This document shows, one piece after another, positions 1-64,000 of a stretch of DNA of 64,000 nucleotides. Location: NCBI GenBank assembly GCA_030613055.1, contig JAUWMR010000014.1, forward strand, positions 1 through 64,000, read 5' to 3'. A program made the translations under genes and the position numbers. Positions within the stretch are counted from its first letter, which is position 1; every line of letters begins with the position of its first letter. The notes beneath the pieces were generated by a model. The model searched no databases and was not told the DNA's origin. It saw nothing but the letters and a program-made list of their open reading frames with translations. The DNA comes from Desulfobacteraceae bacterium (GTDB taxonomy: Bacteria; Desulfobacterota; DSM-4660; Desulfatiglandales; Desulfatiglandaceae).

Positions 1-86
1 CGGTCGCCCTACGGGCTCCCTCCGTTCCCACCCATCTCAAAAAACCTCCCCTGCACAGGTTGTAGGATATCTTACTTCAACACAGG

Positions 87-130
87 GGTGGGTCAATTTT
101 GGGTTGTCAAGGTGGGTCAGTTTTGGGTTG
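87..130. repeat. Two direct 20-bp repeats, probable IS terminus
   Basis: GGTGGGTCAATTTTGGGTTG (87-106) and GGTGGGTCAGTTTTGGGTTG (111-130) are direct copies with one mismatch, set 24 bp apart. Repeated GTGGGTCA-type subterminal motifs are typical of IS21-family ends, so this is probably the end of an element lying mostly left of the window. The transposase remnant that follows becomes readable only just after the second copy, which suggests this end inserted into that gene. The family assignment is inference from motif style. Confidence 0.5.
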
Positions 131-131
131 A

Positions 132-533
132 CGTTTACATCTTGAGGCCATTGAGGGTGCATTCGGAATAGATATTGATTATGCTATGCTTATAAAAATA
201 TATGGATCAACCCCAGAAGGTGAAAAAAGATATAGCCCAGCAAAGATAAAAGATATAGAGTCAAAAATTATTGCAGGTAAACCAGAAAGGAAATATATCT
301 CTACAAGCTATGTAGAACGTCAAAACTTAACAATGAGGATGTCATTGCGCCGTTTTACGCGTTTAACCAATGCTTTCAGTAAAAAGATTGAAAATCATAT
401 TTATGCAATCTCATTGCATTTCATGTATTATAATTTTTGCCGGATTCATCAAACCTTGAAAGTTACTCCGGCAATGGAAGCGAAGGTCACAGATCGGCTT
501 TGGGATGTTGAGGATATTGTGAAATTGCTCTAA
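132..533 (+). pseudogene. 5'-truncated transposase (C-terminal part, DDE type)
   Basis: The frame is open from 132, right after an in-frame stop inside the IS-end repeat, to the TAA at 531-533. Family-like sequence begins about 138 (HLEAIEGAF, then DIDYAMLIKIYGS) and runs through TSYVERQNLTMRMS and HFMYYNFCRIHQTL. These match the C-terminal half of transposases commonly annotated as IS1-like in environmental Proteobacteria. An ATG exists at 186, but homology-like residues precede it, so this is a truncation and not a short gene. The N-terminal half is absent, so the product should be inactive. It converges with the protease gene and their ends overlap by 4 bp. Confidence 0.75.
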
Positions 534-949
534 GGGTATTTTATTGAAAAAATATGGTTAGGATAATTAACTGTCAAAATGAATGCATTTAAAAAATGAT
601 TAACCCCTAAAAGCACAGTGTTTAAATTAGGCAAACAATCGACCGGGGTGTCCATTATTGTGTATAATACCGTATCATCAGTCAGATTCAATATTTCAAA
701 TTTTGTTGTATGTGAATATGCCTTTGTTACACCATTTCCAGTTGATATATCCTTCATCTTTCCTGCCGATAAATTATGCCCCAATATCACAGCAAAAGTG
801 GCCGGTAATGCACAATCATCCGCTCCGGTATCGATCAATCCAAAAGTTTTTAACGACTTTCCTGTATGGGGGTTAGTTATTCTCACAGAAAGATAGGGGC
901 GGTAAATACCGCCCCCATTACTTATAAAAGGTATATTTTCTATAGGCAT
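530..949 (-). CDS. Retropepsin-like (clan AA) aspartic protease, putative
   Basis: This 139-residue protein carries the aspartic protease active-site pattern GLIDTGADDCALP near residues 37-49, followed by beta-rich sequence and a hydrophobic segment TVLLGVN near the C-terminus. Single-domain retropepsin-like proteins of this size are widespread in bacteria and would work as dimers; their substrates are largely unknown. The start ATG at 949 lies 2 nt after the stop of the DUF5678-like gene upstream, so the two are almost certainly co-transcribed. The pair resembles small mobile or toxin-antitoxin-like modules, but nothing in the sequence proves that role. Confidence 0.75.
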   Translation of the reverse strand: MPIENIPFISNGGGIYRPYLSVRITNPHTGKSLKTFGLIDTGADDCALPATFAVILGHNLSAGKMKDISTGNGVTKAYSHTTKFEILNLTDDTVLYTIMDTPVDCLPNLNTVLLGVNHFLNAFILTVNYPNHIFSIKYP

Positions 950-951
950 TT

Positions 952-1146
952 TTAATAAATATGGATGGAGTCTTTTTCTGGAACGTAAAAGAGCACTGGA
1001 TCAGTCACCCCCTTTTTTTTTGCTTCTTCATAAACTTCAACAGGATTGGTACCAAAGCTTATCGCATCTTTATTTGTGTAAGACTGTAAAGCCACGTATT
1101 TTCCACCATATTTTTCACCATTATTCACCAATATATTTAATTCCAT
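952..1146 (-). CDS. Small DUF5678-like protein
   Basis: A 64-residue protein with the pattern YGGKYVALQ near its start, then a segment about how a residue block 'EVYEEAKKKGVTDPVLFYVPE' might fold as helix plus strand (given here in parts: EVYEEAKKKG, DPVLFYVPE). This is the layout of the DUF5678 family of short bacterial proteins of unknown function, which frequently sit beside retropepsin-like genes. An AAGGGGG sequence precedes the ATG at 1146. It is the first gene of a two-gene unit with the protease. Function unknown. Confidence 0.7.
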   Translation of the reverse strand: MELNILVNNGEKYGGKYVALQSYTNKDAISFGTNPVEVYEEAKKKGVTDPVLFYVPEKDSIHIY

Positions 1147-1890
1147 GGCTACCCCCTTTCCAAATAATTATATTTAAACCTTTACCGCTTGATATAGTTA
1201 TCGGCAAAATTGCATAATAGCTAAATAAAAATATAAAAAAGCCAAACCAATCCCTTTAATTGTAAAAATAATAATTATTATTGTTGTTTTTACAAGGCGT
1301 CATTAGGATGGTCGGGCCATTAATTTTATGCCAATTTTCAATAGGTTAGAAACTTTATCTATCATTAACCCACAAAGACTAAATGATGTCAAGAGATTTA
1401 TTTCACTTTTGAAATAATTCTTATGGGCAACAAAGATAAATATATTAACACAAAAACACTAAAAAAATCAAGATATTCTCCTTAAAACCATAATTTTTAA
1501 TAAATGCAATTTTGGTGCCAAAGTTAATTAAATCTTTTAATTATCTTGTTTTGAAATGAGAAAAGATGGTTATTCCAGTATGAGTTCATCTGGTGAACAG
1601 ATTCAGGGAAATAAATTTTCCCCAGAAATTCAAACTGAACCAGTGCCAGGAAATATTATACCTTGTGGTTTCAAGTACTATGTGATATTTTGTTATATTG
1701 TTGTCTTTTTATTAGGTTTAATATTCTGCTGCACGCCTTTTGAATTTACATTTTACTCTCCTCTCTATGCTAACCTTTACTTTTTTCCTTAGAGAGAACA
1801 GCAAAATATCAAACTAAACCCAAACCCTTTGGCTTTACTAAACACAAGTCACTTGGGGGAGGAGTAAAACGTTATAAAGGAGGCTGATTG
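1147..1890. other. AT-rich divergent intergenic region, no convincing gene
   Basis: This 744-bp stretch separates the minus-strand DUF5678/protease pair from the plus-strand inositol operon and should hold both promoters. It is strongly AT-rich. One 78-codon frame (1556-1792) exists but has no ribosome binding site and no recognisable family, so it is not called. No IS, hairpin with U-tract or RNA gene was recognised. Confidence 0.5.
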
Positions 1891-3060
1891 ATGAACAAGA
1901 TCAAGATCGCTGTTGTTGGCATCGGGAACTGTGCCAGTTCGCTGATTCAGGGCATTGAATACTATCGCAGCAAAGAAAACAATGAACACATCGGGTTGAT
2001 GCATTACGAGTTAGGGGGTTACAAGCCCCATGATATTGGAGTAGTGGCGGCCTTTGATATCGACAAACGGAAAGTGGGTAAAGATCTGGCCGAGGCCATC
2101 TTTGCGGCCCCTAATTGTACGACGGTCGTCTTTAACGGTGTCTCACCCAATGGAGTCAAGGTGCGCATGGGACGAATTATGGACGGCTTCGCTGAACACA
2201 TGAAAGATTACGATGAAAAATATACCTTTGTGCCCAGCGCCGAGCCTGAGCCGTCCAAAGAGGGTGTGGTCAGCGTTCTAAAGGAGTCTGGCGCTGAAAT
2301 ACTCGTAAACTACCTGCCGGTGGGTTCCGAAGAGGCTACGCGGTTTTACGCCGAGTGCGCCCTGGAGGCGGGCATCGGTTTCATCAACAACATCCCTGTT
2401 TTCATTGCCAGTGATCCTACCTGGGTGGCCCGCTTCAAGGAGAGGAACCTGCCGCTTATCGGGGATGACGTCAAATCACAGCTCGGAGCCACCATCGTGC
2501 ACAGGGTTCTGACCAATCTTTTCATGAACAGGGGGGTGAAGTTGGATCGAACCTACCAGCTAAACACGGGTGGTAACACCGACTTTCTGAACATGCTTGA
2601 CCGCAGTCGCCTGAAATCCAAGAAAAAGTCCAAAACGGAATCGGTCCAGTCACAGCTAGGGGAGGATCGATTAAATGATGAAAATATCCATATCGGCCCC
2701 AGTGACTGGGTAGCATGGCAAAAAGACAACAAGGTATGCTTTATACGTATGGAGGGAAAGTTATTCGGCGATGTGCCCATGAATCTGGAGCTGCGCCTTT
2801 CTGTGGAGGACTCTCCCAATTCAGGCGGTGTCGTTATCGACGCCATCCGTTGTATGAAACTGGCATTGAATCGCAAAGAGGGCGGGATTCTCTACGCTCC
2901 ATCGGCCTACTTCTGCAAACACCCGCCACGCCAGCACACTGATGACGAGGCCCAGCGCATGACCGAAGCCTTCATCAACGGCACTTATGGAGAACAGCAA
3001 AATGAAATGTCTGATCATCGCAGCGGGGAGAGGCAGCCGATTGCGGCAGTTGGGCGATAG
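1891..3060 (+). CDS. ino1: myo-Inositol-1-phosphate synthase
   Basis: Converts glucose 6-phosphate to L-myo-inositol 1-phosphate with bound NAD; cytoplasmic. The 389-residue length fits the prokaryotic MIPS family. The N-terminal Rossmann motif VVGIGNCASS (about residues 7-16) binds NAD, and the later NYLPVGSEEA, NNIPVFIA, GDDVKSQLGATIVHR and LNTGGNTDFLNM blocks are the family's conserved core. ATG 1891 is preferred because AAAGGAGG lies 7 nt upstream; a TTG at 1888 is a weaker alternative. It overlaps the next gene by about 60 bp, and the pair gives inositol phosphate followed by CDP-inositol. Confidence 0.93.
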   Translation: MNKIKIAVVGIGNCASSLIQGIEYYRSKENNEHIGLMHYELGGYKPHDIGVVAAFDIDKRKVGKDLAEAIFAAPNCTTVVFNGVSPNGVKVRMGRIMDGFAEHMKDYDEKYTFVPSAEPEPSKEGVVSVLKESGAEILVNYLPVGSEEATRFYAECALEAGIGFINNIPVFIASDPTWVARFKERNLPLIGDDVKSQLGATIVHRVLTNLFMNRGVKLDRTYQLNTGGNTDFLNMLDRSRLKSKKKSKTESVQSQLGEDRLNDENIHIGPSDWVAWQKDNKVCFIRMEGKLFGDVPMNLELRLSVEDSPNSGGVVIDAIRCMKLALNRKEGGILYAPSAYFCKHPPRQHTDDEAQRMTEAFINGTYGEQQNEMSDHRSGERQPIAAVGR

Positions 3061-4324
3061 CAAGCCCCTTATACCGGTGCTTGGTGTGCCGCTAATCGAG
3101 AGGGCCATTCGTTCTGCCGTAGAGGCCGGAGCAGATGATTTTTATGTGGTCACCGGATACCAGGGAGAGCTCGTTCGGGGCTTTCTGGTCAGTCTTGCCG
3201 CCCGTCTGGGGATTCCGATTACTCCCTTCATCAATGAGGATTGGGAAAAGGAAAACGGTCTCTCGGTGCTCAAAGCACGGGAATACCTGCATGAGCCCTT
3301 CCTTCTGCTGATGGCGGACCATCTCTTTGATCCGTCCATTGCCCGCGAGATGATGGCGCATCCTCCGGATGATGGAGAACTCATCCTTGCCGTGGATGAG
3401 GGTACCCGGAATTCCCTCATCGACATGGAAGATGTCACCCGGGTAAAGACGGAAGACGATAAGATACAAAATATCGGCAAGGGCATGACAGACTTTAACG
3501 GCTTTGACACCGGTATTTTCTTTTGTTCCCCCTCCATATTCGAGGCGCTGGAGCATAGCACAGAGAAATATGGTGAAACCACCCTGTCCGGAGCGGTTCG
3601 TATCCTGGCTGCCGTGGATCGGGCAAGAGCGTTCCATACCAGCGGCCATTTCTGGATCGACGTGGACGACACCTCAGCCTTCAGACGGGCGGAGAAGGCG
3701 CTCCTTAACCGCTTGAGAGGCAAATCTCATGATGGACCCGTGTCGCGCTACCTCAACCGACCCTTGTCGATAAGAATTTCCCGCCACCTGGTAAAGTACC
3801 CGGTCACTCCCAACCAGATATCCCTGTTTTCGTTCCTGTGCTCTATGCTGGGCGCAGGCCTGTTCGCTTTTGGCGGTTATCCGGGGCTATTGCTGGGTGG
3901 TCTGCTGGCACAGTTTGCCTCGGTCCTTGACGGCTGCGATGGTGAAGTGGCACGGCTCAAGTTCCAGGGGAGCGATTACGGTGGCTGGTTCGATGCGGTT
4001 TTGGACCGTTATGCAGACGCCTTTCTGTTATTCGGCCTCACATGGCATGCATTATCAGCAAACCTAGGTCCTTTAATGCTATTTATTGGATTTGTGGCGA
4101 TCATTGGTTCATTCATTTTGAGTTATACGGCGGACAAGTATGACCGTCTCATGCGCGACAGGATCATTCATAGCAAGGTGCCCCGTCTGGGCCGCGATGT
4201 CCGTGTCTTTCTCATATTCCTTGGTGCCATATTCAATCAAGTTCCTTTGACTCTGACTCTGATTGCCCTCGTAATGAACATTGAAACCATACGCCGCGTC
4301 GTCATCTGCCGGGATCATGGATAG
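3002..4324 (+). CDS. Bifunctional CTP:inositol-1-phosphate cytidylyltransferase / CDP-alcohol phosphotransferase
   Basis: A 440-residue two-domain enzyme. Residues 1-230 form a nucleotidyltransferase (AAGRGSRL at the start, KPLIPV lysine motif, MADHLFD metal site). Residues about 260-440 form a membrane CDP-alcohol phosphotransferase with the full DG-x2-AR-x8-G-x3-D-x3-D signature near 310-335 (DGCDGEVARLKF, then FDAVLDRYAD). This is the IPCT/DIPPS arrangement that makes CDP-inositol and condenses it with inositol phosphate (di-myo-inositol phosphate route) or a lipid acceptor. ATG 3002 is preferred since GGAG sits 9 nt upstream; ATG 2987 is in frame. It overlaps ino1 and the next gene. Confidence 0.88.
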   Translation: MKCLIIAAGRGSRLRQLGDSKPLIPVLGVPLIERAIRSAVEAGADDFYVVTGYQGELVRGFLVSLAARLGIPITPFINEDWEKENGLSVLKAREYLHEPFLLLMADHLFDPSIAREMMAHPPDDGELILAVDEGTRNSLIDMEDVTRVKTEDDKIQNIGKGMTDFNGFDTGIFFCSPSIFEALEHSTEKYGETTLSGAVRILAAVDRARAFHTSGHFWIDVDDTSAFRRAEKALLNRLRGKSHDGPVSRYLNRPLSIRISRHLVKYPVTPNQISLFSFLCSMLGAGLFAFGGYPGLLLGGLLAQFASVLDGCDGEVARLKFQGSDYGGWFDAVLDRYADAFLLFGLTWHALSANLGPLMLFIGFVAIIGSFILSYTADKYDRLMRDRIIHSKVPRLGRDVRVFLIFLGAIFNQVPLTLTLIALVMNIETIRRVVICRDHG

Positions 4325-4890
4325 CATAGAGTGCACGAAACAAAAGATCAGAGCCTTCATTGCTGGTTCAAAAGTGCCTGAAGACCCCCTCCATGCCGAA
4401 AATAGTCTTGACTGGTTACTGAAGCTCAAACCGGACGCGTATAAGACCCTGCAAATTGCCGCACTTCGGACATGACATCGAGCGTGCCCTTGAGACACGC
4501 AAAGTAAAGCGGGACGATTTTCCTGACTATGATACCTTCAAGGCTGCCCACGCACGAAACAGCGCGGAAATTCTCAGGGAGATAATGGAAGACTGTGGAA
4601 TGTCTCAGGAGATGGCCAGTGAGGTGTACTTGCTGGTCTGCCTGCACGAGACCGGTGGTGACCCCCGCTCGAACCTCATTAAGAACGCGGATGGCATCTC
4701 CTATTTCCATGTCAACATGCCCTTATACTATCAACGCGAAGGCTGGGAGGAAACCAAACGCCGTTGCATCTGGGGTTATCGTAGGCTTTCAGTACGGGTG
4801 AAAAAGATTGTTGAGAACATGACCTACGCAGACGAGAAATTGATGAAGCTTTTACAAGAGGCGATACGAGAGGCCTATTCGAAAGATTAG
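4317..4890 (+). pseudogene. DUF4202-family protein, one-base frameshift
   Basis: Two overlapping frames together make one about 191-residue DUF4202 protein. The first begins at ATG 4317 (MDSIECTKQKIRAF), overlapping the preceding stop by 8 bp, and runs to LQIAAL. The second continues GHDIERALETRKVKRDDFP and ends at TAG 4888. Removing one base near 4464-4468 (CTTCGGACAT) restores LQIAALGHDIER, where HD resembles a metal-site pair. No slippery sequence is visible, so either the gene is broken or the read has a base error. Third gene of the inositol operon; the family has no settled function. Confidence 0.7.
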
Positions 4891-5256
4891 GCAGGCCTAA
4901 CACCTGTAAAAAAAGGATATAAGCCACCAAGAATAAGAAGGGTTTCATTTTCTATAGATTTCTTATCAGAACAAAGGTATAAGCATCATGGAGCACCTGC
5001 GGAAACTCAAAGCTTCTGTGATAAGACTTATAAAGAATGGATAAACATCATAGAAGTTGTCTTAAAGGTTGAAAGCAATCCCCCTCTCTCGGAATTAGTG
5101 AACAGGGGAACCAAAGAACTGAAAAGGAAAGATGAGAAAGACAAGGACATCCTTAAACTGAGGGATTTTTCAAGAAAAGCCAGCCAGATTCGCCTAATTT
5201 ATGAAGTGTTCAAAGGTAGGGAATTCTCCTCGCCTATTAAAGAGGGGTGTAAGTGA
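4891..5256 (+). other. Open frame without start codon, gene remnant
   Basis: After the DUF4202 TAG (4888-4890) the same frame stays open for 121 codons to TGA 5254. The translation looks protein-like, with charged and aromatic residues (GYKPPRIRRVSF, then APAETQSFCDKTYKEW, VESNPPLSELVNRG and LRDFSRKASQIRLIYEVF), but contains no in-frame ATG and only a late GTG. It is probably the 3' part of a decayed gene, or an upstream part was lost. No family recognised. Confidence 0.4.
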
Positions 5257-5328
5257 ACCGAACTTGTAAGATTATGTTCTTATCCATGCAACAAAATATC
5301 TAATTGGGGAAAACTAATGGTTGAATAA

Positions 5329-5529
5329 AACATCTTTTCATGTACCTGGGATGAATTGGAGGATTGGATTAGGGAACAAATCAATGGGAATTTTTCCTGG
5401 AAGATAAGGCCACGAGAGACAAAAGAGAACCGCGAGGCCATTGCAGAATCGATCCTGAGGGCTATCCGCGAAAACAAGAACTCATTTCCGCCGATGGGAG
5501 ATATGTTCATTGAGAAACTAAACAGATAG
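5329..5529 (+). other. Short protein-like open frame, gene remnant
   Basis: From after a TAA at 5326 to TAG 5527 the frame reads a plausible helical segment (CTWDELEDWIREQINGN, KENREAIAESILRAIREN, MGDMFIEKLNR) with no start codon. Together with the preceding open frame it suggests that 4.9-5.6 kb is a graveyard of degraded coding sequence between the inositol operon and the next small gene. Not assigned to a family. Confidence 0.35.
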
Positions 5530-5612
5530 AAATAGAAGGTGGTAGTGAGTAATTTATCTGCCAACGAATTGTGAAAGAAGGCAAATCCTGTCTTACCTAA
5601 AGCTTATATTCC

Positions 5613-5930
5613 ATGAAGCAAAAGTATTTGATTCTAAGAAACGACAAAAAGAGTGATCTGATAATCAGAGAATTTGCAGAGTCAGGCAAAAAGGATGTTT
5701 ATCCTCTTCGCTCCGAGGAGAGATATGACGGCGAGGTCATAAAATCTACAATTTCAAAAGGCAAGCAGGCTCTTGTCGCCATGTTGAGGACTCAAAACAT
5801 GAATCCGCTGAGTTTATATGCGGAAGAAATAGCCGAATCGGTTATGAATTTGTATAGTTCTGAAGCAAATCAATCTATTGAGCTTTTGTTTGATGACAAG
5901 GATTATTTCCTAAACATAATGGAGCCATGA
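5613..5930 (+). CDS. Small hypothetical protein
   Basis: A 105-residue frame starting MKQKYLILRND. Its composition is ordinary for a soluble mixed alpha/beta protein, with no signal peptide, membrane segment or cysteine motif. No clear Shine-Dalgarno is seen before ATG 5613. It lies between degraded frames and the MITE-split small gene, so it may be a surviving accessory gene. I do not recognise the family. Confidence 0.45.
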   Translation: MKQKYLILRNDKKSDLIIREFAESGKKDVYPLRSEERYDGEVIKSTISKGKQALVAMLRTQNMNPLSLYAEEIAESVMNLYSSEANQSIELLFDDKDYFLNIMEP

Positions 5931-6016
5931 ATACCAGAAAAGTTATCTAGCCATTTGTAATATTTATGTCAGCATACTCAGAAATTAAAATCGTACAAAA
6001 ATAAGGATAATTATCG

Positions 6017-6369
6017 ATGGGAACTTATTACGATGATGAGGAAGTAAAACCCAAAAGATTTCGCAAGGTATACATAATCCAGACCTCGTTAAGTGGTTGA
6101 ATAGTTGAGTAGTTAAGTGGTTAAATTCACGGGCATATTTGTTTTTAGCAAAATAATTGGACATTTATCATTTTGATATTTGTAACTTACTGAAATTATA
6201 ATAATTATTTTCCAACTCAACCACTTAACCACTCAACTATTTGACTATATCTGTAATCATAGACAATGAAAAACATTACATCGATCCTGAAATCGTCAAG
6301 AAGTATAACCTGTATAAGCAAGAAGTCAGTTTCTTTTCTGGCAGAAAGCTCTATGTAGAGAAAAAATGA
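6017..6369 (+). pseudogene. Small hypothetical gene split by a MITE
   Basis: The N-terminal part starts at ATG 6017 (MGTYYDDEEVKPKRF) and the C-terminal part (DNEKHYIDPEIVKKY to GRKLYVEKK) ends at TGA 6367. The two are separated by a 174-bp palindromic insert. Removing the insert and one copy of the TAATC target duplication joins the halves in frame, giving a protein of about 57 residues (RKVYIIIDNEKHY across the junction). That exact restoration is strong evidence that this was a real gene before insertion. Function unknown. Confidence 0.65.
6080..6253. mobile_element. MITE-like 174-bp palindromic element with 5-bp TSD
   Basis: The element begins CAGA and ends TCTG and is flanked by TAATC direct repeats (6075-6079 and 6254-6258). 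Its subterminal 28-bp arms (6100-6127 and 6214-6241) are inverted copies matching at 25 of 28 positions. The spacer is AT-rich and encodes nothing. Size, inverted ends and target duplication fit a miniature element mobilised in trans. It interrupts the small gene described separately. Confidence 0.7.
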
Positions 6370-6401
6370 ACATTTTTACATTGGACTAATTTTCTCCAAT
6401 T

Positions 6402-6950
6402 ATGAAAAAACTCAAAATGCAGCCATGTGATATCGCGACGCAAATGGCAAAAATTCGTTTTAGCGAAAGAAAATGCAACGACGGTCAGTGTTGTGCTTAT
6501 AATCTGGATGACCCTGATCTACCTGACAGGGTTTTTGATAAGTATTACTGGGTACTTGAGTATAAAAATAAGCTCCGTCTGTATACACACCACATCCTTC
6601 GTGCTGCATGCCCTGATTTAGATGTTGATTTTTCAGAAGATAAAGGCATCCTGCATATTTGCACATTTTGCAAGAGTTATTCTGACAGACCACAAGAATG
6701 TCGAGATTTTGGTATTAAAACGAATTGTAATTTCAGGGAATATGTAGAAAACATAAAGGAAAAGCACTACTACGATTCGCTTTTTCTATTAGTTCTTGAA
6801 AAAGACAAGTATCTAAGTAGGTATCCCTTCCTGGACAAGTTTAACCTGGCCGCTAAATATCCTCAATTGGCTTATCCTATCACAGGCATATATCTTTCTT
6901 GTGGCCTTTATATCCCTATGCCTGCTGATGAGAAAATGTTGCCCAAATAG
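6402..6950 (+). CDS. YkgJ-like cysteine-cluster protein
   Basis: A 182-residue protein with cysteines grouped as in the YkgJ-type zinc/iron-chelating cluster family: CNDGQCC near residues 27-33, then CTFCKSYSDRPQECRDFG about 86-103 and a further cysteine (KTNC). Such clusters are predicted to bind a metal; the role is unproven. The start ATG at 6402 has only a weak upstream purine run. It stands alone between two MITE-bearing intergenic regions, so it gets no functional hint from neighbours. Confidence 0.65.
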   Translation: MKKLKMQPCDIATQMAKIRFSERKCNDGQCCAYNLDDPDLPDRVFDKYYWVLEYKNKLRLYTHHILRAACPDLDVDFSEDKGILHICTFCKSYSDRPQECRDFGIKTNCNFREYVENIKEKHYYDSLFLLVLEKDKYLSRYPFLDKFNLAAKYPQLAYPITGIYLSCGLYIPMPADEKMLPK

Positions 6951-7099
6951 TTTTCTGCTTTATTATTTCATAATCCACAAAAACTGTAAATTTTTGAGGA
7001 CCCTAAATTTATAAGTAGTAGCTTGTATTTCAAAAGGAATCGTTTTATTTTATCATTATATTTTAAATGGTACTAAATAATTAAGGAAAGGATGTAAAT

Positions 7100-7231
7100 T
7101 TGAACAATATCTACAATAAAAACGGACTTGTGACCACAATTAAAGCACATGACGGTAAGATAACATTTAATTCGTCCGATGATGAGGGGACAGAAGTTTC
7201 GATAATAGTGCCATTTCAGCTATCTCGATGA
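7100..7231 (+). pseudogene. Histidine kinase ATPase-domain C-terminal fragment
   Basis: A 43-codon frame from TTG 7100, preceded by AAGGAAAGG, ends IKAHDGKITFNSSDDEGTEV-type sequence and SIIVPF. That is the usual end of a HATPase_c domain (the strand after the G2 box followed by G-T-x-F/V-x-I-x-x-P). All upstream kinase elements are missing, so this is a remnant or a very short standalone peptide. It lies 0.5 kb before the intact sensor kinase. Confidence 0.4.
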
Positions 7232-7461
7232 GAACAGAATAATGTAGAGGAAACAAATCGCAGTCAACCTCAGCCGTATAGCTTAGGTTGCTGTAAATAT
7301 CGCCAAATCAGTTCGTGAAAAGTATTTAACAATGCTTTCGTCCTGACCATCCCATAATAGTTTCTTTTTCATTTGGTATCCTTAAATCCTTTGCTGTTTA
7401 GATTTCTGCTAAACTCGTTCCTCAAATCATCTTCCTCGGATTCATGTATTGTCACTCCATA

Positions 7462-7666
7462 AAGGGGGATGTTGGTTCCAAAACGACTTACGAATAAAGA
7501 AACCGGTTCAATATGTTTTCAGTGCAAAATGTTTTTATTCGGTTGATGCGTTTTACTGAAATATGATAGTATGCCACTAAACTTTCTCATTATCAGGAGA
7601 GATTTGTAACATAATTAGATCTTATAATATTTAACGGTAAATCGTTTTGTAACCAACATCCCCTTT
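7462..7666. mobile_element. MITE-like element flanked by TA (Tc1/mariner type)
   Basis: Inverted ends 7461-7487 and 7641-7667 match at 24 of 27 positions (AAGGGGGATGTTGGTT outward core) and the element is bordered by TA on both sides (7460-7461 and 7667-7668). The 205-bp body carries no coding sequence. TA duplications suggest mobilisation by an IS630/Tc1-type transposase. Its right end lies about 40 bp before the sensor kinase start, so it may supply or displace that gene's promoter. Confidence 0.6.
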
Positions 7667-7706
7667 TAAATAACAATAACCACTGGCAGTTAGCCGAGGT
7701 ATTCTT

Positions 7707-8954
7707 TTGGTAGACAAAACCACAGACGACCAACGCTTGGTCCCGACCTCAGAACTTCTCAGCTTGTATGAACAGATGATAAGCGGTGTGAATCTGCATG
7801 ATGTTTTACAGCAAGGTGCAGAAGTTGTAGCCCGAACATTGAATGCGGAACGCGCAACCGTGTACCATGTCCTTAAGGACACTCAAGAATTGGAATCAGT
7901 GGCCGTAATCGGCAATGTCCTGCGAGCAATTCGTACGCCGATTTGTGGGAGTTCCTTGGTCGGATATTGTGCGCTTTCCAGAACCGCTTTTATCGTGCCG
8001 GATGCATACGGAGATCTGAGCATCATAGGTACGGATCTTCATTTTGACAAATCTTGGGACAAAATGAATCAGTTCCATACCCGTGATGTGATGTGCGTAC
8101 CCGCGATTTTCAACGATGAGCTCCTCGGAGTTGTCCAGACACTCAATAGCAAAAGCCACCCGTTTGGAGAAACATGCCTCGTAAAATTGAAGATCATTTC
8201 ACGGCTGATCTCGTATGCACTTTTCCACGCAAAGCTTTACGATGAGCTGGCCACTTTAAAATGCCTTAAGAAACAAAAGGCGCAATTCATGAGGATCATG
8301 GTACATGAACTCAAATCACCTGTAGCTGGCTCCAAGATGCTCTTGACGGGACTACTTTACACCAGCAAAGAAGACCCCAAGATCTCATCTGTACTAACAA
8401 AGATTTCAAAACGCATGGATGATTTGCTGGCAATGGTGGAAGACATTCTCCATCTTTCGCGAGTGCAAGAAGGCGAGCCGCTGGGAGAGATTGGTATTCT
8501 TGACCTGGTTCCGATAACGCGAAAGGAGTGTGAACCTTATGTTGAGCAAGCAAAAGCAAAGGGTCTCCTGCTGACGGTCGGGCTGCCCGAGATTACACTC
8601 CGCACCCGCTTTGATTTCCAGGGGTATAAATTGGTGTTGTCGAACCTGTTGTCGAACGCCGTCAAATATACGCCGGAAGGCAGTGTGGATGTTCGGTTAT
8701 TCCAAGAAGGAGATAAGGCCGTTTTGAGGGTTAAGGATACCGGTATTGGCATCCCGAAACAGGATATTCCCAAGATGTTCCAGGAGTTCTTTCGTGCATC
8801 AAATGTACGGGGTGGTAGCATCAAAGGTACGGGCGTTGGATTGGCCGGAGTCAAAGAGATTGTTACACGCTTTGGAGGTGAACTGGAGCTTGAAAGCAAA
8901 GAAGGCAAAGGTACTGAGTTCACGGTTCGCTTCCCGCTGAACGGAAGCCAGTGA
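7707..8954 (+). CDS. GAF-domain sensor histidine kinase
   Basis: A soluble 415-residue kinase. A GAF domain occupies about residues 25-165. The HisKA H-box (FMRIMVHELKSPVAG) has its phospho-acceptor His near 201. The catalytic domain shows N box NLLSNAVKYTPEG (about 312), G1 DTGIGIPK (about 343) and G2 GTGVGLAGVKE (about 373). It lacks membrane segments, so it senses a cytoplasmic signal. The start is TTG 7707, supported by GAGG 7 nt upstream. The only nearby receiver protein is convergent at 9141-9521 and is a plausible partner, though this is inference from proximity. Confidence 0.9.
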   Translation: MVDKTTDDQRLVPTSELLSLYEQMISGVNLHDVLQQGAEVVARTLNAERATVYHVLKDTQELESVAVIGNVLRAIRTPICGSSLVGYCALSRTAFIVPDAYGDLSIIGTDLHFDKSWDKMNQFHTRDVMCVPAIFNDELLGVVQTLNSKSHPFGETCLVKLKIISRLISYALFHAKLYDELATLKCLKKQKAQFMRIMVHELKSPVAGSKMLLTGLLYTSKEDPKISSVLTKISKRMDDLLAMVEDILHLSRVQEGEPLGEIGILDLVPITRKECEPYVEQAKAKGLLLTVGLPEITLRTRFDFQGYKLVLSNLLSNAVKYTPEGSVDVRLFQEGDKAVLRVKDTGIGIPKQDIPKMFQEFFRASNVRGGSIKGTGVGLAGVKEIVTRFGGELELESKEGKGTEFTVRFPLNGSQ

Positions 8955-9140
8955 ATTTCCACATTACCATTACACCTGGAAGCAAGTTCCCGGTTTATAC
9001 GGCGGGAATAATCGCGCTTACAACAATTCGCAATTTGGGGAGAATAGCAGGCACGGGGATCGTGTCTCCACCGTACACTGTTTGTCCAACAAACGTGCTA
9101 AGGCGGAGTGAAACTTATACTGTGAGGTGCTAATTTCTCT

Positions 9141-9521
9141 TCAACGGGAATCCGACAGGGCACGTTTGAGGCAACTGATTAGAGCATCAGGATCAACAGG
9201 TTTCTGGAATGTTCCATCAAGGCCAATTTCAGTTGGTCCGATTTGTCCGGTTAACCCCTCAGCCATTGAACTTAACAGATAGACGGGAGCCGAACCGCGA
9301 GTCTTAAGGGTCTTGGCCAAATTCAAACCAGCATCCATAGTCTCCATCATCATGTCGACTAAAACAAGGTCCGGATTTGATTCCTCATACTTCTTGAGGC
9401 CCTCTTCCGCGCTTCCGGCTTCAACTACAACATAATCATTCGCCTCCAAAATCATGCGGAGTCCATCCAGAACGTCCTGCTCATCATCGACGGATAGTAC
9501 TACATACTTCCCATTCTGCAT
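9141..9521 (-). CDS. Single-domain response regulator (receiver only)
   Basis: A 126-residue CheY-like receiver without output domain. SVDDEQD near residues 9-15 supplies the acidic pocket, LVLVDMMME the phospho-acceptor Asp near 56, and FQKPVDP the conserved Lys near 107. An AGGGAGG sequence precedes ATG 9521. It sits convergent to the GAF kinase and downstream of the truncated hypA. It probably relays phosphate to another protein or acts by protein contact. The hyp operon ends raggedly just upstream, which hints at a rearrangement junction. Confidence 0.9.
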   Translation of the reverse strand: MQNGKYVVLSVDDEQDVLDGLRMILEANDYVVVEAGSAEEGLKKYEESNPDLVLVDMMMETMDAGLNLAKTLKTRGSAPVYLLSSMAEGLTGQIGPTEIGLDGTFQKPVDPDALISCLKRALSDSR

Positions 9522-9712
9522 GTCGTATTTCCTCCCTTGAAATATATTCTTGTTGCATTTTTCCTACGCTCACGCTCCGGGATCTGTTCGCGAAGCACCA
9601 AGTACAGCTGCGTAATCTCTCGGGATGTGATGTGGTGCGTATGCAGTATTAACCGTAACGTTACAGGTGATAAGAACTTGCTTTTTCAGGAGGAACTATA
9701 CCGAAATGCCAC

Positions 9713-9844
9713 TTAGGCGTCAAGGACAATACCGGACATTTGGCCGATGTTAAGCCTGACTGACTTCAAAACACTCGCGTTGTGCTTGATCATCTCTTCC
9801 GAGATAATATCAATCAAACTCTGTGCTATGGACATTTCATGCAT
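9713..9844 (-). pseudogene. hypA: Truncated hydrogenase nickel-insertion protein HypA
   Basis: ATG 9844 overlaps the hypE stop by one base (TGATG on the minus strand), a classic coupled start. The 43 residues begin MHEMSIAQSLIDIISEE and reach LNIGQMSGIV, the N-terminal half of HypA including the nickel-binding MHE. Translation stops at TAA 9713 just before the P-x-A-L-x-F block. The zinc domain with its two CxxC pairs is not found in any frame down to the response regulator. Full HypA is about 113 residues, so this copy should be non-functional or a Ni-only stub. Confidence 0.8.
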
Positions 9845-10854
9845 CAGCAAATCCTTGGGAGCTGTTCGCCGGTCAGCATATCTACTATCCTGGTTCCTCC
9901 AATGCGGGTTTGCATAAATACTTTACGCGGATGCTCTGATATTACTTCTCCAATGATACACGCATCTTTACCGAACTCATCGTCCTTTACTGCCGCAAGC
10001 ACATCTCCTGCACGATCCGGATCGACAAAAGCGAGAAGTTTTCCTTCGTTGGCAATATAAAGGGGATCAAAACCTAGAAGTTCACAGATCCCTGCCACCT
10101 CATCTTTAACAGGTATTTTTTCTTCGTAGATTCTTATCCCTGCATTTGATTTGTTAGCAATTTCATTCAAGGCAGTCCCGACACCACCACGGGTCGGGTC
10201 CCGAAGTACATGGATTTCATTGCACACACAGAGCATCCCATTAACCATATGATTTAAGGGTGCTGAATCGCTTATTACAGATGAGTCAAAAGTCATTCCC
10301 TCTCTCTGGGTCAAGACTGTAATTCCGTGATCTCCGATACTTCCACTCAGAATAATTTTATCCCCGGGCCGCGCCTTATGGCTGGCAATATCAACGGATT
10401 CAGGTATCAGTCCAATCCCTGACGTATTAATAAAGATCTTGTCTGCAACGCCTGTTGGGACAACCTTAGTGTCTCCTGTTACCACTTTTACACAAGCCTT
10501 TTCTGCCGCAATACTCATACTTTTTAATATTTCTTCCAGATCATCCAGGGAAAAACCCTCTTCAATAACTAACCCAACGCTAAGATAAAGAGGGGTTGCA
10601 CCGCACATGGCAATATCGTTTACTGTCCCATTTATTGCAAGATCACCTATATTTCCCCCCGGAAAAAAGATAGGATCCACCACATAGGTATCAGTGGAAA
10701 AAGCAAGTCTCTTTCCTTCAACATCAAATATCGCACCATCATTTAGCTGCGAAAGAATGGGGTTATCAAATATGGGGAGCATGATATCAGTAATAAGACT
10801 GTGTGATATTTTTCCCCCGCTTCCATGATCAAGAAGTATCTTGTTTGTCTTCAA
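9844..10854 (-). CDS. hypE: Hydrogenase maturation protein HypE (carbamoyl-to-cyano)
   Basis: 336 residues with PurM-like architecture. The start has LDHGSGGK, the ATP-binding middle has VVTGDTKVVP, and the C-terminus is PRIC, whose terminal Cys accepts carbamoyl from HypF and is dehydrated to thiocyanate for the Fe(CN)2CO centre. The family length is about 335, so it is complete. It follows hypD on the minus strand and is coupled to the hypA remnant. Confidence 0.95.
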   Translation of the reverse strand: MKTNKILLDHGSGGKISHSLITDIMLPIFDNPILSQLNDGAIFDVEGKRLAFSTDTYVVDPIFFPGGNIGDLAINGTVNDIAMCGATPLYLSVGLVIEEGFSLDDLEEILKSMSIAAEKACVKVVTGDTKVVPTGVADKIFINTSGIGLIPESVDIASHKARPGDKIILSGSIGDHGITVLTQREGMTFDSSVISDSAPLNHMVNGMLCVCNEIHVLRDPTRGGVGTALNEIANKSNAGIRIYEEKIPVKDEVAGICELLGFDPLYIANEGKLLAFVDPDRAGDVLAAVKDDEFGKDACIIGEVISEHPRKVFMQTRIGGTRIVDMLTGEQLPRIC

Positions 10855-10914
10855 TGAATTTATCCTTATATCCTGTTTTTTTTATAATAGGGGAAGACCG
10901 TCGTCGGTTAACGG

Positions 10915-12003
10915 TTATGAATGGTATCTGTAATATGCAGCGCATGTTCCTTCACTCGATACCATGCACGGTCCAACCGGATCCATGGGCGTGCAAATCT
11001 TTTTATAAAGGATGCATTCTGGAGGGATTTTCATTCCGGTAAGGATCTCTCCACAGGCACAGCCTTTTGGGTCTTTCGAATAAGGAACTAAGATATCGAA
11101 TTCCCTTTGAGCATCAAAGGCTGCATAACCCTTTCTGATCTTCAATCCGCTTTTTGGTATTGTTCCCATGCCACGCCAGTTAATATCAACAGTTTCAAAC
11201 ACATCATGCATGATTTTCTGGGCCTTTTTATTTCCGTCAAATGTAACGGCCCTTATATATGCATTTTCAAGCCTTGGATGACCTGATTCTATCTGCTCTA
11301 TCAGAAGGGATACTGCCTGCAGTATATCTATTGGTTCAAACCCCGCAACTGCTCCAGGTATTTTATACTTTTCAAAAAGAGGAGTGTATGCCTTTGTGCC
11401 AATAATCACAGAAACGTGGCCGGGGAGTATAAAACCGTCTATCCTCACATTGTCGGTTTCCAAGAGGGCCTCAAGAGCCGGAGGAACCAATTTATGGGCG
11501 GAAAAGACAAAAAAATTGTCAAGGCCCATCTCATTTGCAGAAATTATGGAGGCTGCTATTGTAGGCGCAGTTGTCTCAAAGCCCACGCCCAAAAAGACGA
11601 TTCTTTTGCCAGGATTCCTCCTTGCAATGTCAAGGGCGTCAAAAGTGGAATAAACCACACGGATATCCCCGCCATATCCCTTTTCTTTTTGAAGGGTCGA
11701 TTGTGTTCCCGGAACTCTCAGAATGTCCCCAAAAGTTGCGATTATTACATCATCGACTCTGGATAGCTCGATAAATGCATCGATTTCATTCTGGGCCGTA
11801 ACACATACGGGACAGCCTGGACCGGAAAGGAGAGAGATTGTGTTTGGCAGGAGTGCCCGGATACCACTTCTAAAGATGGACATTGTATGTGTCCCGCAGA
11901 CTTCCATGATGCGAATCTTGCTTTTACTGATGTTTTGTATCCTGTCAATAATCTTCCTGGAAGTATCCGGATCCCTGTATTCTTCAATATGTTTTATGGT
12001 CAT
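10915..12003 (-). CDS. hypD: Hydrogenase maturation protein HypD
   Basis: 362 residues. HypD is the [4Fe-4S] scaffold on which the Fe(CN)2CO unit is assembled together with HypC and HypE. Visible signatures are MEVCGTHTMSIFRSG near residue 33, GPGCPVCVT near 61, FLGVGFETTAPT near 136 and GCACGEILTG near 326, all containing the cysteines expected for iron and cluster binding. It starts at ATG 12003 after a 156-bp gap from hypF and is followed by hypE after 60 bp. Confidence 0.95.
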   Translation of the reverse strand: MTIKHIEEYRDPDTSRKIIDRIQNISKSKIRIMEVCGTHTMSIFRSGIRALLPNTISLLSGPGCPVCVTAQNEIDAFIELSRVDDVIIATFGDILRVPGTQSTLQKEKGYGGDIRVVYSTFDALDIARRNPGKRIVFLGVGFETTAPTIAASIISANEMGLDNFFVFSAHKLVPPALEALLETDNVRIDGFILPGHVSVIIGTKAYTPLFEKYKIPGAVAGFEPIDILQAVSLLIEQIESGHPRLENAYIRAVTFDGNKKAQKIMHDVFETVDINWRGMGTIPKSGLKIRKGYAAFDAQREFDILVPYSKDPKGCACGEILTGMKIPPECILYKKICTPMDPVGPCMVSSEGTCAAYYRYHS

Positions 12004-12084
12004 AATACCTTATTTCGATAGTTAAATTACGTCATTTTGTCGAGTCGTCTTTTAATTTTCATGCAACTACCCAGGTATAATAAA

Positions 12085-12124
12085 TGTTGTCGTTAACCAA
12101 CGGATTTCAGGTCCGTGGACAACA
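12085..12124. other. Inverted repeat between hypF and hypD
   Basis: Outer arms TGTTGTC (12085-12091) and GACAACA (12118-12124) enclose inner arms ACGGA (12100-12104) and TCCGT (12112-12116). There is no U-tract on the minus strand, so it may be a processing or stability hairpin within the hyp transcript, or a decayed repeat. Confidence 0.35.
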
Positions 12125-12159
12125 GACATAAAAGTAAACAGTTATTCAACATCAGTTAT

Positions 12160-14439
12160 TTATTCCGCTGCAATTGCAGCCGCAACCACAGCCTGCCCGA
12201 GAGAGATTCCCCCATCATTGGCAGGGACACGTTTGTGGGATATTACCTGAAACGATTTTGCCTCAAGGGCCTGTATCAAGCCGGCCAAAAGAATGGAGTT
12301 TTGAAAGACGCCTCCGCTTAATACAACGCGATCCAGCCCTCTTTCTTTTCTTATGATCTCACACAGACTGGAAAATAGATGTATAAGCGTCATATGAAAT
12401 TTGCTGCTTATCTCAGACGGGTGGACACCACGTTTCATATCTTTTACTATACCGTATACAATGGGTTGCAGCAGGACTCTGTGCATATCTTTCGATACCC
12501 ATTCATAGTCATAGATACCTTTTGTCTTTTCCCCTGCCAGCATTTCAAGTTCCATGGCAGCCTGGCCTTCAAAAAACACGTGATTTCTGATCCCAATAAT
12601 CGCTGCAATTCCATCAAAGAAACGACCAAGGCTTGATGTGTAAGGGGAATTCACCTTTTTTGAAATCATTTCAATAATAGTTTTTATCTTATTCTTTGCG
12701 ATTTCTTTGAGTACAGGAAGATCAAGGCCCCACAGATTTTCGCCAAAGGCATCATAAAGGTAGCTTATAGCCATTCGCCAGGGTTCCTTTATTGCTGTCT
12801 CACTCCCAGGCATTGGAATGTATGATAGATGTGCCACCCTTGTAAACTGTTTCGCTTCAGAAATAAGTATCTCTCCACCCCAGATATTACCATCAGTCCC
12901 GTATCCGGCACCATCAAAGGAAAGCCCGATTACCGGACCATCCAGCATATTTTCTGCCATGCAACTAACTATATGCGCGTGATGATGCTGAATCTGGATC
13001 TTTTCCACACCCTGCTGCTCTTGCGCATATACGGTGCTTAGATAATCGGGATGAAGGTCATATGCAATAATTCCGGGATCAATGTCAAGCATCCGCTTCA
13101 GGTGATTGATAGTCAACTGGAAGAAATCATACGTTGCAAGGTTCTCAAGATCCCCTATGTGCTGGCTTAAAAAGGCTTGATTTCCCTTTGTAAGACAGAC
13201 AGTGCTTTTTAGCCCGCCACCGCAGGCAAGTATCTGCGGAACCCTGTTATATAAAAACACCGGGAACGGGACGTACCCCCTTGATCTGCGCATGATCCTC
13301 GTAGCACCGGCTGTCCTTTTTACGATGGAATCATCACTTCTAAGATAGATTTCTCTGTTGTGAATCAAAAAATAATCAGCAATCGCTGAGAGCCTCTCAA
13401 AAGCATCGTCATTGTCAATGGAAATAGGCTCTTCACTTATGTTTCCGCTCGTCATAACAAGCGCTAAAAAGCCATAACTCAAAAGAATATAATGAAGAGG
13501 AGTATAGGGAAGCATTGTGCCAAAATAGTTATTTCGCGGTGAGACTTCGTTTGACAGGATATTAGGTTCCCTTTTTTTTAGGATAACAATGGGGCGCTGG
13601 GATGACATGAGGAGCGTTTCTTCCTCGGGCTCGACCCATGCATATTTGCGGATCCGATTCACATCGTATGACATAATTGCAAAAGGCTTTTCCTCACGAA
13701 GTTTACGTTTCCTGAGCCGGCAGACCGCTTTATGGTTTTCGGCGTCAACAGCAAGATGAAATCCTCCCAAGCCCTTAATTGCTACGATATTTCCTTCTCT
13801 TAAAAGCTCCACAGTTCTCTTAATGGGGTTTTGATCCGGGATTCGTTTCCCTGAGTTGTCACAAAGCTCAAGGTGCGGGCCGCAATCAGGGCAAGCGTTT
13901 GGCTGAGCGTGAAAGCGCCGGTCATAGGGGTTATCATATTCTGCCTGGCAGTCCGGACACATGGTGAACTGTTTCATAGAGGTGTTAGGGCGGTCGTAAG
14001 GAATATCGTCAATGATGGTGTAGCGGGGCCCGCAGTTGGTGCAATTTATGAACGGATATTGATAGCGACGGTCTCCGGGATCAAGTAGTTCACTAAGGCA
14101 GTCTGGGCAAATGGACACGTCGGGTGAAATAAGAGTGGATTTGCTGGCATAATTCCTGCTTTTCGCAATGGTAAAATCGCTGAAATGCACTAAAGGTTCT
14201 GAATGGATCAAAATCTCGGTGATGTGTGCAAGTGGAGGGCTTTCTTTTGTAAGGTTATTGCAAAAGGATTCAATTTTTTTCTGGATACCTTCTATTCGTA
14301 TGGATACTCCGGAGGATGTATTGGCAATTTTCCCGTTTATTCCGTATCGGTTTGCAAGCCGTAAAACAAAGGGCCGAAACCCCACGCCCTGGACAATGCC
14401 ATTGATGTCAAGCTGCCTTGAAACGTTATTTTCTGCCAT
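12160..14439 (-). CDS. hypF: Carbamoyltransferase HypF
   Basis: About 759 residues from ATG 14439 (MAENNVSRQLDINGIVQGVG). It makes thiocarbamoyl on HypE from carbamoyl phosphate. Domains in order: acylphosphatase (GIVQGVGFRPFV, about 13-24), two zinc fingers (CPDCLSELLD, CTNCGPRYT, CPDCQAEYDNPY, CPDCGP; about 105-185), YrdC-like (about 200-370, with GLGGFHLAVDA), and the Kae1-like carbamoyl transfer domain with IQHHHAHIVSCMAEN and LSGGVFQNS. In-frame codons upstream to 14523 overlap hypC and add a non-family extension, so the later start is chosen. Confidence 0.93.
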   Translation of the reverse strand: MAENNVSRQLDINGIVQGVGFRPFVLRLANRYGINGKIANTSSGVSIRIEGIQKKIESFCNNLTKESPPLAHITEILIHSEPLVHFSDFTIAKSRNYASKSTLISPDVSICPDCLSELLDPGDRRYQYPFINCTNCGPRYTIIDDIPYDRPNTSMKQFTMCPDCQAEYDNPYDRRFHAQPNACPDCGPHLELCDNSGKRIPDQNPIKRTVELLREGNIVAIKGLGGFHLAVDAENHKAVCRLRKRKLREEKPFAIMSYDVNRIRKYAWVEPEEETLLMSSQRPIVILKKREPNILSNEVSPRNNYFGTMLPYTPLHYILLSYGFLALVMTSGNISEEPISIDNDDAFERLSAIADYFLIHNREIYLRSDDSIVKRTAGATRIMRRSRGYVPFPVFLYNRVPQILACGGGLKSTVCLTKGNQAFLSQHIGDLENLATYDFFQLTINHLKRMLDIDPGIIAYDLHPDYLSTVYAQEQQGVEKIQIQHHHAHIVSCMAENMLDGPVIGLSFDGAGYGTDGNIWGGEILISEAKQFTRVAHLSYIPMPGSETAIKEPWRMAISYLYDAFGENLWGLDLPVLKEIAKNKIKTIIEMISKKVNSPYTSSLGRFFDGIAAIIGIRNHVFFEGQAAMELEMLAGEKTKGIYDYEWVSKDMHRVLLQPIVYGIVKDMKRGVHPSEISSKFHMTLIHLFSSLCEIIRKERGLDRVVLSGGVFQNSILLAGLIQALEAKSFQVISHKRVPANDGGISLGQAVVAAAIAAE

Positions 14440-14488
14440 GACACTTCTTTGTAAAGCCTGTCTCTTCAATAAAATTTGAACAAGCTGA

Positions 14489-14719
14489 TCAATCTCTTCC
14501 TTCCACTCGGGAAACCGCCTCACGCAAAATCTTCAAAGCTTCATTTGCAGCCGACTCGTCAATTTTATGCAGGGCGAAACCCGCGTGAACAATTACATAG
14601 TCTCCGACTATTGCATCTTCAAGCAGGAGCAGGCTGACCTTTCTCCTGGCACCGGCGACATCTATCGTGCCCATATTATTTTCAATTTTTACAATTTTTG
14701 AAGGGATCGCAAGGCACAT
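14489..14719 (-). CDS. hypC: Hydrogenase assembly chaperone HypC
   Basis: 76 residues beginning MCLAIPSKIV. The Cys that becomes N-terminal after Met removal is essential for binding HypD and the large-subunit precursor, so ATG 14719 is the right start although a TTG lies two codons upstream. AGGAG stands about 9 nt before it. It begins 2 nt after the protease gene stops and its tail precedes hypF. A single HypC is visible for this operon. Confidence 0.94.
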   Translation of the reverse strand: MCLAIPSKIVKIENNMGTIDVAGARRKVSLLLLEDAIVGDYVIVHAGFALHKIDESAANEALKILREAVSRVEGRD

Positions 14720-14721
14720 TT

Positions 14722-15228
14722 TCAATTGCTCCTTTTATGATATGATGCCCCCAAATGATCTATCTCTGCCAGGACCATGTCTATCATCGGATCAACACTT
14801 TTCTGGATTGTCGGGGTCAGTTCAACACTGAGCGTTTCAATATCCATAGGCTCCACTCCAAGGATAACGGTCTCGGGAACCTTATCAAGCGCCTGGCAAA
14901 GTGTCAGGGCTTCAAGGAAATCCACCTGATGAAGTGAATTTTTTGCCCGTATGCGCGCCGGAATCATGTCTCCTTCAAGTCTATACAGGTCGCCGGGCGC
15001 TCCCTTATTCCTGATGGCATCTATAACAATAAGATAATCCGATTCAGAGATTATTCCAAGGAGAGTCAGCCCCAATACCCCACCATCAACGACCGATACG
15101 TTTTCGGAAAACTCATAGATCTCTTTCAACTTTTCAATAACACGTACACCGAATCCTTCGTCACCAAAAAGAACTGACCCAACTCCTAATATCATAATGT
15201 GCTGTGACTGCATGTGCTGTGACTGCAT
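14722..15228 (-). CDS. Hydrogenase maturation endopeptidase (HyaD/HycI type)
   Basis: Removes the C-terminal peptide of the large subunit after nickel insertion. The core begins ILGVGSVLFGDEGFGVRVIE, with the nickel-sensing Glu in GDEG; VVDGG supplies the Asp and NSLHQVDF the His ligand. The N-terminus is odd: a 15-bp tandem repeat adds MQSQH twice before the family core, and each unit contains its own ATG (15228, 15213), with another ATG at 15195. The true start is therefore uncertain. It precedes hypC and probably acts on the HynA-type subunit, whose ACGVHV end is a normal cleavage site. Confidence 0.9.
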   Translation of the reverse strand: MQSQHMQSQHIMILGVGSVLFGDEGFGVRVIEKLKEIYEFSENVSVVDGGVLGLTLLGIISESDYLIVIDAIRNKGAPGDLYRLEGDMIPARIRAKNSLHQVDFLEALTLCQALDKVPETVILGVEPMDIETLSVELTPTIQKSVDPMIDMVLAEIDHLGASYHKRSN

Positions 15229-15238
15229 GTGCTGTGTC
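15197..15238. repeat. 15-bp tandem repeat at maturation protease start
   Basis: The unit ATGTGCTGTGACTGC occurs at 15197-15211 and 15212-15226, with a partial third copy at 15227-15238. On the minus strand each full unit encodes five residues (MQSQH) and carries a potential start codon. Copy-number change would keep frame and alter only the N-terminus or the distance to upstream signals. Confidence 0.8.
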
Positions 15239-15392
15239 TATCCTTAATAAAGAATCCACGCCCATCGAAGATCCCGCTATGCGGGGAAGGACATGGTTTT
15301 AAAATTGAAATAAATCCGGATCTTAAAAATTTGAGGGCAATTCAATACAGGGAAAAATATCCTGTGCAATAGCCTGCCTTACTGCATAACGA

Positions 15393-16199
15393 CTATCGGA
15401 CCTTGGAGAATGGTATCATGCCTTTCTTCTCCATGAGCTTCCTGCCCTCTTTTGACAGGGCGTGGTTAATGAGCTTCTTCACCGGGCCTGTCGGTTTTCC
15501 TTTGGTTACGAAGGAATATACTTGATAATACGGATAATTCGGGTCCGCCGGCGTAAGCCCGTCAACCATAAGCGTCTTTATCCCCTTTTCCCAGGCAGCT
15601 CCCTGCGCAATAAAGGAAATCGACCACGGAAAACGTTTTACGGCCTCTATAACCAGAGTTGACTCATAACTTGTCAGATCAAATATCAATTCTTTTCTGA
15701 GCATGGCCGTGCGTTTGAAGTTTCTGTATGCCGCCGTGTTTTTCCCGGGCAAAATGACAATGATGCGTTTGTCCGAGCCTCCCAACTCCTGCCAGTTAGC
15801 AATCTTGCCGCTGAAAATGCCCTGGAGCTGCTCTTCGCTAATACTTTTTATCGGGTTTGCAGAACCTGTTATGATGGCTAACGGGTCTTTGGAAAATGGC
15901 GTAGCCACATAACCATACTCTTTATAGCGATAGTAAAGCTCCTCGGCGGTGGCAGCTACATCACTGTATCCATTCATGAGCAGATTAAGCGCCGAACCTG
16001 ACGAGCAGACATGGGGCCTAACCATAATACGGGTTTTCTTCGTAAATTCACTTAGTCTTTCATCTTCAAATGCTTTGTATATCTGACTTGAACATGCATA
16101 TCTTATTTCTTCTCCCGCAAAGAGAGCTTCCCCGGGGGTGATGATGGAAACGGCCAAAATCATCACGCACACCATAATAATTGAGTACACTTTCTTCAT
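15393..16199 (-). CDS. PstS-like periplasmic substrate-binding protein
   Basis: 268 residues with a cleavable signal peptide (KKVYSIIMVCVMILAVSII, cleavage about residue 28). The mature part resembles the PBP type 2 'phosphate ABC transporter substrate-binding' group: CSSGSALNLLMNGYSDVAAT, PLAIITGSANP and GIFSGKIANWQELGGSD. There are no permease or ATPase genes beside it. It lies between the hydrogenase large subunit and its maturation protease in the same orientation, so it is probably part of the hydrogenase operon. The ligand may be phosphate, another oxyanion or a metal complex; sequence alone cannot say. Confidence 0.8.
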   Translation of the reverse strand: MKKVYSIIMVCVMILAVSIITPGEALFAGEEIRYACSSQIYKAFEDERLSEFTKKTRIMVRPHVCSSGSALNLLMNGYSDVAATAEELYYRYKEYGYVATPFSKDPLAIITGSANPIKSISEEQLQGIFSGKIANWQELGGSDKRIIVILPGKNTAAYRNFKRTAMLRKELIFDLTSYESTLVIEAVKRFPWSISFIAQGAAWEKGIKTLMVDGLTPADPNYPYYQVYSFVTKGKPTGPVKKLINHALSKEGRKLMEKKGMIPFSKVR

Positions 16200-16302
16200 T
16201 ATACTCCTCCTCTCATAGCTTCTCAGCCATATGATGAAATACCTGTTTTATCGCAACAGACCTATAACTGTCGCGAATTCTTCCTTTCTGAGGACTTCCC
16301 TG

Positions 16303-17943
16303 TTATACTGCCCTGATCTTGTAAACCTGATTTGAATCAGGATCAATAACATGGACACCGCAGGCAATACATGGATCAAAGGAATGAACGGTACGTAGAA
16401 TCTCCAGGGGCCGCTTTGGGTCCGCAACCGGGGTCCCGATAAGGGATTCTTCCACCGGCCCAAGTTTTCCATTTGAATCCCTTGGCCCCAGATTCCACGT
16501 TGAAGGCACCACATACTGGTAATGTTTTATCTTTTTCTTTTCGATCCGTATCCAGTGACCCAGGGCACCTCTGGCAACGTCGTTAAGACCGTATCCCATA
16601 CCGCTTTCAGGCATTTCCCAGCGCTGGTATGTCTTTATGTCTCCTTTTTTGACATGATCAACCAGCTCCATAATCCAGCCTTCCATGGCATCACCGATTA
16701 CGATTGTTTCAAGGCCTCTGGCTGCTGTCCTGCCAAGGGTCGAAAATAATGCTCCGACCGGAATATCCAGTGCCTTCAATGTGGTGTCAACTACCTTTAT
16801 TATCTCTTTCTTACCTTTAGCATAGGCGACCAGCACCCTTGCCAGAGGACCGACTTCGCAAGGTTCACCCTCGTATCGTGGAGCCTTGAACCAGGAGTAT
16901 TTTCCTTCAGTATTATATTTACCGTGTTTGGGTTTTGTCTCCCCTTTGAAAGGATGCCTGTCATTACCTTTTTCATACCAACCACGGGCAACGTGTTCTC
17001 TGACCTTTTCCTGTGTGGCCATTTTCACGCCTTTAAGATCCCTCTTCATAATTACACCCCTAGGCATAAAGAGGCTTTCAGGCTCTTTTCTGCTTTGAGG
17101 GAGGTCTCCCCAGGCAAGAAAATTGGTCGTGCCGCCGATCCCGCCCCAGTCTTTGTAAAATGAGGCGACCGCGAGGATATCAGGGATATATACATCCTTA
17201 ACAAAATCCTGGGTCTCTTTCCAGATATACAGGAACTGAGCAATACGGTCCGGCGTCAGGTCTCTTGTTGCGGTTATGCCTCCCACAACCAGTGTCTGCA
17301 GATGGGGATTCTTCCCGCCGAATATGGCGTGCATCTTGGCCGACTTGGCCTGAAGGCGAAGGGCTTCAATGTAATGTGATGTAGCCATAAGGTTTGCCTC
17401 CGGCGGAAGCCTGTAATCCGGGTGGCCCCAGTACCCATTGTTAAATGGTCCCAATTGACCGCTATCAACAAAGGTCTGGAGTCTCTGCTGGACCTTTTTA
17501 AAATAGACAGTGCCTCCCCAGGGAGCCTTGCTGAGATTGTCCGCTAAAGTAGCGGTCTTCTTAGGGTCGGCCTTTAGGGCGCTTACGATATCCACCCAGT
17601 CTAATGCATGGAGATGATAAAAATGAACAATGTGATCATGCTGGAACTGCGCGCCGTGAAGAAGATTTCTAAGGATACGCGCGACCTCAGGGATCTTGAC
17701 ACCCACAGCGGCTTCGACTGCCCTCACCGAGGACAGAGCATGTGTATAAGTTCAGACCCCACAGGAGCGCTGGACAAAATGATGGGCATCGCGTGGGTCC
17801 CGCCCCTGGAGAATAAGTTCGATACCCCTGAACATCTGGCCCGAACTCCAGGCATTGACAACCTTACCTCCTGCCACCTCGACCTCAATCCGAAGGTGGC
17901 CTTCTATCCTCGTAATCGGATCTACTGTTATTCTTGTACTCAT
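16303..17943 (-). CDS. hynA: Periplasmic [NiFe] hydrogenase large subunit, predicted Sec at L1
   Basis: Oxidises or forms H2; partners the small subunit 57 bp upstream. From ATG 17943 the frame meets TGA at 17754-17752, then continues 482 codons to the stop at 16303. The TGA replaces the second Cys of motif L1: [16 protein letters not shown] versus the usual R-x-C-G-x-C-T-Y-x-H-A. The C-terminal L4 motif [11 protein letters not shown] is normal and cleavable after His, giving 546 residues in all, normal for group 1b. An 8-bp GGU-loop hairpin downstream of the TGA supports selenocysteine. Known [NiFeSe] enzymes carry Sec in L4, so this position is unusual. A nonsense mutation is the alternative, but the intact frame and hairpin argue against it. 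Confidence 0.88.
17718..17754 (-). promoter_or_regulatory. Predicted bacterial SECIS element in hynA
   Basis: On the minus strand UGA (17754-17752) is followed after 15 nt by CUGUCCUC (17736-17729), loop GGU (17728-17726) and GAGGGCAG (17725-17718). All eight pairs form (one is G-U). The apical G is the 24th nt after UGA, inside the usual 16-37 range, and the GGU loop is like that of formate dehydrogenase SECIS elements recognised by SelB. Confidence 0.8.
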
Positions 17944-18000
17944 ATTTCCTCCTCTCGTTTCCTCGATAAAGGGTGTCGTTTCAGATCGCCCCGCTGCAGG

Positions 18001-18942
18001 CTACAGTTCCTCATAAAACGGGGTCATCTTGTCCCAGAAATCGGGTTCACTGCATCCCATGCAGGGATGACCGGCCTGAATTGGCCAGCTTGTGCCGCCA
18101 TGGAACTTGACGGTAGCGCAGTTATTGTATGTTTCAGGACCTCTGCAACCCATCTTATAAAGACAATAGCCCATGGTCGCCTCAACTGAGCCGAATTCCG
18201 TAACAAACTCATCATTTTCAAAATGAGACCTTCTCGGGCACTGGTCGTGTATGGTCTTGCCATATGCAAATAGCGGCCTTCCAAGCTCATCGAGCGCCGG
18301 AAGTTTACCTAACAAAATGTAATTTACGACAGTTCCCACAAAATTAATCGGGTTGGGAGGACATCCGGGAATATTCACAGGTTTGGTTCCCAGTGCTTCT
18401 CCAACCCCTTTGTACCCGCCGGGATTCGGTTTTGCGGCCTGGATGCCGCCAAAGCAGGCGCAAGTGCCGAGGCAGATAACTGCCGCTGCCTTGGGACAGA
18501 CATCTTTTGCAATTTCAAGAAATGTCCGCCCGCCGATTTTTCCATATGCGCCGTTGTATTTTGTCGCGATTGCGCCTTCAACAACACATATAAACTTACC
18601 CTTGTATTTTTGGACGGCTTCCTTGAGTGTTTTCTCCGCCTGGTGTCCTGCTGCGGCCATAATGGTCTCATGATACTCCATGGAAAGGATCTCAAGCAGC
18701 AGTTCGTCAATCCAGGGGTACATGGTCCTCAAGACACTTTCGGTGCAGCCGGTACACTCGGCAAAGTGGAGCCATACAACCGGCGGCCGCTGCCTTGGCG
18801 CTGCAAAGACCTCCGCAACTTTGGGGACGAACGAAGAAGAAAGCCCCATAGTTGCGGTCAAGACAGTGCAAAACGTCATAAACTCCCTTCGTGAGATTCC
18901 CTTTTCCGATAGCCTTTTATAAAAATCTTTTTCCTTCTTCAT
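18001..18942 (-). CDS. hynB: Periplasmic [NiFe] hydrogenase small subunit
   Basis: 313 residues with a Tat signal peptide (ISRREFMTFCTVL, cleavage after about residue 48). The mature part carries three Fe-S clusters: proximal (ECTGCTESVL, CLGTCACFGGIQ, GCPPNP), distal (HDQCPRRSHF, MGCRGPETYNNC) and medial (HPCMGCSEPDFWD). No C-terminal membrane anchor follows, so it is a soluble periplasmic enzyme of HynB type that would pass electrons to cytochrome c. It is the first structural gene of the operon; the promoter should lie in 18943-19154. Confidence 0.95.
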   Translation of the reverse strand: MKKEKDFYKRLSEKGISRREFMTFCTVLTATMGLSSSFVPKVAEVFAAPRQRPPVVWLHFAECTGCTESVLRTMYPWIDELLLEILSMEYHETIMAAAGHQAEKTLKEAVQKYKGKFICVVEGAIATKYNGAYGKIGGRTFLEIAKDVCPKAAAVICLGTCACFGGIQAAKPNPGGYKGVGEALGTKPVNIPGCPPNPINFVGTVVNYILLGKLPALDELGRPLFAYGKTIHDQCPRRSHFENDEFVTEFGSVEATMGYCLYKMGCRGPETYNNCATVKFHGGTSWPIQAGHPCMGCSEPDFWDKMTPFYEEL

Positions 18943-19154
18943 TGGCTCCTCCTGATATAGGTTAAAGGTTATCCCGAATTCAAAAAGACCCTCCAGGTCC
19001 TGCCCGCAGTACGGCAGGCGGGCCTTACAATGCGTGATCTATTTTTATTAAAGAGCTAAACTGTACAGATTTAATTATAAAGGATAGAATGCCATAAAAA
19101 ATTGAAAAAGCAATATGGAATTATTATGGAGATAATATGGATGCAATATCCATA

Positions 19155-20549
19155 TTATTGAAATGTCAGGAGCTTGGTCCGGAGGTTTATCTTTTTATTC
19201 TTTATTCCTATTTTCTTTCTGATATTATCCCTGTGTGTGTCGATGGTGCCTTTGGACAGGTTCAGCAATTCTGCTATTTCCTTCGTGGTTTTGCCCTGCT
19301 TTACAAGGTTTGCTACCTGAATTTCTGTGGGAGTAAGCCTCAGGTAACTGCCGGTTAACCCATGCACAAAAGGCGAAGTTATTTCATCTAAATTTGACTC
19401 CATAATATCTATGAAGGCCATTTGCCGGTGATCCAATCCGCTTTTTTTAAGTCTTTCAAGATATATGAGAACCAGTTCCTTTATATTTAACAACATCTTC
19501 TTTTCTAATTTCCTTTTGTCCTCGTTTCTCTTTTTTAATAAAACCTTCAATGCGGTATTTGTTTCTTCAAGACTGATGCTCTTGTTCTCAAGCTCCTTCT
19601 CTCTTTTTTTCAGTGAGCGCTCCGCCCGCTTCCTCATGGTAATGTCATGGAAAAAGCAGAAAATGAACCGTTCGTCACCCAAGTCCAGATAATTTGATCT
19701 GACTTCAAGATCTATAATACGACCGTCTTTTCGTCGATGTTTTGTCTCAAACCGGTCGGATCCTTTCCATATAACTGTATCAGCATGTCTTTCCGCCCTG
19801 CTCGATCCCTCCTGAATCTCAAAATTACGAATATTCATGCCAACGAGTTCGTCCGGAGAATATCCCGAGATCATGAAAGCCGCGTCATTAGCCCTGACAA
19901 TCTTCCCATTCATATCAATGATGAAAAAACTGTCCATAGCGGTTTGAAGTATAATTTCATTCCTAAGCGTCTGTTCGCGCAACACTATTTCCGCCTGTTT
20001 GCGTTCTTCCTCAAGGGAAATAGCCTTTGCCAATGTCGATATGATATGTATCTCCAGGGGGCTAAAGTCCCTCTTTTTCGTATCAAAGATACACAACGAG
20101 CCAATGGCCGTTCCATCTAATAAGGCAGGGAAACCGAGATACGATTTCAGCCCCCACTTTTTGATACCCGGGTCCTTTTTTTCATAAACCGTTCCTTTTA
20201 AATCCTTGATTACAGTCGGTTTTTCGTTTCCCTTGGTGGTTATTTCAAAACAGATCAGGCCATCAAGGGCCGTCGTCTTGTTGAAATCGGCAGGCACCCT
20301 GTAAGATGAACAGGTACGCATGGATTCTCTTTTACTATCAAGTCGATTATAAAAAGAACAGGTTCCCTCTAATATTTTGCATGCCTGTTGAACGATGAAA
20401 TCAATGTTGTCGTCATGATCCACACCAGCCTGGCCCACAATTTCCGTGAGCTTTGATATCTTGTCCTCGGCCCACTCTCTTTTGGCCACTTCCTGCTTCA
20501 ATTCACTGGTCTTTTTATTCAGTTCTTTATAAGTTGAATCCCTGTTCAT
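19155..20549 (-). CDS. GAF-PAS LuxR-type transcriptional regulator
   Basis: 464 residues: N-terminal coiled coil, GAF domain (about 40-185), PAS domain (about 200-310, ending FCFFHDITMRKRAE), a long charged coiled coil (about 310-375) and a C-terminal LuxR helix-turn-helix (LTPTEIQVANLVKQGKTTKE, then LNLSKGTIDTHRDNIRKK). There is no receiver or kinase domain, so the sensory domains probably act directly on the DNA-binding part. It is transcribed in the same direction as the hydrogenase operon, 212 bp upstream of hynB, and is a candidate regulator of it. Confidence 0.88.
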   Translation of the reverse strand: MNRDSTYKELNKKTSELKQEVAKREWAEDKISKLTEIVGQAGVDHDDNIDFIVQQACKILEGTCSFYNRLDSKRESMRTCSSYRVPADFNKTTALDGLICFEITTKGNEKPTVIKDLKGTVYEKKDPGIKKWGLKSYLGFPALLDGTAIGSLCIFDTKKRDFSPLEIHIISTLAKAISLEEERKQAEIVLREQTLRNEIILQTAMDSFFIIDMNGKIVRANDAAFMISGYSPDELVGMNIRNFEIQEGSSRAERHADTVIWKGSDRFETKHRRKDGRIIDLEVRSNYLDLGDERFIFCFFHDITMRKRAERSLKKREKELENKSISLEETNTALKVLLKKRNEDKRKLEKKMLLNIKELVLIYLERLKKSGLDHRQMAFIDIMESNLDEITSPFVHGLTGSYLRLTPTEIQVANLVKQGKTTKEIAELLNLSKGTIDTHRDNIRKKIGIKNKKINLRTKLLTFQ

Positions 20550-20660
20550 TCGAATATCCCCCGATTAGCCAAAATGTAAATATTCGGGTCCGAAGAGCCC
20601 GGCTTTGTATTACCCCTGAAAGGGGCTGCCAGACTATCCGGATTTATATTGGATCACCTT

Positions 20661-20783
20661 TCAGCCTTCAGCATTCGGCGCTCAGCTTTTATGACTTTTA
20701 TATTCGCGATCTTATAGCTGATATTCAACTTTTGACTTAACACCAATTTCCACCTTGCATCATTTTTTTAAGCTGAAGGCTGA
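20661..20783. repeat. Intergenic inverted repeat in a 509-bp gap
   Basis: TCAGCCTTCAGC (20661-20672) and GCTGAAGGCTGA (20772-20783) are perfect 12-bp inverted arms; degenerate CTGA/CAGC units extend both. The surrounding gap 20550-21058 has no gene. It should contain the promoter of the LuxR-type regulator and the end of the ABC exporter transcript. Confidence 0.6.
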
Positions 20784-21058
20784 CTGCTGATCGCTGACCG
20801 CTTCCTGATTGAGGGTTTACTCAATTAGGGCCTTCGTTAAAGACAGTTGTTAGAAACTTTTTGTGAGTCCGTTACTATTGTTTTTCAATTTGTCTTGCTA
20901 AATAAACGTGATGATTATACAGGATAGGTGTTTAAATATTCAATATTAAATTATAAACCATGTATACATGATTGTATCCGCTTACCAACCGTATTTTGCG
21001 CCTTTCCCCTGCTTTTTCGCATAGTGAAGGCCTTGCTCCCTGCGCCTTGCGCGTTTGC

Positions 21059-23167
21059 CTAATTCTCCCTCAGTTTATTAAGCCTGAAATATATGCCGCC
21101 AAGTCCTATCAGTTCCTCATGGGTTCCGTGTTCAAGTATCTGTCCATGGTGCATGACTAAGATGCGGTCCGCGTTTCTGATCGTGGAAAGCCTGTGCGCG
21201 ACAATTAGTGTGGTTCTTCCGGCGGCCATCCGGGAAATAGCATCCTGGATAAGCCCTTCTGTTTCAGGATCAACGCTGGATGTTGCTTCATCAAGTATAA
21301 GCATGCGTGGATTTGTGGCTAAGGCCCTGGCAAAAGACAGGAGCTGCCGTTCCCCTGCCGAAATTGTTGATCCCCCTTCACTGATTTCCTGCTGAAAGCC
21401 GTTTTTAAGCCTTTGAATATATGAAAGGGCATTGGCCATTCGGGCTGCCTTCTCAATGTCTTTCATATTTAGTTCTTTCCTGCCTAAAGAAATGTTATCA
21501 AACAGGATTCCCCCGAAGATGAATACATCCTGCATGCACAGGCTGATCCGACGTCTAAGCCAATCTTTGGGCAATTTTTTTATGTCAATTCCGTCCAACA
21601 ACACAGCGCCCTTGTCCGGATCATAAAAACGTTCCACCAGGTTAACCAGAGTTGTCTTGCCCGACCCTGTTGCGCCCACAATGGCAACCGTTTCCCCGGG
21701 CCTTATCTCAAAGGACACATCGCGTAATATTGGATGGCCCTCTTTGTAAGAAAAAGATACCTGGTCGAAGATCAAATGACCCTCCATTTTAGCGGGAACC
21801 CGCGGCTCTTCCGGTTCAGGAATTTCCTCCCTGTGATCCATGAACTCGAATATACGTTCAGTGGAGGCCATACCCAATTGCATTATGTTGTATTTTTCTG
21901 AAATATCCCGGATTGGTTTGAAAAACATCTGGATATAGCTGATAAAGGCCACAAGAGAACCCAGGGTCAACTGTTCCTGGATGACTCTCCCCCCTCCATA
22001 CCAGATGATAAGGGCAACCCCTAAAGAAGACAGCAGTTCCATGACGGGCATGAAAACGGCAAAGACACGTATCTGTTTCATCCCGGCCAGGTAGTTTTCA
22101 TGATTGATCCGGGTAAATATTCCCATCTGGAATTTTTCCCTGACAAAGAGTTGTATCACTCGCATTCCGGTAAGCCGTTCCTGTAAAAAGGCGTTTATTT
22201 TCGCGACCGTGGATCTGAGTTCCCTGAATGCCTCTCTCGCCATAGTACTGAACAGAAGAGTCAGCCCGAAGATGAATGGCATAAGGATAAAGGACACTAA
22301 GGCCATACGCCAGTTGAGACACAAAAGGACCACCAATATACCGGTCAGGAGAAAGATATCCTTGAAGAGTGTAATCAAGACGGACTTAAACATCTCATTT
22401 AAGTTTTCTATGTCATTGGTAACCCGGGTCACCAGACGTCCGACCGGATGACGATCGAAGAAACGCACTGCCTGTGATTGCATCCTGTTAAAAAGCGCGA
22501 GACGGATGTCCTGCATTATATGCTGGCCTGTAAATTCGAGCAGATAATATTCAACGTAATTAAGCCCGAACGACAAAAATAGAAAAAGAAAAAATATCAT
22601 GCCCACAACGGCCACTCCCCTTACATCTCCTGCCCTGATTTTCAAGATTTCCTCTTCAGGGAGTCTCATGAGCTGTTTGTATGGGATCAGGATGGAGCCG
22701 TCCGCCATTTCACGTACGGCCTTATCCCCTGTTCCGGGCACAGCCTCTGCCCGGGCATCAGGCCCGGCCCTGTAAAACCTCTCAGGAATAATTACATTGC
22801 GGGATCTGTATGAGTAAAGATCCGCGGGATCAATCTTTTTCATATCAGCATGAGAAATGTAGTATAAAGATCCATCCCTGCCCTTCTTTAAAAAATGAGC
22901 ATGCCGGTGCAAGAGTTCCCTGGCTCCGGACTCCGTTAATCTTTTTGTGTCCAGACAATACCAGGTAGAAAGGATGTAACGGTCAATAGCGATTTTAGAT
23001 AAATAAGGAATCGCAAGGTCAAAAAGGATAATCAGGATAGTCAGGAAAAGGACTGTTGAAATTGTCTTTTTGTAGGGGATGGCATATACTGCCAGTCTCT
23101 TTAACAGCCTCAGATTATAGGGCTTGCCTAATTTCCCTTCCTCCATGTATCCATAGTCACCGAACAT
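21059..23167 (-). CDS. ABC exporter half, heterodimer partner with large insertion
   Basis: 702 residues: type IV exporter membrane domain followed by a nucleotide-binding domain. NBD motifs: GATGSGKTT (Walker A), ISAGERQLLSFARAL (altered signature in place of LSGGQ), RMLILDEATSSVDPETE (Walker B with the catalytic Glu) and a switch His in IVAHRLST. Between the first two membrane helices there is an extra stretch of about 110 residues (about 70-185, containing YISHADMKKIDPADLYSY) expected on the extracytoplasmic side. The gene starts 4 bp after the other half-transporter stops. It should export a lipid, drug or peptide; substrate unknown. Confidence 0.9.
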   Translation of the reverse strand: MFGDYGYMEEGKLGKPYNLRLLKRLAVYAIPYKKTISTVLFLTILIILFDLAIPYLSKIAIDRYILSTWYCLDTKRLTESGARELLHRHAHFLKKGRDGSLYYISHADMKKIDPADLYSYRSRNVIIPERFYRAGPDARAEAVPGTGDKAVREMADGSILIPYKQLMRLPEEEILKIRAGDVRGVAVVGMIFFLFLFLSFGLNYVEYYLLEFTGQHIMQDIRLALFNRMQSQAVRFFDRHPVGRLVTRVTNDIENLNEMFKSVLITLFKDIFLLTGILVVLLCLNWRMALVSFILMPFIFGLTLLFSTMAREAFRELRSTVAKINAFLQERLTGMRVIQLFVREKFQMGIFTRINHENYLAGMKQIRVFAVFMPVMELLSSLGVALIIWYGGGRVIQEQLTLGSLVAFISYIQMFFKPIRDISEKYNIMQLGMASTERIFEFMDHREEIPEPEEPRVPAKMEGHLIFDQVSFSYKEGHPILRDVSFEIRPGETVAIVGATGSGKTTLVNLVERFYDPDKGAVLLDGIDIKKLPKDWLRRRISLCMQDVFIFGGILFDNISLGRKELNMKDIEKAARMANALSYIQRLKNGFQQEISEGGSTISAGERQLLSFARALATNPRMLILDEATSSVDPETEGLIQDAISRMAAGRTTLIVAHRLSTIRNADRILVMHHGQILEHGTHEELIGLGGIYFRLNKLREN

Positions 23168-23171
23168 AAAT

Positions 23172-24971
23172 TCAGACTCCCTTCTCCAACTCCATGGCGA
23201 TTATCTGCTTTTCATACAGGGTGGCATACACGCCCTTCATTTGGAGAAGTCTTTTGTGGGTTCCCTGCTCTACAAGTCTCCCTCGATCGAGAACAAATAT
23301 CCGGTCCGCCCTGTAGATGGTTGAAACCCTGTGGGATACAATCAGATTGGTCTTGCTGCGCCTCAATTCAAGAATCTGGTTCAGGATTCTCTCCTCAGTA
23401 CGGGTGTCTACCATGGAGAGCGCATCATCCATTATAAGAACGGGCGGATCGGCAACAAGGGCCCGTGCGATTGTCAGTCGTTGTCTCTGTCCCCCTGAAA
23501 GGGTTATCCCTCGTTCCCCTAACAGGGCGTCCAGACCATTTTCAATGCCGTGAATATCTTCAAGGATATCGGCCGCGCGCAGGATCGCTTCCAAGTCTGT
23601 CAGGGAGACATTTTCCCTGCCAAACAGGACATTATTGCGGATAGTGTCTGAAAAAATAAAGACCTCCTGTTGAACAAAGCCTATACTTTGGCGCAGCGCC
23701 TTAAGGGGAATTTCAAGGATATCCAGGCCGTCCACATAAACGGTTCCGGCCGGAATATTCAAAAGACGGGGTATGACCTCAAGCAGCGTGCTCTTGCCTG
23801 ACCCAACGCGTCCCACCACTGCTACTGTTTCGCCGGCATTTATTTTGAGTCGAATATCTTTCAAAGCATCATCTGTTTGCCCGGGGTATCTTATGTTGAG
23901 GCCATTGATCTCAATATTTCCCTTGATTGAGGCCCTTAGCGGGGACAGGGACAAATCCTTGATCTCCGGCATTTCGTCAGTAATGCGGTTGAGACGCCGC
24001 ATGGAGGCGGAACCTCTCTGGATGAGGTTGGTTACCCACCCCATTGCCATCATTGGCCACGTAAGGAGATTTAAATAGGCAATGAAGGCAACAAAATCGC
24101 CCGTTGTAATGTTTCCTGATATTGCCAGGCGGCCACCCAGCCATATAACAATGGCAAGACCGGTATTTGTGAAGACGGCCATCATAGGAAAAAAGAAGGC
24201 CAGGGTCTTAGCCAGATTCATGTTTTCAGAAATATACCTGCGGCCTTCGTTTTCCACCCTTTGATATGTCCAACTCTCGCGGTTATAAGATTTTATAATC
24301 CTTATCCCGGAGAATGCCTCGCGGACACGCTCAGTTAGATCGGAAAAGGTCTCCTGGACTGCTTCAAAGCTTGCGGACATGCGGCGAGTGAGAACCCTGG
24401 TAAGTATGATTACAATAGGCGCGGGTATCAGGGAGATGAGGGTGAGTTTTATATTGATGGACATCATGAATCCAATGGCGGCCAAACCCAGAACAGCGCC
24501 ATCGGTCAGGGCTACCAGCCCCATGCCTGTGGCCATACGGATGTTGTTGATATCATTAATGGCCTTTGCCATCAGATCTCCGGTCTTTGTCCTTTGAAAA
24601 TATGACGGGGAGAGGGCCTGCAGATGGGCATATATCCGGTTTCTCAGGCCTTCTTCAACCTGTCTGGAATGGCCTAATATGAGAAGCCGCCATATAAAAC
24701 GAAACAGGGTGATCCCAAGGGCGATTGCAAAAATAGCTAATCCCAGTTGAAAGAGGATTTGGAGGGTGGCGGTTTTATCGGTCAGGAGATCAATTGCCCT
24801 TTTAATGACAAGAGGGATGAGGAGTTGAAGGAAATCCACCAAAAGGAGGCTGATGAGGCCCACGATAAGCGGCCAGCGATTCCGGACAAAGTATTGTTTA
24901 AGTGGCAGGAAACTCTTTAGTGATTCGGCAAAGGGCAGACGAAAGCTTTTCATGGAAAAAGAAATACTCAA
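23172..24971 (-). CDS. ABC exporter half with degenerate catalytic site
   Basis: 599 residues: six-helix exporter domain plus NBD. Motifs: GRVGSGKST (Walker A), canonical LSGGQRQRLTIARAL, and VLIMDDALSMVDTRTEE, where Asp replaces the catalytic Glu after Walker B. Its partner has the Glu but a weak signature. Complementary degeneracy of this sort is the hallmark of heterodimeric exporters such as TM287/288, BmrCD and TmrAB, in which only one ATP site is hydrolytic. The first gene of a two-gene operon; ATG 24971. Confidence 0.9.
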   Translation of the reverse strand: MSISFSMKSFRLPFAESLKSFLPLKQYFVRNRWPLIVGLISLLLVDFLQLLIPLVIKRAIDLLTDKTATLQILFQLGLAIFAIALGITLFRFIWRLLILGHSRQVEEGLRNRIYAHLQALSPSYFQRTKTGDLMAKAINDINNIRMATGMGLVALTDGAVLGLAAIGFMMSINIKLTLISLIPAPIVIILTRVLTRRMSASFEAVQETFSDLTERVREAFSGIRIIKSYNRESWTYQRVENEGRRYISENMNLAKTLAFFFPMMAVFTNTGLAIVIWLGGRLAISGNITTGDFVAFIAYLNLLTWPMMAMGWVTNLIQRGSASMRRLNRITDEMPEIKDLSLSPLRASIKGNIEINGLNIRYPGQTDDALKDIRLKINAGETVAVVGRVGSGKSTLLEVIPRLLNIPAGTVYVDGLDILEIPLKALRQSIGFVQQEVFIFSDTIRNNVLFGRENVSLTDLEAILRAADILEDIHGIENGLDALLGERGITLSGGQRQRLTIARALVADPPVLIMDDALSMVDTRTEERILNQILELRRSKTNLIVSHRVSTIYRADRIFVLDRGRLVEQGTHKRLLQMKGVYATLYEKQIIAMELEKGV

Positions 24972-25066
24972 ACAGAGCGTTCAATGTCAATGCCCTGTTT
25001 TTTCTCGTATCTGCTCAATAAATCGGGGTAAGTGCCTTTGCATACTACCTACTGGATTCCCGCTTT

Positions 25067-25152
25067 CGCGGGAATGACAGGCACTTATCTCACTACGTCA
25101 TTCCCGCGTAGGCGGGAATCCACAAGTAATACCCCTAAATATTGAGCTGTTA
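25067..25152. repeat. REP-like 86-bp repeat, copy 1
   Basis: This copy is the reverse complement of 28768-28853 with only about eight differences. It holds the palindrome TTCCCGCGTAGGCGGGAA and the tail CCCCTAAATATTGAGCT. The 24972-25281 gap holds this repeat and no gene. The palindromic cores resemble REP sequences common in Proteobacteria. Confidence 0.8.
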
Positions 25153-25281
25153 CTTTTTCTCTAAAGTTGCATAAACAACACGCCCATGATGCTAAATAGA
25201 AATCCACGCCCGAAAGACGCAGCTTTTCAAGATAAAGCAAACCCTAACCGATCAAAGGGGGCAGGCTTGAGATTGTAAATC

Positions 25282-26316
25282 CTAAAACTCAATCCCCTTT
25301 CTGGCCTGAACCCCTCTGTCAAAAGGGTGCTTGATTTGTCTCATCTCAAATACAACCGATGCATGTTCCTTTATCTCCGGATGGGCATCCCGGCCACTCA
25401 ATATTATATGCAAATTTTTTGGCTTTAAGAACATCATTTCTCTCACCCTATCCGGGTGAACAAGGTTGAACTTCGTTGCGATGTTGATCTCATCCAGGAC
25501 GATTAAGCGATGGTTTTGAGAAAATATCTCTCTTAAACAGGCCTCCCAAGCTTCTCTTGCAGCATCTTTGTGTATTTTTGATGGCTCAGAAGGTCCAAGG
25601 ATAAAACCTTCGCCCATACTCTTAATCTCAAGGTTCGGGAATTTTTCAATGGCAATAACTTCCCCATAGGCCTGGGGCGATTTTATGAACTGCAATACTG
25701 TTGACGGGATTCCATTAGCGGCAAATAACATGGCCCGTCCCAGACAGTATGTGGTCTTTCCCTTCCCATTTCCGGTAACAACCCCCACGCATCCCTCTTG
25801 ATTGCTGCCATCAATCTTCCAGGAAGCTTCTTCATGCTTGTGCTCAACCATCTCTGTTACGAGATCGGCATGTTCAATCATTTCGTCCTTTGCGTTACAT
25901 CCGGTCAAGACCAATTCCACATTGGCCGGTTTTTTCTTTATGAGGTCGATTATACTGCCCACAGGGATAAGACCCATGTCAACGACCTTATTAATGTCTT
26001 CAAGAATGAAGATATCAAAACGGCCATTGGAAATCATCTCCTGGACATGCTCAAAGGATTTGTTGATAGTAGCTACATCCCCTGGAGAGAGATTTTCATG
26101 GGATGGGGTGTGTGTTATAGGTAATTGCTCAAAAACTAAGTTAGGCTTGAGAAAGGAAAGTGCTCTACTCTCCGAATCCATAAATGGGTGAGGGAGAAAG
26201 CACATCATAAACGTGCGCAAATTCTGGCCTGTAGCCCTGAGGGTCAGACCTATATGGGCAAGATTTCTTTCCTCTGTCTTTCCTGTATATACCTGGACCA
26301 ATCCCTGTTTCAACAT
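25282..26316 (-). CDS. Tandem CobA/BtuR-like protein, N-terminal half degenerate
   Basis: About 344 residues comprising two corrinoid adenosyltransferase-like domains. The C-terminal half (about 175-344) has an intact Walker A (VTGNGKGKTT), a LIVLDEINIA Walker B and the family end ARKGIEF. The N-terminal half keeps the fold pattern (VQVYTGKTEERN, FIFILEDIN-like block, VELVLTGCNA) but has lost the P-loop lysine/threonine arrangement. ATG 26316 is preferred over TTG 26334. Divergent from a second, single-domain copy. The degenerate half may be structural or regulatory, for example binding corrinoid without ATP. Confidence 0.8.
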   Translation of the reverse strand: MLKQGLVQVYTGKTEERNLAHIGLTLRATGQNLRTFMMCFLPHPFMDSESRALSFLKPNLVFEQLPITHTPSHENLSPGDVATINKSFEHVQEMISNGRFDIFILEDINKVVDMGLIPVGSIIDLIKKKPANVELVLTGCNAKDEMIEHADLVTEMVEHKHEEASWKIDGSNQEGCVGVVTGNGKGKTTYCLGRAMLFAANGIPSTVLQFIKSPQAYGEVIAIEKFPNLEIKSMGEGFILGPSEPSKIHKDAAREAWEACLREIFSQNHRLIVLDEINIATKFNLVHPDRVREMMFLKPKNLHIILSGRDAHPEIKEHASVVFEMRQIKHPFDRGVQARKGIEF

Positions 26317-26504
26317 TCTTTTCCCCGGTTTCAACAGATTTTGCAGTTTTTGATGGATATGATAAATCCTGCAGCATTTTCCCCATTTTGATACTGATGC
26401 GCAAGAGAAAAGAGACTATCTCGCTGAATTGCTTTAATTGACAGGAGCTTCTTAATAGGCTAAAGGGTCAACAATGGTCTTTGGATACCTGAAGGAGAGA
26501 TTAA

Positions 26505-27032
26505 ATGGAAAAGAAGACTGGTTTCGGTCTGATACAGATTTATACAGGAACTGGAAAGGGAAAGACAACCGCCGCCCTTGGTCTGGCTATGAGGGCTGCT
26601 GGCCACGGTTTTAAGGTCGGGATCATACACTTCATGAAAATATGGGACTATGGAGAAGTAAAAAGCCTTAAAAAGCTTGAGATTGACCTTTTTCGCTATG
26701 GTACAACAGAGCTTATTGACCCTAAAAACCCCTCACATGTAGATTTTGAGCAGGCCCATGAAGCAATTGAGAAAGCCGAAGAACTCATGGTAAAGAGTAA
26801 CTACGATATTCTTATCTTAGATGAAGTCTCGGTGGCCATTTATTTCGATCTGATACCTCTTGAAAGGGTGCTTGCTCTTCTTGATAAAAAGCCTGACAAT
26901 CTGGAGTTAGTTCTTACGGGACGGAAGTGTCCACAGGAGCTAATTGAAAGGGCTGACCTTGTGTCTGTCATAGATGCAGTCAAGCATCCTTATCAGGATG
27001 GATTGGAATCGAGAAAGGGGATCGAATTCTAA
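26505..27032 (+). CDS. cobO: Cob(I)yrinic acid a,c-diamide adenosyltransferase (CobA/BtuR)
   Basis: 175 residues. Transfers adenosyl from ATP to cob(I)inamide/cobalamin. YTGTGKGKTTAALGLAMRAAG contains the P-loop (first 20 residues only considered), ILILDEVSVA is Walker B and LELVLTGRKCPQELIERAD the typical CobA helix; it ends SRKGIEF. The size is near that of E. coli BtuR, complete. AAGGAGAG precedes ATG 26505. It sits divergent from the tandem homologue. With corrinoid methyltransferases elsewhere in the window, it implies a local need for adenosyl- or repaired corrinoids. Confidence 0.9.
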   Translation: MEKKTGFGLIQIYTGTGKGKTTAALGLAMRAAGHGFKVGIIHFMKIWDYGEVKSLKKLEIDLFRYGTTELIDPKNPSHVDFEQAHEAIEKAEELMVKSNYDILILDEVSVAIYFDLIPLERVLALLDKKPDNLELVLTGRKCPQELIERADLVSVIDAVKHPYQDGLESRKGIEF

Positions 27033-27122
27033 GTGTGTGCTCGCCAACCAAAGAAGTTCAAGGGCAATATTTGTTCTTTTGAGTAAACATTCCTGCCTAC
27101 AAGGCGTGGCATCAAAAAGGAA

Positions 27123-27158
27123 CCCCAAATTTACTTTGGGGGATAAGTTCCCCCAAGC
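27123..27158 (+). promoter_or_regulatory. Mutually exclusive hairpins upstream of abfD-like gene 1
   Basis: CCCCAAA (27123-27129) pairs with TTTGGGG (27135-27141), but CTTTGGGGG (27134-27142) can instead pair with CCCCCAAG (about 27151-27158). The two structures share the central G-run, the pattern of an attenuator. No U-tract follows, so control of termination is not shown; it could be a chance pair in a repeat-rich leader. Confidence 0.3.
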
Positions 27159-27230
27159 CTCCGTTAATTACCCATTCAATTCCGCGTACAGCACGGGATA
27201 TTCTGGCTGCGCTGTTTTGAAAGTCCCGCG

Positions 27231-27267
27231 AAGCGGGACGTTACATGAAATCGCGCAGCGATTTCAT
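27231..27267. repeat. Hairpin repeat (copy 1) in leader of abfD-like gene 1
   Basis: Contains TGAAATCGC-GCA-GCGATTTCA (arms 27246-27254 and 27258-27266), preceded by a GTCCCGC/GCGGGAC hairpin at 27223-27239. The stretch AAGCGGGACGTT and the following stem recur at 54675-54712 before the aconitase X gene with a few changes. Lies within 20 bp of the start of the next gene. Confidence 0.6.
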
Positions 27268-27284
27268 AAAGAAAGGGTCTAATC

Positions 27285-28745
27285 ATGGATATCAAAAATG
27301 GAGCAGAATATATAGATAGTCTTAGGAAGATAAAGCCCCTCATCTACTATAAAGGAAAAAAAATAAACGATGTGACGCGACATCCGGCTACTGCTCCGCA
27401 TGTCCGTGCGGCAGCCATGACCTATACCCTGGCAAGTGACGAAGAGTATCGAGATCTTGCGGTCGCCACTTCCCATTTAACCGGCAGGACCATCAGCCGT
27501 TTTACACATGTGCATCAAAATATTGAGGATCTCATAAAGAAGATCAAGCTTCTTAGAGTCCTTGGTCAGAAAACAGGGTCCTGTTTCCAAAGGTGTGTGG
27601 GCCTCGATGGTATCAATGCGGTCTATTCAGTGGCCTACGAAATCGATCAGGAAAAGGGAACTGATTATTTTGGCCGTTTTAAGGATTGGCTTACATATAT
27701 TCAAGATAAAAACCTTATGGTGGTAGGCGCCATGACCGATCCGAAAGGCGACCGGTCCAAGAGTCCGGCTGATCAGCCGGATCCCGACCAGTATGTACAT
27801 ATAATGGAACGACGGGACGATGGCATTATTATTCGAGGTGCCAAACTCCACATGACCGGCGGTGTCAACTCCCATGAAATCCTGGTAATGCCCACAACGG
27901 CCATGGACGAGCGTTCAAAAAATTATGCCGTTGTCTGTTCTGTACCTGTTGATGCCCCCGGTGTCACGATGATATTCGGTCGTCAGGCTAATGATGACCG
28001 GCGCGACAAGAGAGAGAGAATTGATTCGGGCAAACCCGCATTCGGAGCAGTAGGTGGGGAGGCAGTCATTGCTTTTGATGACGTCTTTGTGCCTCAGGAC
28101 AGAATATTTATGAACGGAGAGACCGAATTCACCGGATCCCTGGTCTACCGCTTCGCAGCTCATCATCGGGCTAATTATGGTGCCTGCAAGACCGGTCTGA
28201 TAGACGTACTTATCGGGGCCGTGAGTTATTTAACCCTGATTCAGGGAACGGCCAAGGCTTCCCACGTCAAGGACAAGGTCACGGAGATGATTCATTTGTG
28301 CGAGACCCTTTACAGTTCTTCCATCGCATGCTCGGCTGAGGGCTGGCCGACGGTATCGGGGGCCTATATGGTTGACACCATGCTGGCCAATGTGTGCAAG
28401 CAAAACGTGACACGGTTCCATTACGAGGTGGCCCGCCTGGCCGTGGATTTGGCCGGTGGTTTTTTAGCGACGCTTCCCAGCCAGTATGACCTTGAAAGCG
28501 AAGACGTGGGGCACCTTGTTAAAAAGTATTTTTCCGGTGTAGAAGGTATTCCTACCGAGCACAGGATGAAGTTGGCCCGACTTATTGAGGCCATGACGGG
28601 CGGCACGGCCCTGGTGGAATCTATGCACGGTGCAGGATCACCCCAGGCCCAGAGGATTATGATATTCAGAGAAGGAAATTTGGACAAAAAGATAAAACTG
28701 GCCAAGGCCCTTTTGGGAATTCCTGTGAAAAAAAGAGCCTCTTAA
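27285..28745 (+). CDS. 4-Hydroxybutyryl-CoA dehydratase-like protein (AbfD family), paralogue 1
   Basis: 486 residues, FAD plus [4Fe-4S] family (AbfD/HpaB). Family members dehydrate 4-hydroxybutyryl-CoA to crotonyl-CoA or isomerise vinylacetyl-CoA. The cluster ligands of AbfD are visible: CFQRC near residues 100-104 (with the intervening Gln) and HRANYGACK near 290-298 (His, Tyr, Cys, Lys spacing as in AbfD). The end segment ESMHGAGSPQAQR keeps the active-site Glu-x2-His-Gly pattern. Of the three paralogues this one best keeps the known catalytic set, so true dehydratase activity is most likely here. ATG 27285 follows AAAGGG. Confidence 0.85.
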   Translation: MDIKNGAEYIDSLRKIKPLIYYKGKKINDVTRHPATAPHVRAAAMTYTLASDEEYRDLAVATSHLTGRTISRFTHVHQNIEDLIKKIKLLRVLGQKTGSCFQRCVGLDGINAVYSVAYEIDQEKGTDYFGRFKDWLTYIQDKNLMVVGAMTDPKGDRSKSPADQPDPDQYVHIMERRDDGIIIRGAKLHMTGGVNSHEILVMPTTAMDERSKNYAVVCSVPVDAPGVTMIFGRQANDDRRDKRERIDSGKPAFGAVGGEAVIAFDDVFVPQDRIFMNGETEFTGSLVYRFAAHHRANYGACKTGLIDVLIGAVSYLTLIQGTAKASHVKDKVTEMIHLCETLYSSSIACSAEGWPTVSGAYMVDTMLANVCKQNVTRFHYEVARLAVDLAGGFLATLPSQYDLESEDVGHLVKKYFSGVEGIPTEHRMKLARLIEAMTGGTALVESMHGAGSPQAQRIMIFREGNLDKKIKLAKALLGIPVKKRAS

Positions 28746-28767
28746 AAAAAGAAATAGTGACCAAAGG

Positions 28768-28853
28768 TAATAGCTCAATATTTAGGGGTATAGCTCATGG
28801 ATTCCCGCCTACGCGGGAATGACGGAGTGGGATAAGTGCCTGTCATTCCCGCG
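28768..28853. repeat. REP-like 86-bp repeat, copy 2 (inverted)
   Basis: Reverse-complement copy of 25067-25152. The two copies face each other across 3.6 kb containing both adenosyltransferase genes and abfD-like gene 1. Contains TTCCCGCCTACGCGGGAA. Located between abfD-like gene 1 and the DUF1573 gene, where both transcripts end. Confidence 0.8.
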
Positions 28854-28855
28854 TT

Positions 28856-29572
28856 CTATTTTTTTCCTGGGCTGATATGGCCATTAATAATAATGACCAG
28901 TTCCGGCTTTCTGGGGCAGTCAGTCCTGATGATCAGGTGACCTGTATAATCCCCGGCTGTCTTTGATATATCTTTGACCTCCATCCTGTAAACATATCCC
29001 GGCTTGATCTCTTCAAGTCGCCACTCAATATGATCCGGCAGATCACTGTCTATTCCCATAATCTTTAGGGGGCTTTTGTGATTATTGATTATGTCGAGAC
29101 ACCCAAGGGGTACCTTGCCCTTGACACCCCATAAGGAGAGATATCCACCCGGATCAAGTGAGATATGGGATATAACCTCCCCTTCCATATAGATGGCTAC
29201 ACTCATTCTTTCGGGGTCATTGGACCAGACAATGGCCTTCTTTCGGAAATCTCCTCTTATCCTGTTGGTGTCTATTTGTAATGTGATTTTCCCTGTCCCG
29301 CCGGGAGGGATGACCCGGTCATAACGGGCCACGGAGCAGCTTCATGAAGGGGTTACTCTCTTTATATTCAGATTTGCCGTTCCTTGGTTAAATACTGTAA
29401 AAGTATGGCTTAGTTTTTCACCCTCAAAAACAGTGGGAAAGATATGGTTCTTTTGATCAAAATGGATAATGGGACCATCTCCGGACTGTGCCGGATATAC
29501 TTGACTCCTCCAAAGCAAGGTGATGGCCAAAAAAAAGAGAAGCACAAAGGTTTTTAAAATATTTTTTGTCAT
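28856..29572 (-). CDS. DUF1573 secreted protein with in-frame TGA (predicted Sec)
   Basis: Two frames joined by TGA at 29344-29342. The N-terminal part has a signal peptide (TKNILKTFVLLFFLAITLLW) and a DUF1573/ASPM-SPD2-Hydin type beta domain (HTFTVFNQGTANLNIKRV). The TGA stands at the first Cys of the conserved P-S-C-x-C-x-V-A motif, giving VTPS-U-SCSVARYDRVIPPGG, and the frame then stays open for 162 codons with a second beta domain. ATG 29572 has AGGTGAG upstream. Either selenocysteine or a nonsense mutation; replacement exactly at a redox-type Cys and the intact rest favour Sec, but the downstream hairpin is not ideal. It faces abfD-like gene 1. Confidence 0.6.
29311..29344 (-). promoter_or_regulatory. 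Candidate SECIS-like hairpin in DUF1573 gene
   Basis: After UGA (29344-29342) and a 10-nt spacer, UGGCCCG (29331-29325) can pair with CGGGUCA (29317-29311) around the loop UUAUGAC. The loop has a G at the 22nd nt after UGA, within range, but not among its first two bases as in the bacterial consensus. Support is therefore partial. Confidence 0.35.
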
Positions 29573-29819
29573 AGCTCTCACCTTTGAAGTATGTGTTTTC
29601 TGAATTTCTATGCGATATGCCCCCTCGCCATGTGCACCACCGTATTGATACCGCTGCCATATGTCAACCTCGTTGGGGGCTTTGATAGGGCCTTGCTTAA
29701 TGTTTTTTCTTTTTTGTTGACAGCCAAACTGGATTAAGTATATAAATTTTATTCACAAGATTAATATGATCCATTAAATAAATTCTATTCAGAATACCTC
29801 ATCGGATAATTCTTGCATT

Positions 29820-30452
29820 ATGGGCATTGAAGAAAGAAAAGAGCGAGAAAAAAAAATGCGCCGTCGGCAGATCATGGACGCGGCAAAAAAGATCTTTGCC
29901 GCAAAGGGATTCGGCGGGGCAACTGTAGAGGACATTGCCGAAGAGGCGGAGTTTAGCCCGGCTACCCTTTATCTCTATTTCAAGAACAAAGATGAACTGC
30001 ATGCATCTTTGATGCTCGAAATGTTAGAGATTCTTATTGAGAAGATGGAAGGCGTTTCCAGTCAGGACGGGTTGAGCCCTGAAGAAAAGGTCAAGGCATT
30101 GGAAAAGGCCCTGTATGAAGTGTATGAATACGATACAATGAACGTGATAAACGTACTTCGCTTTCAGTCCAGTGAGGCACTTCGGAACCTGTCTCCCGAA
30201 CTCTCGTCCCGAATAAAAGACCACTCGCGGAATTACCTAAGGGCCATAGCCGGGATTTTTGAAGACGGGGTCCGAGAAGGCTCCTTCCTGGACCGTCATC
30301 CCATTGCATTTGCCGACATTGTGTGGGGCCTCTTTGCCGGACTTGTGCTCTGGGAACATACCAAAAAGGGTTTCGATCCTACAAAGAATTTCTTAAGGCC
30401 TACGTTGGGGCTGGCTATTGAAATTATCGGCCGGGGCATTAAGAAGAATTGA
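29820..30452 (+). CDS. TetR/AcrR family transcriptional regulator
   Basis: 210 residues. The N-terminal helix-turn-helix (GGATVEDIAEEAEFSPATLY, then LYFKNKDEL) is typical TetR; the rest is a helical ligand domain similar in length to fatty-acid/CoA-responsive members such as FadR/PsrA-type TetRs. It is followed in 85 bp by the acyl-CoA ligase gene and the importer, which it probably controls. No Shine-Dalgarno is clear before ATG 29820, suggesting a short or leaderless message. Confidence 0.88.
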   Translation: MGIEERKEREKKMRRRQIMDAAKKIFAAKGFGGATVEDIAEEAEFSPATLYLYFKNKDELHASLMLEMLEILIEKMEGVSSQDGLSPEEKVKALEKALYEVYEYDTMNVINVLRFQSSEALRNLSPELSSRIKDHSRNYLRAIAGIFEDGVREGSFLDRHPIAFADIVWGLFAGLVLWEHTKKGFDPTKNFLRPTLGLAIEIIGRGIKKN

Positions 30453-30467
30453 TAATTGAATATTGAC

Positions 30468-30516
30468 AATTTACGATTTTTTTTAATAGTCAATCTTCAA
30501 TTGAAAATCGTCAATT
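30468..30516. terminator. Inverted repeat between tetR and acyl-CoA ligase
   Basis: AATTTACGATTTT (30468-30480) and AAAATCGTCAATT (30504-30516) pair at 12 of 13 positions. The AT-rich stem and following bases could act as a weak terminator or attenuator separating the regulator from the catabolic genes. It belongs to the class of low-complexity inverted repeats seen repeatedly between genes here. Confidence 0.35.
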
Positions 30517-30537
30517 TCAAGAAGGAGTTTTGAAGAG

Positions 30538-32463
30538 ATGAACGAACTTCCAATGACCTTTCCCAAAATTCTCATCCATAACGCCGAGAGATTCCCGCCC
30601 ACCAAGGCAGCTATACGTGAAAAGGACTACGGTATATGGCAGTCCTATTCATGGCAGGACTACCTTGACCAGACGAGGGATTTTGCCCTTGGATTGGCCG
30701 CTCTGGGCTTCAAAAGGGATAATAAAATGGCCATTATCGGGGACAACAGGCCCCAGCTTTACTGGGGGATGGCCGGCTGCCAGTGCTTGGGGGGCGTGCC
30801 CGTTCCCCTCTTCCAGGACGCCATACATAAGGAGCTTCACTATATTGTGGATCATTCGGAGTGCAGGTTTGCCCTGGCGGAAGATCAGGAGCAGACCGAT
30901 AAGCTCATGGTCCTGAAAGATGAGATCCCCAGGCTGGAATATATCATCTATGATGATCCCAGAGGACTTCAAAACTACAAGCATGACTGGCTTATCGCCT
31001 TTACCGATGTCCAGGAGATGGGCCGCAAGTTAGGCAAAGAAAACCCCGACTATTTCATGAACGCTGTCAATGACGTAAAGCCCGACGACATGTCGATTAT
31101 TTCATACACCTCGGGGACCACCGGTAATCCCAAAGGGGTCATGCTGACTCACCGTAAAATTGCAGATTGTTCCCGGGGTTTTCTCCAGTGGGACAATCTC
31201 CATGAATCGGAAAATGTCATGGCCTATCTCCCCATGGCCTGGATCGGGGACCACATTTTCTCCTATGGCCAGGCCCTGTGTTCCGGATTCACCGTCAACT
31301 GCCCGGAAAGCACCTCCACAACGGTCCATGACCAGAAGGAGATCGGACCCACCCATATCTTTGCGCCTCCCCGTATCTGGGAGAATATCCTGACCCAGAT
31401 CATGATCAAGATTGAGGATTCCGCCTGGATTAAGCGGAAGGCATTTGACTACTTCATGGAGGTGGCTAAAAAAGTTGAGAAAAAGAGGATCGCCAATGAA
31501 TCCGTACCCCTCATTGACAATATTCTTTATAAGATAGGTGTTTTTATCATCTATGGGCCCTTAGTGGATAACTTAGGCATGAGTAAGATCAAGGTCGCCT
31601 ATACTGCCGGCGAGGCCATCGGCCCGGAGATATTCGAGTTCTACAGGTCCCTTGGGATCAACCTGAAGCAGCTCTACGGTATGACCGAGAGCACCGCTTA
31701 CATTTCCATGCAAAAGGACGGCGACATAGATTCCGACAGCGTGGGACCTCCGGCGCCCGGGGTGGAGATAAAGATATCAGACAAAGGGGAAGTCCTATAC
31801 AAGGGTCCGGGCAACTTCATCGGCTACTTCAAGAACCCTGAAGCCACTGCCGAGACTATTGAGGACGGATGGCTCCATTCCGGCGATGCCGGCTATATGA
31901 CGGAACGCGGGCATCTCAAAATAATAGACCGGGCCAAGGATGTGAGTAAATTAAATGACGGGACCATGTTCGCGCCCAAATATATAGAAAACAAGCTCAA
32001 ATTCAGCCAATATATCAAAGAGTCCGTGGCGCACGGAATGGATAGGGATTTTGTGGCCGTGTTCATTGATATCGATTACGGTGCCGTGGCAAACTGGGCC
32101 GAAAGACGACATATCGGCTTTACAAGTTACACGGATCTTGCCCAGAAGCCCCCGGTCTATGAACTCATTAAAGACGAGATCCTTAAAGTCAACAAGAGCC
32201 TGAGCGAGGATCCAAAGCTTAAGAACTCCCAGATCAAGCGGTACCTCCTGTTTCACAAGGAACTGAACCCGGATGACGGTGAGATTACCCGAACCCGGAA
32301 AGTGAGGAGGAAGTTCGTCGCAGAGAAATATGGTAATCTCATAGAGGCCCTCTACACACCCGACCAGGACAGTGTTGATATGGAAGCGACGTTTACTTAC
32401 GAAGATGGCCGGACCACCACCATGAAGGCCAATCTTAAGGTTCGCGATGTCGAAACCTTTTAG
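30538..32463 (+). CDS. Long-chain-type acyl-CoA synthetase (AMP-forming)
   Basis: 641 residues, ANL superfamily, FadD15/long-chain type. Motifs: YTSGTTGNPKGVMLTH (P-loop, about residues 188-203), YGMTES (about 381), GWLHSGDAGYM (about 442) and IDRAKDVSKLNDG (in place of the usual K-x-x-G hinge lysine area). Activates a carboxylic acid to its CoA thioester. GAAGGAG stands before ATG 30538. First gene after the TetR regulator and before livG, so ligase and importer probably handle the same acid. The specificity cannot be read; the class often acts on medium or long fatty acids but also aryl-alkanoic acids. Confidence 0.92.
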   Translation: MNELPMTFPKILIHNAERFPPTKAAIREKDYGIWQSYSWQDYLDQTRDFALGLAALGFKRDNKMAIIGDNRPQLYWGMAGCQCLGGVPVPLFQDAIHKELHYIVDHSECRFALAEDQEQTDKLMVLKDEIPRLEYIIYDDPRGLQNYKHDWLIAFTDVQEMGRKLGKENPDYFMNAVNDVKPDDMSIISYTSGTTGNPKGVMLTHRKIADCSRGFLQWDNLHESENVMAYLPMAWIGDHIFSYGQALCSGFTVNCPESTSTTVHDQKEIGPTHIFAPPRIWENILTQIMIKIEDSAWIKRKAFDYFMEVAKKVEKKRIANESVPLIDNILYKIGVFIIYGPLVDNLGMSKIKVAYTAGEAIGPEIFEFYRSLGINLKQLYGMTESTAYISMQKDGDIDSDSVGPPAPGVEIKISDKGEVLYKGPGNFIGYFKNPEATAETIEDGWLHSGDAGYMTERGHLKIIDRAKDVSKLNDGTMFAPKYIENKLKFSQYIKESVAHGMDRDFVAVFIDIDYGAVANWAERRHIGFTSYTDLAQKPPVYELIKDEILKVNKSLSEDPKLKNSQIKRYLLFHKELNPDDGEITRTRKVRRKFVAEKYGNLIEALYTPDQDSVDMEATFTYEDGRTTTMKANLKVRDVETF

Positions 32464-32484
32464 GGTAAATCCATTGATTGAAAT

Positions 32485-32516
32485 GTCATTGCCACGCCCT
32501 TTGGGCTCGCAATGAC
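32485..32516. repeat. REP-like hairpin after acyl-CoA ligase
   Basis: GTCATTGC (32485-32492) and GCAATGAC (32509-32516) enclose a CGCCC/GGGC inner stem. The same GTCATTGC-type core recurs around 41790-41995, so it is a dispersed REP-like unit. It sits between the ligase and livG and may stabilise or punctuate the mRNA. Confidence 0.6.
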
Positions 32517-32561
32517 GTGGTAAAAATTATAGTACGTTTTTAACAGTAAAGCAGGTAAGCC

Positions 32562-33347
32562 ATGAATGAAGAAAAGGAACCTATACTCCGCGCAGAAAAT
32601 ATAAGCATTACTTTTGGCGGCCTGAAGGCCCTGGACCGGGTCAGCTTAGAGATCAATCCCGGAGAGATCATGGCCATCATCGGCCCCAACGGAGCCGGCA
32701 AGACCACCATGCTGAACATTATCAACGGATTCTATAAGCCCGATGAGGGCCGTATTATCTTTGAAGGCAAGGAACGGCCCAAAAAGATGAAACCGAATCT
32801 TATTGCGGCACAGGGAATTGCCAGGACCTTTCAGAACCTGGCCCTGTTTACGGGAATGTCAACCCTTGGAAACATCATGGTGGGGCGCACCATGCTGATG
32901 CACTCCAACATCTTTTCCCAGGCACTCTACTGGAGGTTCAGCCAGAAAGAGGAGATTGAGCACAGGGCGGCCGTGGAGCGGATCATCGACTTTCTTCAGA
33001 TCGAAAACATCCGCCGGACACCGGCCAGCATGCTCCCTTATGGTCTGCGGAAAAGGGTGGAACTGGCAAGGGCCTTAGCCGCAGAGCCCAAGCTCCTTCT
33101 CTTAGATGAACCAATGGCCGGCATGAATTTAGAAGAGAAGGAGGACATCGCCCGGTTCGTTCTGGATGCCAATGAAGAATTAGGTTACACAATCGCCCTT
33201 ATCGAGCATGACATGGGGGTGGTCATGGATATCTGTGACCGGATCGTGGTGCTGGATTTCGGCGAAAAGATCGCCGAAGGGACCCCGGATGAAATTAAGG
33301 CGGATCCCAAGGTGATTAAAGCGTACCTGGGTACAGCAGGAGGCTAA
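32562..33347 (+). CDS. livG: Branched-chain-type ABC importer ATPase LivG
   Basis: 261 residues. Walker A GPNGAGKTT (about residues 40-48), signature region LPYGLRKRVELARALA (variant without the LSGGQ start, as usual for LivG-type), Walker B LLLLDEPMAGMN and switch IEHDMGVVMD. Family length about 255. Forms the ATPase pair with LivF (37109). This importer's genes are ordered G-H-M-K-F on the plus strand behind the acyl-CoA ligase. Confidence 0.93.
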   Translation: MNEEKEPILRAENISITFGGLKALDRVSLEINPGEIMAIIGPNGAGKTTMLNIINGFYKPDEGRIIFEGKERPKKMKPNLIAAQGIARTFQNLALFTGMSTLGNIMVGRTMLMHSNIFSQALYWRFSQKEEIEHRAAVERIIDFLQIENIRRTPASMLPYGLRKRVELARALAAEPKLLLLDEPMAGMNLEEKEDIARFVLDANEELGYTIALIEHDMGVVMDICDRIVVLDFGEKIAEGTPDEIKADPKVIKAYLGTAGG

Positions 33348-33352
33348 TGAAA

Positions 33353-33398
33353 GTCACGAGTGACAAGACTCGTGACTCGTCACTCGTCACTTGTCACT
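33353..33398. repeat. GTCAC/GTGAC low-complexity repeat
   Basis: Five to six near copies of GTCAC/GTGAC (GTCACGAGTGAC, CTCGTCACTCGTCACTTGTC) between livG and livH, able to fold into short hairpins. Similar strings occur at 34304-34340 (GTCGGAGGTC style) and 37928-37955, always between genes of this operon. Confidence 0.6.
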
Positions 33399-33418
33399 CT
33401 AATCGAAGGAGTTAACAT

Positions 33419-34300
33419 ATGACCTTTTTCTTTGAAGTACTGATCAATGGCCTTTTAATGGGAATCATGTATTCATTGGTGGCCCTGGGATTTGCCCTTA
33501 TTTACAAGGCATCGGATGTTTTTAATATGGCCCAGGGTGCGATGAGCCTTTTGGCCGGCCTTGCCTTAGTCGGTTTCTTAGAGATGAGTTTTCCATTATG
33601 GCTTGCGCTCCTCTGTACCGTGGGTATTATGATCATCCTGGCATACAGCACTGTCTTTTTTGTCCTTAAACCCCTTGTGAACCGTCCTCCGCTCATGCTC
33701 TTCATGGCCACCTTCGGCATAATGTACCTTTTGGAGGGGATAGGACAGTCCATCTGGGGAACGGATGCCAAAGGGCTGAACATCGGCATCCCTGAGATTT
33801 CTTTCGAAATTCGGGGCATATTAATGAACACCTTTGATCTGACCTTTGCAGGGGTGGCAGCCTTGCTGGTGGCGAGTCTTGTCTGGTTTTTTCAAAAGAC
33901 AAGGACCGGAAGGGCCCTCAGAGCCGTATCCGATGACCACGAGGCAGCCTTGTCCGTGGGCATCCCGCTTCTCAAGGCCTGGGCCGTGACCTGGGTTATT
34001 GCAGGTATCGTTGCCACGGTGGCGGGTGTGGCCTGGGGCTCCCGGCTCGGGGTTCAATTCAGCCTGGGCTACATTGCATTCAAAGCGTTGCCGGTACTCA
34101 TCATTGGTGGCATTGATAGTATCCCCGGAGCTATCATAGCGGGCCTTATTGTTGGAGCAGGAGAGACCTTAGCAGAGGTCTTCATAGGACCATATGTGGG
34201 CGGGGGAATTCAGACCTTTTTCCCGTATCTAATAGCCCTGCTTGTCCTTTATTTTAAACCTTACGGTCTGTTCGGCAAAGAGATCATAGAGAGGGTTTGA
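33419..34300 (+). CDS. livH: Branched-chain-type ABC importer permease LivH
   Basis: 293 residues, about eight hydrophobic helices. It begins FFFEVLINGLLMGIMYSLVA and carries the LivH pattern ADVFNMAQGA-like (SDVFNMAQGAMSLLAG) in the first loops and GGIDSIPGAIIAGLIVG near the end, matching the conserved G-G-x-G-S-x-x-G-A motif. GAAGGAG stands before ATG 33419. Pairs with LivM encoded next. Confidence 0.93.
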   Translation: MTFFFEVLINGLLMGIMYSLVALGFALIYKASDVFNMAQGAMSLLAGLALVGFLEMSFPLWLALLCTVGIMIILAYSTVFFVLKPLVNRPPLMLFMATFGIMYLLEGIGQSIWGTDAKGLNIGIPEISFEIRGILMNTFDLTFAGVAALLVASLVWFFQKTRTGRALRAVSDDHEAALSVGIPLLKAWAVTWVIAGIVATVAGVAWGSRLGVQFSLGYIAFKALPVLIIGGIDSIPGAIIAGLIVGAGETLAEVFIGPYVGGGIQTFFPYLIALLVLYFKPYGLFGKEIIERV

Positions 34301-34303
34301 CCA

Positions 34304-34340
34304 GAGGTCAGGAGTCAGAAGTCGGAGGTCGGAAGTCAGG
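34304..34340. repeat. Degenerate AGGTCAGAAGTCGG repeat
   Basis: About five imperfect copies of an 7-bp unit (GTCAGGA, GTCAGAA, GTCGGAG, GTCGGAA, GTCAGGG) directly after the livH stop. Low-complexity spacer without coding potential; same style as the other spacers of this operon. Confidence 0.5.
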
Positions 34341-34421
34341 GGCGGAAGGCGGTAGCTGGCATTCCAATCTCTGCATTATTTTCTCGCACTCTTGCGAGAT
34401 GCAGCATAACGGAGTTAGCTT

Positions 34422-35480
34422 ATGTTTTATAGAGAATGCGGCAATTTCAAAGACAATTATGCGAGTGACATGGCCATCTTCCCCATCCCTTTGGACAGAT
34501 ATGGCTTCATCGTCATGCTAATCCTGGCCCTTATCGTTATACCTTTGACAGCCACCGATTACTGGATCAGTAGCATAATGATCCCTTTTTACTGTTTTGC
34601 CCTGTCCGCCTTTGGACTCAATATTCTGGCTGGGTACGCGGGACAGATCTCAATAGGGCATGCCGCCTTCATGGCCGTCGGGGCCTATGCCTCATTGATC
34701 CTGTACGGTCGCTACGGCATCCCGCTCCTGCCGAGCATCTTGGGCGGGGGTATTGTTTCAGCAGCCGTTGGAACCTTTTTCGGCCTCCCAGCCCTCAGGA
34801 TCAAGGGTTTTTATTTAGCCATTTCCACCCTGGCGTCCCAGTTTATCATCCAATGGGTCATCGTCCATTGGCGATGGGTAAGCGGTGGAGTTTTTGGAAC
34901 GGTAGAGGCACCGGACATGCAGATCTTTGGTTGGGCACTAGACACACCCGTAAGGAAATATTACCTGGTTCTGTGCATCATGATCCTGCTCATCACCTTT
35001 GGCAAAAATTTAGTGCGCGGTCAGTTGGGCCGGAACTGGATGGCCATCCGGGATATTGATTACGCGGCCGAGATCATCGGCGTAAACCTGTATCGTGACA
35101 AACTGATCGCCTTTGCCGTTAGCACCTTTTATGCCGGAATCGCCGGTTCTCTCATAACTTTTTGTTATTATGGAGCTGCAAATATTGAGGAGTTTCACGT
35201 CATGGTCTCTTTTGCCCTGATAGGCATGATCATCATCGGGGGACTGGGAACGATTCTCGGCTCATTCCTTGGCGCAGGCTTTTTCGTCCTGCTTCCCATC
35301 GCTATCAACCAGTCCTTAGGGGCCTTTATGGACGTGGTACCCAGTGATATCCTTTCGAATATTGAAGCTATTATTTTCGGAGGTTTGATCGTCCTTTTTC
35401 TAATTGTGGAACCGTATGGCATGGCCAGGCTCTGGCATACAATTAAAGATAAGATGCGGCTGTGGCCGTTTCCGTATTAG
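34422..35480 (+). CDS. livM: Branched-chain-type ABC importer permease LivM
   Basis: 352 residues with about nine membrane helices. Conserved LivM blocks: LNILAGYAGQISIGHAAFMA (about 72-91), LRIKGFYLAISTLA, and GGLGTILGSFLGAG near the C-terminus. GGAG lies 7 nt before ATG 34422; a second ATG at 34470 (MAIFPIPLD) is possible. With LivH it forms the channel of the importer. Confidence 0.92.
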   Translation: MFYRECGNFKDNYASDMAIFPIPLDRYGFIVMLILALIVIPLTATDYWISSIMIPFYCFALSAFGLNILAGYAGQISIGHAAFMAVGAYASLILYGRYGIPLLPSILGGGIVSAAVGTFFGLPALRIKGFYLAISTLASQFIIQWVIVHWRWVSGGVFGTVEAPDMQIFGWALDTPVRKYYLVLCIMILLITFGKNLVRGQLGRNWMAIRDIDYAAEIIGVNLYRDKLIAFAVSTFYAGIAGSLITFCYYGAANIEEFHVMVSFALIGMIIIGGLGTILGSFLGAGFFVLLPIAINQSLGAFMDVVPSDILSNIEAIIFGGLIVLFLIVEPYGMARLWHTIKDKMRLWPFPY

Positions 35481-35646
35481 CCTGGTAAGAGGTTGATTCG
35501 TTAAGTAGTTGATTTGTTATTTGGTTAATTTGTTGAGTCATTGGATTTTAAACCACACAACTATTAGAACATTTGACCACTAACCTGTTTTTTTGAGGAC
35601 AAGGATTTTGTTAAACACTAACCATTAGATAAAGGAGGAAATGACT

Positions 35647-37014
35647 ATGGGACGCAAATTAATGTTCACACTTTTTGTCCTAGTTGTGGCGGCAAGTTTT
35701 GTCATGGTGTCTGGTCCGGCAATGGCAGCGGACAAAGAAAAGAAGAAAGAAGCCCCCAAACAGTATGTACCTCTTCTGATTTATCGGACCGGTCCCTTTG
35801 CCGCCGGCGGCAGTGGCATCGGCAGTGGCTGGGAAGACTTTATGCAGTTGAGAAACATGCAGGGCGGCGTAAACGGGATTATGTATGAGTGGGAAGAATG
35901 TGAGACCGCCTACAATGTTGCGCGGGGTATCGAGTGTTACGAGCGGGTTAAATCCAAGAAACCCGCTTATATACACCCGATCAGCACTGGGATTACTTAC
36001 GCCCTGTTACCCAAGGGTACAAAGGATCACATCCCCATAGTTTTTGAAGGGTATGGCCGGGCCGATGCAGCGGATGGACGGGTTTTCAAATGGGCGTTCA
36101 ACTTCCCCACCCACTACTGGTCTCAGAACACGGCCAAGATCAAGTTTATAGCCATGAAACAAGGCTGGGACGGCAAAAATATGGCGGACATCGGGAAATA
36201 TTTAAAAGGGCTGAAGATCGCCAACCTTCATATTGATGTTCCTTACGGCCAGGAAACCAAACCAATCTTAGATGACATGGCCAAGAAGTACGGCTTAGTT
36301 GTTAGACACTTCCCTGTTTCATGGCCCGGGATCGACCAGAAGGCCCAGTGGATGGACATAGTCAGGAGATTCAAGGCGGACTGGGTCATCAATCGCAACT
36401 GGGGCGTATCATGCACCGTGCCTCTCAAAGAGGCCGCCAGGATGGGCTTCCCGAGGAATCGTATCCTGGGAGTCTGGTGGTGTGGCTCCGAAGAGGATGT
36501 CCTGCCTGCGGGGCCAGCCGCGAAAGGTTACTATGCCACCAATTTCCACGGCGTGGGAAGGGATTTTCCAATGATCAAACAAATCGTTGACAAGGTCTAT
36601 GGGGCCATGAAAGGAAATATCTCTTTTACCCGTGTGGGTTCCGTGTATTACAACAGGGGCGTTATCACAGGTATCACCATGGATGAAGCCCTACGTACGG
36701 CCCATAAAAAGTTTGGGGTCAAAGTGATTAATGCTGAAGAGATGCGGTGGGCCCTTGAGCATATGAACATTACTGAGGAAAGGATTAAAGAGATCGGGGC
36801 AGAGGGCCTGATGCAACCCATGAAGACATCCTGTGCAGACCATGAGGGTGGCGGCCTGGTCAGGATCCAGCAGTGGGACGGTCAGAAATGGGTTGTGGCC
36901 AGTGACTGGATCTCACCCATGAAAGACTATGTCAGAGATATGGTCGAGAAATCAGCGGCCAAATTTGCTAAAGAGAAAAAGATCAAACTAAGAGACTGTT
37001 CAAAGGTTGATTAA
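35647..37014 (+). CDS. livK: Branched-chain-type ABC importer binding protein LivK, large variant
   Basis: 455 residues with a clear signal peptide (GRKLMFTLFVLVVAASFVMV, cleavage near AMA-AD at about residue 27). The mature protein is a periplasmic binding protein type 1 fold, larger than leucine-binding LivK (about 345 residues), as found in importers for aromatic or alkanoic acids. ATG 35647 is preferred, with AAAGGAGG 8 nt upstream; ATG 35641 is too close. The ligand region (LLIYRTGPFAAGGSGIG) is atypical. Position inside the operon with an acyl-CoA ligase suggests an organic acid ligand. Confidence 0.88.
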   Translation: MGRKLMFTLFVLVVAASFVMVSGPAMAADKEKKKEAPKQYVPLLIYRTGPFAAGGSGIGSGWEDFMQLRNMQGGVNGIMYEWEECETAYNVARGIECYERVKSKKPAYIHPISTGITYALLPKGTKDHIPIVFEGYGRADAADGRVFKWAFNFPTHYWSQNTAKIKFIAMKQGWDGKNMADIGKYLKGLKIANLHIDVPYGQETKPILDDMAKKYGLVVRHFPVSWPGIDQKAQWMDIVRRFKADWVINRNWGVSCTVPLKEAARMGFPRNRILGVWWCGSEEDVLPAGPAAKGYYATNFHGVGRDFPMIKQIVDKVYGAMKGNISFTRVGSVYYNRGVITGITMDEALRTAHKKFGVKVINAEEMRWALEHMNITEERIKEIGAEGLMQPMKTSCADHEGGGLVRIQQWDGQKWVVASDWISPMKDYVRDMVEKSAAKFAKEKKIKLRDCSKVD

Positions 37015-37108
37015 GCGTAAAAGAAAGACTTGTAGGGGAGCCTTCAGGCTCCCTTACACAGTCTTAAATCCTTTCACCTTAACAGGCGATTTGAAAATAA
37101 AAGGAATA

Positions 37109-37924
37109 ATGGCTATGGAACCAGCTCCCTTACTCAAGGTCAACAACATTGAGGTCATCTACGAACATGTGATACTGGTGCTGAAAGGGGTCTCCCTGGA
37201 TGTGTATGAAGGGCAGATCGCCTCTCTTCTGGGCGCCAACGGCGCTGGTAAGAGCACGACCCTGAAGGCGATTTCCAACCTTGTCAAGGCCGAGCGGGGC
37301 GAGGTGACCAAGGGGACCGTGGAATTTGACGGGAAGCGGGTTGACAGGCTGTTTGCGCCCGCACTTGTGAAAATGGGTGTCATCCAGATAATGGAAGGAA
37401 GGCACACCTTTGAACATTTGACCGTTGAAGATGATCTTCTCACCGGCGCATATACAAGGGGTCGAGACAAAAAAGGGATCAAAGAGGCCCTGGACCGGGT
37501 CTACGGGTATTTCCCCCGTCTTAAGGAACGCCGCAGTGCCAAGACGGGTTACATATCCGGGGGCGAGATGCAGATGTGCGCCATTGGACGTGGCCTCATG
37601 GCAAAGCCCAGGATCATGCTATTGGATGAACCTTCCATGGGACTGGCGCCGTTATTGGTGAAAGAGATTTTCGAGATCATCGTTAGACTCAACAAGGAGG
37701 AAAATGTGGGGATGCTGTTAGCCGAGCAGAATGCAGCCATGGCCCTCGAGTATGCTGAGTACGGGTACGTGATGGAAAATGGCCGGGTGGTCCTGGATGG
37801 GGATGCCGAAACCCTCAAAAACAATGCCGATGTAAAGGAGTTCTACTTAGGCCTGACAGAAATCGGAAAGAAGAGTTACCGGGACGTGAAGCATTACCAT
37901 AGAAGGAAGAGGTGGCTGGCTTAG
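37109..37924 (+). CDS. livF: Branched-chain-type ABC importer ATPase LivF
   Basis: 271 residues. Walker A GANGAGKST, signature ISGGEMQMCAIGRGLMAKP, Walker B IMLLDEPSMGLAP and LLAEQNAAMAL switch are canonical for LivF. The C-terminus is extended by about 25 residues (KKSYRDVKHYHRRKRWLA), rich in basic residues and unusual for the family. ATG 37109 or 37115 is chosen because AAGGA precedes it; in-frame codons upstream to 37007 overlap livK and look non-coding. A strong terminator follows, ending the operon. Confidence 0.92.
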   Translation: MAMEPAPLLKVNNIEVIYEHVILVLKGVSLDVYEGQIASLLGANGAGKSTTLKAISNLVKAERGEVTKGTVEFDGKRVDRLFAPALVKMGVIQIMEGRHTFEHLTVEDDLLTGAYTRGRDKKGIKEALDRVYGYFPRLKERRSAKTGYISGGEMQMCAIGRGLMAKPRIMLLDEPSMGLAPLLVKEIFEIIVRLNKEENVGMLLAEQNAAMALEYAEYGYVMENGRVVLDGDAETLKNNADVKEFYLGLTEIGKKSYRDVKHYHRRKRWLA

Positions 37925-37963
37925 TAAAGTGACAAGTGACGAGTGATGAGTAACAAGCGAAAA

Positions 37964-38000
37964 AGGCCGGGCAAGTGAGTTCCCGGCCTCTTTTTTTATT
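37964..38000 (+). terminator. Rho-independent terminator after livF
   Basis: AGGCCGGG (37964-37971), a 10-nt loop, CCCGGCCT (37982-37989), then CTTTTTTTATT. Perfect 8-bp GC-rich stem followed by a T-run; marks the end of the tetR-ligase-importer unit. Confidence 0.92.
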
Positions 38001-38123
38001 ACGTTCTGGATAGCCACATCGTGTGTGCGTGGATCTTTGCTCTGACAAATTAAAGGGACATATTTTGTGATTCATTAACCCTATTCCTTTGATCCTTGTC
38101 CAGGATATTTGAAGGAGGATAAA

Positions 38124-39557
38124 ATGGCAATCAAGACTTCAGAAGAATATTTTGAAAGACTTAAGAGAATGAAACCCAACGTCTATGCCCATGGGAAGAA
38201 AATAGGACGGGACGACCCAATTCTTGAACTCCCCATCAACACCCTTAAATTTACCTTTGATGCCGTTAATGATCCTGAATTAAAAGATATGGTTGTCACC
38301 CATTCCCACCTTACCGGTGAAAAAATAAATCGTTTCACCTCACTTAACCTCAGCATAGAAGACCTTTACACGCAGCAGGAAATGAAGCGAAAGTGCTGTC
38401 ACAGGGTTGGAGGGTGCACCCAGCGCTGCATGGCGGTGGATACCATGAATGCCATAGGCGTCGTTACAAAGGAGATCGATGAGGCCAAGGGGACTCAATA
38501 CCATGATAATTTCCTTGAGTTCTTGAAATATTATCAGGCCAATGATCTGGTGGGAAGTACTGCCATGAGCGATGTCAAGGGCGATCGAAAATCCAGGCCC
38601 TCCCAGCAGGAGGATCCGGATCTCTATGTACATGTGGTGAAAAAAACAAATAAAGGGATTGTGGTCCGGGGAGCAAAAAACCACATTACCATGGGACCGT
38701 ACGTTGATGAGCACCTGGTGCTCCCCACACGGAGCATGACAAAGGAAGAGGGCGATTGGGCAGTCTCGTTTGCCATTCCTGCGGATACGGATGGTGTCAG
38801 GATTATATCCCGTATTGTTACACCCAGACGGAGGATAGATCTTAAGGCTCCTTATAACATTTATGGCGTAGCTGACTCGGTGGTCGTTTTCGACGATGTC
38901 TTTGTGCCCTGGGATCGGGTATTTATGTGTGGAGAATGGGAATTTGCCGGCAGGCTGGCCCTGACCTTTGCCGGGTTTCACAGGCATTCCTACTGCGGAT
39001 GCAAACCCGCTGTCACGGATATTATCATGGGGGCAACGGCCCTTGTGGCTGAGTACAGCGGTGTAGGTAATGCCCCCCATATTGTGGATGAATTGACCGA
39101 ATTGATGATCATTGCTGAGTTAGTCTATGCCTCAGGCATAGCGGCTGCGGCAAAGGCCACAAAAACGTCATCCGGGATCTATACTCCCATGTTTGTCTAT
39201 TCCAATACAGGAAGATATCTGGCCGGTACCAACATTTACCATGAATATGACATCCTGGCATCCATTGCAGGGGGTCTTCCTTCAACTCTCCCTACTGAAG
39301 AGGATTGGTTAAATCCTAAGACTGGCCCTGATCTGGAAAAGTACTTCCGTCGCAAACCCGGGATCTCCGCTGAAAAACTACATCGGATTTATCGGTTTAT
39401 TTCGGATTTTTCCTGTTCGGCCATAGGCGGTTGGGCACAGTATGCCGGGGTCCATGGGGGCGGATCACCTGTCATGGAAAAAATCGGAATCCGCTCTGAA
39501 TATGATCTTGAATCCAAAAAACAGATTGTCAAATACCTGGCGGGTATCAAGGATTAA
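38124..39557 (+). CDS. AbfD-family dehydratase-like protein, paralogue 2
   Basis: 477 residues, same FAD/[4Fe-4S] family. Cluster ligands are kept: GGCTQRCMAVD (C-x3-C with Gln) and HRHSYCGCK (His, Tyr, Cys, Lys in AbfD spacing). In the C-terminal active-site segment it reads AGVHGGGSPVMEK, so the Glu seen in paralogue 1 (ESMHGAGS) is replaced by Ala. That suggests a different substrate or a changed proton-transfer step. Start ATG 38124 with GAAGGAGG upstream; the in-frame TTG 38109 overlaps the ribosome binding site. It stands alone between the terminator and the convergent alcohol dehydrogenase. Confidence 0.85.
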   Translation: MAIKTSEEYFERLKRMKPNVYAHGKKIGRDDPILELPINTLKFTFDAVNDPELKDMVVTHSHLTGEKINRFTSLNLSIEDLYTQQEMKRKCCHRVGGCTQRCMAVDTMNAIGVVTKEIDEAKGTQYHDNFLEFLKYYQANDLVGSTAMSDVKGDRKSRPSQQEDPDLYVHVVKKTNKGIVVRGAKNHITMGPYVDEHLVLPTRSMTKEEGDWAVSFAIPADTDGVRIISRIVTPRRRIDLKAPYNIYGVADSVVVFDDVFVPWDRVFMCGEWEFAGRLALTFAGFHRHSYCGCKPAVTDIIMGATALVAEYSGVGNAPHIVDELTELMIIAELVYASGIAAAAKATKTSSGIYTPMFVYSNTGRYLAGTNIYHEYDILASIAGGLPSTLPTEEDWLNPKTGPDLEKYFRRKPGISAEKLHRIYRFISDFSCSAIGGWAQYAGVHGGGSPVMEKIGIRSEYDLESKKQIVKYLAGIKD

Positions 39558-39582
39558 GAGTAAAGAATCCGCGAATTAAAGT

Positions 39583-40770
39583 TCAAATGACGAAGCTTCC
39601 CGCCCATATATCCTGAAAAAGTTGCCTGAGATTTTCCTCTTTGCACTTGCATGGAGTGGTATACATGTTGGGATCCGCACCGGCGACACTCACTAAGGTC
39701 TCTATCTCTTCCTTCATCTGTTTCTCTGTGATACCGACTTCTTTCAAACTTAAGGGCTCTCCTATTTCTCTTTCCAGATCTCTTATTTTCTGAATAAACT
39801 TTTGTATCCTCTCCTGATCTGAATTGGCATTAATTCCTACAAACCTGGCAGCAATCACAAGTCTCTCAACCGGATCGGGAGCATTAGGAAGAGGAGGGTT
39901 TGAAGAAATATACTCCAGGGAATAAGGCAGGGCTATTCCCACTGCCCGGCCGTGGGGGATATGAAACACGGCTCCCACCGAATGGGCCAGGGCATGAGAA
40001 AGCCCTGTATTACTATTGCCGAATCCTAACCCGGCAATAGTAGCAGCATTCTGCATTTTCTCCCTGGCCAAGGGATCGCTGCCATCCCGGTACGCTTTGG
40101 GAAGCCACTCGAAGGCCATTTTCATGGCCTGCAGGCAGAGTCCGTCGCTGAAATCGGTTTGCTGCCTGGATGTATAGCCATCTACGGCATGGCCCAGGAC
40201 ATCTATGCCGGTGCTCGCAGTCAATCCCTTAGGCAACCCTGTTGTAAGCTCCGGGTCCAGGACCGATATGTCAGGAACGATGTCATTGTGGGCAAATATA
40301 ATCTTTTTATTTTCAGCTATGTCTGTGAGAACTGCCACCCATGTCACATCCGCACCAGTGCCGCTGGTGGTAGGCACGGACAAAAACTTAGCCTTTTGCC
40401 GCAGGTTTAACTCGACCTTCGGGAAAATAGGTTTACCGGCCAGGTCCGGTCTTTCATAGAGGACCCATGCCGCCTTTGCAGTGTCTATTGCAGATCCCCC
40501 GCCAAAACCAATAACCCACTGCGGTTCAAAATCGATAAGGACCCTGCTGCCGGCAAGCGCTACCTCAATAGACGGCTCCTGCTCTGCCCCATCCCAGACC
40601 TTTACTTCATATCCCGCATCTCTGACGGTTTCCACAAGTCTTTCGCAAAACTTTACCATGGTCTTATCCGTAATCAGCACTGCATTACTGCCCTTACCCT
40701 CAATCTCTGGTCCTAATTTTTCCAATGCACCTTTGCCAAAGAGCACCTTCGGGCTGAGAAAATATGGCAT
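39583..40770 (-). CDS. Iron-containing alcohol dehydrogenase
   Basis: 395 residues, Fe-ADH (group III) family. NAD-binding GFGGGSAIDTAKA near residues 94-106, VPTTSGTGADVTW, and the metal ligands in DVLGHAVDGYTS and HALAHSVGAVFHIPHGRA. Such enzymes interconvert 4-hydroxybutyrate and succinate semialdehyde, or primary alcohols and aldehydes. The neighbouring AbfD-like gene makes the 4-hydroxyacid option attractive, but this is inference. An extra cysteine-containing tail segment TTPCKCKEENL lies near the C-terminus. Confidence 0.9.
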   Translation of the reverse strand: MPYFLSPKVLFGKGALEKLGPEIEGKGSNAVLITDKTMVKFCERLVETVRDAGYEVKVWDGAEQEPSIEVALAGSRVLIDFEPQWVIGFGGGSAIDTAKAAWVLYERPDLAGKPIFPKVELNLRQKAKFLSVPTTSGTGADVTWVAVLTDIAENKKIIFAHNDIVPDISVLDPELTTGLPKGLTASTGIDVLGHAVDGYTSRQQTDFSDGLCLQAMKMAFEWLPKAYRDGSDPLAREKMQNAATIAGLGFGNSNTGLSHALAHSVGAVFHIPHGRAVGIALPYSLEYISSNPPLPNAPDPVERLVIAARFVGINANSDQERIQKFIQKIRDLEREIGEPLSLKEVGITEKQMKEEIETLVSVAGADPNMYTTPCKCKEENLRQLFQDIWAGSFVI

Positions 40771-40909
40771 TTTTATCCCTCCTTAAGTTGCTGCCTTTCG
40801 ACTGCCACGGCACGGCTATGCTTGAAAATTTTCAGATATCACATCTTCCCACAATTCATCAGGGCTCCAAAAAAATAAAAAAGCAATTAAGACAATAATC
40901 CCAATCGCC

Positions 40910-41578
40910 TTATGCTCTATCAAGAGTGTAACCCTTTTCCAAATCTTCGATGATAATATTGGCTGCGATTCGAGCCCCTATACCCGGAGGCAGGCCGCAC
41001 TTCTCAAAGCCTTTGTCGCTGATGAAGGCAGGGTACCCTTCAATAATATCTGCTGTATCGTAATATCGCCCGAAGATGACATTTTGATGGATTTCTCTGC
41101 ACTTGGTGGTTCCCAATGCCTTTTCAAAGCGATGAATAAGCTTCCGGCATTTCCCGTATAACCGGGCATTGGCGGCAAAAGCCAGGAGGTCATCTTTACC
41201 AAAATAGAGTGCAAGGGCTGTCATCCCCCCTGAGATCGCCCCGCAGGTCTCACCGGTCAGGGCAATACCGGGAAAAGGGGAAAGAGCCGTGATAACCTTG
41301 ATATCGCCGAATCCAAATTCCTCCATAATGGCCAAAGCGGAACTCTTGGCGCAACTCTGGCTCACCTGTTCATATTCCTCGGCCATCCTCTGAACCCGGT
41401 CCAGGATTTGTTTTTTCCGGCTGATCACTTCATCAGGATCAAGTTTTTTCCTTGGGATCCCATGTTGTGATAACTTCTTCAACCTGGCCTCAATGGCCGG
41501 TCTGTCTTCAGGCCCTTTGGCCAATTCCTCGACCTTGCTCTTCAGAGCCCCATAATCCGGAGATGCTTTTTCTGTCAT
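40910..41578 (-). CDS. C_GCAxxG_C_C family redox protein
   Basis: 222 residues from ATG 41578, which has AGGAGG 4-5 nt upstream; earlier in-frame codons to 41851 are not family-like. The cysteine pattern of the C_GCAxxG_C_C family is present: SQSCAKSSALAIMEEF, LTGETCGAISGGMTAL, KCRKLIHRF, GTTKCREI and KCGLPPGIGA. Members are thought to be redox or metal-binding proteins, often next to corrinoid, molybdenum or fumarate-reductase-like genes. A charged coiled segment of about 65 residues precedes the domain. Function unknown. Confidence 0.82.
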   Translation of the reverse strand: MTEKASPDYGALKSKVEELAKGPEDRPAIEARLKKLSQHGIPRKKLDPDEVISRKKQILDRVQRMAEEYEQVSQSCAKSSALAIMEEFGFGDIKVITALSPFPGIALTGETCGAISGGMTALALYFGKDDLLAFAANARLYGKCRKLIHRFEKALGTTKCREIHQNVIFGRYYDTADIIEGYPAFISDKGFEKCGLPPGIGARIAANIIIEDLEKGYTLDRA

Positions 41579-41878
41579 GGTTTCCTCCTCAAAGTTAGTT
41601 CGCTTCAATCCCTCGCCGCTGAAACAGCGGGGAGAATAATAGAATAATGGAACGGTGGAAAATAGGGTAAAAACCGGAACATTCAAATAGTTATACAAAT
41701 TCCGAGATGTTAAGTCAACTACCACCCCAAAAAGGGATGGCTTAATAAATAGCATTCTGAAAGGATGTTGTTGAAAAACGAACAACCTGTCATTGCGCGA
41801 AGTACCGAAAGCTTTCGGGACGACGAAGCAATCCCCCACTTTAGAGATCATGAGATTGCTTCGCTTCGCCCCGCCCCA

Positions 41879-42028
41879 CTAGAGAGGCTGTGTCGTAATG
41901 TCATTGCGAGGAGTCACGCCAGGGCGTGACGACGACGCAATCTCGTAACGCGTCGAAATTGGGGGGATTGCCACGCTCCCTTTGGTCGCTCGCAATGACC
42001 GGGAGAGATTGTGACACAGTCTCTATAG
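41879..42028. mobile_element. 150-bp palindromic element, MITE-like
   Basis: Ends CTAGAGAGGCTGTGTC (41879 on) and GACACAGTCTCTATAG (to 42028) are inverted with about 17 of 21 matches. Inside lie GTCATTGCGAG and CTCGCAATGAC arms and an inner CACGCC/GGCGTG stem, so the whole can fold into a long hairpin. It lies in the 858-bp gap 41579-42436, which holds no gene. Confidence 0.55.
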
Positions 42029-42192
42029 CGGGATGGTTTGTGATATTGTCATCTGTGCCGTGATTGGTGATTGCCATTTTTGTATAAATAAAGTAGATTG
42101 CCTACAGGTAACTACTCAGGTTATTTAGGCTGAATGTCCCGCGGAACGCGGGATTAGTAAAGGGCTGAATCACAGATAAGGACTAAATGCTG

Positions 42193-42293
42193 AGGACTGA
42201 GGACTAAGCCTGCCCGCCGTCCTGCCCCGATAGCGGGATCTACGCTTCACTCCGACAGGCGGGGGTTAAGCCTTTTTCTCAGTCCTCAGTCCT
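42193..42293. repeat. Inverted repeat before acyl-CoA dehydrogenase
   Basis: AGGACTGAGGACT (42193-42205) and AGTCCTCAGTCCT (42281-42293) are perfect 13-bp arms enclosing a GC-rich palindrome (CCGCCGTCCTGCC, GACAGGCGGGGG). It is another of the low-complexity inverted repeats of this region, about 145 bp before the next gene start. Confidence 0.6.
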
Positions 42294-42436
42294 TTCACCT
42301 CAGTCCTGATACCTTCTACCTTCAGTCTAAACACCTTCAGCCTGACTACGTGAGTAGTCACGCCTACAGTAAAGAACGTATGCTCAGAATATTATTCTTT
42401 AAAGTTTAAACAGACGCCAGAAAGGAGGGCCTATCA

Positions 42437-43651
42437 ATGAAAAGGTATGGCGATTTTATCACTTCGGAGGAAGATCAGCTTTTATTAACCACAGTTCGAA
42501 AATACATAGACAAAGAGGTTATGCCGGTCCGTATGCAGTTGGATGAAGATCACGCTGTCTTCGAGAAAGTATATGAGGGCCTGGTAAAGCTTGGCATTCA
42601 GAAGCGGGGCTTCTCCCCGCGATATGGCGGCCTGGGCATAAGGTCAGCCGCTACAATCTGTGCCATATCCGAGGAAATAGCACGGGGGGACAGCGGCCTT
42701 TCGCTTCACGCCTTGATCATACCGTGGTGTTTGGCCGCGGCCATGGGGGGTAGGAACACGGTCGTCATGGACAAGTTTATCCCCATGTTTTGTGAAGACA
42801 CACCTCGTTGCGGCTGTCTGGCCATTACCGAGCCGGCAGGGGGCTGCAATATTGAGGATGGGGCCGAACATGGCCTTACGATCCGTACAAAAGCCAAACT
42901 TGAGGGGGATGAATGGGTCATCAACGGTGAGAAGATGTGGCCAAGTGGAGCCAGCGTGGCCGACCTTTACTGTGTTATATGCACTACCGATCCCAAACAA
43001 AAGGAAGAGGGCCTTGCCCTTATTTACGTGCCCAAGGATACACCCGGGCTTTCCTTTGGAAAACCGGAAGACAAAATGGGCATGAAGGTTACGGATGTCA
43101 ACGCAGCCATTTACTTTGACAATGTGCGTGTACCCAAGGAATACAGGGCAGCAGGTCCCGGTGTTGACTGGAAGCTATTCAGGGCCAACGTCAGTTGGGG
43201 GCGGCTTACGTCCGCGCCTATGACGGTGGGAAATGCCCAGGCTGTCCTGGAGATTGTCATGGAATACACCGGGACCCGGTTCTACGGCGGAAAATCGGTC
43301 AGAAACCATTCGCTCCAGGCGGCCATGCTCGCTGATATGGCCATTGGCATAGAGTCGGCCCGTGCCTTTTATCTTTCTGTGGCGGCCATGTTCAATAACC
43401 GGAAGAAATTCGGGAATCCTGGCGACGACTACCTCATGGCCAGGGCCAGTGCGGCCAAGGTATATGCCTGTGATGTGACCGAGATGGTATGCAGCAAGGC
43501 AATGGAACTCATGGGTTCATACGGCTATGTGCGGGAATATCACGTGGAAAAATACCTGCGGGACAGCAAGATTGTTCAGTTGTGGCTGGGTGGCGGTCAG
43601 TTAGGTCGTTTAGACGTGGTTCAAAGCTACTATCCGTACGTGAAAGAGTGA
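42437..43651 (+). CDS. Acyl-CoA dehydrogenase
   Basis: 404 residues, FAD-dependent acyl-CoA dehydrogenase fold: N-terminal helical domain, central beta domain with CLAITEPAGGCNIEDG (about 131-146) and WVINGEKMWPSGA, and C-terminal helices ending in GSYGYVREYHVEKYLRDSKI, where the Glu before Tyr-His matches the catalytic base position of medium-chain enzymes. AAAGGAGGG stands before ATG 42437. It would oxidise the acyl-CoA made by the ligase or a product of the AbfD-like enzymes. No ETF genes are in the window. Confidence 0.92.
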   Translation: MKRYGDFITSEEDQLLLTTVRKYIDKEVMPVRMQLDEDHAVFEKVYEGLVKLGIQKRGFSPRYGGLGIRSAATICAISEEIARGDSGLSLHALIIPWCLAAAMGGRNTVVMDKFIPMFCEDTPRCGCLAITEPAGGCNIEDGAEHGLTIRTKAKLEGDEWVINGEKMWPSGASVADLYCVICTTDPKQKEEGLALIYVPKDTPGLSFGKPEDKMGMKVTDVNAAIYFDNVRVPKEYRAAGPGVDWKLFRANVSWGRLTSAPMTVGNAQAVLEIVMEYTGTRFYGGKSVRNHSLQAAMLADMAIGIESARAFYLSVAAMFNNRKKFGNPGDDYLMARASAAKVYACDVTEMVCSKAMELMGSYGYVREYHVEKYLRDSKIVQLWLGGGQLGRLDVVQSYYPYVKE

Positions 43652-43764
43652 AGATATTAATCATGTCTTCCATATTTCTTGCGCAGTTCGGGGGCCTTAG
43701 TGTCCCTCTCGGGGATGGTTGAAACCCCTAGCCTTCAGGCGAAGTAAAGCTTAGGTTGTCGGCG

Positions 43765-43940
43765 GGCGAATTGTCATTCCGGCCTCAGAGCCGGAATCCA
43801 GGGGATAGGACGATTAGTAGTTCTGGATGCCGGTCGCAGATCCCGTGATCAGCGGGGATCAAGTCCGGCATGACGGCCGGAGCGAGTCCGGCTTGAAAAC
43901 TGTTGATTTTAATCAACAAATTATTGAAGCCTTCGTCTTA
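43765..43940. repeat. REP-type palindromes in a 387-bp gap
   Basis: The gap 43652-44038 holds palindromic pieces CCGGCCTCAGAGCCGG, CCCGTGATCAGCGGGG, GCCGGAGCGAGTCCGGC and AGCCTTCGTC-TTATA-GACGAAGGTT. They are mostly short GC-rich inverted repeats of REP type. No coding frame is convincing. Confidence 0.5.
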
Positions 43941-44038
43941 TAGACGAAGGTTGTTCAGCTTTCTGGTCTTTGGACCCCCGTGGGTTCGAGCTGCCAAAGG
44001 AAGCGGTCAAGAGGTATTGAATACAAAGGAGGGTAGGC

Positions 44039-44548
44039 ATGCTGGATAATGAGTCCAGAGATGAATTATTGGACAAGATTGAAAAGGCGGCACACGATTA
44101 TGAAAGGGATTTTCATGGTTGTTCAAGGTGTGTGTTAAAGCCGCTGCAAGACCATTTTGATCTTGGAAATGATGCGAGTCTAAAGGCATCGACCCCCCTG
44201 GCTGCTGGCGTTGCCATGCGCGGAGAGACATGTGGGGCCCTTTTGGGGGGATTGTTGGCCGTGGGCATTGCTACTGCAAGCGAGGAGTTTAAAGATACCG
44301 ATGCTCTGACGAATTCACTTGCTTCCGGGTTCAGGTTAGCGAGAATCGTTGAAAAGGAGTTCGGAACCACGAACTGCACAAAGATACAAACGGAAAAATT
44401 AGGGGTGTTCTACAGTCTTGCCGACCCGGAACAGTACAAGGCATTCATCGAGGCAGGTGGTTACAGAGAGTGTTCTAAAGTCGTTGGTAAAATCGCCAGA
44501 ATGACGGCGGAGTTCATCCTGGACTATAGGGACAAAATGGCCGGGTAA
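44039..44548 (+). CDS. C_GCAxxG_C_C family redox protein, short form
   Basis: 169 residues. Cysteine pattern: GCSRCVLKPLQDHF near residues 28-41, MRGETCGALLGGLLAVG about 60-76, GTTNCTKIQ and GGYRECSKVVGKIA. Same family as 40910-41578 but without the long N-terminal coil. AAAGGAGGG precedes ATG 44039. It lies between the acyl-CoA dehydrogenase and the core-MetE-like gene. Probably cytoplasmic. Confidence 0.82.
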   Translation: MLDNESRDELLDKIEKAAHDYERDFHGCSRCVLKPLQDHFDLGNDASLKASTPLAAGVAMRGETCGALLGGLLAVGIATASEEFKDTDALTNSLASGFRLARIVEKEFGTTNCTKIQTEKLGVFYSLADPEQYKAFIEAGGYRECSKVVGKIARMTAEFILDYRDKMAG

Positions 44549-44719
44549 ACTCTCCTGTTTACACAGGTCCAGTTTCATTATCCGGTCCTCATATGGATCT
44601 GTAGGCAAACATTATAGAAATAAATAAGTTGAAAAATTGAAATTTCTGTTTATTTGGGCAAAACATATCCAATAACAATAATACCTTAATTCGGCTTTAG
44701 CTCAATTAAGGTTGAGGGC

Positions 44720-44859
44720 TTCGTAAAAAGTCCAACTGCTGTGTTACGCTTCATCTTTCGTCGCTGCAGCGTACTGTAAGGACGCCTCACTCCTCAAGAT
44801 TCGCAAGCCTTGCATTTGGAGCTTTTTATTTTGCCGTCTAATTGCTGACTTTTTACGAA
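44720..44859. mobile_element. MITE-like element with TTCGTAAAAAGTC ends
   Basis: TTCGTAAAAAGTC (44720-44732) and GACTTTTTACGAA (44847-44859) are perfect 13-bp inverted ends around a non-coding 114-bp centre. Ends of this type are common on small elements in related genomes. It fills most of the 361-bp gap 44549-44909, just before the core-MetE-like gene. Confidence 0.55.
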
Positions 44860-44909
44860 TTCATTAAGGTTAAATTTCAAGCAATTGAAGATCACCGAGG
44901 AAACGGAGC

Positions 44910-45956
44910 ATGGAAAGGGTATTTGATAAGCCAAATTTTGCCACCACAATGATGGCTTATGTCCCATACAGGGACATCAAATGGGCAATCCAGGTGATCC
45001 TGGATAATTTTCCAGAGGCACCCTGCCTGCCGGTATTAAGCCGAAGTATGAAACATATGCTTGAGGGAATCCCTTGTTTGGTGTTTGATCGTGAAAAACG
45101 GCAAGTTATTTTGGACCCATCACCGGAGAGGGAACAGGAGCTCTTTGAATTCTATGAGAAATATGAAAAACAGGATCTGGATTATTTCACCACTACTCCT
45201 GAGACAGCACCGGGTTTTTACGCGTTACTTGAAAGACTAAAAGAAGCACGACCACCTGAACTCAAGTGGGTTGCTTTCCAGACTGCAGGGCCGGTGCTCT
45301 TGGCTGATGTAATCAAGCAGCCCGACGGCAACCCCTCTTTCCATAATGAGACGTTGCGGGATATGCTGACCAAGGCTTCAAGCATGAAGTCAAGGTGGCT
45401 GGAGAAAAAAATAAAGGAAGAACTTCCGGGTGTCGAAGTTATAGCTGGCCTGCCCGAAACAACCCTGGTTGGTTTTACTTCTGCAGGGGGAAGCGGAACA
45501 AGAGAAGAAATAGTAAACTGCATAAATGGGGGCTTTGAAGGATTGAATTGCGTTACCTGGATACACTGCTGTGCCAATATTGATTGGACCCTGCTTATCG
45601 ACTCCAATGTTGATGTCATCAATTTTGACGCCTACCAACACTCAGATAAAATAGCCCTTTACCATGAGGAGTTTCAGGCCTTTTTGGAGCGAGGAGGAAT
45701 GCTGGCTTGGGGCATAGTGCCCGTCACCAATGAGCTTATTGCGAAAGAAAATGTTCAAACCCTGGTAGAGAGACTTGAACAGGGCATCAGCCTCCTTGTC
45801 AGGAATGGTGTTGATGAAGGATTGCTGGTATCGTCTTCTTGGTTAATGCCCTCCTGTGATACCGTAATGATGACCCCCGAACAATCGGATCTCGCCTTCA
45901 ACATGACTAAAGAAATATCTGACATTATGCGTGGCAAATATGGTTTTAACTGCTGA
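44910..45956 (+). CDS. Core-MetE/UroD-like cobalamin-dependent methyltransferase candidate
   Basis: 348 residues of the UroD/MetE-like (beta/alpha)8 superfamily. The block THCCANIDW-like (IHCCANIDWTLLIDSNVDVI) near residues 225-244 holds the His-x-Cys zinc-ligand type pattern and SSWLMPSCDT near the end supplies another Cys, as in the C-terminal catalytic domain of MetE. It lacks the N-terminal MetE domain, like 'core MetE' proteins that take methyl from a corrinoid protein. GAGGAAACGGAG precedes ATG 44910. Methionine synthesis or a dissimilatory methyl transfer are both possible. Confidence 0.7.
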   Translation: MERVFDKPNFATTMMAYVPYRDIKWAIQVILDNFPEAPCLPVLSRSMKHMLEGIPCLVFDREKRQVILDPSPEREQELFEFYEKYEKQDLDYFTTTPETAPGFYALLERLKEARPPELKWVAFQTAGPVLLADVIKQPDGNPSFHNETLRDMLTKASSMKSRWLEKKIKEELPGVEVIAGLPETTLVGFTSAGGSGTREEIVNCINGGFEGLNCVTWIHCCANIDWTLLIDSNVDVINFDAYQHSDKIALYHEEFQAFLERGGMLAWGIVPVTNELIAKENVQTLVERLEQGISLLVRNGVDEGLLVSSSWLMPSCDTVMMTPEQSDLAFNMTKEISDIMRGKYGFNC

Positions 45957-46242
45957 TTTCGAAAATTCCTTTTGTGTGAATTCAAAAAAGGCTTTAGGCA
46001 GGCGGTGAGACTGCTGTGCTTCACTCCCGGGACACAGGATTGGGCATCATCCGACCAAAAAGGAACGAAAAGCACCAGGCATCTCCTGAGCCGTAGCGGG
46101 TCCGTATTAGTAAAAGTTTTCAACAGGATTCATACGATTGAAGGTCACAACTATCCTGCGAAAAGATTTTTGGTAAAATAATTGTTGTCGATTTCTGAAT
46201 ACGTCAGATTGCCAGGAAAAGATAGTTGAGATACGAGATCAT

Positions 46243-46767
46243 TTACATGAGCCTTTGAAGCTCATCCTTTGAAACCTTATATGTTTCGTCGAATTCTTCC
46301 CAGAACTTTTTGTCTTTGTTTTTCCAACCGCTTCCGAATCGATCATCATAGTAAGATCCCAGACGTGCAAGCCAGTTGCCTGGTCTCGCTATTCCCTTTT
46401 CCCTGGCAAGCAGTATCTCTTTAAGGTAGATGTCTATCTCGGCGATTCTATCTTTTGGGATATAGGATTTGGCTCCCAGCTTGATTGAACCTACCAGGTT
46501 ATCAGGATTTAGGCCATGGGCTGTCAGCATTAATGCCGGAATTTTTTTCTTCGTTGCAATCTTTAACAGGTCAAACCCTCTAACACCCATGATATCCAAA
46601 ATGGCCACATCATAAACATTACTCTCTAAGAGTTCCTTGGCCGATTCAAAGGTAGAAGCGGTTTCAAAATCACAGTCACGGAGAAGATCCTCTAAGGTTT
46701 CCAGGATATCAGGTTCGTCATCCACCGCGAGTATCTTTTTCCCTTTCAAAATATCATCTCTGGCCAT
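46243..46767 (-). CDS. Response regulator receiver protein with C-terminal tail
   Basis: 174 residues. The receiver domain occupies about 1-125 (LAVDDEPDILETLEDLL with the acidic pair, VAILDIMGVRGFDLL with the phospho-acceptor Asp near 57, MLTAHG and SYIPKD with the Lys). The tail of about 50 charged/aromatic residues (WLARLGSYYDDRFG, WEEFDETYKV) is not a known DNA-binding domain. GGAGGAATA lies before the ATG at 46767. No kinase is adjacent. Confidence 0.85.
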   Translation of the reverse strand: MARDDILKGKKILAVDDEPDILETLEDLLRDCDFETASTFESAKELLESNVYDVAILDIMGVRGFDLLKIATKKKIPALMLTAHGLNPDNLVGSIKLGAKSYIPKDRIAEIDIYLKEILLAREKGIARPGNWLARLGSYYDDRFGSGWKNKDKKFWEEFDETYKVSKDELQRLM

Positions 46768-46865
46768 GATCACTATTCCTCCTCTTTATTTTATATTTTA
46801 TAGGCATATCCTTCCATAGTCAAGGTTGATGAACTCGAAAAAAGTCATTTTAACACCTGGATACC

Positions 46866-46911
46866 AGCCCCGCCTGCCGCCCTGCAGGCAGGTCCGGCGG
46901 GCAGGCGGGGC
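46866..46911. repeat. GC-rich palindromic repeat
   Basis: CCCCGCCTGCC at the left and GGCAGGCGGGG at the right flank CCTGCAGG, making nested hairpins of REP type. Lies in the 46774-47144 intergenic region upstream of the TetR promoter. Confidence 0.6.
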
Positions 46912-47057
46912 GGTTATCATATCTGCTTGATATTAAATAATTTATTGTCATTCCAGCCCCGCGTCAAGTGCGGGATAAACTACGGCGGGAAACCAGATAC
47001 ATAGGAAAATTCGACTTTTACTAAGCCGTCAAGGTTGAATTGCGGTTGAAAAAATAT

Positions 47058-47086
47058 TTGACTTCCTAAAATTGATAAATTATATA
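47058..47086 (+). promoter_or_regulatory. Sigma70-type promoter for tetR2
   Basis: TTGACT (47058-47063), 17-bp spacer, TATATA (47081-47086). Expected transcription start is about 47093, just before the operator palindrome. Confidence 0.6.
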
Positions 47087-47096
47087 TTTGTTGCAA

Positions 47097-47112
47097 CAGA
47101 CCGACCGGTCTG
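47097..47112. promoter_or_regulatory. TetR-type operator palindrome
   Basis: CAGACCGACCGGTCTG: 6-bp arms CAGACC and GGTCTG around GACC. GACCGACCGGTC-type sites are known TetR/AcrR operators. It covers the predicted transcription start of the following TetR gene, implying autorepression; it is also in position to affect the downstream AbfD-like gene by read-through. Confidence 0.65.
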
Positions 47113-47144
47113 GCTTACTGGTCTTAAGGGCATTGTTATTCAGA

Positions 47145-47756
47145 ATGGATCTTAAAGAGAAAATCATTCGCGAGACCTTAAAGCTTTTTTCCTTAAAAGG
47201 CTTTCTGGGCACCTCTACTCATGACATATTAGAGGCGGCACATACATCCAAGGGTGGTCTTTATAACCATTTCAAGAGCAAAGAGGATCTTTTTTTCTTT
47301 GTTTTAAGTGAAGCACGGAAGATTTGGCGTGAAAGGAACCTTGCAGACCTGGATCAAATAGAAAAGCCGGTCGAAAAGGTCAAAAAACTGCTGGAGAATT
47401 ACAAAGACCGCTACCTTAAAGACACAAAGACCTTCCCTGGCGGCTGTGTTTTTGTCACCCTGTCGGTAGAACTGGATGATCAACGGCCTCATTTATCTCG
47501 TGAGATCAATGAAGGGTTTGTACGTCTCAAAGCCATGATCAAAGAGCTTTTTGATCAAGGGAAAAGATCGGGTGAATTGAGAGGAGACGTCGATACTGCG
47601 GCCGTAACAGAGATGGTCTTTGCCGGGATGTTGGGTGCCTCTGTTAATTTTGGCATGCAAAAATCCTCTGCCAGTCTGGATCAGTCTGTCAATTCATTGA
47701 TTAAGTATATCGAGGGACTGGCGCCCTTAACCGGGTCAACGCGAAAACAGACATGA
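47145..47756 (+). CDS. TetR/AcrR family transcriptional regulator
   Basis: 203 residues from ATG 47145 (MDLKEKIIRETLKLFSLKGF). HTH: GTSTHDILEAAHTSKGGLYN-type helix pair, then HFKSKEDLF. The C-terminal domain (TetR_C with GGCVFVTLSVELDDQRP) is the kind found in AcrR/NemR-like regulators. Upstream in-frame TTG codons from 47088 overlap the operator and are not used. It is immediately upstream of AbfD-like paralogue 3 (82 bp gap), its probable target. Confidence 0.9.
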   Translation: MDLKEKIIRETLKLFSLKGFLGTSTHDILEAAHTSKGGLYNHFKSKEDLFFFVLSEARKIWRERNLADLDQIEKPVEKVKKLLENYKDRYLKDTKTFPGGCVFVTLSVELDDQRPHLSREINEGFVRLKAMIKELFDQGKRSGELRGDVDTAAVTEMVFAGMLGASVNFGMQKSSASLDQSVNSLIKYIEGLAPLTGSTRKQT

Positions 47757-47838
47757 AATCTTGACCCTTTTGTTAAGTATCCGACTTTAAAATAAGTCCT
47801 ATCTAAAATTTAAATCATCTTGAAAGGAGGAGTGAGAA

Positions 47839-49299
47839 ATGGCTCTAATGACACCGGAACAATTTGAAGAAAGCTTGAAAGACATTAAACCGAGGGTCTT
47901 CATGAACGGTAAAAGGGTGGAAAACGTCCTTGAGAACAAAAACACCCGAACCGTTGTTGAGGCCAACAAGGCCAGCTATGAATGGGCCCTGGATCCTAAG
48001 TATAAGGATATTATGACATGCTATTCGCCGCTCATTGATGATGTGGTCAATCGTTATACTTATGTCAGCGCGAGCAATGAGGACCTGGTGAAAAAGGCCA
48101 ACGCAGGGACCTTCACCGCAGAAATGTTAGGTACCTGTATATACCGTTGCGTGGGGTATGACGCCTTTCATTCCCTGGCCGCCACAACGTGGGAGATGGA
48201 CAAGGATCTGGGCACGAAATATAATCCCCGATTCCTTGAATATTTAAAGATGGTGCAGACAAAGGACCTGTCCGTGGCCGGCGCCCTGACCGAACCGAGG
48301 GGGAGCCGGAGCAAGAAGACCTTAGACTGGAAGGATCCCCTTCTCTCCCTGAAAATAGTGGACAAAAACGATGACGGAATTGTAGTTAAAGGGGCCAAGA
48401 TCAACATCAGCGGCGCCTATGCCAGCCACGAAATGGTTGTATTGCCCCAGGCTGCCCATTTCAAGGGAGAAGAAGATTATGCCGTGGCATTTGCCACGCC
48501 CGTTGATGCCAAGGGCATTACCTTTGTGTGCCAGTACACCCCCTTCTCCGCTGAAAGGGATCTGGCTGATGATCCGGAGGAATTAGGCAATCCGCTTTAT
48601 GGCCAACGCGAGACCTCCATGGTGATCTTTGATAATGTCTTTGTCCCCTGGGACAGGGTGTTTCACTGCGGCGAGTACAAATATTCGGTAAAGCTTGTGA
48701 CCCGTTTTGCCAGGACTCATCGTATGACTTGCGGTGGGACCTGTAAGGTAGGTTTTATGAATCAGATCATAGGGGCCTCAAAACTGATTCAGGAATACAA
48801 GGGCCTCGAGAAGGCCACTCATATCAACGAGGAACTGGCCGAAATGGTGGTTTTAAGGGAGACAGGCCGGGCCTGCGGTCTGGCGGCTGCCCACAGAGGC
48901 AGTGAACAGCCTAAGGGTTCGGGCGTGTTTTTGCCTGATGAATTAATGGGTAACGTTTCCAAGCTCAATGTCTGCAATGCCTTCTGGCGGGTCATGGCCT
49001 TGGCCGGAGATATAGGCGGAGGTCTTATTGTTACCCTGCCCTCCCTTAAGGAGCTTAAAAATCCTGAGGTCAAGGATTATGTTGAGGAATTTTACAGCTT
49101 TGGTTCTGATGAACCCACGGAAAACATCATGAAGGTGCACAAACTCCTTCAGAACTGGACGGCCGGGCTTCATGGTGTTGGAACCTGGCACGGGGCCGGA
49201 CCGGTCATGGCCCAGAAGATTATGCTCCAGCGTGTTATTAATTATGATCATGAGAAGGAGCTGGTTAAGCGGACTCTAAATCTCAAGGAAAAAAAGTAG
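47839..49299 (+). CDS. AbfD-family protein, paralogue 3 with altered active site
   Basis: 486 residues. The family fold and length are kept, but the signature residues differ: GTCIYRCVGYD retains C-x3-C yet has Tyr for the Gln of AbfD, HRMTCGGTCK has one extra residue and Cys/Thr in place of the Tyr, and the C-terminal active-site segment reads GTWHGAGP, without the Glu of paralogue 1. The flavin-binding core (VPWDRVFHCGEY) is normal. It is therefore probably not a 4-hydroxybutyryl-CoA dehydratase. AAAGGAGG precedes ATG 47839. It follows a TetR gene and precedes a UroD-family methyltransferase by 86 bp, so it likely works with that pathway. Confidence 0.83.
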   Translation: MALMTPEQFEESLKDIKPRVFMNGKRVENVLENKNTRTVVEANKASYEWALDPKYKDIMTCYSPLIDDVVNRYTYVSASNEDLVKKANAGTFTAEMLGTCIYRCVGYDAFHSLAATTWEMDKDLGTKYNPRFLEYLKMVQTKDLSVAGALTEPRGSRSKKTLDWKDPLLSLKIVDKNDDGIVVKGAKINISGAYASHEMVVLPQAAHFKGEEDYAVAFATPVDAKGITFVCQYTPFSAERDLADDPEELGNPLYGQRETSMVIFDNVFVPWDRVFHCGEYKYSVKLVTRFARTHRMTCGGTCKVGFMNQIIGASKLIQEYKGLEKATHINEELAEMVVLRETGRACGLAAAHRGSEQPKGSGVFLPDELMGNVSKLNVCNAFWRVMALAGDIGGGLIVTLPSLKELKNPEVKDYVEEFYSFGSDEPTENIMKVHKLLQNWTAGLHGVGTWHGAGPVMAQKIMLQRVINYDHEKELVKRTLNLKEKK

Positions 49300-49385
49300 C
49301 GCCTGAAAAGGCAACCGGATACTCGGGAAGGAGAAAGTGCTTCTCCCGGGAGCAGATGGGAATTTTGGAGCAAGGAGATTTGCAA

Positions 49386-50423
49386 ATGGAAGAATACACA
49401 GGAAGAAAACGCGTTTCGGCAGCTTTTAAAAAGACCTTTACCGATCAAAAGATCGAGGTTGACAGGATTCCCGTTTATCCCATTATGGGACAGTGTAACG
49501 CCCAGCTCGTAGGGGCCTCCATCAGGGAGTTTATATTAGACCCCAAAGTTTTTGTGAAGGCCCAGGTGGCAGCCTATGAACGTTTCAAACCCGATATTAT
49601 TGTCATGCAGGGGGATCTGCTCATGGACGTGGAGGCCATGGGCAATGAACTCAAATTTCCCGAAAACGGCATGTGCATCTCCAAAAAGATGGCGCTGGAA
49701 GACAAGGGTAAATTGAGCAGCCTTAAACTTCCGGATCCAACAAAAGATGGTCGCATGCCCGCCTATTTAGAGGTCTTGGCAGAGACCAAAAAAATAATAA
49801 CAGATTCCATTGTATCAGCAGTTGTTGCCGGCCCATGGACGACAGCCATAGGTCTCAGGGGAGCCAATGAACTCATCAGGGATGCCCTCAAGGATCCTGA
49901 CTATGTACATGAACTAATGCAGTTTTGCTCTGAGATGGCCATCAGGTTTATGGAGGCCATTATGCCGCTGAAGGTGGGGCTCAGTTACTCTGAGGCACCT
50001 GCATCATGCAGCCTTATCTCCCCCAAGATGTACCGCGAATTTATCTTTCCCTATCATAAGCGAATTATAGACTACTTCAAGGAAAGGAAGGCGGGTATTG
50101 GGCTTCATATCTGCGGATATACTGACCCCATCCTTGAGGATATGGTTAATACAGGTGTTACCAATATCAGTATTGACGCACCGTCGGATCTGGCCAAGGC
50201 GGTGGAGGTAACCAGGGGCAAGGCGGTCCTCATTGGTAATGTCAATACCAACCTTTTCTTTTCCGGAAGCAAAGAAGATATGAAACAGGCAATAAAGAAT
50301 TGTCTTGATGTGGCACCTCATGACAGCGGGTATATTCTGGCCTCGGGTTGTGAGGTGCCGGGCATTGCTCCACCGGAAAGGGTTGACTGGTTCATGGAAT
50401 TGGCTAATGAGTTGGTCCATTAG
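49386..50423 (+). CDS. UroD-family corrinoid methyltransferase (MtaA/MtbA-like) 1
   Basis: 345 residues. (beta/alpha)8 fold of the uroporphyrinogen decarboxylase superfamily; the zinc site of methylcobamide methyltransferases is visible as HICGYTDPI (about 240-248) and ASGCEVPGIAP (about 322-332). True UroD active-site residues are not apparent. AAGGAG stands 8 nt before ATG 49386. Co-directional with AbfD-like paralogue 3. It could transfer a methyl group between a corrinoid protein and a thiol or methoxy substrate. Confidence 0.82.
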   Translation: MEEYTGRKRVSAAFKKTFTDQKIEVDRIPVYPIMGQCNAQLVGASIREFILDPKVFVKAQVAAYERFKPDIIVMQGDLLMDVEAMGNELKFPENGMCISKKMALEDKGKLSSLKLPDPTKDGRMPAYLEVLAETKKIITDSIVSAVVAGPWTTAIGLRGANELIRDALKDPDYVHELMQFCSEMAIRFMEAIMPLKVGLSYSEAPASCSLISPKMYREFIFPYHKRIIDYFKERKAGIGLHICGYTDPILEDMVNTGVTNISIDAPSDLAKAVEVTRGKAVLIGNVNTNLFFSGSKEDMKQAIKNCLDVAPHDSGYILASGCEVPGIAPPERVDWFMELANELVH

Positions 50424-51150
50424 ACTTGCCCTTTTGGCTGGTGCATCCATAACGGCTCCCCGGGTATACGTCGCCTTCATCCTTTTGAACCTGGGCATCT
50501 TCTGGTTTTGCCCGAGCGCGGCAGCAATCATGTTCATTATCACCGGAGGTATAGCCGTTCTCAGACCCAATCGAAGGGCAAATCTTTCGGGGATCGTTAT
50601 TTTCCTTGTTTTTATAGGTGTTGCAGCCATGGGAACCGGCACAGCTCTGCAGTCTCCGCCGCTCCAGCCCGGCATAATGATTGACGAGTCGGATCAAGAC
50701 AGCTCTCGCTTGACCTTAAACGGCATTGAGTACATTAAGATCAACCTTGCCGAGATTTATCAGCACTGCTTAAACGGAGAAGCCGACAAAATCGCAGGCC
50801 GCTATGTACTTAGGGGCATTGTCAAACGAACTCCGGCACTTGACAGTTCGGGCCAGTTCGCAATCATAAGAACTGCGGTAGTCTGCTGTCTTGCTCACGC
50901 CGCACCCGTTGGTTTCAGAGTACATCATAATGAGGCGGACGAGTTTAGCGACGGCCAGTGGGTAAGGGTTTACGGAACTCTAAAAACACTGCAGCCTGAT
51001 CTGCCCAATCCCGAACTGCATATCAGGGGGCTTTTTTTCACCCGCCTGAACAAATCCTATGGCATCATCCCTGTCAAGATTGCCAAGATCCCGGATCCTG
51101 CGGTTCCTTACATATTCGACTTTAAAAGCGCTGAGCCGTACGCGTACTGA
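50407..51150 (+). CDS. TIGR03943/YcgQ-like membrane protein
   Basis: 247 residues from ATG 50407, overlapping the methyltransferase end by 17 bp. The N-terminus has three to four hydrophobic helices (AFILLNLGIFWFCPSAAAIM, LSGIVIFLVFIGVAAMG) and the C-terminus is an OB-like soluble part (GRYVLRGIVKRTP, WVRVYGTLKTLQ). The family normally pairs with a UPF0718-type permease (YcgR); no such gene is adjacent. In-frame codons upstream to 50305 are out-of-frame methyltransferase sequence. Role unknown, possibly metal transport. Confidence 0.7.
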   Translation: MSWSIRLALLAGASITAPRVYVAFILLNLGIFWFCPSAAAIMFIITGGIAVLRPNRRANLSGIVIFLVFIGVAAMGTGTALQSPPLQPGIMIDESDQDSSRLTLNGIEYIKINLAEIYQHCLNGEADKIAGRYVLRGIVKRTPALDSSGQFAIIRTAVVCCLAHAAPVGFRVHHNEADEFSDGQWVRVYGTLKTLQPDLPNPELHIRGLFFTRLNKSYGIIPVKIAKIPDPAVPYIFDFKSAEPYAY

Positions 51151-51234
51151 TCACAACTCTCAGATGTCGGAACTCACACAGTTCATATATTCACTTTTTT
51201 CTTTTTGTATTCGTGCATTAGTAGCTTAATAGTT

Positions 51235-52013
51235 ATGGAATTTTTTAATATGCCCGAAATTGGTTCTCCTCTTTTTTGGCTAATCATGTTCCTGGTCATG
51301 GTTGGCAGCTTTGTCTCCGCTTCGGCCGGCTTCGGTTTTGCCATTGTTCTTGTGGCTGCCCTTCAATTCTTCATGCCACCTGTTGAACTTGTGGGACTGA
51401 TAATCGTTCTTGGTTCCGTGGGGGCAACCCTACGGGTAATAGAAACCAGAAAAATAACGAGCTGGAGGAGATCACTACACTTTGTTATTCCGGCTTTCTT
51501 TGGTGTTCCCTTAGGGGTGGCTGTTTTAAAATATCTTGACCCTCTTTTGATGAAAAGGTATTTAAATCTTGCCCTTTTGGCAGGTGTATTAATGTTTTGC
51601 CATATAGTATAAACAGCCGGCAACAATTGCGGTTTAAGGCCAAACAAACGGGAAGAGTAATTGAGCATTTAGTTGGTCTTTTAAGTGGAATTTTAGGTGG
51701 TTCTTGTACCTTATCAGGCCCACCAATTGTTATGTGGTGCGTTCTTAAGGGATGGAAAAAGATTGAAATGCATGCTGTCTGGGCGAGATTCTTTTTCTCA
51801 ATTGCACTCTTTTCTTTGCTTAATCTAAGTATTAACGGTATGTATAATCGTGTCACTGTTATTTTTTCACTTTTTCTGATTCCTGCGGTTTTTCTTGGTT
51901 TCAAAACTGGTACCTGGATCAGGGACAGGTTTACAGAAAAGCGGCTCCGTCTTTACGTCCTAACATTTCTTTTCCTGTCCGGGCTAACCGGATTTGCACT
52001 TTCGTTTACTTAA
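51235..52013 (+). pseudogene. TauE/SafE-family transporter, frameshifted
   Basis: The first frame starts at ATG 51235 (MEFFNMPEIGSP) and reaches LLAGVLMFCHIV before TAA 51610. The second overlaps it, reads SINSRQQLRFKAK, and continues through HLVGLLSGILGGSCTLSGPP, the second TauE repeat motif, to TAA 52011. Together they make one 8-helix sulfite/organosulfonate exporter or anion permease of about 259 residues. A one-base change near 51590-51600 separates them; no slippery signal is seen. Either inactivation or a sequence error. Confidence 0.75.
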
Positions 52014-52208
52014 ATTTGAGAGGAATTATGGTTAATATTAAATAGAAATGCATTTGTGCATTGAATAGTCTCTAATAAAATTTTCTTTCCTGACAAGGTA
52101 ATATTCAGTCGCTGTCCTAAGCTTTTCCTTCCATTAGGCCCTTTCCTAAGCTGGAAAAACGAATAATCCTGTATAGTTAAACCAGTTAATTTTTTTTTAC
52201 AAAAAAAC

Positions 52209-52237
52209 TTGACAATATATATTCTATATAATATATT
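52209..52237 (+). promoter_or_regulatory. Sigma70-type promoter for gntR
   Basis: TTGACA (52209-52214), 17-bp spacer, TATATT (52232-52237), in a very AT-rich context; about 75 bp before the TTG start. The gap 52014-52310 holds no other feature. Confidence 0.6.
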
Positions 52238-52310
52238 ATATAAAATAACTAATACTTAGTGATTCACAACCAGAAGCCCGAATCCAATTCTTGATAAAGG
52301 AGATAGTAAA

Positions 52311-52997
52311 TTGCCCCTACTTCCTAATATTAATGAAGAAGTGCCTTTTACTAAGCCGAAGTCGGTTGTTGAGACGGTAGCCGACTATTTGCGTGAATCA
52401 ATTGTTAATGGGATATTAAAACCCGGAGAAAAAATTAGTAATACCGAAACTTGTGAAAAGTTAGGCGTAAGTAGCATTCCGTTCAGAGAGGCTTTGAGGA
52501 TTTTAGAGAAGGAGGAGTTAATCATTGCTTATCCGGGTAGAGGGAGCTGGGTGGCAGGTGCATCTCAAAAAGACCTGGAAGAAACATTTGAAATCAGAGA
52601 AATGTTAGAGACATTTGCAGTGGATCTAATAGAAAGGGGTGAAAAAGCCGATAGCGATATTAAAATGAAACTTAAATCCATAGCCATTGATGAAGAAACC
52701 GCGCTCACAGGCCCGGAAGGTTGTGTTAGCTTTCATGATTTTCTTGTCCAATTGGCTGGCAATACTAAGTTAAGTTACGCCTATTATATGACGTTTAACA
52801 ATATTCGGCGTTATCAGAGGTTAGCTTACAGGATTCGTCAAGAGGAAGGATTACTTGTTAAAGAGCATGTTAAAGAGCATTTAGAAATCCTTGAAGCACT
52901 CATCACTGGAGATTATAAGGAAGCTAAATTGTTAATTAAAGCCCACCTTGAAAAATTGCAGGACATGCTTTTAGAGCAGGTTGAATTTTCTGATTAA
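52311..52997 (+). CDS. GntR family (FadR/FCD-type) transcriptional regulator
   Basis: 228 residues. Winged HTH of GntR type (VADYLRESIVNGILKPGEKI, then EKLGVSSIPFREALRILEKE), followed by an FCD all-helical ligand domain with metal-type His residues (SFHDFLVQLAGN, HVKEHLEILEAL). Starts with TTG 52311; AAAGGAG lies 8 nt upstream. Regulators of this class respond to organic acids or sugar acids. As the first gene of a co-directional unit, it probably controls the whole block to the window end. Confidence 0.9.
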   Translation: MPLLPNINEEVPFTKPKSVVETVADYLRESIVNGILKPGEKISNTETCEKLGVSSIPFREALRILEKEELIIAYPGRGSWVAGASQKDLEETFEIREMLETFAVDLIERGEKADSDIKMKLKSIAIDEETALTGPEGCVSFHDFLVQLAGNTKLSYAYYMTFNNIRRYQRLAYRIRQEEGLLVKEHVKEHLEILEALITGDYKEAKLLIKAHLEKLQDMLLEQVEFSD

Positions 52998-53035
52998 CAA
53001 CATTTTTTTTGCAATTTGTGGGAAGGAAACTAACA

Positions 53036-54070
53036 TTGGGAAAAAAAGAAATGACTTCTTATGAAAGGATTATGACAACCTTAGAAGGAGGTAAGCCGGA
53101 TCGAGTCCCGACGCTTCTATTCATGCGGGATTGGGCCACGAAATCTGCCGGGTTTACATTTTCTGAAGTACTTGAAAATCCAAACAAGTATGTCTACGCC
53201 CAATACAGGGCATTGAGGGATATAGGTGCTGATGTGATCTGGGACCTTATGGGTTTTCATTCGGAATCGGAAGCCATGGGTTCTGTCCTGAAAATTCCGG
53301 AGGATGGTCCCCCATCGGTAGCCGAATTTACAGTTAAGGACCTGTATAAGGATGTAAAAAAGCTTAGACTTCCTAATCCGCACAAAGACGGACGGCTCCC
53401 GGAATTGTTAGGTGTAGTCCGACGCCTTAAAGAGTTAGTTCGGGATGAAGTCCCCGTTATTGGTTATGTGCAGGGGCCCTTTCGACATGCCGCAATGCTG
53501 CGAGGAACTGAGAAATTATTGGTGGATATGAAGAAACATAGAGATCAGTGCGAAGAATTATTAGAGATTGCAACGGATAGTCTGATCCTGTATGGAGCAG
53601 CCCTTGTTGGTGCTGGTGCGGATTTGATTATGATCGCGGAACCGTATCTCGGGAGAGATATGATGTCAAAAGACATGGCGGTGGATCTTGCAACGCATTT
53701 TACGCGACTCACGCAAACCTTGAGGAAGACCGGCGCCAAAATATTTCTGCACCTTTGTGGAGATTTTAATGACATGTTTGACACTATTAAAGAAATGGGC
53801 ATGCATGGCGTAAGCCTTGACGAAAAAAATGATCTGGCCAAAGCCCGAGAGATCATGGGACCTGAAATATGCCTGATCGGCAATGTGAATCCTACGGAGA
53901 CACTTGTTTTCGGTACACCTGAGAAGGTCATAAAAGAGTCAAAGGAATCCATTAAAGCGGCAGGCAAAGACGGGGCATTCATTTTGGCCTCGGGCTGTAT
54001 GATTCCCGAGCTTGCACCAAAAGAAAATTTAGAAGCCATGATACAGGTTGCAAAAGAGAGCAGATATTAA
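53036..54070 (+). CDS. UroD-family corrinoid methyltransferase 2
   Basis: 344 residues from TTG 53036, with GGAAGGAA 7 nt upstream; ATG 53051 (MTSYERIM) is the alternative. Zinc-type motifs: HLCGDFND (about 238-245) and ASGCMIPELAP (about 322-332). The sequence is closer to the MtaA-like class than to true UroD. A separate methyltransferase of the same family is encoded at 61607, so the unit has two different ones, perhaps methyltransferase I for the substrate and a second for another acceptor. Confidence 0.8.
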   Translation: MGKKEMTSYERIMTTLEGGKPDRVPTLLFMRDWATKSAGFTFSEVLENPNKYVYAQYRALRDIGADVIWDLMGFHSESEAMGSVLKIPEDGPPSVAEFTVKDLYKDVKKLRLPNPHKDGRLPELLGVVRRLKELVRDEVPVIGYVQGPFRHAAMLRGTEKLLVDMKKHRDQCEELLEIATDSLILYGAALVGAGADLIMIAEPYLGRDMMSKDMAVDLATHFTRLTQTLRKTGAKIFLHLCGDFNDMFDTIKEMGMHGVSLDEKNDLAKAREIMGPEICLIGNVNPTETLVFGTPEKVIKESKESIKAAGKDGAFILASGCMIPELAPKENLEAMIQVAKESRY

Positions 54071-54095
54071 AAACTAAATCAGGAGGGAGACAAAC

Positions 54096-54518
54096 ATGAT
54101 TAAAAAGCACTTTACTGATGTTGAGACAATTGACAGTAAAAAAGAAGGGTTTAAGGGAATGCAACAACGCTTCATCTGGTCAAAAGACGATGGTTGCCCG
54201 CGTTTTGCAATGCGGATGATGGAGTTCGAGCCCCATGGATATACCTCTTACCATGCCCATCTTGAAGAGCACCAGTTTTTCTTTCTTGAAGGCGAACCTG
54301 CATTTGTCGATGCAGAGGGCAATGAGATAAGACTTGAGGTGGGCAATACAATATATGTTCCGTCTGATGAACCGCACCAGATTAAGAACGTGGGTGACAC
54401 GGTAATGAAGATGCTCTGTATGATCCCGATTCTTCCGGGCGGTGACGGGAAGGCACCTGCCCCCCGTCCTGATGGTCAAGACTATGTGACCAAAGAAAAA
54501 CCATCGGGGAAGTGTTAA
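54096..54518 (+). CDS. Cupin-domain protein
   Basis: 140 residues with one cupin barrel. Motif 1: YHAHLEEHQFFFLEG (His, His, Glu, His pattern about residues 49-63); motif 2: VPSDEPHQIKNVG. AGGAGGGAG stands before ATG 54096. Metal-binding cupins of this size are enzymes (isomerases, dioxygenases) or small-molecule sensors. It lies between the methyltransferase and aconitase X. Confidence 0.8.
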   Translation: MIKKHFTDVETIDSKKEGFKGMQQRFIWSKDDGCPRFAMRMMEFEPHGYTSYHAHLEEHQFFFLEGEPAFVDAEGNEIRLEVGNTIYVPSDEPHQIKNVGDTVMKMLCMIPILPGGDGKAPAPRPDGQDYVTKEKPSGKC

Positions 54519-54674
54519 TATACATCGAAATTCTATCCCGCCAAGGCGGGAGACTCATTGTGCTTTTAGCAGCATTTTATTTGATGCCATCAATCCAATG
54601 CTCTAATTGGGGCAAAGCTCTTAAGTTCAAATTTTATACAGAAATTTCCTTTCTTGGAGTCCTGTAGGGGGAGA

Positions 54675-54712
54675 AAGCGGGACGTTTCATAAAATCACGA
54701 AAGCGATTTTAT
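54675..54712. repeat. Hairpin repeat (copy 2) upstream of aconitase X
   Basis: ATAAAATC (54689-54696) and GATTTTAT (54705-54712) form the stem. The whole stretch AAGCGGGACGTTTCAT onward is a near copy of 27231-27267. The 54519-54785 gap contains this hairpin and otherwise nothing recognised. Confidence 0.55.
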
Positions 54713-54785
54713 CACCTGAAAAAGAGGGTTTCCTTCGATAACCGACATCCGCGAGGAGAGGAGCTTTAACGAGGGAGGACCTAAG

Positions 54786-56039
54786 ATGATTTTAACTAAA
54801 GAAGAAGAGGCAATGGCTAGGGGACAATATGGACCCGGACTTGAGAAGTGCATAAACCTCCTTATCAAATTCGGAGAAGTCTTTAATGCAGAAAAATTAG
54901 TCAAAGTTTCAAGTGCGCATGTTTACAGTGCTTTTCCTTTGGATCTTCTCATGGAGTTGACCGAAGGGGCGAACCAATCAGGTGCCTTTACAACTATCCA
55001 TCCTTTCATGTCCCTTTCCGATCCACTATCTTGGGAAAAAATGGGCATCTCAAAAGATCATGTCACACCCTTAAATAGAGAACATGAAAAAAAAGTGGAA
55101 ATCTACAACCGTTTGAGCTTTTTTCGAACTTATACATGCGTTCCAATGCTGGTAGGAAACTTTGTAAAAAAAGGAGATTTTATTTCATGGTTTGGTAGCT
55201 GCCCTCAATTACTCGCCAATTCCATAATTGGGGCAAAGCAAAATCGAGACGGGGCCGTTGTCAATATGGCCATAGCTATTACAGGTAAGGCACCTTACTG
55301 GGGACTTTTTTTAGATGAAAACCGTTCCGCTGAAATCCTGGTTGAAGTCGAAGACTCAGATTCAGAATTATTGACAACAACAGATTATGGCGCCATCGGA
55401 CATTATGTTGGAGGGATAGCAAAAGATAGAAATATCGTAATAAATGGCTTGAATAGAAACATAACCTTGGATGAAATGCATTATCTTCTACCGCCTCTCT
55501 CAGCCACAGGCGCAGTAAGTTTATGTCATATTGTTGGGGTAACACCAGAAGCGCCTGATCTTATAACTGCTTTAGGTAACAAGCCCCCAAAAGAGACGAT
55601 CCATATCGGGAAGGAAGAGATCAGTCGAGCAAAGGAAGAGTATTCGACGCCTGAATCCGAAGAGATTGATCTTGTTATACTCGGCTGTCCACATTGCACC
55701 ATTCAAGAGCTGAAACAGGTGGCGTTCTTGTTAGAGAACAAGAAGGTCGGCACCAATCAAAGATTATGGATTGGTACGGCTCAACAAATCTACAATTTAG
55801 CTCAAACCATGGGTTATTCTCAAATCATTGAGAAGGCAGGTGGTCTCATTTCGAGATCTTGTATGTCAGCTGTCCCGGATTGTCCTATTCCCGATGATAT
55901 AAGAATAATCGCGACAAATTCTTTTAAGACCGCCCATTATATATCTACATTTTCAAAGGGTCGTAGGAGGGTCGTTATAGGTGACCTTGAAGACTGCATA
56001 AATGTGGCTATAAATGGAAAATGGGAGGTGGGAGACTAA
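54786..56039 (+). CDS. Aconitase X catalytic subunit (AcnX large, DUF521)
   Basis: 417 residues of the AcnX family, [Fe-S] hydro-lyases such as cis-3-hydroxy-L-proline dehydratase and mevalonate 5-phosphate dehydratase. Family start LTKEEEAMARGQYGPGLEKC, ligand cysteines in LGCPHCTIQEL (about 299-310) and SRSCMSAVPDCPIPDD (about 357-372). AGGACC-like purines and GGGAGGACC precede ATG 54786. The gene ends overlapping the small subunit start (TAATG), so the heterodimer is translationally coupled. Exact substrate not evident; a hydroxylated acid or hydroxyproline is the family default. Confidence 0.88.
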   Translation: MILTKEEEAMARGQYGPGLEKCINLLIKFGEVFNAEKLVKVSSAHVYSAFPLDLLMELTEGANQSGAFTTIHPFMSLSDPLSWEKMGISKDHVTPLNREHEKKVEIYNRLSFFRTYTCVPMLVGNFVKKGDFISWFGSCPQLLANSIIGAKQNRDGAVVNMAIAITGKAPYWGLFLDENRSAEILVEVEDSDSELLTTTDYGAIGHYVGGIAKDRNIVINGLNRNITLDEMHYLLPPLSATGAVSLCHIVGVTPEAPDLITALGNKPPKETIHIGKEEISRAKEEYSTPESEEIDLVILGCPHCTIQELKQVAFLLENKKVGTNQRLWIGTAQQIYNLAQTMGYSQIIEKAGGLISRSCMSAVPDCPIPDDIRIIATNSFKTAHYISTFSKGRRRVVIGDLEDCINVAINGKWEVGD

Positions 56040-56440
56040 TGAAACTTAGAGGGAGAACAGTAAACACGGGCAACGTTGAAGCAGAGGCTATTGTTTTGGA
56101 ATCTTCCTTTTCGTTTACGGCTGATTTTGATCCCGATAATGGAAATCTCGTAATTAGGGGCCATCCGCTGCACGGTGAGAAGATAGCCCAAAAAATACTG
56201 GTCATTCCAGCGGCAAAGGGTGCAGTTAATGCCTCTTTGATGCTGTATAAGGCAAAAAAAATGGATAACGCTCCATTGGCAATATTATGTCGCAGTGTAG
56301 ACCCTATAACCGTAGAATGTGCCATGACAGTGGATATTCCACTGATGGATTCCTTTGATAAGGACCCAATTAAGACAATTAAGACAGGTGACTACATAAG
56401 GGTTTTGGGTGAAAAAGGGATTGTTGTTGTTGAAGATTAG
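56039..56440 (+). CDS. Aconitase X swivelling subunit (AcnX small, DUF126)
   Basis: 133 residues. Matches the swivelling domain that closes over the AcnX active site. It begins MKLRGRTVNTGNVEAEA and has the loop IPAAKGAVNASLMLYKA, where most relatives carry a Gly-Ser-rich G-x-G-S-x-x-G-S catalytic loop; here only the last Ser remains. That could mean altered substrate use. ATG 56039 overlaps the large-subunit stop and GGGAGGTGGGAG precedes it. Confidence 0.85.
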   Translation: MKLRGRTVNTGNVEAEAIVLESSFSFTADFDPDNGNLVIRGHPLHGEKIAQKILVIPAAKGAVNASLMLYKAKKMDNAPLAILCRSVDPITVECAMTVDIPLMDSFDKDPIKTIKTGDYIRVLGEKGIVVVED

Positions 56441-56603
56441 CTAACTCCTGAGCTAAGCCGGTAATACTGACTGAAACTTGTAACGTAATAACAATTTGCA
56501 TTATTAATTGTGCTTATTTTGGGATAGTAGCATTTTAGACATATGGGATAATAGGACAAATAGATAGAATCTTTTCAGTCAGGACTGCTTTAGGATGTTT
56601 CAT

Positions 56604-56948
56604 ATGGAAGTGAATCGGTCGGTTGAAAAAATTTCCTGGGTATCCCATCCCACCGCCCAAGGGGTGAAGATCAAACCTTTGATCACCAATAAAGAACATG
56701 GCCTGGATGTGACCTGTATGCTGGTTAATGTCCCGGCCGGAGAAGAAGTGCCTGAACATATTCATGAGGATCAGGATGATATACTATACCCTCTGCAAGG
56801 AAGAGCGGTTATGTGGGTGGATGGGACCGGGGATTTTTCTCTGGAACCTGGCATCATTGTAAGAGTGCCAAAAGGGATAAAACACAAAATCGTTGATGTT
56901 ACAGAAGATTTGTTGATCTATGACGTGTTCTGTCCCGCACTTATGTAA
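56604..56948 (+). CDS. Cupin-domain protein 2
   Basis: 114 residues from ATG 56604, with TTTAGGA 8 nt upstream; ATG 56595 is too close. Cupin motif 1: VPEHIHEDQDDILYPLQG (His, His, Asp pattern) and motif 2: VRVPKGIKHKIVDV. Single-barrel cytoplasmic protein. Not closely similar to the first cupin of the unit. Possibly a sensor or an isomerase in the same pathway. Confidence 0.78.
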   Translation: MEVNRSVEKISWVSHPTAQGVKIKPLITNKEHGLDVTCMLVNVPAGEEVPEHIHEDQDDILYPLQGRAVMWVDGTGDFSLEPGIIVRVPKGIKHKIVDVTEDLLIYDVFCPALM

Positions 56949-56997
56949 AGTGGGGTGCTTTAACATAAATTAACATTTAACAAGAAAGGGGGATAAA

Positions 56998-58176
56998 ATG
57001 AAAGCACAAAGGTTTTATCGTTTTGTGGCCGTGGCATGTATTGCGTTGTTAATTGCATTTGCGTCAGCCATTCCAGCAGCAGAGGCAGGACTAAAAGGAA
57101 AATCAGTAAAGGTGGGAGTGATTGTTCCCTTAGCCGGTCCGGCCATATCCTGGGGCCAGCATTCATTATTAGGTGCTGAGATTGCCCGAGATGAGATCAA
57201 TGCGGCAGGTGGAATCGGTGGTATTCCCCTGGAGTTGATAGTTGAGGATACGGCCAGCAAGTCTGACCAGGCTATTTCTTTGGCAAGAAAATTAGCTGAA
57301 CAGGATAAGGTGCTGATTATCCTTGGCCCCATCTTGAGCTCTGCCTGTGAGATGGTCTTTCCTGTGACCAACCGGATGAAGATCGTTGCGGTCTCACCGA
57401 CCTCTGCCAAACCTGGAGTGTCCGCAAAAAACCGTCCCTGGGCATATCGAAACAATCTAACCAGTGACAAGACCCTCGGCCCGGCCTTGGAAAAATGGGT
57501 TAAGGATAACAATATCAAAAAGGCAGGGATTATCTATGACAGCTCCGATGCTGTTTCCACCGGTGAAGGGGCAAAGGTTTATCCAGCCTTTTTTAAAAAA
57601 TTTGGGGTAGAGATCGTGGACTCGCTAACGGTTCAGAAGAAGGACATAGATTTCAGCGCTCATATAACCCGGATTAAGGCCAAAAACCCTGACGGCGTAG
57701 CCTTAGCCGCTCAGGCAGAGCAGGCTGCCAACATAGTGCGTGAAATGCGACGGCAGGGTCTCAATATTCCTGTAATTACAGGAGTGGAGTGTGCCAACCC
57801 ATTGTTTATAAGGACCGGCAAGGGCGATGTGGAGGGCGTATGGACTGCGTCTGCATCCTGGGCGGGTAACCCGGATCCTAAGGTGAAGAAATTCGTTACT
57901 AAGTTCATGAAGCGAAAAGACGGTGAAAAGCCAAACAGCGGTGGGTTCAAGTCCTACGACAGCATCTATATCATCAAAGAAATCATCGAAAAGTATGGCG
58001 TGACCAATGATCCCAAGGACCTTTCGAAAGATCGAGATCGGCTGAGGAACGGATGGAAAAACGTTAAAAACTTCCCTGGGGTTTCAGGACTCACAACCAT
58101 TAACGAAGTGGGTGATGGAGTGAGTATGCCCGCCATTCTTTGTGTTAAAAGCGGGCAATGGGTAGCTGCTAAATAG
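56998..58176 (+). CDS. livK: Branched-chain-type ABC importer binding protein LivK 2
   Basis: 392 residues with a signal peptide (RFYRFVAVACIALLIAFASA, cleavage about residue 30, AEAG). PBP type 1 fold with VIVPLAGPAISWGQHSLLGA (ligand-facing start) and EIARDEINAAGGIGGIPLEL, the typical LivK segment. AAAGGGGG precedes ATG 56998. Opens the second importer, arranged K-H-M-G-F. Confidence 0.92.
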   Translation: MKAQRFYRFVAVACIALLIAFASAIPAAEAGLKGKSVKVGVIVPLAGPAISWGQHSLLGAEIARDEINAAGGIGGIPLELIVEDTASKSDQAISLARKLAEQDKVLIILGPILSSACEMVFPVTNRMKIVAVSPTSAKPGVSAKNRPWAYRNNLTSDKTLGPALEKWVKDNNIKKAGIIYDSSDAVSTGEGAKVYPAFFKKFGVEIVDSLTVQKKDIDFSAHITRIKAKNPDGVALAAQAEQAANIVREMRRQGLNIPVITGVECANPLFIRTGKGDVEGVWTASASWAGNPDPKVKKFVTKFMKRKDGEKPNSGGFKSYDSIYIIKEIIEKYGVTNDPKDLSKDRDRLRNGWKNVKNFPGVSGLTTINEVGDGVSMPAILCVKSGQWVAAK

Positions 58177-58284
58177 CGAAAATGAATGAAATTTTCTTAT
58201 AGACTGGTTTTGATTATTACTCAAAGGGAAATGATAAGGAAGTCTCCTATTCAACCTGCATAATAAAGGCTACCGTAACGAAAT

Positions 58285-58341
58285 GGGCCGAGGGAGAGAA
58301 AAGCGCAAATCATTCCGCAGAAAGGATTCCCCCCTCGGCCC
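58285..58341. other. 10-bp stem inverted repeat between livK2 and livH2
   Basis: GGGCCGAGGG (58285-58294) and CCCTCGGCCC (58332-58341) pair perfectly over a 37-nt loop. No T-run follows on the plus strand, so a 3' mRNA stabiliser for livK, which is normally made in excess over the permease, is the likelier use. Confidence 0.5.
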
Positions 58342-58359
58342 GAAAAAGAATGGTGATCT

Positions 58360-59229
58360 ATGTTCTTTCAACAACTCATCAATGGATTGATGCTGGGGGC
58401 TACCTATTCCCTCGTGGCCATCGGTTATACGCTGATCTTTGGTATTTTGAACTTACTTCACTTTGGTCATGGAGAGGTCTTCATGATCGGAGCTTTTATC
58501 GGCCTGCAAATGGTCCTGCTTACAAACTGTCACATCGTCATTGCAATTTTGGGATCCATGGTTGGAGCTGCACTGTTAGGTTTGATCATTGAGAGGGTAA
58601 GCTTTCGCCCGATAAAAAAAGAATATCATCTTGCGCCTCTGATTAGCACCATCGGGGTCAGCATTATTCTCCAGGAAATCGGAACCAGGATCTTCGGCGG
58701 GGATATAGTGGGGTTCCCCAAGACCATCCGGCTCGTGATTTATAAAATCGGTCCTGTACAGGTGACCTCTGTTCATCTCTTTATTTTGGCCTTTGCCCTT
58801 ATGCTTATGATTACAATCCATTTATTTATTCATAGAACAAAAGTGGGAATCGCTATGCGGGTCACTGCTGAAAATGCAACAAATGCCTCACTGATGGGGA
58901 TTAATACAAACAGGATCGTCTCCATGACCTTTATGATCAGTTCTGCCTTAGCAGGGGCTGCCGGGGTCCTTGTAGGGCTCGTCTATAATGCCGTCTCTCC
59001 CTTTATGGGGACAGAGATGATACTAAAGGGATTTACCATAATGTTGCTCGGGGGACTCGGGAATGTGATGGGAGCAATGATCGGTGGAATCATTCTTGGG
59101 TTGATGGAAGTATTCAGTGTAGCCTATTTGGCTTCCTCTTATAAAGATGCATTTGCCTTTGGGATCATGATCATGATTCTGATTTTTAGGCCAACGGGCC
59201 TTTTCGGCACCAGGCTTCATGAGGAATAG
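58360..59229 (+). CDS. livH: Branched-chain-type ABC importer permease LivH 2
   Basis: 289 residues, eight helices. FFQQLINGLMLGATYSLVAI opens it; LLHFGHGEVFMIGAF matches the LivH N-H-G motif, and LLGGLGNVMGAMIGGIILG the terminal G-G motif. Starts at ATG 58360 and its end overlaps the next start. Confidence 0.93.
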   Translation: MFFQQLINGLMLGATYSLVAIGYTLIFGILNLLHFGHGEVFMIGAFIGLQMVLLTNCHIVIAILGSMVGAALLGLIIERVSFRPIKKEYHLAPLISTIGVSIILQEIGTRIFGGDIVGFPKTIRLVIYKIGPVQVTSVHLFILAFALMLMITIHLFIHRTKVGIAMRVTAENATNASLMGINTNRIVSMTFMISSALAGAAGVLVGLVYNAVSPFMGTEMILKGFTIMLLGGLGNVMGAMIGGIILGLMEVFSVAYLASSYKDAFAFGIMIMILIFRPTGLFGTRLHEE

Positions 59230-60076
59230 CGTGTTTAGCAGTTACATCGAGAGCATCCTCATATTCAATGGCATTCATATCATCATGGCTTTAAGCCTGT
59301 ATCTTCCTTTTTCCGCCGGGCAGATCTCGCTGGCCCAGGCTGGCTTTATGGCAATCGGCGCCTATGCCTCTTCTGTGATGACCCTATTTTGGGGTTTCCC
59401 TTTTTATATAGCCCTATTTCTTAGTGGACTGCTTTCTGCAATGACCGGAGTGTTAGTAGGCTTCCCTGCGATACGCATCAAGGGGATATACCTCCTTCTT
59501 CTTACCTTAGCCTTCGGAGAGATGGTGAGGGTCTTCTTTCTGAACTTTGAATTTACGGGAGGGGCTTCCGGCATGGGCGGGATGGACTTACAGACAAACT
59601 TTGTCAACGTATACACGATCGTGGCTATCTTAATTATTTTTTTTTACAGGCTTAGTAAATCGAGAATGGGGCGGGCCTTTGAATCCATGCGTGAGGACGA
59701 ATTAGCGGCTGAAGTAATGGGCATAAATATCGTTAAGGCAAAGCTATTAGCCTTTGGAGTAGGAGCCTTCATCGCCGGGCTTGGCGGAGGTTTGTACGCA
59801 CACTACGTTATGTATATCGATTCACCAAAATTCGGGTTTCTCCTCGCAGTAGAGTTCTTTGTTTTTGTAGTTTTCGGAGGAATGGAGATTTTCTGGGGGC
59901 CAATTATTGGTACGACGCTGTTGACGTTAATCCCGGAGGTAGTGCGATTTTTAAAAGAATGGAGAATGATTTTCTATGGTTTGGTGATCGTCGTGTTGAT
60001 GATCGTTCGACCTCAGGGGCTGATAGATAAAAAGCTGGTGGATGACATCACCCGATATGCCAAGAAATTGTTCTAA
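59219..60076 (+). CDS. livM: Branched-chain-type ABC importer permease LivM 2
   Basis: 285 residues, shorter than LivM of E. coli because the N-terminal helices are missing, as is common in environmental homologues. Conserved blocks LPFSAGQISLAQAGFMAIGA and FPAIRIKGIYLLLLTLAFGE. It begins at ATG 59219, overlapping livH2 by 11 bp, so the two are coupled. Confidence 0.92.
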   Translation: MRNSVFSSYIESILIFNGIHIIMALSLYLPFSAGQISLAQAGFMAIGAYASSVMTLFWGFPFYIALFLSGLLSAMTGVLVGFPAIRIKGIYLLLLTLAFGEMVRVFFLNFEFTGGASGMGGMDLQTNFVNVYTIVAILIIFFYRLSKSRMGRAFESMREDELAAEVMGINIVKAKLLAFGVGAFIAGLGGGLYAHYVMYIDSPKFGFLLAVEFFVFVVFGGMEIFWGPIIGTTLLTLIPEVVRFLKEWRMIFYGLVIVVLMIVRPQGLIDKKLVDDITRYAKKLF

Positions 60077-60093
60077 ATGTAAAAGGGAATGAT

Positions 60094-60858
60094 GTGGATT
60101 TTTTGAGTATTGAAAACTTAAGCAAATCCTTTGATGGTGTCACGGCACTGAGACAGGTGGGCTTGGAAGTAAAATCGGGTAAAATCCATGCCTTGATTGG
60201 TCCCAACGGCGCTGGTAAAACGACCCTGTTCAACATACTTTCGGGAATTTTAAAGCCGACACAAGGAAGGATCAGGTTTAAGGGTCAGCAGATAGACGCT
60301 CTCAGGCCGGACAGGATCACTTCCCTGGGTATTGGCCGTACATTCCAGAACATCCGGTTGTTTAAGTCCCTGACGGTTCTTGAAAACGTAATGGTTGGAC
60401 GACATTGCAGGACCCGGACAGGACTAGCCAGGACCTTTTTCAGTTTGCCCTTTAAAAAGCTGGAAGAAGAAATAAACATTCGAGACATGGCAAATGAACT
60501 GCTGCGTTTTGTGAGTCTTTTTGATAAAAAAGAAAGCAAGGCGGCAAGTCTCCCTTATGGTAGCCAGAGAAGATTAGAGATTGCCCGCGCTTTAGCCGCT
60601 GAGCCTCTTTTGTTGTTATTGGACGAACCAACAGCGGGCATGGATACCCGGGAGACAGAGGATCTGGCCGCATTGATTACCAAGATTCGAGATCAGGGAG
60701 TAACCATCCTGCTTATTGAACATGACATGCATCTGGTAATGGGGATCTCGGATGTGGTTACGGTTTTAAATTTTGGAAGGAAGATAGCTGAGGGGCACCC
60801 CAGGGAAATTCAATCATCACCAGAGGTCATCGAGGCTTATCTTGGAGCCCAGGAATAA
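60094..60858 (+). CDS. livG: Branched-chain-type ABC importer ATPase LivG 2
   Basis: 254 residues. Walker A GPNGAGKTT, signature LPYGSQRRLEIARALA, Walker B LLLLDEPTAGMD and IEHDMHLVM switch. Starts with GTG 60094 (an out-of-frame ATG overlaps at 60092); AAAAGGG precedes it. Coupled to livF2 downstream by overlap. Confidence 0.92.
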   Translation: MDFLSIENLSKSFDGVTALRQVGLEVKSGKIHALIGPNGAGKTTLFNILSGILKPTQGRIRFKGQQIDALRPDRITSLGIGRTFQNIRLFKSLTVLENVMVGRHCRTRTGLARTFFSLPFKKLEEEINIRDMANELLRFVSLFDKKESKAASLPYGSQRRLEIARALAAEPLLLLLDEPTAGMDTRETEDLAALITKIRDQGVTILLIEHDMHLVMGISDVVTVLNFGRKIAEGHPREIQSSPEVIEAYLGAQE

Positions 60859-61573
60859 ACAACAGCTACTTAATGTGGAAGAACTGACTACCGGATACGC
60901 GGAAATTGTGGCTTTCCGAGAGGTAAATATTTCTGTCCAGCATGGGGAAATGGTGGCTATTATAGGGGCAAATGGTGCAGGGAAGACCTCACTCCTCCGT
61001 ACCATTACCGGAGTTCTCAGACCGAAAAAGGGAAAGATTAAATTCGATGGAAGGGAAATTCATAACCTTCCTGCATACCAAATTGTGCAAATGGGAATCT
61101 CATGGGTACAGGAAGGCAGGGCTATTTTCAAAAGGGTCACCATCGAGGAAAATCTAAAAGTAGGGGCTTACCATCGTGATAAAAAAGGGATGCTTTCAGA
61201 CATGGAAATAACTTTTGAAAGATTTCCTATTTTAAAGAATCGCCGATCCCAATTGGCGGGCACCCTCAGCGGCGGTGAGCAGCAGATGCTGGCAATCGCG
61301 AGGGCATTGATGAGCCGGCCCAGATTGATCCTCCTGGATGAGCCCTCCCTGGGGCTCGCCCCCCTTATTGTTCAGGATATCTATGGGATTGTTTCCGATC
61401 TCCAGAGTGACGGGATAACCATTTTACTCGTGGAACAGAACGCGAGTATTGCCCTCAAGACGGCCGACAGGGCGTACGTAATGGAGACCGGCCGGATTGT
61501 GATGGAAGGGATGACAAGGGATCTTATGACCGATCCACGGGTTCAAGAGGCATATCTTGGAGGACAACGATAA
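60842..61573 (+). CDS. livF: Branched-chain-type ABC importer ATPase LivF 2
   Basis: 243 residues from TTG 60842, inside the end of livG2. Walker A GANGAGKTS, LSGGEQQMLAIARALMSRP, Walker B LILLDEPSLGLAP, and LLVEQNASIAL switch. Canonical LivF length, with no tail like that of LivF 1. Ends the second importer; the methyltransferase gene begins 33 bp later. Confidence 0.92.
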   Translation: MEPRNKQQLLNVEELTTGYAEIVAFREVNISVQHGEMVAIIGANGAGKTSLLRTITGVLRPKKGKIKFDGREIHNLPAYQIVQMGISWVQEGRAIFKRVTIEENLKVGAYHRDKKGMLSDMEITFERFPILKNRRSQLAGTLSGGEQQMLAIARALMSRPRLILLDEPSLGLAPLIVQDIYGIVSDLQSDGITILLVEQNASIALKTADRAYVMETGRIVMEGMTRDLMTDPRVQEAYLGGQR

Positions 61574-61606
61574 TAGACATTTAATAATTATCATTTAGGA
61601 GAAAAA

Positions 61607-62638
61607 ATGGCACAGATGACTTTAAGAGAAAGGTTCTGGAACCGCTTCACAGGCAAGGATGTCGATATGACCCCTGTGGGAAGCACGACAACCTATGGTG
61701 TTGTAGATCTTATGAAAAAATGTGGCCATGAAAGGCCACTTGCGGATAGAGATCCTGTTGCAATGACCGAACTTGGCATTGCAGGTCATAAATATGCTGG
61801 TTTTGAGTGGGTCAAGGCCATGGGATGGGATATTACGATATTGAGCGAGGCCTTTGGTTGTGAACTCGGCCCTGCCCAGATTGACATCCAACATTTCATT
61901 AAATGTCATCCATACGCTGAAGGCATAGAAAAGCTTGAGTTTCCCTCTGATTTCTTAGAAAGAGGCAGATTTTCTGTCTATAAAGAAAATTACCGGCTTC
62001 TTAAGGAAAAGGTTGGTAATAAGCTTATCATATTTGGACATACGGAAGGAGCCTTTACCTGCGCCGCAAATCTTGTTGGTGTCGAACAGTTCATGAGGTG
62101 GTGTTTTAAAGAGCCCGGGAAGGTTGAAAAGACATTAGAGGTTACAAAGGAGGCAGCAATTGCTGCTGCAAACTTTGCATTTGATAATGGTACTGATTAT
62201 TTTTTATTTGGTGAACCAACAGCAGGACCTGCCCTTCTTAGCCCGAGGTTTTTCAAAAAATTTGTGGAACCTGTTGAAAAGGAAATAGTGAGCAGGATTA
62301 AAGGCCCGGTAGTAATCCATATATGTGGCAATACGGATCCCATAATCGAGATGATGTGCGATACCGGGGTTGTCGGCATCAGCATAGAAGAAAAGACAGA
62401 CATGAAAAAGGCCGTGGAAATTGCCCATGAAAAAGGCGTGAAGGTCTTCGGAAATGTGGCAACCGCAACGACTCTGTTTCAAGGAACTCCCGAGGAAGCA
62501 TATAAGGAGTCTATACAAGCTTTAGAGAATGGAACAGATTTCTTGTGCCCGGGATGTGGTATCGCGCCAAGAAGTCCCCTTGAGAACATAGTACAACTCA
62601 AAAAAGCAAGGGATGATTATTTTAGACCTGCGGGTTAA
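61607..62638 (+). CDS. UroD-family corrinoid methyltransferase 3
   Basis: 343 residues. MtaA/MtbA-like zinc site: HICGNTDPI (about 241-249) and CPGCGIAP near 320. Many conserved Cys/His of methylcobamide methyltransferases; UroD porphyrin residues absent. GGAGAAAA precedes ATG 61607. Follows the importer closely and precedes a flavin reductase and MtrH-family gene, so it probably takes part in methyl transfer from the imported substrate to a corrinoid protein, which is not encoded within the window. Confidence 0.82.
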   Translation: MAQMTLRERFWNRFTGKDVDMTPVGSTTTYGVVDLMKKCGHERPLADRDPVAMTELGIAGHKYAGFEWVKAMGWDITILSEAFGCELGPAQIDIQHFIKCHPYAEGIEKLEFPSDFLERGRFSVYKENYRLLKEKVGNKLIIFGHTEGAFTCAANLVGVEQFMRWCFKEPGKVEKTLEVTKEAAIAAANFAFDNGTDYFLFGEPTAGPALLSPRFFKKFVEPVEKEIVSRIKGPVVIHICGNTDPIIEMMCDTGVVGISIEEKTDMKKAVEIAHEKGVKVFGNVATATTLFQGTPEEAYKESIQALENGTDFLCPGCGIAPRSPLENIVQLKKARDDYFRPAG

Positions 62639-62835
62639 TATTTACCCGCACTTTTTGGAAAGTATGCGAATGCGTAACCTGGGTATTGCCAGGGATCAAG
62701 AAATACTCCAAAAACAAGGGTTTTAAGCTGATTAACGCCTTTGTTGAACAAGGGTCTTATTTGGCCCTATACGGATTTAACCGGATTTGCCATATCCTTT
62801 ACATAAAAATAACTGAACTGTTACGAGAGGAGATC

Positions 62836-63318
62836 ATGGTTGATAACAAACAAAAACAAATAACGGAAGCCTTTAACAGGGGAATTACACTGGGAGTCTA
62901 TATTGTCACCGTGAAAGCAGGTGATAGAATAAATGGTATGACTGCTGCATGGATTTCAAGAGTTTCTCGTACCCCGCCCATGGTAATGGTTTCCATAGGG
63001 CATAAGAGTTATACAAATGAATTGATTAAAAAGGGAGGATACTTTATTGTCAATACCTTAGCACAAGGACAACAGGAGATTGGCAAACATTTTGGTTTTG
63101 TCAGTGGAAGAGATGTCGATAAGTTAAAGGATATCCAATATCTTGAAGGAAAAAGCGGGGGCCCGATCTTGAAAGAGGCAATGAGCTACCTGGAATGTGA
63201 ACTCTTCGATACCTTTACTACAGGAGATCATACCATTTTTATCGGAAAGGTAATCAGTGGAAGGGTTCTTGATGATAGTAAAATTCCACTTGTGTTTCAG
63301 AGAAGTGATTTTTTTTAA
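62836..63318 (+). CDS. Flavin reductase-like FMN-binding protein
   Basis: 160 residues from ATG 62836 with GAGGAGATC immediately upstream; the frame extends back to 62686 but those codons are not family-like. The fold is the FMN-binding split barrel: YIVTVKAGDRINGMTAAWIS (about 20-39) and RTPPMVMVSIGHKSYTN are the flavin-reductase signature. Supplies or receives electrons via FMN; in corrinoid systems related proteins may help reactivate oxidised cobalt, but that role here is inference. Confidence 0.85.
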   Translation: MVDNKQKQITEAFNRGITLGVYIVTVKAGDRINGMTAAWISRVSRTPPMVMVSIGHKSYTNELIKKGGYFIVNTLAQGQQEIGKHFGFVSGRDVDKLKDIQYLEGKSGGPILKEAMSYLECELFDTFTTGDHTIFIGKVISGRVLDDSKIPLVFQRSDFF

Positions 63319-63342
63319 AAAACCACATCTTTTTTATAGATT

Positions 63343-63543
63343 ATGAGTGATGTCCAAGAACAGGAAGTGAAAGCGTATTTTTAAAAGGATTTGCCCAATC
63401 TGGTGGAACATAACTATCAGGTGGCCCTAAGCGTTGTTAAACGCCATTGTTTAATGGGCTCTAAAGGCAAGATCAGTCAAATTGCTACTTCAGAAGAACT
63501 GATGGTGGACAGCGAAATTATTAAAAACACCTTTCGGTGTTGA
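63343..63543 (+). other. Gene-like remnant with in-frame TAA
   Basis: ATG 63343 (MSDVQEQEVKAYF) meets TAA at 63382, after which the same frame continues 52 codons (KDLPNLVEHNYQVALSVVKR, then MGSKGKISQIATSEEL, SEIIKNTF) to TGA 63541. It looks like a short decayed gene between the flavin reductase and the MtrH gene. TAA excludes selenocysteine and pyrrolysine recoding. Family not recognised. Confidence 0.35.
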
Positions 63544-63586
63544 TGGGATAACAAAAATAGCCCGGATAGACAATTAAGGAGGTCTT

Positions 63587-64000
63587 ATGTTTCGATTTGT
63601 TACAGAACAGAAGGTTTGTGAGGTTGGAGGGGTAAAATTCGGTGGGCAGCCGGGCCAGCTTCCTGCCATAGTGGTCTCGTCAATCTTCCAGAAAGGAGAC
63701 AGGGTCTTTGAAGGGGCCAGGCGAAAGGAAGGCTTTAATGAAAAGCGGGCCAAAGAGCTTTTGGAAAAACAGGATAAGATCAGCAGGGAAACCGGCATAC
63801 CGGGAATGGCCGATATTGTAGCCAACACTGGCAAGGAATTTGAGCGGTACATCGATTTTGTGGTCAGCATGAGCAGCATGCCCTTCTGTATCGACGCCTG
63901 GACCATGAAACCCAAGCTGGAAGGAGCCAGGTACTGTGCTGAAAAGGGGCTTTTAGACCGTATGTTTTACAACAGTCTGACCGTGTGGGAGCAGGACCTG
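63587..64000 (+). CDS. MtrH-family methyltransferase (partial at window end)
   Basis: 138 residues visible; the gene runs past the window. The opening FRFVTEQKVCEVGGVKFGGQ, GQLPAIVVSSIFQKGDRVFEG, and then GIPGMADIVANTG and FERYIDFVVSMSSMPFCIDAW are characteristic of the MtrH/methyl-H4folate corrinoid methyltransferase family (pterin-binding barrel). Such proteins serve as methyltransferase II in anaerobic demethylation, moving methyl from methyl-corrinoid to tetrahydrofolate. AAGGAGG stands 6-8 nt before ATG 63587. A corrinoid protein is expected just beyond the end. Confidence 0.88.
   Translation, partial: MFRFVTEQKVCEVGGVKFGGQPGQLPAIVVSSIFQKGDRVFEGARRKEGFNEKRAKELLEKQDKISRETGIPGMADIVANTGKEFERYIDFVVSMSSMPFCIDAWTMKPKLEGARYCAEKGLLDRMFYNSLTVWEQDL

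Follow-up and report, generated by a model that had tools for sequence, protein, structure and literature searches.

A Desulfobacterota locus combines a complete vitamin B12-dependent kit, predicted to demethylate an imported compound, with an unusual aconitase-like enzyme

What compound is broken down by a locus that places an aconitase X (AcnX) among corrinoid methyltransferases and behind a GntR regulator, and what does AcnX contribute? We addressed this question in a stretch of DNA of 64,000 nucleotides from a Desulfobacterota bacterium, hereafter the window, together with the 18 kb by which its contig runs on beyond position 64000. Every gene named in the first-pass annotation was recovered in its place on the plus strand (Table 1), with Pfam scores far above the curated cut-offs, the Liv genes being recognized by their order, length and ABC signatures. 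That annotation had counted three corrinoid-type methyltransferase families, whereas the window holds two, URO-D (twice among the genes it named) and MtrH (once). It had also ended the unit at 64000, but genes of the same strand continue as far as UroD_C, and the corrinoid protein and RamA-like activator which it had suggested looking for past that point are both there, on the same strand. The locus holds a complete vitamin B12-dependent kit that would demethylate an imported compound, accompanied by an unusual aconitase-like enzyme.

Table 1. Features of the locus and the evidence for their assignment
Feature	Position	Strand	Evidence or remark
HpaB-family protein	47839..49299	+	Pfam HpaB_N/HpaB; probable second substrate module on the shared corrinoid core
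UroD_0, URO-D methyltransferase	49356..50423	+	Pfam, 219.7 bits; His-Cys-Cys zinc site
Promoter-like site TTGACA-17-TATATT with overlapping AT-rich palindrome	52209..52246	+	Consensus scan, palindrome search
GntR/FCD regulator	52311..52997	+	PF00392, PF07729
UroD_A, probable substrate methyltransferase (MT1)	53051..54070; start possibly 53009	+	PF01208, 217 bits; His-Cys-Cys
Small cupin A	54096..54518	+	Cupin_2
AcnX large subunit	54786..56039	+	PF04412, 356 bits; alignment to 7cnr
AcnX small (swivel) subunit	56021..56440	+	PF01989, 81 bits; alignment to 7cnr_B and relatives
Small cupin B	56595..56948	+	Cupin_2
LivK-type (type I) solute-binding protein	56998..58176	+	PF13458
LivH, LivM, LivG, LivF transporter genes	58360..61573	+	ORF order, length, ABC signatures
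UroD_B, MtaA-like methyltransferase	61607..62638	+	Above PRK06252 and TIGR01463 cut-offs; His-Cys-Cys
Flavin reductase-like protein	62836..63318; start uncertain	+	PF01613
MtrH-type methylcorrinoid:H4folate methyltransferase	63587..64537; crosses window end (64000)	+	PF02007; above PRK00979 subfamily cut-off
Corrinoid protein	64609-65289; beyond window (L002)	+	Sole match of its family in the genome
RACE-type activator	65309-68755; beyond window (L002)	+	Fer2, linker, middle and C-terminal ASKHA domains
UroD_C, further URO-D protein	69075-70109; beyond window (L002)	+	Above PRK06252 cut-off

The core of the locus is a corrinoid demethylation system of the Mto/Mtv-like kind, as a UroD-type MT1, a corrinoid protein, an MtrH-family MT2 and a RACE activator are all present in it. 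The genes for MtrH, the corrinoid protein and the activator are adjacent on one strand, and MtrH and the corrinoid protein are each the sole match of their family in the genome. The genome also encodes the acetyl-CoA synthase family, which would provide an outlet for methyl-H4folate; together with the corrinoid protein and the activator this supports the earlier proposal of corrinoid demethylation coupled to an importer. A score of 172.9 bits against the NCBIfam MtgA equivalog, whose cut-off is 550, did not point to a glycine betaine MtgA. Proteins of 437-497 aa that neighbour MtrH modules had made us suspect MttB-type (N-methyl) partners, but Pfam identified these as GlcD-like, CCG and aldehyde dehydrogenase proteins. 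The activator has all the domains of the RACE/RACo family and, in addition, a 498-residue NfnL/GltD-like NAD(P)H oxidoreductase inserted in its RACo middle domain (residues 339-836). The same insert was found in four other genomes (L147, L148, L165 and L196); since the structure model was too uncertain (pTM 0.45), we assign it from the protein sequence. To our knowledge, the physiological electron donor of activators of this type is often unclear.

The nature of the methyl group was judged from the UroD proteins. All four of them (UroD_0, UroD_A, UroD_B and UroD_C) have a His-Cys-Cys zinc site, which has been tied to the transfer of S- or Se-methyl groups, a rule drawn from few enzymes (PMC10418091). 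This favours a thioether or sulfonium substrate and speaks against the O- or N-methylated one that had been put forward from the first reading. Zinc ligands other than His-Cys-Cys, or no zinc, mark the O-demethylase branch of MtvB, OdmB and MtoB (PMC10418091), and neither state was found here. UroD_A is rare; it was found in nine genomes, all of which also have MtrH, a co-occurrence expected by chance with a probability of 7e-6 if genomes are counted and of 2e-4 if genera are counted (phylum sample, own genome excluded). Relatives of UroD_A have as neighbours a cupin, an importer of the TRAP or Liv type and an enzyme that varies, and homologues of cupin B (44-47%) immediately precede UroD_A in two relatives (L197 and L198). 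UroD_B has homologues (67-81%) in the MtrH modules of relatives. The HpaB-like gene and UroD_0 (47839-50423) are probably part of the same demethylation system, because in two relatives (L206 and L208) the MtrH module and UroD_0 have close homologues of the HpaB-family protein (84% and 87%) as neighbours.

AcnX turned out to be a variant of its family. Both of its parts match, and alignment to 7cnr shows that the Fe-S ligands Cys118, Cys301 and Cys359 are kept along with Lys381 and Tyr385. However, the catalytic Ser62 of the small subunit (TkAcnX numbering) is replaced by Ala68 and the conserved Glu129 of the large subunit by Gly137; moreover, the phosphate loop 48-53 is missing and Asn79 is replaced by His. 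In studied AcnX the serine is the general base and the glutamate contacts the leaving hydroxyl (PMC8184944), so the protein appears unfit as a hydroxyproline or phosphomevalonate dehydratase, and the first-pass assignment as a dehydratase of hydroxyproline or hydroxy acids is left unsupported. The family scores agree, as NCBIfam NF051439 gave 192.5 bits against a cut-off of 700, with two chains carrying Ala68 and Gly137, and all four features looked for in a phosphomevalonate dehydratase (AcnX type II), namely Ser62, Glu129, loop 48-53 and Asn79, were absent. Going by these residues, either of the published AcnX dehydrations is unlikely to be the reaction. The serine is lacking in every one of the 11 members of the clade to which this AcnX belongs, which spans Borrarchaeota, Thermoplasmatota, Bacillota, Pseudomonadota and Thermodesulfobacteriota, and a GarD/UxaA-type lyase stands beside AcnX in eight of them. 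We considered the only UxaA-like gene of our genome as the missing partner and rejected it, as it is just 40% identical to the UxaA of the clade and is accompanied by a SAF protein of its own and a transporter of the NMT1 type.

These observations have to be weighed against two other readings. The locus could import a methoxylated acid, aromatic or sugar-acid-like, and demethylate it in the manner of Mto/Mtv, leaving AcnX to act on the freed hydroxy acid. The component set of the core equals that of MtoABCD (PMC8630106), and the UxaA/GarD neighbours in the AcnX clade suggest hydroxy-acid chemistry. LivK would also accommodate it, as aromatic-acid binders matched its AlphaFold model (pLDDT 70, pTM 0.65, poor domain placement) just as well as amino-acid and urea binders did. 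We nevertheless hold O-demethylation to be unlikely, though it is the stronger of the two competitors, for the His-Cys-Cys site is invariant among the UroD proteins, the match of UroD_A to MtaA is far better than that to CdmB, which belongs to the O-demethylase branch, has a different first motif and lacks His-x-Cys (PMC10418091), and AcnX is without the base and the glutamate used in the elimination of a hydroxyl.

It could also be argued that the genes from UroD_B to UroD_C form a demethylation module general to Desulfobacterota, which merely neighbours an unrelated AcnX/Liv catabolic operon. A conserved clustering of AcnX with MtrH, which the first-pass annotation had proposed to look for, was not borne out, both families being present together in just 5 of 395 genomes (p about 0.03), and most relatives of our AcnX have no methyltransferase nearby. 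In one genome (G431), whose core is 95-98% identical to ours, UroD_A is absent and AcnX, only 40% identical, is encoded elsewhere. Gaps of 197-319 bp between some genes of the unit and a terminator-like hairpin (62629-62650) right behind UroD_B mean that the unit may be read as two or more transcripts, terminator-like and promoter-like sites being no more frequent in the region than in shuffled sequences. On the other hand, UroD_A is flanked at close spacing by gntR and AcnX, all in one orientation, it is confined to genomes with MtrH, and its link to a serine-less AcnX is repeated in one other case (L062 of G196), which makes two genomes in all. Furthermore, UroD_B starts 33 bp after livF, and the MtrH modules of relatives also stand directly behind livKHMGF. 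We consider two separate functions improbable.

We favour, with a probability of roughly 0.6, a locus for corrinoid-dependent demethylation that is of the Mto/Mtv kind and has a distinctive module for its substrate, in which an S-methyl substrate is preferred and the AcnX variant acts downstream. LivKHMGF would import a methylated small organic acid, from which UroD_A, with or followed by UroD_B and UroD_C, would take the methyl group and place it on the Co(I) of the corrinoid protein, as their family and zinc site suggest; this group would more likely be an S-methyl (thioether or sulfonium) than an O- or N-methyl. MtrH, by its family, would transfer it from methyl-Co(III) to tetrahydrofolate, and methyl-H4folate would enter the Wood-Ljungdahl pathway, of which acetyl-CoA synthase was looked for and is present. 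RACE would reduce Co(II) to Co(I) with ATP, and the architecture of its built-in NfnL/GltD-like module suggests that electrons may be supplied directly from NAD(P)H. The demethylated remainder would be processed by the cupins and by AcnX, predicted to be an Fe-S lyase-type enzyme working without the serine base and the glutamate. GntR may turn the unit on with the substrate, and the palindrome ahead of its gene is a possible, if weak, candidate for its operator.

A B12 kit joined to an AcnX without two residues needed in its studied relatives suggests an undescribed breakdown pathway. A literature search, whose coverage leaves out most subscription papers, returned no description of AcnX with corrinoid methyltransferases, and neither its searches for methylthiopropionate with corrinoids nor those for a fusion of RACE with an NAD(P)H oxidoreductase gave anything describing the locus; on account of this coverage, such absence is weak evidence of novelty. 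It is a speculative and rather doubtful extension that the serine-less clade has a novel activity, such as the Fe-S-assisted removal of sulfide, or of some other leaving group that is not a hydroxyl, from an S-demethylated thiol; together with UroD_A and an activator coupled to NAD(P)H, this would make up a pathway, so far undescribed, by which methylated organosulfur acids are degraded anaerobically. The locus raises the questions of what a widely spread aconitase X does without its catalytic serine and whether NAD(P)H can supply a corrinoid activator with electrons directly, by way of an NfnL/GltD-like module inside the activator; should the substrate prove to be a methylthio acid or a sulfonium compound, genes would be assigned to anaerobic methyl-sulfur breakdown in this bacterial group.

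Compared with known systems, the locus shares a UroD-type MT1, a small corrinoid protein, a RACE-type activator and a transporter and regulator close by with the O-demethylase systems MtoABCD (Methermicoccus, Archaeoglobus) and MtvABC/Odm, and an MtrH-type MT2 with MtoABCD; unlike these, it has several UroD proteins, all with His-Cys-Cys, has AcnX, cupins and LivKHMGF attached and carries an oxidoreductase insert in its activator. With the type 1 mlp gene clusters of Kountz and Balskus (PMC10418091) it has in common several MtaA-like His-Cys-Cys UroD proteins, a corrinoid protein and RACE, and at least two MtaA-like proteins (UroD_B and UroD_C by score) run in the same direction as these; but that type is defined by having no H4folate methyltransferase within 20 kb (PMC10418091), whereas MtrH lies inside our locus. 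From TkAcnX (AcnX type II, phosphomevalonate dehydratase; 7cnr/7cns), which likewise has two subunits, three Fe-S cysteines and the active-site Lys and Tyr, our AcnX differs in the substitutions and missing loop described above, and from the RACo/RACE activators 3zyy and 4c1n, with the same [2Fe-2S], linker, middle and ASKHA C-terminal domains, our activator differs in its insert. The Desulfobacterota MtrH-UroD-corrinoid-RACE modules (L131, L132, L137, L207 and others) resemble the locus in MtrH (74-78%), in UroD_B and in the Liv importer in front, but in these GlcD-like/CCG enzymes take the place of AcnX, the cupins and UroD_A, and RACE is unfused.

ORF calls and Pfam scans bore out the gene list of the first-pass annotation, all the named genes being present. 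The window end cuts MtrH, a putative methylcorrinoid:H4folate methyltransferase, and beyond it the 82,112-base contig, of which the window takes up bases 1-64000 (genome 4.26 Mb, 97 contigs), carries a corrinoid protein, a RACE-type activator and a further URO-D methyltransferase, UroD_C, so that the partners sought past base 64000 are indeed there. MtrH is the sole match to PF02007 in the genome and the corrinoid protein the sole match to PF02607; the genome also has the acetyl-CoA synthase family. Several genes have their closest named relatives in Thermodesulfobacteriota (Desulfobacterota). The TauE/SafE-family exporter gene directly upstream of gntR is split by a frameshift near 51600, each half matching the corresponding half of the Pfam profile.

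Features of the locus and its surroundings
Feature	Coordinates	Strand	Basis
Hydrogenase subunits, HypD/E/F-like maturation proteins	9844-18942	minus	translations judged by eye
HpaB-like protein, first	27285-28745
HpaB-like protein, second	38109-39557
C_GCAxxG_C_C protein	40910-41851
C_GCAxxG_C_C protein	44039-44548
348-aa protein	44910-45956
HpaB-like protein, third	47839-49299
HpaB-family/UroD_0 pair	47839-50423
TauE/SafE-family exporter gene	51205-52013
UroD_A	53051-54070
Cupin B	56595-56948
UroD_B	61607-62638
Corrinoid protein	64609-65289	same as MtrH	ORF + Pfam
RACE-type activator, 1148 residues	65309-68755	same as MtrH	ORF + Pfam
UroD_C, URO-D protein	69075-70109	same as MtrH	ORF + Pfam

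MtrH relatives were found in 23/395 genomes of the phylum sample and 30/85 of the order. Their commonest layout is LivKHMGF, MtrH, UroD_C, corrinoid protein, RACE, UroD_B, often preceded by a GlcD-like FAD enzyme and a CCG Fe-S protein; AcnX is absent from it, and the idea that AcnX and MtrH cluster conservedly among relatives was not upheld. The core of the window looks mosaic by sequence identity, MtrH (up to 79%) and UroD_B (up to 81%) being nearest to one module version and the remaining three (corrinoid protein, RACE, UroD_C; 66-77%) to another, found in L147, L148 and L165. In a genome of the same family (G431), MtrH, corrinoid protein, RACE and UroD_C stand in identical order at 95-98%. 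The HpaB-family/UroD_0 pair probably uses this core too, since its homologues (84-87% and 62-80%) adjoin MtrH modules in two relatives (L206, L208). Three HpaB-like proteins, two recognised by sequence resemblance only, stand together in the window of this apparent anaerobe, the first two near a CoA ligase, an acyl-CoA dehydrogenase-like gene and the first Liv importer. The 348-aa protein, which a C_GCAxxG_C_C protein precedes, had no Pfam match; its IHCC...SCD motifs recall MetE/UroD-type zinc methyltransferases.

UroD_A, the URO-D protein placed between gntR and AcnX, is rare: it was found in 5/395 genomes of the phylum sample (E below 1e-60) and 5/85 of the order (E below 1e-50), nine genomes over both, and MtrH was present in 9/9. 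With our own genome left out, the probability of this co-occurrence by chance was 7e-6 in the phylum sample when genomes were counted and 2e-4 when genera were; for the order it was 0.012. The figures assume that related genomes are independent, and those at genus level are safer. A cupin 44-47% identical to cupin B adjoins UroD_A relatives in L197 and L198, and such relatives also have an importer (TRAP or Liv) next to them, together with an enzyme that varies, namely a molybdopterin oxidoreductase (L157), a molybdopterin-binding fragment (L201), an FAD oxidoreductase (L197) or AcnX (L062). The cupin, the importer and UroD_A thus seem to form a substrate module, with AcnX as one among several downstream enzymes; UroD_A is linked to an AcnX without the catalytic serine in two genomes. 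Homologues of UroD_A that stand with C_GCAxxG_C_C redox proteins and DUF6125 (L155:9353-10791, L156:9410-10889) probably represent a further kind of substrate module; the window has two C_GCAxxG_C_C proteins as well.

The first-pass annotation had proposed an O- or N-methylated hydroxy acid or hydroxyproline-type compound as the substrate. In each of the four URO-D proteins of the locus, a His-x-Cys motif and a distal Cys align with their counterparts in MtaA (4ay7); in CdmB, a relative of O-demethylases, the first motif position reads LSFQGE. According to Kountz and Balskus (PMC10418091), S-methyltransferases of the superfamily are His-Cys-Cys and O-methyltransferases have altered ligands, and by this rule, which derives from few enzymes, a thioether or sulfonium substrate is favoured and an O-methylated one less likely. 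The AcnX subunits, large and small, align with TkAcnX (7cnr), in whose family the general base is proposed to be Ser62(S)/Ser70, the AtAcnX S70A mutant has almost no activity, and Glu129(L)/Glu292 touches the leaving hydroxyl (PMC8184944). The window protein has Ala68 and Gly137 at these positions and misses the 5-phosphate-binding loop; it retains Lys381, Tyr385 and all three Fe-S cysteines. Its clade of 11 is moderately supported (bootstrap 82, SH-aLRT 93), and in 11/11 the Glu is replaced by Gly and the serine is absent, its place being taken by Ala in the window and L034 and by Gly in the others. Since sister clades show Glu to Gly alone and keep the serine, what sets the clade apart is the loss of this serine; the genome's second AcnX (contig C84) retains it. 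The window AcnX is therefore unlikely to be a hydroxyproline or phosphomevalonate dehydratase. A GarD/UxaA-type large protein adjoins 8/11 clade members; of these, a SAF small protein was detected for six, and TRAP importer genes accompany six. The pair stands in L053, L054, L055, L056, L057, L059, L060 and L062, where the GarD/UxaA-type proteins share at least 69% identity with the copy of L053 or L055. SAF, TRAP and GntR genes often accompany the pair, which is conserved in archaea as well as in bacteria, over several phyla, and we found no function described for it.

The RACE protein (L002:1809-5255) matches RACo (3zyy, 4c1n) outside an insert of 498 residues (339-836) within the RACo middle domain. 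Unfused homologues lack this insert, and four others carry it (L147, L148, L165, L196; 59-91% identity over the region). Its hits are NfnA, subunits of the formate dehydrogenase type and small chains of glutamate synthase, and it is of the NfnL/GltD-like Fe-S/FAD/NAD(P)H oxidoreductase type with intact dinucleotide-binding motifs (GSGPAG, GGGSVA), which suggests that NAD(P)H may drive corrinoid reduction directly. In composition the core, a URO-D substrate methyltransferase, corrinoid protein, MtrH-type methyltransferase and activator, is the same as MtoABCD (PMC8630106).
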